Shown here piece after piece: positions 1 through 32,267 of a stretch of DNA of 32,267 bases. Position numbers and translations under genes: made by a program. This DNA comes from Candidatus Eiseniibacteriota bacterium (GTDB lineage Bacteria > Eisenbacteria > RBG-16-71-46). The stretch is taken from NCBI GenBank assembly GCA_025357055.1, contig JANXPZ010000060.1, positions 1-32,267 on the forward strand. The letters run 5' to 3'. How positions within the stretch are numbered: the stretch's first letter is position 1; each line of letters begins with the position of its first letter. Below the pieces are notes generated by a model. It was not told the origin of the DNA, searched no databases, and saw only the letters and a list, made by a program, of their open reading frames with translations.

Positions 1-150
1 GGCCCCTTCGCGTCGCGCGCCGGACGGGGCACGCACGCGAGTGGCGGGGGCGCCTTCCATCCGGCGATGAAGAGGGATCGCCAGCGTCGGGACGGTCGCG
101 CGCCGGAGCGGAGGACGGGGCTGGCCGCGGGCCCGCATCCCGGGGGCGGC
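1..150. other. Sequence upstream of the arginine operon, no gene seen
   Basis: This is GC-rich sequence with no open reading frame that looks like a protein and no recognisable RNA gene. The end of an upstream gene could lie outside the window. Nothing else can be supported here. Confidence 0.5.
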
Positions 151-180
151 TTGACGCGGCCCCTGGTTCTGTGATGTTAT
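151..180 (+). promoter_or_regulatory. Probable argR operon promoter
   Basis: TTGACG at 151-156 is a good -35 match. It is separated by 18 bases from TGTTAT at 175-180, a moderate -10. Transcription would begin near 187, about 35 bases before the argR start codon. The -10 and start region are covered by the palindromes at 177-203, which is what an autorepressed arginine promoter would show. The call rests on motif match only. Confidence 0.6.
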
Positions 181-203
181 GCATCGTATTGCATAATCAT
201 GCA
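177..203. promoter_or_regulatory. Pair of overlapping ARG-box-like palindromes (ArgR operator)
   Basis: Two inverted repeats share a half-site. The first is TATGCA-6 bases-TGCATA at 178-195, extendable by one pair to 177-196. The second is TGCAT-4 bases-ATGCA at 190-203. ArgR/AhrC operators are weak 18-bp palindromes, often in tandem and overlapping the promoter, and the half-site here fits that pattern. An AT-rich patch in very GC-rich DNA directly before argR supports an autoregulatory operator. Arginine-loaded ArgR bound here would block the promoter for the whole operon. Confidence 0.7.
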
Positions 204-220
204 CTCCCAGGAGGTCACCG

Positions 221-697
221 ATGCAGCGTCCGCGCCGTCTCGCCCTGGTCGCCCGGCTCCTCTCCGCGAAATCGTTCTCCAGCCAGGAGGAGGTCGTGAA
301 GGCGCTCGGTCGCGCCGGCGTCGCCGTCACCCAGGCGACGCTCTCCCGCGACCTGCGCGGGCTGGGCGTGCTCAAGCGTCCGGACGCGGCAGGGCGCATG
401 GCCTACGTGCTGCCCGGCCCGTCCACCGAGTTGCTGGACCGCGAGCGCCAGTCGCTCGACCTCAGGGCCTTCGTCAACGAAGTGCGGGTGGCCGGGAACC
501 TGGCCATCGTGAAGACGCCGCCCGGGCACGCGAACGCCGTGGCGCGCGCGATCGATCTCTCGGACCTGCCGGGCATCGTGGGGTCGGTGGCCGGGGACGA
601 CACCGTGCTCGTGGTCGCCCAGAGCCCGGCCGCGGCGGGCCGCCTGCGGCGGCACATCGACGCTCTCGCGAGCCGTCCTTCGGGCAGCGGCAAGTGA
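221..697 (+). CDS. argR: Arginine repressor ArgR
   Basis: This is a 158-residue arginine-responsive repressor, the usual family length. The N-terminal winged helix-turn-helix carries TQATLSRDLRGLGVLK at about residues 33-48, matching the DNA-reading helix of ArgR/AhrC. The C-terminal oligomerisation and arginine-binding domain carries PGHANAVARAIDL and IVGSVAGDDTVLVV. The GDDT aspartates are the residues that bind arginine in the family. The start is set by an AGGAGGT ribosome site at about 210-216, just before ATG. It is the first gene of the arginine operon, and its stop overlaps the argC start. The operator in front suggests that it represses itself and all genes downstream to argJ. Confidence 0.96.
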   Translation: MQRPRRLALVARLLSAKSFSSQEEVVKALGRAGVAVTQATLSRDLRGLGVLKRPDAAGRMAYVLPGPSTELLDRERQSLDLRAFVNEVRVAGNLAIVKTPPGHANAVARAIDLSDLPGIVGSVAGDDTVLVVAQSPAAAGRLRRHIDALASRPSGSGK

Positions 698-1824
698 GTC
701 CCAGGAGCCCGGAGACGGCCGCGCCGGTGGACGCGGCCGGCGGCGGGGGCTTTCCCGCGGCCGGCCGCGGCGAGAGGCCGGCGGTCGGCCGCGGGGACGG
801 GTCCGCCGCGTCGCCGGTCCACGCGCGCATCGCCCTGCTCGGGGCGGCCGGCTACACGGGGCAGGAATTCGCCCGGCTGACTCTCGCCCACCCGGGCCTC
901 GAGCTCGCGGCGCTCTGTTCGCGGGAGCACGCGGGGCGCCCGGCGTGCGAGTGGCTGCCGGGGGTCGACCCGCGCGTCGCGGGGTTGCCCCGCGCAGTCG
1001 ACCCGTCGGCGCTGGAGGCCCTGCTCGAGGACGGCGTCTTCGACACGCTCGTCTGCTGCCTGCCTCACGGTGCCTGGGCGGCGCTTGCCGCGGAGCGTCC
1101 GGCGCTCGCGGACGGCGCCGCGCGGATCGTGGACCTGTCCGGGGATCACCGCGACGGCGCCCGGGGCTACCTCTACGGTCTGCCGGAGCTCTTCCGGGGA
1201 CGGATCCGGTCGGCGACGCGTGTCGCGAACCCGGGCTGCTACCCGACGGCAGCGACCCTGGCGCTGCTCCCCGCGGTCCCCTGGCTGGGGGGCCCGGTGA
1301 TGGTGAGCGCCCTGTCGGGCGTGAGCGGTGCAGGCCGTGCCGCGACGCTCCGCACCTCGTTCGTGGAACTCGACGGCGGTGCGGCGCTCTACCGTGCAGG
1401 CACCGGACACGCGCACGTCCCCGAGCTGGAGCGGACGCTCGCGGGACTCGCCGGGAAGCCGGTCGCGGTCGGCTTCGCGCCCCAGCTGGCTCCCATGGCG
1501 CGCGGCATCCTGCTCACCGCCACGGCGCCGCTTGCCCGTCCGGTGAGCCCCGAGGAGGCCCGGGCCGCGTACCTCGAGCGATATGCGGGCGAGCGCTTCG
1601 TGCGGCTCCTCGATCCGGACGAGTGGCCTGAGACCCGCAGCGTCAGGGGGTCGAACCGCTGCGACGTCGCGGTCACGACGCTGCACGGCGGCACCACGCT
1701 GCTGGCGGCCGCCGCGATCGACAATCTCGTCAAGGGTGCGGCCGGCCAGGCCGTGCAGAACCTGAATCTCATGCTGGGCTGGCCCGAGGACCGGGGCCTG
1801 ACGTCCCACGGCGGCCCGTGGTGA
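694..1824 (+). CDS. argC: N-acetyl-gamma-glutamyl-phosphate reductase ArgC
   Basis: ArgC performs the NADPH-dependent reduction of N-acetylglutamyl phosphate to the semialdehyde, the third step of arginine synthesis. The Rossmann motif LLGAAGYTGQE is at about residues 48-58, the catalytic cysteine lies in NPGCYPT (Cys182), and GHAHVPELE carries the family histidine. The start is chosen as GTG 694, which overlaps the argR stop (GTGA, 694-697). GTG 727 is the alternative. Either choice leaves 30-40 Gly/Ala/Arg-rich residues before the conserved domain, so the 376-residue product is longer than typical ArgC (about 310-350). It overlaps argB at its end. Function is certain; the exact start is not. 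Confidence 0.94.
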   Translation: MSPRSPETAAPVDAAGGGGFPAAGRGERPAVGRGDGSAASPVHARIALLGAAGYTGQEFARLTLAHPGLELAALCSREHAGRPACEWLPGVDPRVAGLPRAVDPSALEALLEDGVFDTLVCCLPHGAWAALAAERPALADGAARIVDLSGDHRDGARGYLYGLPELFRGRIRSATRVANPGCYPTAATLALLPAVPWLGGPVMVSALSGVSGAGRAATLRTSFVELDGGAALYRAGTGHAHVPELERTLAGLAGKPVAVGFAPQLAPMARGILLTATAPLARPVSPEEARAAYLERYAGERFVRLLDPDEWPETRSVRGSNRCDVAVTTLHGGTTLLAAAAIDNLVKGAAGQAVQNLNLMLGWPEDRGLTSHGGPW

Positions 1825-2645
1825 GTGCGCTGCTGCGCGACCGGTCCGCCGCCGCGGCTCCCGTGGTGGTGAAGCTCGGCGGCTGCGCGCTCGAGGCGCC
1901 CGGTGCGGCTGCGCAGCTGGTGGACGATCTCGCCGCCCTGCGCGGTCACGCGCTGCTCGTCCATGGCGGGGGAGCGGAGCTGAGCGAGTGGTGCCGGAGA
2001 CTGGGCCTGGAGCCCCGCTTCGTGGACGGGCTGCGCGTCACCGACGCGCCCACGCTGGAGGTGGCGGTCGCGGTGCTCGCCGGGCTGGCGAACAAGCGCC
2101 TCGTCGCCCTGCTGCGCGCCGGCGGCGTGGACGCCCTGGGCCTCTCGGCGCTCGACGGCGGCATCGCCGAGGCCGAGCCGCATCCGGACGCCGGCCACCT
2201 GGGTGCGGTGGGCCGTGTGCGCGCGGTGCGCGTGGACCTGCTCGAGGAGTCGCTCGCCCGGGGCCGCACGCCCGTGCTGGCCAGCATCGGGGCCTGCGAC
2301 GGCACGCTGCTCAACCTCAATGCGGACGATCTGGCCGCCGCCCTCGCGGGCGCGCTCCGCGCGGACGTGCTGGTGCTGCTGAGCGATGTGCCCGGGCTGG
2401 TGCTGGAGGGCGGACTCGTCGGGCGACTGGACCTGGACGAGTTGGACGCCGCGCTCGCGGGGCCGCAGGTCACGGGTGGCATGCGGCCCAAGCTGCGGGC
2501 CGCCCGCGCAGCGCTGGTGCAGGGGGCCCGCCGGGTGCACATCGCCGCGTGGCAGGGGCCGGGCACGCTGGCCGCACTCCTGGCCGGGACCGCGGTCGGG
2601 ACCACGATCGGCCACGCGGCGCCGGTGCGGAGCCTCCATGCCTGA
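1818..2645 (+). CDS. argB: Acetylglutamate kinase ArgB
   Basis: ArgB phosphorylates N-acetylglutamate with ATP, the second step of arginine synthesis. It is an amino-acid-kinase fold of 275 residues. VVVKLGG near residue 16 holds the catalytic lysine, VHGGG forms the phosphate loop, GLRVTD carries the substrate arginine, LNLNADDLAAALA is the acetylglutamate/ATP segment, and GGMRPKLRAA holds the second lysine. The start is GTG 1818 or GTG 1821; the latter gives a GTGA overlap with the argC stop. Only about 14 residues precede the first strand, so the long N-terminal helix of arginine-inhibited hexameric kinases seems absent. Arginine feedback may therefore act elsewhere, which is inference. 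It overlaps argD by 8 bases. Confidence 0.93.
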   Translation: MVSALLRDRSAAAAPVVVKLGGCALEAPGAAAQLVDDLAALRGHALLVHGGGAELSEWCRRLGLEPRFVDGLRVTDAPTLEVAVAVLAGLANKRLVALLRAGGVDALGLSALDGGIAEAEPHPDAGHLGAVGRVRAVRVDLLEESLARGRTPVLASIGACDGTLLNLNADDLAAALAGALRADVLVLLSDVPGLVLEGGLVGRLDLDELDAALAGPQVTGGMRPKLRAARAALVQGARRVHIAAWQGPGTLAALLAGTAVGTTIGHAAPVRSLHA

Positions 2646-3882
2646 GACCCTGGCCGCGCCCGGGGCCCCGCCCGCGATGGCGCAGGATGAGGTTGGGCTC
2701 CTGGCGCCGGTCTATCCGCTCCCGCGCCTCGCGCTGGTCTCGGGCCGCGGGACCTGGGTCTGCGGCGCCGACGGGCGCCGCTACCTGGACTTCGTGAGCG
2801 GGATCGCCGTGAACGCCCTGGGGCATGCGCCCGCCGGAGTGGCGCGGGCCGTCGCGAGGCAGATGCGCACGCTCGTCCACTGCTCGAACCTGTACGCGAA
2901 CGCGCCCGGCGCGATGCTGGCCTCCGCGCTGGCCGGGGCGACCGGCTACGAGCGGGTGTTCTTCTGCAACAGCGGCACCGAGGGGGTCGAGGCGGCGCTC
3001 AAGTTCGCGCGGGCCTGGGCGCGCTCGCGGGGGCGCGCGACGGCGGGCGGCGCGGTGCTGGCCTTCCGGGGCGGCTTTCACGGGCGCACGGCCTTCTCCC
3101 TGTCGGCGACCTGGAAGCCCGCGTACCGGGAGCCCTTCGAGCCGCTGGTCCCCGGTGTGCGCTTCGCGGAGTTCAACCGCGTCGAGGCGCTCGACGCGGT
3201 GCTGGACGCGGAGGTCGAGACCGTGCTGGTCGAGCCCGTGCAGGGCGAGGGCGGCGCCATCCCCGCGACCCGCGAGTTCCTCGAAGCGCTGCGCGCGCGC
3301 TGCACCGCCCTGGGCGCGGCGCTGGTCTTCGACGAGGTGCAGTGCGGCATGGGGCGCTGCGGCCGGCTGCTCGCCTCCGAGCACCACGGCGTGCGCGCGG
3401 ACCTGGTCGTGCTCAGCAAGGCCCTGGGCGGGGGGCTTCCGCTGGGGGCCGTGCTCATGAGCGGCGAGGTCGCGGGGGCGCTCGCCCCCGGCATGCACGG
3501 CTGCACCTTCGGCGGCGGACCCGCAGTGACCGCGGCCGGCGCGCACGTGCTGGATCGCGTGCGCCGCCCCGGCTTCCTCGCGCGGGTGCGGCGGCAGGGG
3601 CGGGCGTTGCTGGGCGGGCTGGCGGCGGTGGCCGCGCGCCATCCGTCCCTCGGGGAGGCGCGCGGGCTCGGCCTGCTGTGCGCGGTCGACCTCGCGGCGG
3701 GAGCGCCGTTCGATCCTCCGGGGCTGGTGGCCGCGGCGCGTGACGAGGGGCTCCTGCTGGTGTGCGGCGGCGAGCGGGCGGTGCGCTTCCTGCCGCCGCT
3801 CACGGTGAGTTCCCAGGAGATCGCGCTCGCGCTGGAGCGTTTCGAAGCGGCCGTGACCCGACTCGAGAAGAAAGGGGACTGA
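2638..3882 (+). CDS. argD: Acetylornithine aminotransferase ArgD
   Basis: ArgD is a PLP enzyme that converts N-acetylglutamate semialdehyde to N-acetylornithine using glutamate. It is a class-III aminotransferase of 414 residues. Visible motifs are DFVSGIAVNALGH near residue 51, NSGTEGVEAALK (PLP phosphate binding, about 111-122), VEPVQGEGG at about 198-206, FDEVQCGMGRCG at about 231-242, and the PLP lysine in LSKALGGGLPLG (Lys261). ATG 2638 lies inside the end of argB, so translation is probably coupled. An internal ATG at 2677 also keeps the whole domain. The same family includes succinylornithine and GABA transaminases, but position between argB and argG settles the role. Confidence 0.95.
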   Translation: MPETLAAPGAPPAMAQDEVGLLAPVYPLPRLALVSGRGTWVCGADGRRYLDFVSGIAVNALGHAPAGVARAVARQMRTLVHCSNLYANAPGAMLASALAGATGYERVFFCNSGTEGVEAALKFARAWARSRGRATAGGAVLAFRGGFHGRTAFSLSATWKPAYREPFEPLVPGVRFAEFNRVEALDAVLDAEVETVLVEPVQGEGGAIPATREFLEALRARCTALGAALVFDEVQCGMGRCGRLLASEHHGVRADLVVLSKALGGGLPLGAVLMSGEVAGALAPGMHGCTFGGGPAVTAAGAHVLDRVRRPGFLARVRRQGRALLGGLAAVAARHPSLGEARGLGLLCAVDLAAGAPFDPPGLVAAARDEGLLLVCGGERAVRFLPPLTVSSQEIALALERFEAAVTRLEKKGD

Positions 3883-3883
3883 G

Positions 3884-5149
3884 ATGAAGAAGGGACGGAA
3901 GATCAGCAAGGTCGTGCTGGCATACTCGGGCGGGCTGGACACCAGCATCATCGTGCCCTGGCTCCGGGAGCACTATGGCTGCGAGGTCGTGTGCTACTGC
4001 TCCGACGTGGGGCAGGGCGCGGAGCTCGAGGGGCTCGAGGCCAAGGCGCTCGCCAGTGGCGCGAGCCAGGTCGTGGTCGAGGACCTGCGGACCACCTTCC
4101 TCGCCGATTTCGCCTTCCCGGCGCTGCGCGCGGGCGCGGTCTACGAGGGCCGCTACCTGCTCGGCACCTCGCTCGCGCGCCCGCTGATCGCGGCGCGCCA
4201 GGTGCACTGGGCGCTCCAGCTCGGAGCCGACGCCGTGGCCCACGGCTGCACCGGAAAGGGCAACGACCAGGTCCGCTTCGAGCTCACCTACCAGTCGCTG
4301 GCCCCGCAGCTGGCGGTGATCGCTCCGTGGCGCGAGTGGGACATCGTCTCGCGCGAGGACGCGTTGCTCTACGCGGAGGAGCGCGGCGTCCCGGTGGCCC
4401 AGACCTCGAAGGACCTCTTCTCGCGCGACGGCAACCTCTGGCACCTCTCGCACGAGGGCGGCCCGCTCGAGGACCCCGCGACGGTCGCCCCCGAGAGCAT
4501 GTACCGGCTGACGAACCGCCCCGGCCTCCAGCCCGGCACGCCCGATCGGCTGACGCTCGGCTTCGAGGAGGGCCGTCCGGTGCGCCTGGATGGCCAGCGG
4601 CTCGACCCGCTGAGCCTGGTGGAGCAGCTCAACGCGCGGGCCGGTCTGCACGGCGTCGGCCGCGTGGACATCGTCGAGAGCCGGCTGGTCGGGATGAAGT
4701 CGCGCGGCGTGTACGAGACGCCCGGCGGCACCGTGCTGCGCGAGGCGCTCGAGGACCTGTGTGCGCTCGTGCTGCCCCATGACCTGCTGCGCACCCGCGC
4801 CGAGCTGGCGCCGCGCTTCGCCGACCTGGTCTACAACGGGCAGTGGTTCTCGCCGTTGCGGGTGGCTCTGCAGGCGTTCGCGGATCGCGCCCTCGAGCCG
4901 GCGAGCGGCGAGGTGACGGTCGAGCTCTTCCGTGGCCAGGCCCGGGCCGTCGCGCGCTCGAGCCCGATGTCGCTCTACCGGCCGGGGCTCGCTTCGTTCG
5001 ACATGACCGGGTACGACGCCACGCACGCGGAGGGCTTCATCCGGCTCTTCGGCCTGCCCCTGGCCACCGCCGCCCGCCGGGACGCCGCGGCGCGGGCCGC
5101 GGTCACGGCCCCGGTGGCGGAGGCGCTCGAGGTGGACGATGTCGTCTGA
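3884..5149 (+). CDS. argG: Argininosuccinate synthase ArgG
   Basis: ArgG condenses citrulline and aspartate with ATP to argininosuccinate. The 421-residue protein has the N-type ATP pyrophosphatase loop YSGGLDTS at residues 14-21. It also has HGCTGKGNDQVRFEL, the citrulline/aspartate binding segment, and HLSHEGGPLEDP. The length is normal. ATG 3884 lies 1 base after the argD stop, with an AAGGGG ribosome site just upstream inside argD. The gene overlaps argH by 11 bases. The expected ornithine carbamoyltransferase gene, often next to argG, is missing from this cluster. Confidence 0.96.
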   Translation: MKKGRKISKVVLAYSGGLDTSIIVPWLREHYGCEVVCYCSDVGQGAELEGLEAKALASGASQVVVEDLRTTFLADFAFPALRAGAVYEGRYLLGTSLARPLIAARQVHWALQLGADAVAHGCTGKGNDQVRFELTYQSLAPQLAVIAPWREWDIVSREDALLYAEERGVPVAQTSKDLFSRDGNLWHLSHEGGPLEDPATVAPESMYRLTNRPGLQPGTPDRLTLGFEEGRPVRLDGQRLDPLSLVEQLNARAGLHGVGRVDIVESRLVGMKSRGVYETPGGTVLREALEDLCALVLPHDLLRTRAELAPRFADLVYNGQWFSPLRVALQAFADRALEPASGEVTVELFRGQARAVARSSPMSLYRPGLASFDMTGYDATHAEGFIRLFGLPLATAARRDAAARAAVTAPVAEALEVDDVV

Positions 5150-7160
5150 GCAGGTCTGGCGCGGTCGGGTGGCGGTGGACCTCGAACCCGGTGCGCGGCT
5201 TCTGAACGATTCCCTCGCGGTGGACCGTCGGCTGTGGCCGGAGGAGATCGAGCTGTCGCGCGCCTGGGCCCAGGCCATCGCCGAGGCGGGCGTGCTGGCG
5301 CCGGCCGACCTGGTCGCACTGCTCGGGGCCTGCGATGCGCTCGAGCAGGAGCTCGGCGACGGGCGAGCGGTGCTGGAGGGGGAGGACGTGCATTCCGCGA
5401 TCGAGGCGGCGCTGACCGCGCGTTGCGGGGAGCCGGCCCGCCGCCTGCATACCGGCCGCAGCCGGAACGACCAGGTGGCGACCCTGCTGCGCATGCGCGT
5501 GATGCGCCTCTGCGACGAGGCCGTCGAGGGCGTGCGCGCGCTCGAGCGCGCCCTGGTCGTGCAGGCGCGTGCCTCGGGCGACCGCGTGGTCGCGGCCTAC
5601 ACCCACCTTCAGCCGGCCCAGGCCGTCCGGCTGGCGCACTGGTGGCTCGCCCACGTCGCCGCCCTCGAGCGCGACGAGACCCGCTTCCAGGCCGCGCGGG
5701 AGGCGGCCGACCTGCTGCCGTTGGGGGCCGGCGCCGTGGCCGGGACTCCGCTGGTCCACGACCGGCTCGGGCTGGCGGCCCGCCTGGGGTTCAGCCGGCT
5801 CGCGGCCAACAGCATCGACGCCGTGGGCGACCGCGACTTCGCGCTCGAGTACCTGGGCGCCGCCGCGCTGCTGGGCCTGCACCTGTCGCGCCTCGCGGAG
5901 GACGTCGTGCTCGCCTGCTCGCCTGGCTTCGGCTGGTTCCGCCCGCCCGACGGGTTCTCGACCGGCTCGAGCCTGCTGCCGCAGAAGCGCAACCCGGACG
6001 TCTTCGAGCTGACGCGGGGCAAGACCGGCCGGCTGCTGGCCAACGTCCAGCGTCTCGCGGTGGTGCTCAAGGCGTTGCCGTCCGCGTACCAGAAGGATCT
6101 GCAGGAGGACAAGGAGGCGGTCTTCGACACGGCGGACACGCTGGCCGCGCTGCTGGATGTGCTGCCCGCGGCGCTCGCCGCCATCGAGACCGACGACGGG
6201 CGGCTGCGCGCGAGCCTGACGCCCGACCTGCTCGCGGTCGAGCTGGCCGACGCCCTGGTCGCGGCGGGGGAACCGTTCCGCGACGCACACGCGGCGGTGG
6301 GCCGGCTCTGGGCCGAGGCGGAGCGTGCCGGGGTCGTGCCCGGGGCGCTCCCTGAGGCCGTGCGCCTGGCGTTGTCGCCGCACTTCACCGGAGCCCGGCT
6401 CGCGGGGCTCTCCTTCGACGCGTCGTTGGCGCGTCGCGACCGTCCGCCGGGCACCGGGCCCGCGTCGGTCGCAGCCCAGGCGGCACGGCACGCGGCGCGC
6501 CTGGGGCTCGACGACGGCGATTCCGGAGACGACGAGATCGCGCTGCCCCGGCCGGCCCGCCGTCCGGCTCGCGGGCTGCTGCCCGCGGGGCCGCCGGCCG
6601 ATCGCGTGGCGCCGGCGTTCGTACGGGGCATCCGGCTGCGCCGGGCCACTCCCCAGGACGCACACGGGATCGGCCGGCTGGTGGCGGCCTACGTGGCGGA
6701 AGGCACGCTGCTCCCGCGTCCGGTGAGCGAGCTGTTCCAGTGCCTCCGCGAGTTCCACGTCGCGGTCGAGCCGGGTGGCGAGGTCGTGGCCTGCGCCGGG
6801 CTGCGGCTGCTCTGGGACGATCTGGGGGAGGTGCGCACGCTCGCGGTGCGTCCCGACCACCACGGCAACGGCCTCGGCGCCCAGCTGGTGGCGCGGGTGG
6901 TCGGGGATGCGCGGTCGCTGGGGCTCGGGCGCGTCATCGCCCTGACGCGGGAGGTGGCGTTCTTCGAGCGCTGCGGTTTCGCCGTCGTCGCCCGCGACGC
7001 GCTGCCGCGCAAAGTGTGGGCCGATTGCATCCGCTGCCCGCGGCGTCACGCCTGCGACGAGGTCGCGGTGTCGCTGGACCTGGTCCCCCTCGATCGCGAT
7101 GCCCTGAGCGCAGGCGCGGACGCAGGCGTGGCGGACGGCGCGCCGGGGCGGGCACGGTGA
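5139..7160 (+). CDS. argH: Argininosuccinate lyase fused to N-acetylglutamate synthase-type GNAT domain, ArgH(A)
   Basis: This is a 673-residue two-domain protein. Residues 1 to about 445 are argininosuccinate lyase, which splits argininosuccinate to arginine and fumarate. It has HTGRSRNDQVAT near 104-115 and the fumarase/lyase signature GSSLLPQKRNP near 276-286. After a linker rich in Ala, Pro, Arg and Asp, residues of about 493-655 form a GNAT acetyltransferase. Its acetyl-CoA loop reads HHGNGLG, where the usual first Arg/Gln is His. It then has FFERCGFAVV and a tail KVWADCIRCPRRHACDEVAV typical of short ArgA-like synthases. It probably makes N-acetylglutamate, the first step, so one protein holds the first and last steps. 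Such ArgH(A) fusions are known from marine gammaproteobacteria. ATG 5139 overlaps argG, and the stop overlaps argJ (GTGA). Confidence 0.93.
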   Translation: MSSEQVWRGRVAVDLEPGARLLNDSLAVDRRLWPEEIELSRAWAQAIAEAGVLAPADLVALLGACDALEQELGDGRAVLEGEDVHSAIEAALTARCGEPARRLHTGRSRNDQVATLLRMRVMRLCDEAVEGVRALERALVVQARASGDRVVAAYTHLQPAQAVRLAHWWLAHVAALERDETRFQAAREAADLLPLGAGAVAGTPLVHDRLGLAARLGFSRLAANSIDAVGDRDFALEYLGAAALLGLHLSRLAEDVVLACSPGFGWFRPPDGFSTGSSLLPQKRNPDVFELTRGKTGRLLANVQRLAVVLKALPSAYQKDLQEDKEAVFDTADTLAALLDVLPAALAAIETDDGRLRASLTPDLLAVELADALVAAGEPFRDAHAAVGRLWAEAERAGVVPGALPEAVRLALSPHFTGARLAGLSFDASLARRDRPPGTGPASVAAQAARHAARLGLDDGDSGDDEIALPRPARRPARGLLPAGPPADRVAPAFVRGIRLRRATPQDAHGIGRLVAAYVAEGTLLPRPVSELFQCLREFHVAVEPGGEVVACAGLRLLWDDLGEVRTLAVRPDHHGNGLGAQLVARVVGDARSLGLGRVIALTREVAFFERCGFAVVARDALPRKVWADCIRCPRRHACDEVAVSLDLVPLDRDALSAGADAGVADGAPGRAR

Positions 7161-8377
7161 GCGTGGCTCCAGCCGGCCCCGCGAACGTCTTCCGCCTGGC
7201 CCCGGGCTTCCGCGCGGGAGCCGCGGCCTGCGGTCTCAAGACGAGCGGGGCGCTCGACCTCGCCCTGGTCGTGGCCGACACTCCCGCGGCCGCGGCCGGC
7301 GTCTTCACCACCAACCTCGTCCAGGCCGCGCCGGTGCTTTTCGACCGCGCCGCGCTCGCCCGCCCCGGCGCGCGATTCCGCGCCGTGGTCGCGAACTCCG
7401 GCTGCGCCAACGCCTGCAGCGGCGAGCGCGGGCTCGCCGACGCGGCCGCCATGGCGGGCCGGACCGCCATGGCGCTGGGGTGCGCGCCGGAGGAGGTGCT
7501 GGTGCTCTCCACGGGCGTCATCGGCGTGCCGCTCGACCTCGAGAAGGTGACGCGGGGGATCGACGCGGCTGCGGCCCGGCTCGGCGGGGACGCGATCGAG
7601 GCCGCCCGCGCCGTGATGACGACCGACACCCGGCCCAAGACGGCGGAGGGCGAAGTCTTTCTTCCGGGCGGCCGTGCCGTCGTCCGGGGCTTCGCCAAGG
7701 GCGCGGGCATGATCCATCCCGGGATGGCCACCATGCTCGCCGTGATGACGACCGACGTGGTGGCCACGCCCGCCCTGCTCGCCCGCGCACTCCGCGGCGC
7801 GGCGGGGGAGAGCTTCAACCGCATCAGCGTGGACGGCGACATGAGCACGAACGACACGGTGCTGCTGCTCGCCTCGGGAACGTCGGGCGTGGAGGCCCGG
7901 GAGGCGGACGAGCCTTCGTTCACCGCGGCGCTCGCCGGAGTCTGCGTCGCGCTCGCGCGGCAGATCGCGCGGGATGGCGAGGGTGCGACGCGCCTGGTGG
8001 AGATCGCCGTGAGCGGGGCGGCGGACGTCGAACAGGCCCGCACCGTGGCCGGCGGCATCGCCCGCTCCAACCTGGTCAAGACCGCCATCCACGGCGGCGA
8101 CCCCAACTGGGGCCGGATTCTCGCGGCGGCCGGCTCCAGTGGCGCAGCGATCGATCCCGGGCGGCTGCGGCTCGCTTTCGGCCCTCCGGGGCGGGAGGTG
8201 TGCGTCGTCAAGCGCGGCAGCCGCGCGGACTACGACGAGCGCGCCGCGGCGTCGCTCCTGGCGCTCGATCCCGTGCACATCGGCCTCGATCTCGGCCTGG
8301 GCGAGGCGCGTGGCGTCGCCTGGACGTGCGACCTGAGCGCCGAGTACGTGGCCATCAACGCCCACTACACGACCTAG
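7157..8377 (+). CDS. argJ: Glutamate N-acetyltransferase ArgJ (ornithine acetyltransferase)
   Basis: ArgJ moves the acetyl group from N-acetylornithine to glutamate, releasing ornithine and recycling the acetyl carrier. Some members also use acetyl-CoA. The 406-residue Ntn-type proenzyme has the self-cleavage site in KGAGMIHPGMATML, with the nucleophile Thr192 becoming the N-terminus of the beta chain. ISVDGDMSTNDTV and HGGDPNWGRI are also family hallmarks. GTG 7157 is chosen because it overlaps the argH stop (GTGA) and precedes the conserved domain by about 20 residues; GTG 7163 is possible. It is the last gene of the operon and is followed by a hairpin. With the GNAT domain in the preceding gene, ArgJ may only need the recycling activity. 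Confidence 0.96.
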   Translation: MSVAPAGPANVFRLAPGFRAGAAACGLKTSGALDLALVVADTPAAAAGVFTTNLVQAAPVLFDRAALARPGARFRAVVANSGCANACSGERGLADAAAMAGRTAMALGCAPEEVLVLSTGVIGVPLDLEKVTRGIDAAAARLGGDAIEAARAVMTTDTRPKTAEGEVFLPGGRAVVRGFAKGAGMIHPGMATMLAVMTTDVVATPALLARALRGAAGESFNRISVDGDMSTNDTVLLLASGTSGVEAREADEPSFTAALAGVCVALARQIARDGEGATRLVEIAVSGAADVEQARTVAGGIARSNLVKTAIHGGDPNWGRILAAAGSSGAAIDPGRLRLAFGPPGREVCVVKRGSRADYDERAAASLLALDPVHIGLDLGLGEARGVAWTCDLSAEYVAINAHYTT

Positions 8378-8417
8378 GCACGACACGGGGCCCCGCGCGT
8401 GCGGGGCCCCGTCGTGC
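8378..8417. terminator. Strong GC hairpin between argJ and tldE
   Basis: This is a 17-bp stem with a 2-base bulge and a GCGT loop (8397-8400), starting directly after the argJ stop. There is no T-run on either side. It lies between convergent genes and could end transcription from both. Confidence 0.75.
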
Positions 8418-8447
8418 GATGCGGCCAGGTGGCCGGTGTCGCGGGTC

Positions 8448-9782
8448 CTAGCCCGACTTGCCGCCCACCGTGATCTCGGCGAACTTGATGGTCGGCGCCG
8501 AGACGGAGTCGCGCAACTCGAGGTCGTTTCCCACCATCTCGACGTTCTGCAGCAGCGTGCCGAGGTTGGCGGAGATGGTGATCTCGGACACCGGGAAGGC
8601 GAGAGCGCCCTTCTCGATCCACATGCCGAACGCACCCACCGAGATGTCGCCGGTCGTCGGCTCCTGCCCCAGCCCGAGGTAGCGCGTGAGGTAGAGGCCC
8701 TTGTCCACCGACTTGATGATGTCCTCGGGGCTGGACGTGCCCGCGGCCCAGTAGAGATTGTTCGGGCCGCCCGAATTCCCCGTCGAGCGCTGCTTGAGCT
8801 TCCTGCCCCAGTAGGTGTCGAGCAGGTAGCTCTTCAGCACGCCCTGCTCGATGACCCCGATCCTGCGGCAGGGCACGCCCTCGTCGTCGAACGGGACCGT
8901 CCCGCGGCCCCCCACCAGCAGGCCGTCGTCCACGATGTTGACCCGCTCGTTGCCGACCTTCGTGCCCAGCTTGTCGGCGAAGGGCGACTGCCGGCGCGCG
9001 ATGCTGACGCCGGCCAGGCACTGCCCCAGGAAGCCGAGCAGCCAGGCCGCCATCTGCGGGTCGAACACGACGGGCACGTTCTGGCTCTCGACCATACGGC
9101 CCCCGAGCAGCCGCGCCACGCGCTCGACGGCGACCTTGCCGATGGCCTCCGGCGCCTTCAGGTCGGACAGCTGGGTCGAGGAGTCGCCCCAGTAGTCCTC
9201 GAACAGGTTGGTGCCCTCGCCGCCCTGGAAGCCGACGCCGCAGTTGATGAGGCTGCGGCGGTAGGAGCCGGCGAAGCCCTTCGAGTTCGCCAGCGTCACG
9301 TCCCAGTTGAACGAGTTGCAGGTGGCGCCCGTGGACTTCTTGATCCGCGGATCCTTGAGACCCACCGCCTCCATCGCCTTGGCGATGGCGATGCGCTGCT
9401 CGACCGTCACCTCGATCACCGCGGGATCGAAGATCTTGAGATCCTCGGCCTTCGCCTGGACCGGCTCCGCCTCGGGCAGTCCTCCAAACGGGTCCTGGCC
9501 GGCCAGCCGGGCGCGCGCGACCGCGTTGTCCACCAGCCGCTCGAGGGTCTCGAGCGTGAAGTCCGAGGACGACGCGCTGGCGGCCTTGCCGTCCACGAAG
9601 ACGCGCAGGCTGAGGCCCTTGAACACGGACTCGGTGAGCCGGTCGATGTTCTGGTCGAGGACGCTGACGCGGGACTCCAGCCCCTCCTGGATGGACACCT
9701 CGACCTCGGAGGCGCCCTGCTTGCCGCCGTACGTCACCAGGCTCTGGGCCAGCCCCATCCGATCGTTGCTCTTCGCGCTCAT
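8448..9782 (-). CDS. pmbA: TldE/PmbA-type subunit of the TldD/TldE protease
   Basis: This is a 444-residue TldD/PmbA family protein. In known systems TldE is the non-catalytic partner that closes a chamber with TldD, cutting unfolded small peptides. Here the metal motif HExxxH is absent, as expected for TldE. NVPVVFDPQMAAWLL and the C-terminal NVEMVGNDLELRDSVSAPTIK match family blocks. The start ATG (9780-9782) overlaps the stop of the upstream tldD-like gene as ATGA, so the two are co-translated. It has no signal peptide or Tat motif of its own, unlike its partner. Family assignment is secure; substrate is unknown. Confidence 0.92.
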   Translation of the reverse strand: MSAKSNDRMGLAQSLVTYGGKQGASEVEVSIQEGLESRVSVLDQNIDRLTESVFKGLSLRVFVDGKAASASSSDFTLETLERLVDNAVARARLAGQDPFGGLPEAEPVQAKAEDLKIFDPAVIEVTVEQRIAIAKAMEAVGLKDPRIKKSTGATCNSFNWDVTLANSKGFAGSYRRSLINCGVGFQGGEGTNLFEDYWGDSSTQLSDLKAPEAIGKVAVERVARLLGGRMVESQNVPVVFDPQMAAWLLGFLGQCLAGVSIARRQSPFADKLGTKVGNERVNIVDDGLLVGGRGTVPFDDEGVPCRRIGVIEQGVLKSYLLDTYWGRKLKQRSTGNSGGPNNLYWAAGTSSPEDIIKSVDKGLYLTRYLGLGQEPTTGDISVGAFGMWIEKGALAFPVSEITISANLGTLLQNVEMVGNDLELRDSVSAPTIKFAEITVGGKSG

Positions 9783-11308
9783 GACCGACCTCCCACCGTC
9801 ATCTGCCGGATCTTGAAGGTCGGCGTGCCCGCGGGGACCGGCGCCGTCTGGCCATCCTTGCCGCAGGAGCCCAGGAAGAACGCCAGGTCGTTGCCGATCA
9901 TCTCCACCTCTTTGAGGATCTGGACGTTGGTGCCGATCAGGGTGGCGTTCTTCACCGGCTGCGCGAGCCTGCCGTCCTCGATGGCGTAGCCGAGGTTGAC
10001 GGAGAAAGTGAACTTGCCCGTGTTCTCGACCATCCCGCCCGCGTAGCTCTCGGCGTAGAAGCCCTTCTTGACCGACTTGATGATGTCCTCGGCGCTCGCG
10101 GAGCCGGGTGCCAGCACCGTGTTGTTCATGCGCGGGATCGGCAGGTTGCTGAAGCTCTGGCGCCGGCCGTGGCCGTTGGGCGCGGTCTTCAGGATCCTCG
10201 CGGAGAGCCGGTCGTGCAGGTAGCTGACCAGCCTGCCCTTGTCGATCAGCATGACCTTCTGGGTGGGCGTGCCCTCGTCGTCGACGTTGAGGCTGCCGCG
10301 GTATTGGGGGATGGTGGCGTCGTCGTAGATCGTCACGCTCGGGTCCGCGACCATCTGGCCCAGCTTGTCCCACATGATCGAGGTCTTCTGCCAGTTGCCG
10401 TCGGCCTCGAGCGGGTGGCCCACCGCCTCGTGGACCATCACGCCCGAATTGAAGCGGCCCAGCACCACCGGCATCTCGCCCGGCGCCGGGTCGGCAGCTG
10501 AGAGCAGGATCACCGCTTCCTTCCCTGCCGCCTCGCCGATCTCCTTCGGGGTCGTGCCGGCGGTGCGGTAGAAGGTCATCCCGACGCGGCCTCCCTTGTT
10601 GCTGGAGCCCGTGACCCGCTTGCCCTTCTCCTCGGCGGTCGCGCTGGCGCGCAGCCGCGCCTGCGGCCGCGCATCGGACACCATCAACCCGTCGCTGTTG
10701 ACGATGGTCACGCACTGCAGCGAGTCGCCGAGGTTCACGACCACCTTGGTGATGCGCGGGTCGTGCGCCTTGGCCGCCGCGTAGGCTTCCTTGACCAGCG
10801 TGATGCGGTCCCCCAGCGGGGCGTCGGCGAACGGGCTCGTCATCAGGTAGACCTGCCGGGCCGGCTGGACCGGCTTGATCGCCGCCACGCGGACCTTCGC
10901 TCCGGTGGAGGCGATGGCCGCGGCCGTCAGGGCCGCGCGCTGCATCGTCTCGGGCGTGAGGTCCGAGGTGTAGGCGTAGCCGGTCTTCTTGCCGTTCAGC
11001 ACTCGGATCCCCACGCCCAGCGTGATGGCCTCGGTGGACTCGCGGATGATGTCGTCTTCCATCACCACGTTGTTGTTCAGCGCGTATTCGAAGAAGAGCT
11101 CGGCGAAGTCACCGCCCTTCGAGAGGGCCGCATCGAGCACCTTCTTCATGATCTCCTTCGTGACCCCGAAGCGGCTCGCGAACAACTCCTCACCCGGCTT
11201 GAGGATCATCCCGGCGAACAACTGGTCGTAGAACAGGCTCGAGAGCACGACGGCCCCGGCCCCGGCCCCGGCGAGCTGGAGGAACTTCCGTCGTTCGATC
11301 GGCTTCAT
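9779..11308 (-). CDS. tldD: TldD-type metalloprotease with Tat signal
   Basis: This is the catalytic TldD subunit, 509 residues. The zinc motif HEAVGH is at residues 293-298, and a C-terminal GSCGKDGQ holds the cysteine that serves as a metal ligand in E. coli TldD. The N-terminus MKPIERRKFLQLAGAGAG has a clear twin-arginine motif followed by a hydrophobic stretch to about residue 32. The protein is therefore predicted to fold in the cytoplasm and be exported. Classical E. coli TldD is cytoplasmic. ATG 11308 is chosen because it begins the Tat signal; upstream in-frame sequence is low-complexity and unlike the family. It is the first gene of a two-gene operon with the TldE-like partner. Confidence 0.93.
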   Translation of the reverse strand: MKPIERRKFLQLAGAGAGAVVLSSLFYDQLFAGMILKPGEELFASRFGVTKEIMKKVLDAALSKGGDFAELFFEYALNNNVVMEDDIIRESTEAITLGVGIRVLNGKKTGYAYTSDLTPETMQRAALTAAAIASTGAKVRVAAIKPVQPARQVYLMTSPFADAPLGDRITLVKEAYAAAKAHDPRITKVVVNLGDSLQCVTIVNSDGLMVSDARPQARLRASATAEEKGKRVTGSSNKGGRVGMTFYRTAGTTPKEIGEAAGKEAVILLSAADPAPGEMPVVLGRFNSGVMVHEAVGHPLEADGNWQKTSIMWDKLGQMVADPSVTIYDDATIPQYRGSLNVDDEGTPTQKVMLIDKGRLVSYLHDRLSARILKTAPNGHGRRQSFSNLPIPRMNNTVLAPGSASAEDIIKSVKKGFYAESYAGGMVENTGKFTFSVNLGYAIEDGRLAQPVKNATLIGTNVQILKEVEMIGNDLAFFLGSCGKDGQTAPVPAGTPTFKIRQMTVGGRS

Positions 11309-11380
11309 CCCTTGTTCCCTCCCCAGGAGAGTGTGGCGCGCGGCGGCAGGAGCGTCACCGGCACGGTGAGTGGATGCGGC

Positions 11381-11386
11381 ATCATA
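11381..11386 (-). promoter_or_regulatory. Possible -10 element for the tldD/tldE operon
   Basis: Read on the minus strand this is TATGAT, 73 bases upstream of the tldD start codon, in otherwise GC-rich sequence. The -35 position (GTGGGC, 17 bases away) is a poor match, so this is only a candidate. Confidence 0.35.
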
Positions 11387-11536
11387 CGCGAACCAGCGTG
11401 AGCGCCCACGATGGTCGGACGACGGAAGCGGGAATCGGCGTGACGAGCGGGGCGCTGGCGCGAGCCCAGGGCTCGGGGCTACGTTCACGGAACGGGCCTG
11501 GCCACGCCGGCGGGCGCCCGGTTCCCGGAGACTGTC

Positions 11537-11959
11537 ATGAATCCGTCCCGTCGCCTCGCTCTCGTCGTCCTCGCCATCCTCCTCGCGATCGCGATGGCCC
11601 CCGCCTTGGCCGCCGCACAGGCGCCCGCCTATCTGGCCCAGTGGGGCTCCCACGGCACCGGGGACGGGCAGTTCTACTACGCACGGGGCGTGGCGGTGGA
11701 CGCGAGCGGCAACCTCTACGTGGCGGACCCGGGGAACTCCCGCATCCAGGTGTTCACCGGCAGCGGCACCTACCTGACCCGGTGGGGCACGTTCGGCAGC
11801 GGCGACGGGCAGTTCGACGCACCGACCGGCGTGGCCGTGGACGGCAGTGGCCATGTCTACGTGGTGGACCGGGGGAACTCCCGGATCCAGGTGTTCGGCC
11901 CGCTGCCGGTGCCGGCCAAGTCCACGACCTGGGGCCGCATCAAGGCTCTGTACCGGTGA
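11537..11959 (+). CDS. Small secreted NHL-repeat protein with WGRIKALYR tail
   Basis: This is a 140-residue protein. Residues 1-28 form a signal peptide (RR, then LALVVLAILLAIAMAPALAAA). Two NHL beta-propeller repeats follow, at about 33-80 and 81-121. Each has the pattern GDGQF, GVAVDxSGxxYV, DxGNSRIQVF. The two units are nearly identical at DNA level. Two blades cannot close a propeller, so the protein must oligomerise or be a remnant of a longer array. The last 19 residues leave the repeat and end in the basic/aromatic TWGRIKALYR, which may be a sorting or anchoring tail (inference). No enzymatic residues are visible, and no precise function can be given. It starts 228 bases from the divergent tldD gene. 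Confidence 0.85.
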   Translation: MNPSRRLALVVLAILLAIAMAPALAAAQAPAYLAQWGSHGTGDGQFYYARGVAVDASGNLYVADPGNSRIQVFTGSGTYLTRWGTFGSGDGQFDAPTGVAVDGSGHVYVVDRGNSRIQVFGPLPVPAKSTTWGRIKALYR

Positions 11960-12154
11960 TCGCGGCTGCTCCCACCGTCTTCCGCCGGAGCTCGTCGCGT
12001 GCGAGGTCGGGTGGTTCGCGTGCGCCCGTGCGCGGCTGCTGCGCACACCCGTGGACTTGCCGCTGTGAGCGCGTTACGCTGCGACGCGCGTGGGTGCCAG
12101 GCGGTGCGGTCGCCCGTCACGCCCTCGCCGGCTCTTGACCCAGGAGGAACCCTG

Positions 12155-13015
12155 ATGCGCACGAACCTCTCCGCCGCCGTGCTGAGTGTGATCCTCGCGA
12201 CCACCCTGCTCGCTCCGGCCGCTCACGCGCAGCTCAAGCTGCCGCGCGTGAGCCCCGGCGCCACCGTGACCCAGAGCATCGGCCTCACCGACCTCACCGT
12301 GTCCTACTGCCGGCCGGGCGTGAAGGGCCGCGTCATCTGGGGCGGCCTCGTGCCGTACGGCGAGCCCTGGCGCACGGGCGCGAACGAGGCGACCCGCTTC
12401 ACCACGACCGACCCGATCCAGTTCGGCGGCAAGGAACTCGCCGCGGGCACCTACTCGCTCTTCACCATCCCGGGGAAGGACGAGTGGATCGTGGTGATCA
12501 ACTCCGAGAAGGACCTCTGGGGCGCCTACGAGTACAAGCCTGACAAGGACGTGCTGCGCGTCACGGTGAAGCCCGCCGTCGTCGAGCCGCAGGAGTGGAT
12601 GGAGCTCTCGTTCGAGGACCTGACGCCCAACTCCGCGGACCTGGTGCTGCGCTGGGAGAAGCTGCGCGTCGCCGTGCCCATCGTGGTGGACGTGAACGGC
12701 AAGACGCTGGCGGGCGCCCGCGCGGCGATCCTCACGATGAAGAGCGACGACTGGCGCACGCCCTACCAGGCGGCGAGCTTCTGCTTCACGAACGACGTGG
12801 CGCTGGACGACGGGTGGAAGTGGCTCGAGAAGTCGCTCGGGGTGCAGCAGACCTGGCAGAACCTCGGCCTGCAGGCGCGCTGGCAGGCGAAGCAGGGCAA
12901 GAAGGCCGACGCTCTCAAGACGGCCGAGAAGGCGCTCGAGGCGGCGAAGGCCAGCAAGGACAAAGTGGACACCAGCGCGCTCGAGAAGCTGATGACGGAG
13001 TGGAAGGCCAAGTAA
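12155..13015 (+). CDS. Secreted DUF2911 protein
   Basis: This 286-residue protein begins with a signal peptide (MRTNLSAAVLSVILATTLLAPAAHAQ). The DUF2911 domain follows at about residues 28-190. Visible blocks include VTQSIGLTDLTVSYCRPG, GRVIWGGLVPYGEPWRTGAN, GTYSLFTIPG and EWMELSFEDL. The C-terminal 70 residues are helical and lysine-rich, resembling a single TPR-like pair (QARWQAKQGKKADALKTAEK). The start is fixed by AGGAGG at 12142-12147. DUF2911 proteins are common in Bacteroidota, Acidobacteriota and Gemmatimonadota, and their function is unknown. It appears to be a single-gene unit closed by the hairpin at 13038-13069. Confidence 0.92.
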   Translation: MRTNLSAAVLSVILATTLLAPAAHAQLKLPRVSPGATVTQSIGLTDLTVSYCRPGVKGRVIWGGLVPYGEPWRTGANEATRFTTTDPIQFGGKELAAGTYSLFTIPGKDEWIVVINSEKDLWGAYEYKPDKDVLRVTVKPAVVEPQEWMELSFEDLTPNSADLVLRWEKLRVAVPIVVDVNGKTLAGARAAILTMKSDDWRTPYQAASFCFTNDVALDDGWKWLEKSLGVQQTWQNLGLQARWQAKQGKKADALKTAEKALEAAKASKDKVDTSALEKLMTEWKAK

Positions 13016-13037
13016 GCGGCGGATTCGCGCAGGGCAC

Positions 13038-13069
13038 GAACGCCCGCGGCCATCTGGCTGCGGGCGTTC
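13038..13069. terminator. Hairpin between convergent DUF2911 and symporter genes
   Basis: This is a perfect 10-bp stem (GAACGCCCGC with GCGGGCGTTC) around a 12-base loop, starting 23 bases after the DUF2911 stop. No T-run follows. It could act for both converging genes. Confidence 0.7.
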
Positions 13070-13105
13070 ATGTTGCCGCGGCGGTTTCCGGCGCTGCCGG
13101 AACGG

Positions 13106-14809
13106 TCAGGCCGGGACCGCGCGCGGCGTCGGCCGGGGCTCGAAGAGGCTCAGCATGAGGCCCACGAGCATCACCACCGCACAGCCCACGAGGTTGTACC
13201 AGAGGAACGAGATGTGGGTGTAGTGGAAGCAGGCCAGCACGCAGGCCTCGCCCGCGATCGCCCCGGCGAACACCGCGCGGCCGCCCACGCGCTTCAGGTA
13301 GAAGGCGGTCAGGAAGATGCCGAGGATGGTGCCGTAGAAGAGCGAGCCCAGGATGTTCACCGCTTCGATCAGAGAACCGAGGCGACTCGCATATTCGGCG
13401 AAGGCCACCGCGAACGCGGTCCAGCCCACGGTCAACCAGCGCGACCAGCGGATGTCGTGGCCGCCGGTGCCCTGGGGCCGGAAGTGCCGGACGACGTCCA
13501 CCAGGGAGGTCGAGGCCAGGGCGTTGAGCTCCGAGGAGGTGGAGTTCATCGAGGCCGCGAAGATCGCCGCCAGCAGCAGTCCCACGACGCCCGCCGGCAG
13601 CACGTGCAGCACGAACCAGAGGAAGACGTAGTTGGTGTCGCTGGTCTGCGTCCCGGGAGCGGCGCGGCGGATGAGCTGCTCGGTCTCGCCGCGCAGGCTT
13701 TGCGCCGCCTGCCGGGCGCCGGCGAGTGCACCGGCCGCGGCGGTCTCCGCGCTGCTGTCGCCGGCACGGCGCGCGGCCACGACGGCTTGCGCGGCCTCCG
13801 CGGCGCGTGCGTCGGTCGCGTGGTGGCGCGTCTCGAGCGCGCGCCACTCGATCGCGTATGGACCGCTCGCGATCCGCGCGGAGACGACCGGGTTGAAGAA
13901 GAGCGGCGCCGGCGCGAACAGGTAGAACACCGCCAGCATCGCGCCGAGGAAGAGGATGCCGAGCTGCATGGGCACCTTGAGCAGCCCGTTGGCCAGCAGG
14001 GCGAGCCGGCTCGCGCGCACCGAGTGGCCGCCGAGGTAGCGCCCCACCTGCGACTGGTCGGTGCCGAAGTAGGAGAGCTGCAGGAAGAAGCCGCCGATCA
14101 GCCCGGACCAGAGGTTGTAGCGGTCGTCGAGGTCGAAGCGGGTCTGGATGGGATTGAGGCGCCCCAGCCGCCCGGCCAGCGCCGTCGCGTCCCCGAGGCC
14201 GACGCCCTCCGGCAGCGCGCGCACGATCAGGCCGAACGCCAGCGCCATCGCGCCCAGGATGACGAGGAACTGGAGCGCGTGCGCGTGGCCCACCGCCTTG
14301 CTGCCGCCCCACGCGGTGTAGGCCACCGCGAGCGCGCCGAGCAGCGCGCAGGTCCAGGGCAGCTCCCAGCCCAGCAACACCGAGAGCACCAGCGCCGGAG
14401 CGTAGATGGTGAGTCCCACGGCGAGGCCGCGCTGCACCAGGAAGAGCGCGGCGGTCAGCAGGCGCGTGCGCCGGTCGAAGCGGTGCTCCAGGTATTCGTA
14501 GGCGGTGAACACGTTCATGCGGTGATAGGCCGGCACCACCGTCAGGCACAGCACCACCATGGCGAACGGCAGGCCGAAGTAGAACTGCACGAAGCGCAGG
14601 CCGTCCGCGAAGCCCTGTCCCGGCGTCGAAAGGAAGGTGATGGCGCTGGCCTGGGTCGCCATCACCGAGAGCAGGACGGTGATGCCGCGCAGCTCGCGGT
14701 TCGCGAGCAGATAGCCGTTCAGGTCGCGCGTGCCGCGCCCGCGCCACAGGCCATAGGCGACGAAGAGCCCGAGCGTGGCGAACAGCACCGCCCAGTCGAG
14801 CGCGGTCAT
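13106..14809 (-). CDS. Sodium/solute symporter (SSS family)
   Basis: This 567-residue inner-membrane transporter has about 13 hydrophobic segments. The family core is visible: VLLSVMATQASAITFLSTPG early in the protein, YFGTDQSQVGRYL in the middle, and AASMNSTSSELNALAS with the paired serines/threonines that line the sodium site. A hydrophilic Ala/Arg-rich insert of about 80 residues (roughly 325-400) interrupts the membrane part. ATG 14809 begins 62 bases after the stop of the PIG-L gene on the same strand, so the two probably form an operon. The symporter may take up the amino sugar or other product released by that deacetylase. The true substrate cannot be read from sequence. Confidence 0.92.
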   Translation of the reverse strand: MTALDWAVLFATLGLFVAYGLWRGRGTRDLNGYLLANRELRGITVLLSVMATQASAITFLSTPGQGFADGLRFVQFYFGLPFAMVVLCLTVVPAYHRMNVFTAYEYLEHRFDRRTRLLTAALFLVQRGLAVGLTIYAPALVLSVLLGWELPWTCALLGALAVAYTAWGGSKAVGHAHALQFLVILGAMALAFGLIVRALPEGVGLGDATALAGRLGRLNPIQTRFDLDDRYNLWSGLIGGFFLQLSYFGTDQSQVGRYLGGHSVRASRLALLANGLLKVPMQLGILFLGAMLAVFYLFAPAPLFFNPVVSARIASGPYAIEWRALETRHHATDARAAEAAQAVVAARRAGDSSAETAAAGALAGARQAAQSLRGETEQLIRRAAPGTQTSDTNYVFLWFVLHVLPAGVVGLLLAAIFAASMNSTSSELNALASTSLVDVVRHFRPQGTGGHDIRWSRWLTVGWTAFAVAFAEYASRLGSLIEAVNILGSLFYGTILGIFLTAFYLKRVGGRAVFAGAIAGEACVLACFHYTHISFLWYNLVGCAVVMLVGLMLSLFEPRPTPRAVPA

Positions 14810-14870
14810 ACGTCGTTCCCGGCCGGCGCCGGGCCGGGGCGGGAGCGCGTGGCGGGGGCCTCCGCCCGGC

Positions 14871-17444
14871 TCACCGCGGCGCGCTCACCAGGTTCGCGAA
14901 CAGGCGCCACGCGCCCGGCACGCCCGCCGGCAGCTGGCGGAAGAGCGCGAGTGCCGTGTAGACGAACACGCCCTTGCCGTAGTTGGCGCAGAGCAGGCCG
15001 CCGTCCCGCGCGGGCTCGCCGGGGTCGTTCGCGGACAGGACCGTCTCGTAGCGCGGGTCCCAGGGGCTCGCGTAGTTGAGCCCGCGCTCCTGCACCCAGC
15101 CTTCGAAATCGCGCGCGGTGATCACGTTGGGCGCGCGCAGCAGCGGGTGCGCGGGCTGGAGGAAGCGCATCTCGGCGCCCTCGACCGCCACGCGGTCGCG
15201 CGAGATGCGCAGCGGCCAGGGCCCGAGACGGTCGTTCAGCGCGTCGTCGTTGGTGCAGTACTGCACCACGAGCCGGCCGCCGTTCTTCACGTACTCGAGC
15301 AGGCGCGGCTGGAGCACGCGCAGCCGGGGCCGCGTGTTGTAGGCGCGCACGCCCGTGACGATGCAGTCGAAACGCGACAGGTCCGTGCTCTCGACCGCGT
15401 CGTCATCGAGCAGCGTGACGTCGAATCCCATCTGGCGCAGCGCGTCAGGCCCCTGGTCGCCGGGGCCCATCAGGTAGGCGATCCACTGGCCGCGCACCTG
15501 CAGATCCGTATGCACCAGGCGCGCCTCGCAGGGAGTGAGCAGCGCCTGGATCGGGACGTGCGGATAGTCGATGCGCGAGAGGCTGCTGGCGTAGCGCCGG
15601 CCCTGGACCTCGACCTCGCCGCCCAGGACGGCGGCCTGCGGTCCGGGCCCCGCCGTGACCCGGAAGCGCACGACCTGCTCGGCGCCCGCCTCGAGCGTCA
15701 CCGGCACCTCGGCCGGCACTGCGCTCCAGCCCGCGGGGAGCCGCAGGCGCGCCACGCCCGAGAGCGCTGCGCGGGTGCTCTGCACCGCGAGGCGCACCTC
15801 GCGCGGCCGTGGCTCGGTGAACAGGTAGGCGCTCTGGTCGAACTGGCAGGTGACGGGCGGCAGCACCTCGACCCCGCGGTAGCGGTCGCCGTAGACGCGG
15901 TCCGTCCACTTGAAGGCGACCGGCACGTCGAAGGTGAGCGGCTCGCCCGCGAAGTCCACGGTCACGCGCGCGGCGAGCGCCGGCGCCTCCTCCGGCTCGG
16001 CGACGAGCAGCGGGTCGGCGACCTCGAAGGAGCCTGCTGACGGACGCTCGCGCAGCCAGTAAGGCTGCGTGAATGGCAGGCTCGCGGGAAGGACCACGCT
16101 CGCCAGGACCACGGCCGGCCGCTGGGGGACGAGTGCGCGCGCCACGCTGTCGGCGGGCGCGGAAGGGTCAGCCTGGGGCCGGGCGGGCGCAGCGCCGGGG
16201 CCGGCCGGGGCTGCAGGTGGTGTCAGGACCGCGTGGAAGGCGCGCGCGCCGAAGGGCAGCTCGACGCGCGTGAGGGTGAGCGGGACCGGAGTGCGGTCGA
16301 TGGCCGTGATGGTGATGCGCAGCGTGTCGCCGGGGGAGACCGTGGGCGCCTCGGCGAGCGCGTCGACCCAGAGCCCGGCGCACGAGCGCATGACGTTCTC
16401 CAGTTCGCTGCGCTTCGCCCGCACCAGCGGGTCGTCGGGCAGCGTGACCAGAGCCCGGCGGGCGCGCGCCAGCGTCGGCAGGATCTCCCAGGGCCGGTCC
16501 GGATCGAAGCCCGCCTCGGCCTCCCGCAGCAACGCGGTCAGCGCCGCACCGCCCGCGACGCGCGACCAGTCGAGCGTGACGCCGTCGAACAGATCGTTCA
16601 CCGCCGGCTCGCCGTCCAGGTGCTGGAAGGTCTCGATGACGGAGCCCCGCCGCTCACGGGTGCCCGCGCCCTGGCTGCGGTTGAGGCTGCGCGCCCGGCC
16701 ACCCAGCTCGGAGTAGGAGAGGCCCAGCTCGGGGTCGTAGGCGCCCGCGTCGAGCGTGACCGGTCTCGGCGCGTTCGGTTCCTGGCTCGCCATCCAGGTG
16801 TTCCAGACCAGCCGCTTCGCCTGCCAGGTCGTCACCTGCCGGAGTTGCTCCGGGAACCGGGTCGAGTCGGCCGCTGCGCGGAACGCCTCGCCCGCCAGGA
16901 TCGCGGAGGCGGTGTGGTGCCCGTGCCCGCCGCCCGCATCCGTGCCGAAGCGCGAGACGATGACGTCGGGGCGGAAGCGCCGGATGGCCCACACGACGTC
17001 CGCCAGCGCGCGATCGTGCCCCCAGAAGGCGAGCGCCTCCTCGCCGCTCTTGGAGAACCCGTAGTCGAGCGCGCGCGTGAAGAACTGCCCGGCGCCGTCC
17101 ACGCGCCGCGAGGCCAGCAGCTCCTGCGTGCGCAGCACCCCGAGCGCGTTGCCGGTCTCGGGGCCGAGGATGTTCTGTCCGCCGTCGCCGCGCGTGAGCG
17201 ACAGGTACGCCGCGCGCACCAAGCGGCCGCGTGAGAGATACGCCAGCAGCGAGGTGTTGTCGTCGTCCGGGTGCGCGCCGATGTAGAGCAGGCTGCCGGT
17301 CACCTGGAGCCTGCGCAGGGCCCCGCGCAACTCGCCGGCGTCCAGGGCATCCGCCGGACGCGGGTCGGCGCCCGCGCAGAACGCGGTCAGGGCGAGCAGT
17401 ATGGCCGGGAGCGAAGCGACGAGAGTGGTCAGAAACCTGCGCAT
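14871..17444 (-). CDS. Exported PIG-L/LmbE family deacetylase with C-terminal GATase-like domain
   Basis: This 857-residue protein has a signal peptide (residues 1-25). The PIG-L fold lies at about 45-260, with the zinc motif AHPDDD at 57-62 and the second ligand motif GHGHH at 173-177. PIG-L enzymes remove N-acetyl groups from amino sugars or amino-sugar conjugates. The middle (about 370-640) looks like beta-sandwich domains. Residues of about 655-740 resemble a class-I glutamine-amidotransferase-like fold (FDCIVTGVRAYN, YVKNGGRLVVQY). ATG 17444 is chosen for the AAGGA ribosome site about 8 bases upstream and because it begins the signal peptide. It lies upstream of the SSS symporter on the same strand. 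Periplasmic or outer-membrane substrate is likely; identity is unknown. Confidence 0.9.
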   Translation of the reverse strand: MRRFLTTLVASLPAILLALTAFCAGADPRPADALDAGELRGALRRLQVTGSLLYIGAHPDDDNTSLLAYLSRGRLVRAAYLSLTRGDGGQNILGPETGNALGVLRTQELLASRRVDGAGQFFTRALDYGFSKSGEEALAFWGHDRALADVVWAIRRFRPDVIVSRFGTDAGGGHGHHTASAILAGEAFRAAADSTRFPEQLRQVTTWQAKRLVWNTWMASQEPNAPRPVTLDAGAYDPELGLSYSELGGRARSLNRSQGAGTRERRGSVIETFQHLDGEPAVNDLFDGVTLDWSRVAGGAALTALLREAEAGFDPDRPWEILPTLARARRALVTLPDDPLVRAKRSELENVMRSCAGLWVDALAEAPTVSPGDTLRITITAIDRTPVPLTLTRVELPFGARAFHAVLTPPAAPAGPGAAPARPQADPSAPADSVARALVPQRPAVVLASVVLPASLPFTQPYWLRERPSAGSFEVADPLLVAEPEEAPALAARVTVDFAGEPLTFDVPVAFKWTDRVYGDRYRGVEVLPPVTCQFDQSAYLFTEPRPREVRLAVQSTRAALSGVARLRLPAGWSAVPAEVPVTLEAGAEQVVRFRVTAGPGPQAAVLGGEVEVQGRRYASSLSRIDYPHVPIQALLTPCEARLVHTDLQVRGQWIAYLMGPGDQGPDALRQMGFDVTLLDDDAVESTDLSRFDCIVTGVRAYNTRPRLRVLQPRLLEYVKNGGRLVVQYCTNDDALNDRLGPWPLRISRDRVAVEGAEMRFLQPAHPLLRAPNVITARDFEGWVQERGLNYASPWDPRYETVLSANDPGEPARDGGLLCANYGKGVFVYTALALFRQLPAGVPGAWRLFANLVSAPR

Positions 17445-17701
17445 GCCGGAACGTCCTTCGGAAGAGCCGGGGGCCCTCTCAGGCAACCACCGGGCAAGCC
17501 TCGCCGCGGCCGACGAATGATCGGGGACGCGGCATCCTACCGCAGGATCGGCGGCATGGGCGAGTGCCGCGGGTCACGCTTGGCAACGCCGTGACACACC
17601 GCTCCGCGTCCCCGTCCATCAGAAGGGAAGCAGCGCGATCGAACCTTGCGCGACGTACCTGGTCGGACCCTGAGAGCCGGCGCGCCCCTTGCGGTGCCGG
17701 A

Positions 17702-18591
17702 ATGAAAGCGATCGTCCCCATGACCACTGCCAGAACCGTCCTCGAGATCTCCGGACCGCTCTCGACCCACTGGGTCGGGAACGGCTTCCCCGTCCGCACA
17801 CTGCTCTCACCGCAGGCGCAGGGCCAGGGCGCCAGCCCGTTCCTGCTGCTCGACTACGCCGGTCCCCGCGAGTTCGCGCCGACCGGGGAGCGCCGCGGCG
17901 TGGAGGAGCATCCGCACCGCGGCTTCGAGACCGTGACGATCGTCTACAGGGCGGGCTCGAGCACCGCGACTCGGCAGGACACCAGGGCCGGCTCGGCCCC
18001 GGGGACGTGCAGTGGATGACCGCCGCGTCGGGCGTGGTGCACGAGGAGATGCACGAGCGCGGGTTCGCGCGGCAGGGCGGGGTCTTCGAAGTGGTGCAGC
18101 TCTGGGTGAACCTGCCCGCGGCACGGAAGATGTCGGCGCCCCGCTACCAGGAGCTGGCCGATGCGCGCATCCCGGTCGTCACCCTGTCCGGCGGCGCGTA
18201 CGTGCGCGTCATCGCCGGGGATTGCGGGGGCATCGAAGGCGCGGCGCACACCGTGACCCCGCTCAACGTGTGGGACGTCCGGGTCGCGGCCGGGCGGCGT
18301 GCGGACCTGGAGATCCCGGCGGGGCACAACGCGATGGTGGCGCTGCTCCGGGGCGAAGTGACGCTCGACGGCCAGGAGCGGCTGACCGGACCGCAGGTCG
18401 TGCTGCTGGGCCGCGACGGCGACCGGGTCACGCTCGAGGCGAAGAGCGATGCGGGCCTGCTGCTGCTGACCGGCGAGCCGCTGGAGGAGCCGATTGCGAG
18501 CTATGGACCGTTCGTCATGAACACGCAGGCGGAGATCCGCCAGGCGCTCGAGGACTACCGCAGCGGGAAGATGGGGCGCCTGGACGGTTGA
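17702..18591 (+). pseudogene. Pirin family gene broken by a one-base deletion
   Basis: Pirins are bicupin metal proteins, some with quercetinase activity. The first part reads normally through HPHRGFETVTIVY, then shifts frame. The second frame continues exactly where expected with GLEHRDSAGHQGRLGPGDV, then QWMTAASGVVHEEMHERGFA. Adding one C after 17947 would make TAC CAG GGC and restore one 296-residue pirin, the usual length. The cupin metal residues are all present across the two pieces. The downstream half is intact to its stop, so the break is recent or a sequence error. Start ATG 17702 or ATG 17720; neither has a strong ribosome site. As written, only an 80-residue fragment followed by frameshifted residues would be made. 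Confidence 0.88.
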
Positions 18592-18673
18592 ACGACGTGC
18601 CGGCCGCCGTCGCCCTGCGCGGGCTGTCAGAAAGAAGTTTCCAGGCCGGGCCGCGACAAGGGAGATCAGGCAG

Positions 18674-20101
18674 ATGGCTGACGTGAGCGTAAGGACGCGC
18701 GAAGGCGCGATGACCGTGATCGCCTCCACGGCGATCGATGGACTGCGAAGCCGCCTGCGCGGCCCGGTGTGCCTCCCGGGCGAACCCGGATACGAGCAGG
18801 CGCGCACCCTCTGGAATGCCATGATCGACCGCCACCCGGCGCTGGTGGCGCGCGCCGCCGGGGCCGCCGACGTCATCCAGACGGTCGGCTTCGCCCGCGA
18901 GCACGGTCTGTCGTTGGCGGTGCGGGGAGGCGGCCACAACATCGCCGGTCTGGCCGTGTGCGAGGGCGGGCTGCTGCTCGACCTGTCCACCATGAAGTCG
19001 GTTCGGGTGGACCCGGAGGGTCGCACGGCGCGTGTCGAACCGGGGGCGACCCTGGGGGACTTCGACCGCGAGGCGCAGGCCTTCGGGCTCGCCACCCCGC
19101 TCGGCATCAACTCGACCACGGGGGTCGGGGGACTCACTCTGGGCGGTGGCTTCGGCTGGCTGAGCCGGAAGTATGGGCTGGCGATCGACAACCTGCTCTC
19201 CGCGGACGTGGTTTCCGCCGACGGCAGGCTGCTCAAGGCGAGCGCCCAGGAGAACCCTGACCTGTTCTGGGCGATCCGCGGCGGGGGCGGGAACTTCGGC
19301 GTGGTGACTTCGTTCGAGTTCCGGCTGCACCCGGTCGGGCCGGAGGTGATCGCCGGGCTCATCGTCCACCCGTTGTCGGAGGCGAAGTCACTGTTCGAAG
19401 GATATCGCCGGATCGTGGCCGCCGCGCCCGACGAGCTGACCTGCTGGGTGGTGCTGCGCAAGGCGCCGCCGCTGCCGTTCCTGCCGCCGGAGGTCCACGG
19501 CACCGGGGTCATGGTCCTCGCCGTCTGCCATTCCGGCGACTTGCAGTCCGGGCGGAAGGCGATCGCCCCGCTGCAGGCGCTGGGCAAGCCCATCGCCGAC
19601 GTGACCGGGCCCACCCCGTTCGCGGGCTGGCAGACCGCGTTCGATCCTCTGCTCACGCCGGGGGCGAGGAACTACTGGAAGTCCCACAACTTCGTCCGAC
19701 TCGGTGACGGCGCGATCGACGTGCTGGTCGATCAGGCCGGCCGTCTCCCGTCGCCTGAATGCGAGGTCTTCGTCGGAAGCCTGGGGCGCGCGGTGAACCG
19801 GGTCCCGGCGACCGCGACCGCTTACCCGCACCGCGACGTCGAGTTCGTGGTGAACATCCACACGCGCTGGCGCGATCCGGCGCAGGACCTGGAGTGCACC
19901 GCCTGGGCGCGGGGGGCGTTCGACGCGCTGGCGCCCCACGCCACCGGCGGCGTCTACGTGAACTTCATGCCCGAGGACGAGAGCCAGCGGGTCCAGGCCG
20001 GCGCCTACGGACCCAACTACGCGCGGCTCGCGAAGCTCAAAGCGACGTACGACCCGCAGAACCTGTTTCGCCAGAACCACAACGTGCAGCCGGTGAAGTA
20101 G
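18674..20101 (+). CDS. FAD-linked oxidase, VAO/berberine-bridge-like family
   Basis: This 475-residue flavoprotein carries the PCMH-type FAD domain: SLAVRGGGHNIAG with His88 as probable covalent FAD attachment, then GVGGLTLGGGFGWLSRKYG. The C-terminal berberine-bridge segment includes YGPNYARLAKLKATYDPQNLF. Bicovalent members also tie FAD to a cysteine shortly before the second glycine motif. Here that place reads LGINSTTGVGG, without cysteine, so attachment is probably through histidine only. There is no signal peptide. ATG 18674 follows AAGGGAGA. Such enzymes oxidise alcohols or sugars with oxygen; the substrate cannot be assigned. It follows the broken pirin gene by 82 bases and may share its transcript. 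Confidence 0.9.
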   Translation: MADVSVRTREGAMTVIASTAIDGLRSRLRGPVCLPGEPGYEQARTLWNAMIDRHPALVARAAGAADVIQTVGFAREHGLSLAVRGGGHNIAGLAVCEGGLLLDLSTMKSVRVDPEGRTARVEPGATLGDFDREAQAFGLATPLGINSTTGVGGLTLGGGFGWLSRKYGLAIDNLLSADVVSADGRLLKASAQENPDLFWAIRGGGGNFGVVTSFEFRLHPVGPEVIAGLIVHPLSEAKSLFEGYRRIVAAAPDELTCWVVLRKAPPLPFLPPEVHGTGVMVLAVCHSGDLQSGRKAIAPLQALGKPIADVTGPTPFAGWQTAFDPLLTPGARNYWKSHNFVRLGDGAIDVLVDQAGRLPSPECEVFVGSLGRAVNRVPATATAYPHRDVEFVVNIHTRWRDPAQDLECTAWARGAFDALAPHATGGVYVNFMPEDESQRVQAGAYGPNYARLAKLKATYDPQNLFRQNHNVQPVK

Positions 20102-20125
20102 TCCGGCGCGGATCGAGGTCCCCCA

Positions 20126-20164
20126 CGGGCGGGCCCGGGACCATTCGGCCTCCGGGCCCGCCCG
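20126..20164. terminator. GC hairpin between the FAD oxidase and SpmAB genes
   Basis: This is a 13-bp perfect stem (20126-20138 with 20152-20164) and a 13-base loop, located 25 bases after the oxidase stop and 40 bases from the end of the convergent gene. There is no T-run. Confidence 0.7.
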
Positions 20165-20203
20165 CCCGTCCTCGACCGGTGGGCGCGCACGGGCGCCCGC
20201 GTC

Positions 20204-21433
20204 TCAGCCGAAGAACAGGTAGCAGACCAGGATCGCCGCGATCACTCCGGCCGCGTCGGCCGCGAGGCCGCAGCCCAGCGCGTGGCGCGTGCGCTTCACC
20301 CCGACCGAGCCGAAGTAGACCGCGAGGATGTAGAAGGTGGTCTCGGTGCTGCCCTGGATGACGCAGGCCAGGCGGCCCCCGAACGAGTCGGGGCCGAGCG
20401 TCTTCATGGTCTCGACCATCAGGCCGCGCGCACCGCTGCCCGAGAGCGGCTTGATCAGCGCCACGGGCAGGGCGTCCACCCAGCGCGTGTCGAGCGAGAG
20501 CGCGCTCACGCCGGCGCGGATGCCGCCCAGCAGCGCCTCGAGCGCGCCGCTGGCGCGCAGCGCCCCGACCGCCACCAGGATCGCCACCAGGTAGGGGACG
20601 ATACCGACGGCGACCTGGAAGCCCTCCTTGGCGCCCTCGACGAAGGTCTCGTAGAGCGGCACGCGGCGGCGTGCGCCCGCGGCCAGGAACAGCACGATCA
20701 CGCTCAGCAGCAGCGCGTTCGCGAGCAGGGCCGACTGCTGGCCGACGGCCGCGGCGTCGAGCCGCGCGAAGTACCAGACCAACCCGCCCACCACGGCGGT
20801 GAGCAGGCTGAGCCAGCCCACCACCACGCGGTTCCACAGGTTCAGCCGCTGGATCGCCGCGGTGACCAGCAGGCCGCACATGGTGCTGCAGTAGGTCGCG
20901 ATCAGGATGGGCACGAAGACGTCGGTCGGGTCGGCCGCGCCGAGCTGGGCGCGGAAGGTGAAGATGGTCATCGGCAGCACGGTCACCGACGAGGCGTTGA
21001 TCACCATGAAGAGGATCATCTCGTCGGTGGCCCGGTCGGGCTCGGGGTTGAGCGTCTGCAGTTCGCGCATCGCCTTGAGGCCCAGGGGTGTCGCCGCGTT
21101 GTCGAGGCCGAGCGCGTTGGCCGAGAGGTTCATCACGATCGCGCCGGCGGCCGGGTGCCCGTCGGGCAGGCCGGGGAAGAGGCGCCCGAACAGCGGCCGG
21201 AACGCGCGCGCGATGGACTCGACCACGCCGCCGCGCTCACCGATCCGCATCAGGCCGAGCCACAGGCTCATCACGCCGGTCAGTCCGAGGGCGATCTCGA
21301 AGCCGGTCTTCGCGGAGTCGAAGAGCGCGCCGACGACATCGCGGAAGACGTCGGGGCGTCCGAACACCACGGCCTGCACGATGGCGGCGGCGAAGGCGAC
21401 CACGAAGAAGGCGGCCCAGATCCAGTTGAGCAT
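20204..21433 (-). CDS. SpmA-SpmB type nucleoside-recognition membrane protein (fused)
   Basis: This 409-residue integral membrane protein joins two Gate/nucleoside-recognition domains. The first half is like Bacillus SpmA: MLNWIWAAFF at the start, then LNLSANALGLDNAATPLG-type sequence near residue 105-120. The second half is like SpmB (about 220-409): YETFVEGAKEGFQVAVGIVPYLVAI, then PLSGSGARGLM and QGSTETTFYI. In Bacillus the two proteins act in spore core dehydration. Fused forms are common in non-sporulating Gram-negatives and their job is unclear. The start is placed at the internal ATG 21433, because SpmA begins at the equivalent residue; ATG 21445 adds four residues. It stands alone, with hairpins on both sides. 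Confidence 0.88.
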   Translation of the reverse strand: MLNWIWAAFFVVAFAAAIVQAVVFGRPDVFRDVVGALFDSAKTGFEIALGLTGVMSLWLGLMRIGERGGVVESIARAFRPLFGRLFPGLPDGHPAAGAIVMNLSANALGLDNAATPLGLKAMRELQTLNPEPDRATDEMILFMVINASSVTVLPMTIFTFRAQLGAADPTDVFVPILIATYCSTMCGLLVTAAIQRLNLWNRVVVGWLSLLTAVVGGLVWYFARLDAAAVGQQSALLANALLLSVIVLFLAAGARRRVPLYETFVEGAKEGFQVAVGIVPYLVAILVAVGALRASGALEALLGGIRAGVSALSLDTRWVDALPVALIKPLSGSGARGLMVETMKTLGPDSFGGRLACVIQGSTETTFYILAVYFGSVGVKRTRHALGCGLAADAAGVIAAILVCYLFFG

Positions 21434-21483
21434 GGGCGGCAGCATAAGCGAAGCGGGGGGCTCAGGTCATGCGCCCTTTGCCG

Positions 21484-21579
21484 GCGCCGGGGGTGGTGCG
21501 CAGTTTGGCGCGGACGCCGGGGGTGGTGCTGGGCGAGCACGGCACCTTACGCTCGCCCGGCACCACCCCCGGCGTCCGC
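21484..21579. repeat. REP-like palindromic element
   Basis: A 29-base arm at 21510-21538 pairs with 21551-21579 across a 12-base loop, with 28 exact matches and one G-T wobble. A third copy of the core GCCGGGGGTGGTGC lies just upstream at 21486-21499 in direct orientation. The element is intergenic and lies between the starts and ends of minus-strand genes, as extragenic palindromes usually do. No coding or transposase sequence accompanies it. Whether it is repeated in the genome cannot be seen from this window. Confidence 0.7.
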
Positions 21580-21604
21580 TGGCTCAGCGCCGTGATCATC
21601 GCCA

Positions 21605-21640
21605 CACGAACGCCCCCGGGTCTCCCCGGGGGCGTTCGTG
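21605..21640 (-). terminator. Hairpin after the NmrA-family gene
   Basis: This is a perfect 16-bp stem (CACGAACGCCCCCGGG with its complement) and a 4-base loop TCTC, located 16 bases past the stop of the minus-strand gene. No T-run follows, but its placement and perfection support a terminator role. Confidence 0.78.
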
Positions 21641-21656
21641 CGAATGATCGCCCGGC

Positions 21657-22559
21657 TCAGGCCTGGGCGCCGGCCTTCGCGGCTGCGTCGATGGCGGGCT
21701 TGAGCGTGTCGGTCGCGAAGTGCTGCAGCGTGGTCGGAGTCGTGGTCTCGGGTGTGCGCGGCTCCGCCTGCTGGAACACGCCGCTGCCCATGGCGCCGTA
21801 CATCTCGACGTAGGCGTCGGCGATGTAGGCCGGCATCCCGCCGCCGACCATGGCCTGCTTCGCCTGCTCGCCGGTGACCTGCACGAAGCGGACCGGTCGG
21901 CCGAGCGCTTCGCCGATGATCTGCGTGGTCCGCTCGTAGTCCAGGTCCGCGGGGCCGTGCAACCCCAGGACTCGCTGCCCGGTCCAGGTGCCGTCGCCCA
22001 GCAGCGCGGCCGCCCGCGCCGCGATGTCGCGGGTCGCGATCTGCGGGAAGCGCACGTCGCCCGCGATCGGGGCGAAGATCGTGCCCATCGTGGCGATGCT
22101 GGCGATGCTGGCGAAGTGGTTCTCCATGAAGAACGTCGGCCGCAGGATGACCAGGTCGGCGAACCCGGCCCGGAATTCCCGTTCGACCAGGTGGAGCGAC
22201 GAGATGGGACCGACTCCGCGGGGCACCTGCGCGCTGATGCTGGAGAGCATCACCGCGCGCTTCACGCCGTTCCTGAGGGCGGTCGCGACGGCGAGCTTCG
22301 CGAGGTCCTGGTTCCAGCGCAGGTAGTCGGGGTTGGCCAGCCCGGGCGTGACCCAGAACAGGGTGTCCACGCCCTGGGTGGCGCGGTCCAGGACGGCGGG
22401 ATCATCGAGGTCGCCCTGGACGACCGGGGCGCGGGTCCCGAGGCCGCTCAACTTCTCCGGGTGGCGGGCGATCAGCGTGAGGTCCAGACCCGCGTCGAGC
22501 AGGTTCCGGGTGACAAGGCGACCGATCTTGCCGGTCGGTGTATTGACGAGGATGCGCAT
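21657..22559 (-). CDS. NmrA-type NAD(P)-binding protein (atypical SDR)
   Basis: This 300-residue protein has a Rossmann fold with the glycine motif NTPTGKIGR at residues 6-14. It continues with ARHPEKL, a VVQGDLDDPAVLDRA segment, and ILRPTFFMENHF near the place of the usual active-site loop. This matches the NmrA/HSCARG/azoreductase-like group of atypical short-chain dehydrogenases. These sense NAD(P)H or reduce quinones rather than carry a full Tyr-Lys catalytic pair. ATG 22559 is chosen for AGGAG about 8 bases upstream. The 35 in-frame residues before it are proline/arginine-rich and unlike the family. Substrate is unknown. Confidence 0.9.
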   Translation of the reverse strand: MRILVNTPTGKIGRLVTRNLLDAGLDLTLIARHPEKLSGLGTRAPVVQGDLDDPAVLDRATQGVDTLFWVTPGLANPDYLRWNQDLAKLAVATALRNGVKRAVMLSSISAQVPRGVGPISSLHLVEREFRAGFADLVILRPTFFMENHFASIASIATMGTIFAPIAGDVRFPQIATRDIAARAAALLGDGTWTGQRVLGLHGPADLDYERTTQIIGEALGRPVRFVQVTGEQAKQAMVGGGMPAYIADAYVEMYGAMGSGVFQQAEPRTPETTTPTTLQHFATDTLKPAIDAAAKAGAQA

Positions 22560-22728
22560 CGGGGGCTCCTGTGGGGGCGTTCGTTGCGACGCGTGGTTCT
22601 CGCAGAGGGCTCTGTCCGTCCGCCCGGGTCGGGGCGGGCCGGCAGGCCGTTCAGGCTGCCTCATTCAGATGCGCCAGGGTCCGCGGCGGTTGCACGCGCA
22701 GGAACGTTGCGCGGCTCCGGGGCCGGCG

Positions 22729-22737
22729 TGCTAGGTT
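22729..22737 (+). promoter_or_regulatory. Possible extended -10 for the ApgM-like gene
   Basis: TGCTAGGTT at 22729-22737 has the TGn extension followed by a TAGGTT hexamer, 57 bases before the start codon. A weak TTGCGC lies at 22707-22712 with an over-long 19-base spacer. This is a low-confidence candidate. Confidence 0.3.
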
Positions 22738-22794
22738 TCGCGCCGCGAACAGCAGCTGCCGGCGCGCGATCCGTTTCGGAGGCCCCGAGGTCCC

Positions 22795-23982
22795 ATGAAG
22801 TACGCCATCGTCCTGCCCGACGGAGCGGCCGACGATCCGCTGGCGCAGCTCGGCGGGAAGACCCCGCTGGAGGCCGCCCGCATCCCGCACATGGACCGGG
22901 TCGCGGAGCACGGTCGGCTGGGCCGCACGGTGACGATCCCGGAAGGGTTCACGCCCGCGACCGACGTGGGCACACTCTCGGTCCTGGGCTATGACCCGCT
23001 CGTCTGCTACTCCGGTCGCGCGCCCATCGAGGCCGCGGCGAAGGGCTTGTCGGCCCGGCCCGACCAGCTGATCTTCCGCTGCAACTTCGTGACCGTCCTG
23101 GACGGACTCATGAAGGACAACACGGCCGGCCACATCGCCCAGGCCGAGGCGGACGCGCTCATCGCCGACCTGCAGCGGGAGCTGGCGGACGAGGGCTGCG
23201 ATCTCCACGCGGGCGTGACCTACCGCAATCTCATGCTGCTCGCGGATGCCGCGGAGATGACTCTCCGCTGCGCCCCGCCCCACGACATCATCGGCCAGCC
23301 GGTCGCCGCCCACGCGCCGCACGGAACGGGCGCCGGGCGGATCGCGAGGATCGCCGAGCGGGCGCGCGCCGTGATCACCGCGCACGACGTCAATCGCCGG
23401 CGACGCGAGCAGGGGCGCGATCCGGTCACCGACATCTGGCTCTGGGGCCAGGGCCGGCCGGCGCGCCTGGAACCGTTCGCCTCGCGCTTCGGACTGCGGG
23501 CGGCCGTGATCACGGGCGTGGACATCCTGCGCGGCATGGCCCGCCTGATGGGCATGGAGATCATCGCGGTGCCGGGCGCGACGGGCTACATCGACACCGA
23601 CTACGCCGGCAAGGGCCGGGCGGCCGTGCGCGCGCTCGACGATCTCGACCTGGTCATCGTCCACGTCGAGGCGGCCGACGAATCCGCGCACCTGGGCGAC
23701 GCCGCCGAAAAGGTCCGCGCACTCGAGCGGATGGACGAGGCGATCGTGGGGCCGCTGCTCGAGCGCCTGGCACGCGAGCCGGCGTGGCGTGTCCTGGTCG
23801 CCGTGGACCATCCGACCCTGACCACGACGCGGGGGCATTCGGCCATCCCGCCGCTGTTCGCCTTCGCCGGCACGGGCATCGAGGCTGTCGAGCGCGCTCC
23901 CTTCACGGAGCGGGCAGCCGATGCTGGTGGCTACTGGATCGCCCCGGGCCACCGGCTGATGGAGGTCTTCCTGCGGGGCTGA
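22795..23982 (+). CDS. ApgM-like phosphomutase-fold protein, probable homoserine kinase
   Basis: This 395-residue protein belongs to the alkaline phosphatase superfamily, archaeal-type cofactor-independent phosphoglycerate mutase branch. It matches the subgroup proposed as an alternative homoserine kinase: PDGAADDPLAQLGGKTPLEA at the start, IWLWGQG, VPGATGYIDTDYAGK, HVEAADESAHLGD and DHPT near the metal site. The nucleophile position, usually Ser in a GSDVANLS-like motif, reads ATDVGTLS with Thr56. If active as a kinase it would make O-phosphohomoserine, the substrate of the threonine synthase encoded at 30414-31790. The ribosome site is AGGCCCCGAGG before ATG 22795. A phosphoglycerate mutase role cannot be excluded. 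It converges with the appendage operon. Confidence 0.85.
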   Translation: MKYAIVLPDGAADDPLAQLGGKTPLEAARIPHMDRVAEHGRLGRTVTIPEGFTPATDVGTLSVLGYDPLVCYSGRAPIEAAAKGLSARPDQLIFRCNFVTVLDGLMKDNTAGHIAQAEADALIADLQRELADEGCDLHAGVTYRNLMLLADAAEMTLRCAPPHDIIGQPVAAHAPHGTGAGRIARIAERARAVITAHDVNRRRREQGRDPVTDIWLWGQGRPARLEPFASRFGLRAAVITGVDILRGMARLMGMEIIAVPGATGYIDTDYAGKGRAAVRALDDLDLVIVHVEAADESAHLGDAAEKVRALERMDEAIVGPLLERLAREPAWRVLVAVDHPTLTTTRGHSAIPPLFAFAGTGIEAVERAPFTERAADAGGYWIAPGHRLMEVFLRG

Positions 23983-24049
23983 GCCGGCGCAATCCGCAGC
24001 TCGGACGCGAACGAGGCCGGGGAAGTCCGTCCGCCCGATCCGCGCGGGA

Positions 24050-26383
24050 TCAGAACTTCAGCTGCTGGACGGGCCGCGAGACGTGGAACGTCACGCTCCG
24101 GTCCGCTCCCGCGGCTCCGGCGAGCCCGACCCGGAGGACTCCCTGCTCTGCGCGGTAGCCGAAGGACAGGCTCTCCGGCGCCAGGCGCAGCTCGTGCTCC
24201 CCGGTGGGCAGCGGTCCGAAGCGAAAGTTCCCCGCGCTGTCGGTGTACGTGAACTCCATCCCGTCGATCAGGATCTCCACGCCGGCGACCCCCGAGCTGT
24301 CCCGGTCGTCGACCACGCGTCCCTGGATCCACCCGACGCTCCGCTGGAGTGGGAGGGTCAGCTCGAGGAGGTCGTCCTGGGCGACCTCGACCTCGAGCGG
24401 CGCGGTCGCGTCGATCGAGAACTGGGTGGGGACGGAGGCGGGCAGGATCCGGATGACGTGCTTCCCGGCGAGCACGAAGGCGAGGAAGACGCCGTCAGCA
24501 TCGGTCACCAGCGGCTGTCGGGCGTTCCCGTCCACCGAGATCTCGACCCCGGCGATCCCCGGCTCGCCCTGCTGCCAGCGCCCGTCGCCGTCGCCATCCT
24601 CGAACACGCGGCCCCTCAGGAGGAGGCGCTCCGGCACCGTGGGATCCAGGCGCGGAGCGGTGGCCCTGCTGGTGCGGCCGGTGGAATGGGCCACGCTGAG
24701 TGTCACGGTGTGGAGGACCCCCATCGAGGAGTTGCTGAGCCCGTAGCGCGCGACCAGGAAGAGGCGCGGGTTCGGCTGCATGACCGCCTCGACCCTGCCG
24801 ATGGTCTGCGCCAGCCGTGGCACGCCCGGGCTCGTCCCGTCGCGCGTCACGCCGAGCTGGCCGGAGAGCGTCACCAGCGGCCGGGGCAGCTTCATCCCCG
24901 TGAAGTCCACGAAGGACTCCACGCGGGCTCCATAGGGCTCCTGCCACGCGATCCGATGCTGGAGCGAGAGCGTGCCGGAGGGCCCCACGCGCAGGCCAAG
25001 ACTCCCGGAGAGGTAGTCCCGGCCACCGCGACCGCGGTGATCGATCCGGCTCCACTCGAGCGTGGAGTTCCGGCCGGGCCCCCACTGCTGTGAGACGGAC
25101 GCGGCGCTCGTCGCCACCCGCTCGCGGAACAGGTCACCTTCGCGGCGCCTGAGTTCGTGGGAGGCCGAGAGGCCGGTCCCCGTGCCCGCGGCCCTCCACG
25201 CGATCCTGCCCCCGACCTGGTTCCCGTGCGCCCGGTATTCGGTCAGGCCCCCCTCGGTTCGTCCGCGGTCCACGAACACGGGATTCGTCCAGCGACCCGC
25301 CCAGCCCGTGAGCGCGATCCGCCGGGGAGCGCGCCAGGCGAGGTTCAGGTCCTCCGTCAGCCCCGGGACCGGTTGCAGGGCGCCCAGGTAGCTGAGTGCA
25401 CGCGGCTGCCCCCGGGTGGCTTGGAGGTGCGCGCCCACGCTCCATTCGCGCAGCTCGCTCTGCGCGCTCAGGTCTCCCGCGAGGCCGCGCGCGGCGCTGC
25501 CGGTGGAGGACACGGCCCGCGTCGTGAAGATGTCCCCCAGGAGATCCACGCGCCTGCCCTTCACCACCGGCACGCCGAAGGAGAGGCCAGCGCCCTGGGC
25601 GCTCCGGAACCGGTCCGAGAGGCCTGAGCCGGCGGGGCCGCTGCCCGACAGGCCATAGAGGAGGCCCTGCAGGCGTGCGCCCCGCGGCCGTTCCACGCGC
25701 CAGAACCCGGCGCCGAAGCGCCGCGCGAAGTCGCTGCCCTCGAATGCGGCGTAGCTCACCGGCAGGTTGCCGACGAGCCCGCCGGCGCGCCAGGCCGGCG
25801 ACCGGCCATCGCCCCCGCGACGTCGTTCGAACAGGAGGCCGCGGGCGCCGGTGCCGTTGGCGCCGGAGGACCCTGCGGGCAGCAGGGCGTCTCCGGCGTC
25901 AGCCTGCCAGCCCGTCTTCGACGTGAATCCGAGTCGACGCCGCAGGAGGTGGGAGCGTCCGTCCTGGTTCATCAGCTCGCCCTGCAGTTCGAGTCTCCCT
26001 GCGGGGAGGTAGTCGAGGAGGTCCAGCCGGAGACGTTCCCGGCTGGTCGCGGCCCCTCCGCGTGGGCGGCTTCCTTCTTCGGAGAACTCCCCGTTGGCCT
26101 GGTCCCAGGGCAGCGACTGCTCCCAGGGCCTCTGCGCGAAACCGGCGAGGGAGCGCAGCGGAAGCGGGGGCGTGCCCTCGCTGCCCCTGCGCGCGGCGAC
26201 CAGCGGCCTGGCCAGCGGGAACTCGGCCCGGGGGATGCGACGCAGCTCGAAGGAGGCCGGGGGCGCCGAGAACCGGATGGCGTCGGAGGCCGCAGGTTCT
26301 GCGGGGTCGGCCCTGGCGATGGCGCAGGCCGCCAGGAGCACGAGCGACATCACGCTCCCTGCGTTCCGGCTGGCTCCTGGCAT
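24050..26383 (-). CDS. Outer-membrane barrel with two C-terminal SdrB-like domains, usher-like candidate
   Basis: This 777-residue exported protein has a signal peptide (residues 1-25, MSLVLLAACAIARA region). Residues of about 100-580 alternate polar and nonpolar residues, with many Arg/Gly turns, as in a large beta-barrel. Two Ig/SdrB-like (CNA-B or carboxypeptidase-regulatory-like) domains follow. The first, near 587-660, begins LLLRGRVFEDGDGDG with a calcium-loop-like DGDGDG. The second, near 680-750, contains IQGRVVDDRD and TDSAGNFRFGPLPTGEH. The last residue is Phe, as in many barrels. It is the last gene after two pilin-like subunits and a PapD-like chaperone, the position of an usher. 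Its sequence does not show the classical FimD N-terminal or plug motifs. ATG 26383 has GGGAG upstream; GTG 26389 is possible. Export of the subunits is inference. Confidence 0.75.
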   Translation of the reverse strand: MPGASRNAGSVMSLVLLAACAIARADPAEPAASDAIRFSAPPASFELRRIPRAEFPLARPLVAARRGSEGTPPLPLRSLAGFAQRPWEQSLPWDQANGEFSEEGSRPRGGAATSRERLRLDLLDYLPAGRLELQGELMNQDGRSHLLRRRLGFTSKTGWQADAGDALLPAGSSGANGTGARGLLFERRRGGDGRSPAWRAGGLVGNLPVSYAAFEGSDFARRFGAGFWRVERPRGARLQGLLYGLSGSGPAGSGLSDRFRSAQGAGLSFGVPVVKGRRVDLLGDIFTTRAVSSTGSAARGLAGDLSAQSELREWSVGAHLQATRGQPRALSYLGALQPVPGLTEDLNLAWRAPRRIALTGWAGRWTNPVFVDRGRTEGGLTEYRAHGNQVGGRIAWRAAGTGTGLSASHELRRREGDLFRERVATSAASVSQQWGPGRNSTLEWSRIDHRGRGGRDYLSGSLGLRVGPSGTLSLQHRIAWQEPYGARVESFVDFTGMKLPRPLVTLSGQLGVTRDGTSPGVPRLAQTIGRVEAVMQPNPRLFLVARYGLSNSSMGVLHTVTLSVAHSTGRTSRATAPRLDPTVPERLLLRGRVFEDGDGDGRWQQGEPGIAGVEISVDGNARQPLVTDADGVFLAFVLAGKHVIRILPASVPTQFSIDATAPLEVEVAQDDLLELTLPLQRSVGWIQGRVVDDRDSSGVAGVEILIDGMEFTYTDSAGNFRFGPLPTGEHELRLAPESLSFGYRAEQGVLRVGLAGAAGADRSVTFHVSRPVQQLKF

Positions 26384-26405
26384 GGTCACTCCCGTGCGGC
26401 TCCTG

Positions 26406-27251
26406 CTACGGGGCCGCTTCCGTCAGAGAGGCCCCGGCAGCGGCCGGCACCACGACGTCGAACTCCTTGATGCCCTGGAGCAGCGACTCCTCGCCGCTGT
26501 CCACCGTGAGCAGCAGCCGATACGGACCGGCGCCGGTCGGACGCCACGGGCAGCGGTACACGGTCTCGCTCCCCGGCAGGCAGACGCGGTAGGGCAGCCC
26601 CTGCTGGAACAGGACCGTTCCGGCCCGGTCCGTCACCTGGAACCAGCCGGTGGGATAGAAGTAGACGTTCCCGCGGTTGGCGACCTGCGCCACGAGGTTC
26701 AGCGTGTCGCGGTGAGCGCCCGGCTGGACCGCCATCCCTGTGATCGTGCTCCCGTGCGATTCCGTGCCCGCGGCCGTGAGGTAGACCGTGGTTCCCATGC
26801 GCACGCGCGTCGCGAGTCCCAGCTTCGAGCGTCGCGTCCCCACCTGCCCTTCGAAGAAGAGGATGGTCCAGTAGGACCCGCGCGCGGTGTCGGGCATGGC
26901 CGCCGTCACGCGCACGGTCCGCATCCCGTGGGGGGGGACGGTGAAATCCGACAGGTCCGCGCGGACCCACGCCGATGCGGAGCGTGGCTGCGAGCCCCGC
27001 GGCAGGAGATCCACGCCGCCGCCGGGGGTCGCGGCCCAGTCCTCCACGGTCGTCACGACGCGCACCGGCTCGTCGCCGTTGTTGAATACCTCCACGGCCT
27101 CGGTGCGGGATCCGCCCGGCGCCAGCGTGAGCCGGAGCTTCATGGGCGCGACCCCCATCGCAAGACTGCCCCAGGCGGGCGTCGTGGTGAGGAGCAGGAG
27201 CCCCGCGATGGCGAGGGCGGGCCCGGCGGTCTTCCCATTCGTCGTTCTCAT
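26406..27251 (-). CDS. PapD-like periplasmic chaperone
   Basis: This 281-residue protein has a signal peptide (to about residue 28). Two Ig-like domains of the PapD type follow. The first begins MGVAPMKLRLTLAPGGSRTE and contains VEVFNNGDEPVRV and VEDW. Later it has PPHGMRTVRVT and a G1-like strand region GSYWTILFFEG. The second domain holds two cysteines (RVCLPGSETVYRCPW) that could form a disulfide. Such chaperones lend a strand to pilin subunits that lack one. The start ATG overlaps the stop of subunit B (ATGA, 27248-27251), so the two are translated together. The barrel gene follows after 22 bases. It is divergent from FimC/PapD at the usual Arg/Lys anchor, which I cannot place with certainty. 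Confidence 0.82.
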   Translation of the reverse strand: MRTTNGKTAGPALAIAGLLLLTTTPAWGSLAMGVAPMKLRLTLAPGGSRTEAVEVFNNGDEPVRVVTTVEDWAATPGGGVDLLPRGSQPRSASAWVRADLSDFTVPPHGMRTVRVTAAMPDTARGSYWTILFFEGQVGTRRSKLGLATRVRMGTTVYLTAAGTESHGSTITGMAVQPGAHRDTLNLVAQVANRGNVYFYPTGWFQVTDRAGTVLFQQGLPYRVCLPGSETVYRCPWRPTGAGPYRLLLTVDSGEESLLQGIKEFDVVVPAAAGASLTEAAP

Positions 27252-27781
27252 TGCTCCACCACGGTGTAGATGAGGGTGTTGGTGTAGCTCGTGGTGCCGG
27301 CGTCGCCGGCATCGGGGTAGTCCCACAGGTTGATGATCCTGAGGTCGGTGTCCACGTCCTCGCTCGAGGCGGGCCCGCCCGCGGCCCAGAGGGCCTGGTC
27401 CGAGGAGGTGATGGTCGTGTACGTGGGGATGAGGCTCCCCGCCGTCGGGCAGCGGATCAGGAGGTGCGACATGTCGATGGGCGGGCTCCCGGCGGTGCAG
27501 CCGACGAAGAGGATGAGCCCCGCCGGGGCTGTCGTGGTGACCCGCACGCGGATCCCTCCCGCCGGGGCGAGCGATTCCACGAAGCCCGTCTGGTAGTCGC
27601 CCTGCGAGGGGGTGAGCGAGCGGCTGCTCGTGACGATGCTGATGCTCGTCTGGGCGCGCGCGACCGGGCTCACCGACAAGACGAGGGCCAGCGCCAGGAG
27701 CACGCGTGCGAGCGCGCATCGGACCGGCGCCCGCCGCTCGGCGGGCCTCGGAGGACTGGCGACCACTTCGATCACTTCCAT
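27248..27781 (-). CDS. Secreted pilin-like subunit B
   Basis: This 177-residue protein has a long basic N-region and a hydrophobic core LLALALVLSVSPVARA ending in a signal-peptidase site near residue 44. The mature part is beta-rich and a clear paralogue of the gene at 28023-28559. Shared blocks are SLTPSQGDYQTG, RVRVTTTAPAG, SDQALW, TDLRIINLWDY, and the C-terminus SYTNTLIYTVVEQ. It has two cysteines (VGC and LIRC) that could pair. ATG 27781 is chosen for AAGG five bases upstream; the in-frame ATG 27895 would give an implausibly long N-region. It probably is a minor or tip subunit of the same structure (inference). No database family is recognised with certainty. Confidence 0.8.
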   Translation of the reverse strand: MEVIEVVASPPRPAERRAPVRCALARVLLALALVLSVSPVARAQTSISIVTSSRSLTPSQGDYQTGFVESLAPAGGIRVRVTTTAPAGLILFVGCTAGSPPIDMSHLLIRCPTAGSLIPTYTTITSSDQALWAAGGPASSEDVDTDLRIINLWDYPDAGDAGTTSYTNTLIYTVVEQ

Positions 27782-27980
27782 CGCGGCCTTCACGGACTTC
27801 CATTTCCGGTGAGGGGACACCGCCGCGCTCCAGATCCGAGTCCTGTCCCGACCCTCAACCGTCGGGATGACCTGGAGATGCGCTCCAACCTGCATCCGTG
27901 AGGCCCACTCGTCCGGCGGGGCGGCGCGAACCGACCAGCCGGCGCCGGCGGGGGGGCCGGCGGTTGAGACCTGTGGGCCC

Positions 27981-28003
27981 GGGCGCCCCCGAGGGCGCCC
28001 TCG
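27981..28003 (-). terminator. Stem-loop between the two subunit genes, possible attenuator
   Basis: GGGCGCCC at 27981-27988 and 27993-28000 form an 8-bp stem with a CCGA loop. A second, alternative palindrome CGAGGGCGCCCTCG occupies 27990-28003. It lies 19 bases after the stop of subunit A and 199 bases before subunit B. Partial termination or RNA protection here would give more of subunit A, as is known for major pilins. The functional role is inference. Confidence 0.5.
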
Positions 28004-28022
28004 TTGTCTGAGCTGCCCCCGG

Positions 28023-28559
28023 CTACTGGACGACGATCGTGTAGGTCAGTGTGTTGGTGTACGCCGTCGTTCCGCCGCCGCCCGCGTCCGAATAGTCCCA
28101 GAGGTTCTGCACCCGGATGTCGGTCTGGATCGTGCTGTAGGTGGGCGACGTCGTGGTCGTCGACCAGAGGTTCTGGTCGCTTGCCGTGATCGCCGTGAAG
28201 GTGCCCTGCGTCGATCCCGAGCCGCCGGCGGCCGTCTGCGTCCTGAAGAGCAGGTCGGCCAGCGCGATCTCCGGCGAACCGTCGGCGCACCTCACCTGCA
28301 GGATCGCGCCGGTGGAGCTGTTGGTCCGGATCCGGACGTCGATGCCGGAGGCGCCCAGCGCATCGACCTGCCCCGCCTCGTAGTTGGCCTGGTCGGGCGA
28401 GAGGGTGATACTGGCGTCCAGCACTTCGATCTGGACGGTGGCGTCGGCCTGAAGGATGACGTCAGAGGTGCCGGACGTGGCCGCGATCGCCGCACCGCTG
28501 GTCCCCAGCGCCAGCACGATGGCCGGCACGAGGAGCGCGAGAACCCTGGAGCGCTGCAT
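28023..28559 (-). CDS. Secreted pilin-like subunit A (probable major subunit)
   Basis: This 178-residue protein has a signal peptide MQRSRVLALLVPAIVLALG ending near AAIAA (about residue 27). The mature part is Ser/Thr/Ala-rich and beta-strand-like, with few charged residues and a single cysteine. It shares with subunit B the blocks ITLSPDQANYEAGQ, DVRIRTNSSTGA, SDQNLW, TDIRVQNLWDYSDAGGGG and a C-terminus YTNTLTYTIVVQ. ATG 28559 has the strongest ribosome site in the region (GGAGGA, 7-base spacing), fitting a highly made structural subunit. It is the first gene of the locus, behind a sigma-28-like promoter. The pilin role is inferred from order and the chaperone; no named family is recognised. 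Confidence 0.8.
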   Translation of the reverse strand: MQRSRVLALLVPAIVLALGTSGAAIAATSGTSDVILQADATVQIEVLDASITLSPDQANYEAGQVDALGASGIDVRIRTNSSTGAILQVRCADGSPEIALADLLFRTQTAAGGSGSTQGTFTAITASDQNLWSTTTTSPTYSTIQTDIRVQNLWDYSDAGGGGTTAYTNTLTYTIVVQ

Positions 28560-28638
28560 GGTGGAATCCTCCGAGGAGAGGGAGTCTCTGCCATGGTTCG
28601 CCGGAGCGCTGCAGGTCATGAGGTCGGCAGTCCCGTAG

Positions 28639-28666
28639 TCATCGGCGGGATCGGGTCGGCGCTTTA
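28639..28666 (-). promoter_or_regulatory. Sigma-28-like promoter of the appendage operon
   Basis: On the minus strand TAAA (28663-28666) is followed, after 16 bases, by GCCGATGA (28639-28646). The FliA-type consensus is TAAA, 15 bases, GCCGATAA. The match is 4 of 4 and 7 of 8, with the spacer one base long. Transcription would begin near 28632, about 73 bases before the subunit A start codon. This rests on motif match only. Confidence 0.5.
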
Positions 28667-28814
28667 GGGCGAAATTCTCCGGATCGATGGGGGTGCCGCT
28701 GGCCCGGGAAGGGGGCCGGTCGGGCCGACCCCGCAAGGGCCTGGCTGCATGGCCGGACGAGGGTGATCGCCGGACCCGGGGCTGGTCCCCGGCGGCCGGT
28801 GCCCCGGACGCGAA

Positions 28815-28846
28815 CGGGGCCGTGGGGTGTCGTCCCCCGGCCCCGC
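28815..28846 (-). terminator. Hairpin after the Cys/Met-type PLP gene
   Basis: CGGGGCC and GTGGGG pair with CCCC and GGCCCCG around a short loop, giving about 11 bp with a small bulge. It begins 17 bases past the stop of the minus-strand gene. No T-run is present. Confidence 0.65.
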
Positions 28847-28863
28847 AGTATTGCGACCGACCG

Positions 28864-30288
28864 CTACTTCTTCTGCGCCCCGAGCAGGGCGCGGTCGAGG
28901 TCGGCGATGATGTCGTCGGGATGCTCGGCCCCGACGCAGAGGCGGATCAGGTTCGGCGGGATGCCGGCGAGCTTGCGGCCCGCTTCGCCCTGCTGCTGGT
29001 GGGTCGAGATCGCGGGGATGGTGGCGACGCTCTTGATCCTCCCGAGATCGGTCGCGCGCCAGATCCGCTCCAGGCCGTCGAAGACCTTCCGCGTCGTCCC
29101 GGCTCCGCCCTTCACGCAGAACGACATCAGGTGCCCGTAGCGATTGACGGGCTTGCCGTAGAGGTCGTCGTGCTCGGCGTCCACCAGCCACAGGTACCGG
29201 CTGGCCAGTCCGTGCAGCGGGTGGTCCGGCAGGCCGAGGTACTCGACGCGCTCGACCATCGGATGGCGCTCGAGCCACTCCGACACCTTCATCGTGCTGC
29301 GGCTCATCAGGTCCATCTTGGAGCGCAGCGTGCGCATGTCGTTGAGTGTCATGATCGCCTGCAGGGGGTGCAGGTTGGGGCCGTAGTCGCGGTTCGGCAG
29401 GTACTTGATGTAGAGCGCGAAGTCCTCGCGCAAGGCGTCGATCGGGACGTTCGTCACGAGGCCCTTGCGCGCGATGACCGCACCGCAGATCCCGAACCCG
29501 CTCGAGGACAGGGTCTTCGAGGCCGACTGCACGACGATGTCCGCGCCGTGGCGGATGGGGCGGAGCAGCGCCGGCGTGGCGATCGTGCTGTCCACGATCA
29601 GCGGCAGCCCGTGCGTGTGGGCGAGGTCGGCCACGGCCTGGACGTCGAAGAAGCCCTGCTGCGGGTTGCTCGGCAGTTCGCCGTAGAGGAAACGCGTGTG
29701 CCTGTCGATCTTCCTGGCCCACTCGTCCAGGTCGGTCGGGTCCTGGATCCAGCGGCACTCGATGTCGCGCTCCTGCTGCAGGCGGACGCTGAACTGCTGG
29801 AAGGTGCCGCCGTAGCACTGCGCGGTGGCGAGGAAGTTGCGGGGCTCGTGGACGTCGTGCCGGGTGTGCAGGAGGAAGGGCTGGACGGCCGTCATGATCG
29901 CCGCCATGCCCGAGGAGGTCGAGCAGCAGGAGGTCTCGCCGTCGAACCCGTAGCCCTCGAGCAGCGCCAGCGCCCACTCGTAGTAGTAGGTGGACGGGTT
30001 CGCGATCCGCGAGTAGGTCCAGGACGGGATCAGGTAGGCGAGCGCGGCCGCCATCTCGTCGGAGTCGCGGAAGGCCTGGGAGGTGGACATGAAGATGGGC
30101 TCGATGATCGAGCCCTGGTAGTCCTCGATCGCGTCCTGGACCGAGTAGAGGCCGTGCACCGCGATGGTATCGAAGCGCCACTTTTTCACGACGTCGCGGA
30201 TGTAGCCGGCGCGCCGGGCGAGGTACTCGTCGTTGCGGTCGATGTAGCGCTGCATCCCCGGCGTGATCTCGACATCTCGGTCGGCCAT
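28864..30288 (-). CDS. Cys/Met metabolism PLP-dependent enzyme, divergent
   Basis: This 474-residue fold-type-I PLP enzyme belongs to the gamma-synthase group (cystathionine gamma-synthase, O-acylhomoserine sulfhydrylase, methionine gamma-lyase). Family marks are TYSRIANPSTYYYEWALALLEG near 91-112, TSSGMAAIMTA, ELPSNPQ and the PLP lysine in VQSASKTLSSSG (Lys258). The block after the lysine usually reads KYLxGH; here it is TLSSSGFG. The protein also has about 50 extra N-terminal residues, so it is an atypical branch. GGAGG sits before ATG 30288. It is divergent from threonine synthase across 125 bases. A role in making homocysteine or methionine from activated homoserine fits the neighbour, but lyase activity is equally possible. 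Confidence 0.85.
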   Translation of the reverse strand: MADRDVEITPGMQRYIDRNDEYLARRAGYIRDVVKKWRFDTIAVHGLYSVQDAIEDYQGSIIEPIFMSTSQAFRDSDEMAAALAYLIPSWTYSRIANPSTYYYEWALALLEGYGFDGETSCCSTSSGMAAIMTAVQPFLLHTRHDVHEPRNFLATAQCYGGTFQQFSVRLQQERDIECRWIQDPTDLDEWARKIDRHTRFLYGELPSNPQQGFFDVQAVADLAHTHGLPLIVDSTIATPALLRPIRHGADIVVQSASKTLSSSGFGICGAVIARKGLVTNVPIDALREDFALYIKYLPNRDYGPNLHPLQAIMTLNDMRTLRSKMDLMSRSTMKVSEWLERHPMVERVEYLGLPDHPLHGLASRYLWLVDAEHDDLYGKPVNRYGHLMSFCVKGGAGTTRKVFDGLERIWRATDLGRIKSVATIPAISTHQQQGEAGRKLAGIPPNLIRLCVGAEHPDDIIADLDRALLGAQKK

Positions 30289-30332
30289 GGAGCACCTCCG
30301 GCGGCGGTTCTTCGTGCGGACGAGGGAATGTG

Positions 30333-30338
30333 TAAGAT
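30333..30338 (+). promoter_or_regulatory. Possible -10 element for thrC
   Basis: TAAGAT lies in the only AT-rich island of the 125-base divergent region, 76 bases before the thrC start. The -35 position is weak (TTCGTG). The same island read on the minus strand offers TATCTT, so it may serve either gene. Confidence 0.3.
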
Positions 30339-30413
30339 ACCTCAGGCGGTCGGAGGCGGCGACACCGTTCCCCGGCCGGCGTGGCGGGGCCCGCCCCGCG
30401 GAGAGCCGCAGCG

Positions 30414-31790
30414 ATGACCAGCGAACCGATCCTCTTCACCAGCACGAACCGGAGCGTGCCGCCGACCGACCTGCGCGCCGCGCTGCTGCAGGGGCAGGCG
30501 GCCGACCGGGGCCTGTTCATGCCCGTGACGGTCCCGCCACTGGGTGTCGACGAACTCATGTCGCTCGTCGGCCGCCCGTACGCCGAGATCGCCTGGTCCG
30601 TGTTGCGGCGTTTCACGGCCGGCGTGCTCGACGACGCGAAGCTGCGAGCCCTGTGCGCGGACGCCTATGACTTCGCCGTCCCGCTCGAGCGGGTCCAGGG
30701 GCGCCGCTGGCTCATGCGCCTCGACCAGGGACCGACCGGCTCGTTCAAGGATTTCGCGGCCCGGATGATGGCCCGCTGGATGGGGGCGTTGATGGAGGGT
30801 GGCCACGAGGACCTGGTCATCCTGACCGCCACGTCGGGCGACACGGGCAGTGCGGTGGCCCATGCCTACCACGGCGTGCCGCGCGTGCGGAGCGTCGTGC
30901 TGTTCCCGCTGGCCGAGGTCTCCGCCCGGCAGCGCCGCCAGATGACGACCCTGGGCGGCAACGTCACGACCTTCGCCGTGGACGGCAAGTTCGACGACTG
31001 CCAGGCCATGGTCAAACGCGCCTTCGCCGACCCCGACCTGGCCGGCCTGCGGCTGAGCAGCGCCAACTCGATCAACATCGGGCGGCTGCTGCCGCAGTCC
31101 GTCTATTACGTCTACGCCTACCTCCGCCTCGCCGACGTGGCGGCCCGCGAGCCGATCGTCTTCTCGGTCCCCTCTGGCAACTTCGGCGACCTGATGGGCG
31201 CGGTGCTCGCGACCCGCATGGGCGTGCCGATCTCGCGCATCGTCATCGCGACGAACGCGAACGACGAGGTCCCGCGCTTCTTCGCCACCGGCCGCTACGA
31301 GAAGATCGTCCCGTCCCGGGTGTGCATCTCGAACGCCATGAACGTCGGGCACCCTTCGAACCTCGCCCGGCTGGTGGACGCCTATGGCGGCTGGATGGAC
31401 GAGAGCGGGCTGCTGCGCGAGCCGCCGGACCTGGCCCGGCTGCGCCGCGACTTTTGCGCCGTGAGCATCTCCGACGACGAGACCCGCGCGACCATCCGCG
31501 AAGCCTGGCAGCGGCACGCGACCCTGCTGGAGCCGCACGGGGCGGTGGGCTGGGCGGGATTGCAGCGCTTCCTGGCGGAGTCCGGTGCGCTGGCCGATCC
31601 GCTGGCGGTCTCGATCGAGACCGCGCACCCGGCCAAGTTCCCCGAGGAGATCCAGGCGCTGCTCGGGATCGATCCCGAGCTGCCGCCGAGCCTCGCGGGG
31701 ATCGAATCGAAGCCCGAGCAGTACGGACACCTGACCACCGAATACGTTCCGTTCCGGGAATTCCTGAAGGAGCGCTTCCTCCAGGCCTGA
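30414..31790 (+). CDS. thrC: Threonine synthase ThrC
   Basis: ThrC is a PLP enzyme that converts O-phosphohomoserine to threonine, the last step of the pathway. The 458-residue protein shows the N-terminal STNRSVPPTDLRAALLQGQA segment, DRGLFMP, the PLP lysine in GPTGSFKDFAARMM (Lys112), the phosphate loop TSGDTGSAVAHAY, and PSGNFGDLMGA. The length matches the longer type of ThrC found in E. coli and yeast. ATG 30414 follows GGAGAG; an ATG at 30381 is in frame but adds an unlikely Ala/Arg-rich dozen residues. Its substrate could come from the ApgM-like protein at 22795. The DUF1015 gene follows after 53 bases and may be co-transcribed. Confidence 0.96.
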   Translation: MTSEPILFTSTNRSVPPTDLRAALLQGQAADRGLFMPVTVPPLGVDELMSLVGRPYAEIAWSVLRRFTAGVLDDAKLRALCADAYDFAVPLERVQGRRWLMRLDQGPTGSFKDFAARMMARWMGALMEGGHEDLVILTATSGDTGSAVAHAYHGVPRVRSVVLFPLAEVSARQRRQMTTLGGNVTTFAVDGKFDDCQAMVKRAFADPDLAGLRLSSANSINIGRLLPQSVYYVYAYLRLADVAAREPIVFSVPSGNFGDLMGAVLATRMGVPISRIVIATNANDEVPRFFATGRYEKIVPSRVCISNAMNVGHPSNLARLVDAYGGWMDESGLLREPPDLARLRRDFCAVSISDDETRATIREAWQRHATLLEPHGAVGWAGLQRFLAESGALADPLAVSIETAHPAKFPEEIQALLGIDPELPPSLAGIESKPEQYGHLTTEYVPFREFLKERFLQA

Positions 31791-31843
31791 GACGGGAGAC
31801 ACCGGGCGCGGCCGCGCCGTTTGCCCAACGCGAAGGAGCATGC

Positions 31844-32267
31844 ATGTCCGTCATCCAGCCGTTCCGGGCCTACCGGCCGCGTCCCGAGCAGGCGGCCGAG
31901 GTCGCGAGCTTCCCCTACGACGTGCTCTCCTCCGCCGAGGCGCGTGAACTGGCACGCGGGAATCCGGTCTCCTTCCTGCACGTCTGCAAGCCCGAAATCG
32001 ACCTCGACCCGGCCGTGGACGTGCACGACGACTGCGTCTACGCGCAGGGGCGCGACAACCTCCGCCGGCTGATCGCCGACGGCGTGCTGGTGCGCGAGGC
32101 GAGGCCCGCCCTCTACGTCTACCAGCAGCGCATGGGCGACCACGTCCAGGCGGGGCTGGTCGCGTTGTGCAGCGTGCGCGAGTACGAACAGGATCTCATC
32201 AAGAAGCACGAGCACACGCGCCCCGACAAGGAGGACGACCGGACGCGCCACGTCACCGAGGCCAACG
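31844..32267 (+). CDS. DUF1015 family protein (N-terminal part, cut by window end)
   Basis: The first 141 residues are visible. They start MSVIQPFRAYRPRPEQAAEV and run through SFPYDVLSSAEA, FLHVCKPEIDL and the strongly conserved KKHEHTRPDKEDDRTRHVTE. DUF1015 proteins belong to the SerK/SbnI-related group, some members of which are ADP- or ATP-dependent free serine kinases. They often sit beside serA or serC. AAGGAG at 31833-31838 fixes ATG 31844; the overlapping ATG at 31840 is out of frame. Full-length members are about 400 residues, so about two thirds of the gene lies beyond the window. A serine kinase role is inference from family. Confidence 0.9.
   Translation, partial: MSVIQPFRAYRPRPEQAAEVASFPYDVLSSAEARELARGNPVSFLHVCKPEIDLDPAVDVHDDCVYAQGRDNLRRLIADGVLVREARPALYVYQQRMGDHVQAGLVALCSVREYEQDLIKKHEHTRPDKEDDRTRHVTEAN

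What the first reader, a model, noticed from the sequence alone, without database searches (positions are those of the whole stretch)
24050..28666. Four-gene appendage locus laid out like a chaperone-usher operon but with an unusual outer-membrane barrel
Seen: two paralogous secreted beta-rich proteins, a two-Ig-domain PapD-like chaperone overlapping the second subunit (ATGA), then a 777-residue exported barrel-like protein ending in two SdrB-like domains and a terminal Phe. Known: chaperone-usher operons use exactly this order. Inference: the barrel is a non-classical usher or assembly platform, with the Ig-like domains in place of the FimD C-terminal domains. It lacks recognisable FimD N-terminal and plug motifs. 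The subunits match no family I can name. This could be a distinct chaperone-dependent fibre system.
Basis: partly seen in the sequence, partly recalled or inferred. Interest (0 to 1): 0.78.

Follow-up and report, generated by a model that had tools for sequence, protein, structure and literature searches.

The report
Plug-less usher-like fibre secretion operon
A four-gene operon in an uncultured Candidatus Eisenbacteria genome encodes two small secreted subunits, a helper protein related to pilus chaperones, and an outer-membrane barrel most like the pilus 'usher' but without its plug and docking domain; the same set recurs in many other bacteria and probably builds an undescribed kind of surface fibre.

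Summary
On the minus strand lie SubA (28559-28023), SubB (27781-27248), a two-Ig-domain chaperone (27251-26406, ATGA overlap) and an exported 777-779-residue barrel (26389-24050). The order subunit(s)-chaperone-barrel recurs: of 41 chaperone genes with enough downstream sequence, 25 are followed by a barrel-family gene, in genomes from several phyla. The closest copies are from Candidatus Eisenbacteria.

The chaperone aligns over both domains with E. coli pilus chaperones (hhalign E 1.5e-7); its first domain also relates to WxLIP (PF06030) of Gram-positive WxL clusters. No usher Pfam model hits the barrel, yet the top eleven of 350,542 PDB chains for its (low-confidence) model are FimD/PapC. 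A family member modelled at pLDDT 85 has ushers as its nine best hits (E 4e-15). There is no plug-size loop and no usher N-terminal domain; a disordered arm with a conserved short motif stands there.

Best reading: a non-classical chaperone-usher-like pathway with a plug-less platform. Fibre formation, donor-strand exchange and transport are inferred. Main rival: a stable WxL-like envelope complex anchored by the barrel; SPOR domains on two related chaperones favour it somewhat. New variant of a known kind.

The parts
28023..28559 (-). SubA: secreted beta-rich small subunit, 178 aa, first gene
   Evidence: ORF and codon usage; 49-69% identical orthologues in relatives; no Pfam match
27248..27781 (-). 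SubB: second, paralogous subunit (start uncertain, 177 or 151 aa)
   Evidence: 42% identical to SubA; counterpart in L046 and L047
26406..27251 (-). Two-Ig-domain periplasmic chaperone-like protein, 281 aa
   Evidence: hhalign with E. coli pilus chaperones over both domains, E 1.5e-7; WxLIP relation
26775..26813 (-). Putative G1 donor strand of the chaperone (about residues 147-159, RVRMGTTVYL) with the R-[IVMFY]-G motif shared with EcpB
   Evidence: family alignment with EcpB
24050..26389 (-). Outer-membrane barrel, usher-like platform, 777-779 aa
   Evidence: AF2 model; Foldseek top hits FimD/PapC
26195..26254 (-). Conserved motif in the disordered N-terminal arm of the barrel (residues 46-65, ASFELRRIPRAEFPLARPLV)
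   Evidence: aligned in all near relatives; several degenerate copies in L046 against shuffles
24686..26035 (-). Barrel region (residues about 119-568), at least 22 clear strands, no plug-size loop
24410..24634 (-). First C-terminal sandwich domain, SdrD_B-like (about residues 586-660)
   Evidence: PF17210 E 2e-7; model
24077..24340 (-). Second C-terminal sandwich domain, CarboxypepD_reg-like (about residues 684-771)
   Evidence: PF13620 E 1e-9; model

Best explanation
The locus encodes a non-classical chaperone-usher-like pathway. SubA and SubB are exported to the periplasm. The two-Ig-domain protein binds them there, probably lending its G1 strand to complete their fold. The complex is recruited to the outer-membrane platform, possibly through the conserved motif in its disordered N-terminal arm and its two C-terminal sandwich domains. 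The subunits then pass through the wide, plug-less barrel and polymerise by exchange of their N-terminal strands into a surface fibre or layer. Shown here: gene order and its conservation, the chaperone family, barrel topology and nearest fold, absence of plug and N-terminal domain. Inferred: donor-strand complementation, transport through the barrel, polymerisation, role of the motif.
For: Conserved subunit(s)-chaperone-barrel order across several phyla. Chaperone aligned with E. coli pilus chaperones over both domains, E 1.5e-7, column-shuffled controls 0.1 at best; shared G1 motif with EcpB. Ushers are the top 11 PDB hits of the window barrel model (E 1.5e-7 to 6.5e-6, more than 700 columns; next LptD 6e-4) and the top 9 of the pLDDT-85 family model (E 3.9e-15 to 7.9e-12; best other barrel 4e-7). 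Two C-terminal sandwich domains as in ushers. Subunits share a C-terminal alternating strand ending like YTNTLTYTVV and an alternating strand soon after the signal peptide.
Against: No significant sequence similarity of the barrel to ushers. TM-scores to ushers are low: about 0.2 for the window model and 0.3-0.4 for L096. The plug, which gates known ushers, is missing. Known chaperone anchor residues are mostly not conserved. No model of a subunit or of any complex could be run. SPOR domains on two related chaperones suggest a peptidoglycan-bound rather than a shuttling protein.
Confidence: 0.58

Rival explanations
1. A diderm counterpart of the Gram-positive WxL cluster: the Ig protein is not a releasing chaperone but a permanent partner that completes and anchors the subunits on peptidoglycan, and the barrel fixes or displays this complex at the outer membrane. 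No fibre is made.
For: WxL clusters also hold typically two small proteins plus one two-Ig-domain protein, with a predicted strand insertion into WxL (PMC10599100). PF06030 (WxLIP) matches in whole genomes fall on family chaperone genes. SPOR domain in the L046 chaperone (E 1.9e-10) and a weak one in L080. L098 has family chaperones with a C-terminal membrane-helix-like segment and no barrel in the stretch fetched.
Against: A barrel whose nearest solved relatives are ushers follows the chaperone in 25 of 41 cases; a mere anchor needs no barrel of 22-26 strands. The window chaperone has no SPOR domain or membrane helix. The subunits match no WxL model.
Confidence: 0.25
2. The large protein is an ordinary outer-membrane pore with Ig-like periplasmic domains that merely shares an operon with two secreted proteins and their binding protein, without moving them across the membrane.
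For: Low TM-scores and no significant sequence similarity to ushers; the 26-strand MtrB fits the L096 model about as well by TM-score (0.32/0.43).
Against: Ushers lead both structure searches by orders of magnitude in E-value, and the barrel accompanies chaperone and subunits over several phyla.
Confidence: 0.12
3. A degenerate or decaying chaperone-usher locus that lost plug and N-terminal domain and no longer works.
For: Plug and N-terminal domain are missing; the genome has a second, larger system on another contig.
Against: All four frames are intact with normal codon usage; the same plug-less layout is conserved in distant relatives.
Confidence: 0.05

Closest known systems
Classical chaperone-usher pili (type 1 Fim, P Pap)
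   Same: Order subunit-chaperone-usher; two-Ig chaperone; large barrel followed by two beta-sandwich domains; FimD/PapC are the best PDB matches
   Different: No plug, no usher N-terminal domain, no PF00577 match, no K112-type anchor in the chaperone, no recognisable adhesin gene
Alternative chaperone-usher system ECP (EcpB/EcpC)
   Same: Chaperone closest in motifs to EcpB: R-I-G in G1, NTGN, PG; the EcpC C-terminus has a TD..G.F stretch like the CarboxypepD_reg domain (seen by eye, not significant)
   Different: EcpB anchor residues R89 and Y169 are not conserved, R148 only in part; barrel has no sequence match to EcpC
WxL/WxLIP clusters of Gram-positive bacteria
   Same: Two small secreted proteins plus a two-Ig-domain partner; first domain related to PF06030; strand insertion proposed there (PMC10599100)
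   Different: Subunits have no WxL match; the window partner has no membrane helix; an outer-membrane barrel is added
DUF4402 subunit-chaperone-barrel locus on contig C9 of the same genome (L145)
   Same: Same gene order, related chaperone (E 1.5e-11), barrel with SdrD_B domain
   Different: Subunit belongs to DUF4402; barrel is 1084 aa with a long N-terminal region and a plug-like segment (by eye), absent from the window barrel

Membership tests
Usher (PF00577, FimD/PapC) | Sequence match to the usher family model | tested here: not met
   No PF00577 match in the window barrel, in relatives, or in the whole genome
Usher (PF00577, FimD/PapC) | Barrel of 24 strands | tested here: inconclusive
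   22 clear strands plus uncertain ones at pLDDT 55 in the window; 26 in the pLDDT-85 model of L096
Usher (PF00577, FimD/PapC) | Plug domain inserted in the barrel | tested here: not met
   Longest gap between listed strands 17 residues in the window, 13 in L096
Usher (PF00577, FimD/PapC) | Folded N-terminal chaperone-docking domain | tested here: not met
   Residues 1-118 predicted disordered in the window; NEW3-like Ig domains in L096
Usher (PF00577, FimD/PapC) | Two C-terminal beta-sandwich domains | tested here: met
   Two sandwiches by model and Pfam; Foldseek alignments with FimD/PapC exceed 700 columns
PapD-superfamily periplasmic chaperone | Two Ig-like domains colinear with known chaperones | tested here: met
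   194 columns, E 1.5e-7; shuffled control 0.1 at best. NEW3-like tandem Ig domains also match the family, so specificity is limited
PapD-superfamily periplasmic chaperone | Basic residues or Tyr that anchor the subunit C-terminus | tested here: not met
   Classical Lys is Gly; EcpB R89 and Y169 equivalents not conserved, R148 mixed
Chaperone-usher fibre subunit | Incomplete Ig fold completed by a donor strand | not testable with these tools
WxL/WxLIP cluster | PF06030-type first domain in the Ig protein | tested here: inconclusive
   Window E 0.018, below cut-off; relatives 4e-4 to 2.7e-6, L123 and G291 over cut-off
WxL/WxLIP cluster | WxL domain in the small proteins | tested here: not met
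   No Pfam WxL match for SubA, SubB or ten distant subunits

The most novel reading that the evidence does not exclude
A separate, widespread and so far unnamed class of chaperone-dependent surface assembly in diderm bacteria, in which a WxLIP/PapD-related chaperone delivers subunits to a plug-less usher; it would link the Gram-positive WxL system and Gram-negative chaperone-usher pili as branches of one donor-strand assembly superfamily.
Probability: 0.45. Interest if true: 0.82.

Novelty: new variant of a known kind. Interest (0 to 1): 0.66.

Why it matters
Ushers are recognised by sequence, plug and N-terminal domain. A widespread family that keeps the barrel and C-terminal sandwiches but lacks plug and docking domain would show what the minimal platform is, and raises the question of how a wide open barrel is kept sealed. 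The chaperone family connects two systems usually treated apart, WxL/WxLIP and chaperone-usher, and so makes the origin of chaperone-usher pathways testable. It also gives a handle on surface appendages in uncultured phyla where standard annotation finds none.

Tried and rejected
Sequence search with the window barrel alone finds mainly its SdrB-type domains in relatives, so relatives were collected through the chaperone. Profile comparison of barrels with E. coli ushers, TonB receptors, LptD and BamA gave nothing significant; the CarboxypepD-like domain against the EcpC C-terminus was not significant either (E 0.015, 1 of 100 shuffles as good). PDB sequence searches with window barrel, window chaperone and subunit profile found nothing usable; the chaperone profile found WxLIP structures only at E 0.32. 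The terminal Phe as a BAM signal was set aside because it follows the last sandwich and L029 extends beyond it. A TonB-type or porin-type reading was rejected because ushers lead the structure search. Literature searches for Eisenbacteria with chaperone-usher, and for usher with SdrD, found no relevant report in the open library. Promoter and terminator scans found nothing.

Full report
WHAT IS THERE. The window is a whole contig (C188) of a 3.3-Mb draft genome. The named relatives of SubA are all Candidatus Eisenbacteria. On the minus strand, between a plus-strand phosphoglycerate-mutase-like gene (22795-23982) and a minus-strand PLP-enzyme-like gene (28864-30288), lie SubA (28559-28023), SubB (27781-27248), a two-domain Ig-like protein (27251-26406, overlapping SubB by ATGA) and an exported 777-779-residue protein (26389-24050). 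The neighbours' functions are my reading of the sequence. SubA and SubB are 42% identical. Pfam finds only SdrD_B and CarboxypepD_reg at the end of the large protein, a sub-threshold WxLIP match in the chaperone, and nothing in the subunits.

CONSERVATION. The full four-gene set occurs in L046 and L047 (the latter contig is the same as L079); sets with one to three subunits, chaperone and barrel occur in L080, L029, L031, L036, L032 and L034. A profile of the Ig protein finds relatives in 55 of 385 genomes, most of them outside the window's phylum. Among 41 chaperone genes with at least 2.5 kb downstream in hand, 25 are followed on the same strand by a barrel-family ORF of at least 550 residues, usually with small secreted genes upstream whose C-termini often share the pattern hydrophobic-x-[YFWL]-T-[LVIM]. 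The count includes the window and leaves out four near relatives (L029, L031, L033, L036) that my crude second gene caller missed or that were not in the tally. Within the window's own class the chaperone is sporadic: 10 of 47 genomes.

THE CHAPERONE. A 25-member family profile aligns with eight E. coli K-12 pilus chaperones over both Ig domains (194 columns, E 1.5e-7 for this single comparison, prob 94%); column-shuffled controls reach 0.1 at best. Against EcpB alone, the distant-member profile gives E 3.4e-6, with a shared R-[IVMFY]-G in the G1 strand and shared NTGN and PG motifs. The anchor residues reported for classical and non-classical chaperones (PMC4654587) are mostly not conserved, so subunit binding must differ in detail. 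PF06030, the peptidoglycan-binding domain of WxLIP, picks out family chaperone genes in a search of 31 whole genomes, two of them over the curated cut-off; L123 passes the cut-off and also shows a weak PapD_N match. A caution: the family also matches the NEW3-like tandem Ig domains of its partner barrels (E 8.9e-9), whereas E. coli chaperones match those only weakly (0.0045, one domain). The chaperone thus sits in a broad Ig group between WxLIP, NEW3 and PapD.

THE BARREL. With a seven-sequence alignment the window protein models at pLDDT 55: a disordered N-terminal 118 residues, 22 clear strands plus uncertain ones, then two sandwiches. Foldseek against 350,542 PDB chains puts eleven usher chains (FimD, PapC) at the top, E 1.5e-7 to 6.5e-6, over more than 700 alignment columns; LptD follows at 6e-4 and TonB receptors near 1e-3. 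Because that model is weak (TM about 0.2), a family member (L096) was modelled with 15 sequences: pLDDT 84.7, 26 strands, two N-terminal Ig domains, two C-terminal sandwiches. Its nine best hits are ushers (E 3.9e-15 to 7.9e-12); the best non-usher barrel is LptD at 4e-7. TM-scores remain moderate (0.3-0.4), so this is shared architecture and strand order, not close superposition. The longest gap between listed strands is 17 residues (window) and 13 (L096): no plug. The usher N-terminal domain is absent. In the window and its near relatives a disordered arm carries one conserved motif, ASFELRRIPRAEFPLA; L046 has several degenerate copies, of which ranks 1, 2 and 4 exceed all 500 shuffles. Other relatives carry NEW3-like Ig domains or a secretin-N-like domain there.

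LINK BETWEEN WINDOW AND L096. In the barrel region the window group and the L096 group are joined by profile mainly through the last strands and the sandwich domains; the rest of the link is synteny and the independent structure hits. The high-confidence model is therefore indirect evidence for the window protein.

SAME GENOME, SECOND SYSTEM. Contig C9 of the same genome carries a DUF4402 subunit (E 1.3e-28), a family chaperone (E 1.5e-11) and a 1084-residue barrel. By eye that barrel has an N-terminal domain and a plug-like segment (LPPGWEVELYRNG...YGPHGQRRTEN), but profile tests against E. coli ushers were not significant, so this is a lead only.

HOW IT PROBABLY WORKS. Subunits are exported, completed by the chaperone G1 strand, docked on the platform, and passed through the barrel while their N-terminal strands replace the chaperone strand in the neighbouring subunit. 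Every step after export is inferred. The strongest rival is a WxL-like stable complex: WxL clusters have the same content of two small proteins plus one two-Ig protein and a predicted strand insertion (PMC10599100), near relatives of the chaperone carry SPOR domains, and L098, a locus in a 0.8-Mb genome, has chaperones, one of them with a C-terminal membrane-helix-like segment, and no barrel in the fetched stretch. Whether that genome lacks an outer membrane, or has a barrel elsewhere, was not checked.

VERDICT. Not a member of the usher family by sequence, plug or N-terminal domain, but it probably works like one. New variant of a known kind, with a plausible bridge to WxL/WxLIP.

Noticed in passing
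L145 (G000:C9) 225-5097, minus strand: A second system in the same genome: DUF4402 subunit, related chaperone, 1084-aa barrel with a long N-terminal region and a plug-like segment by eye.
   Followed up: partly
L046:9221-10366 and L080:2517-3728: Chaperones of near relatives carry a C-terminal SPOR domain (E 1.9e-10 in L046, weak in L080), suggesting peptidoglycan binding.
   Followed up: partly
L046 barrel gene 10401-13988, N-terminal third: Long disordered arm with several degenerate copies of the motif that the window barrel has once.
   Followed up: partly
L098 (G105), 2907-7830: In a 0.8-Mb single-contig genome, secreted proteins and two chaperones, one with a C-terminal membrane-helix-like segment, without a barrel in the fetched 14 kb; looks like a WxL/WxLIP arrangement.
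   Followed up: partly
L088:7432-9747: A family barrel starts with a secretin-type N-terminal domain (T2SS-T3SS_pil_N, E 2e-5) instead of Ig domains or a disordered arm.
   Followed up: no
L083/L142 and L086: TPR-like C-terminal extensions on barrel and chaperone, and in L083 a second chaperone gene directly after the barrel.
   Followed up: no
window 221-8377: An apparent arginine-biosynthesis gene run (argR, C, B, D, G, H, J-like by reading), followed by a TldD/TldE-like pair at 8448-11308; unrelated to the finding.
   Followed up: no
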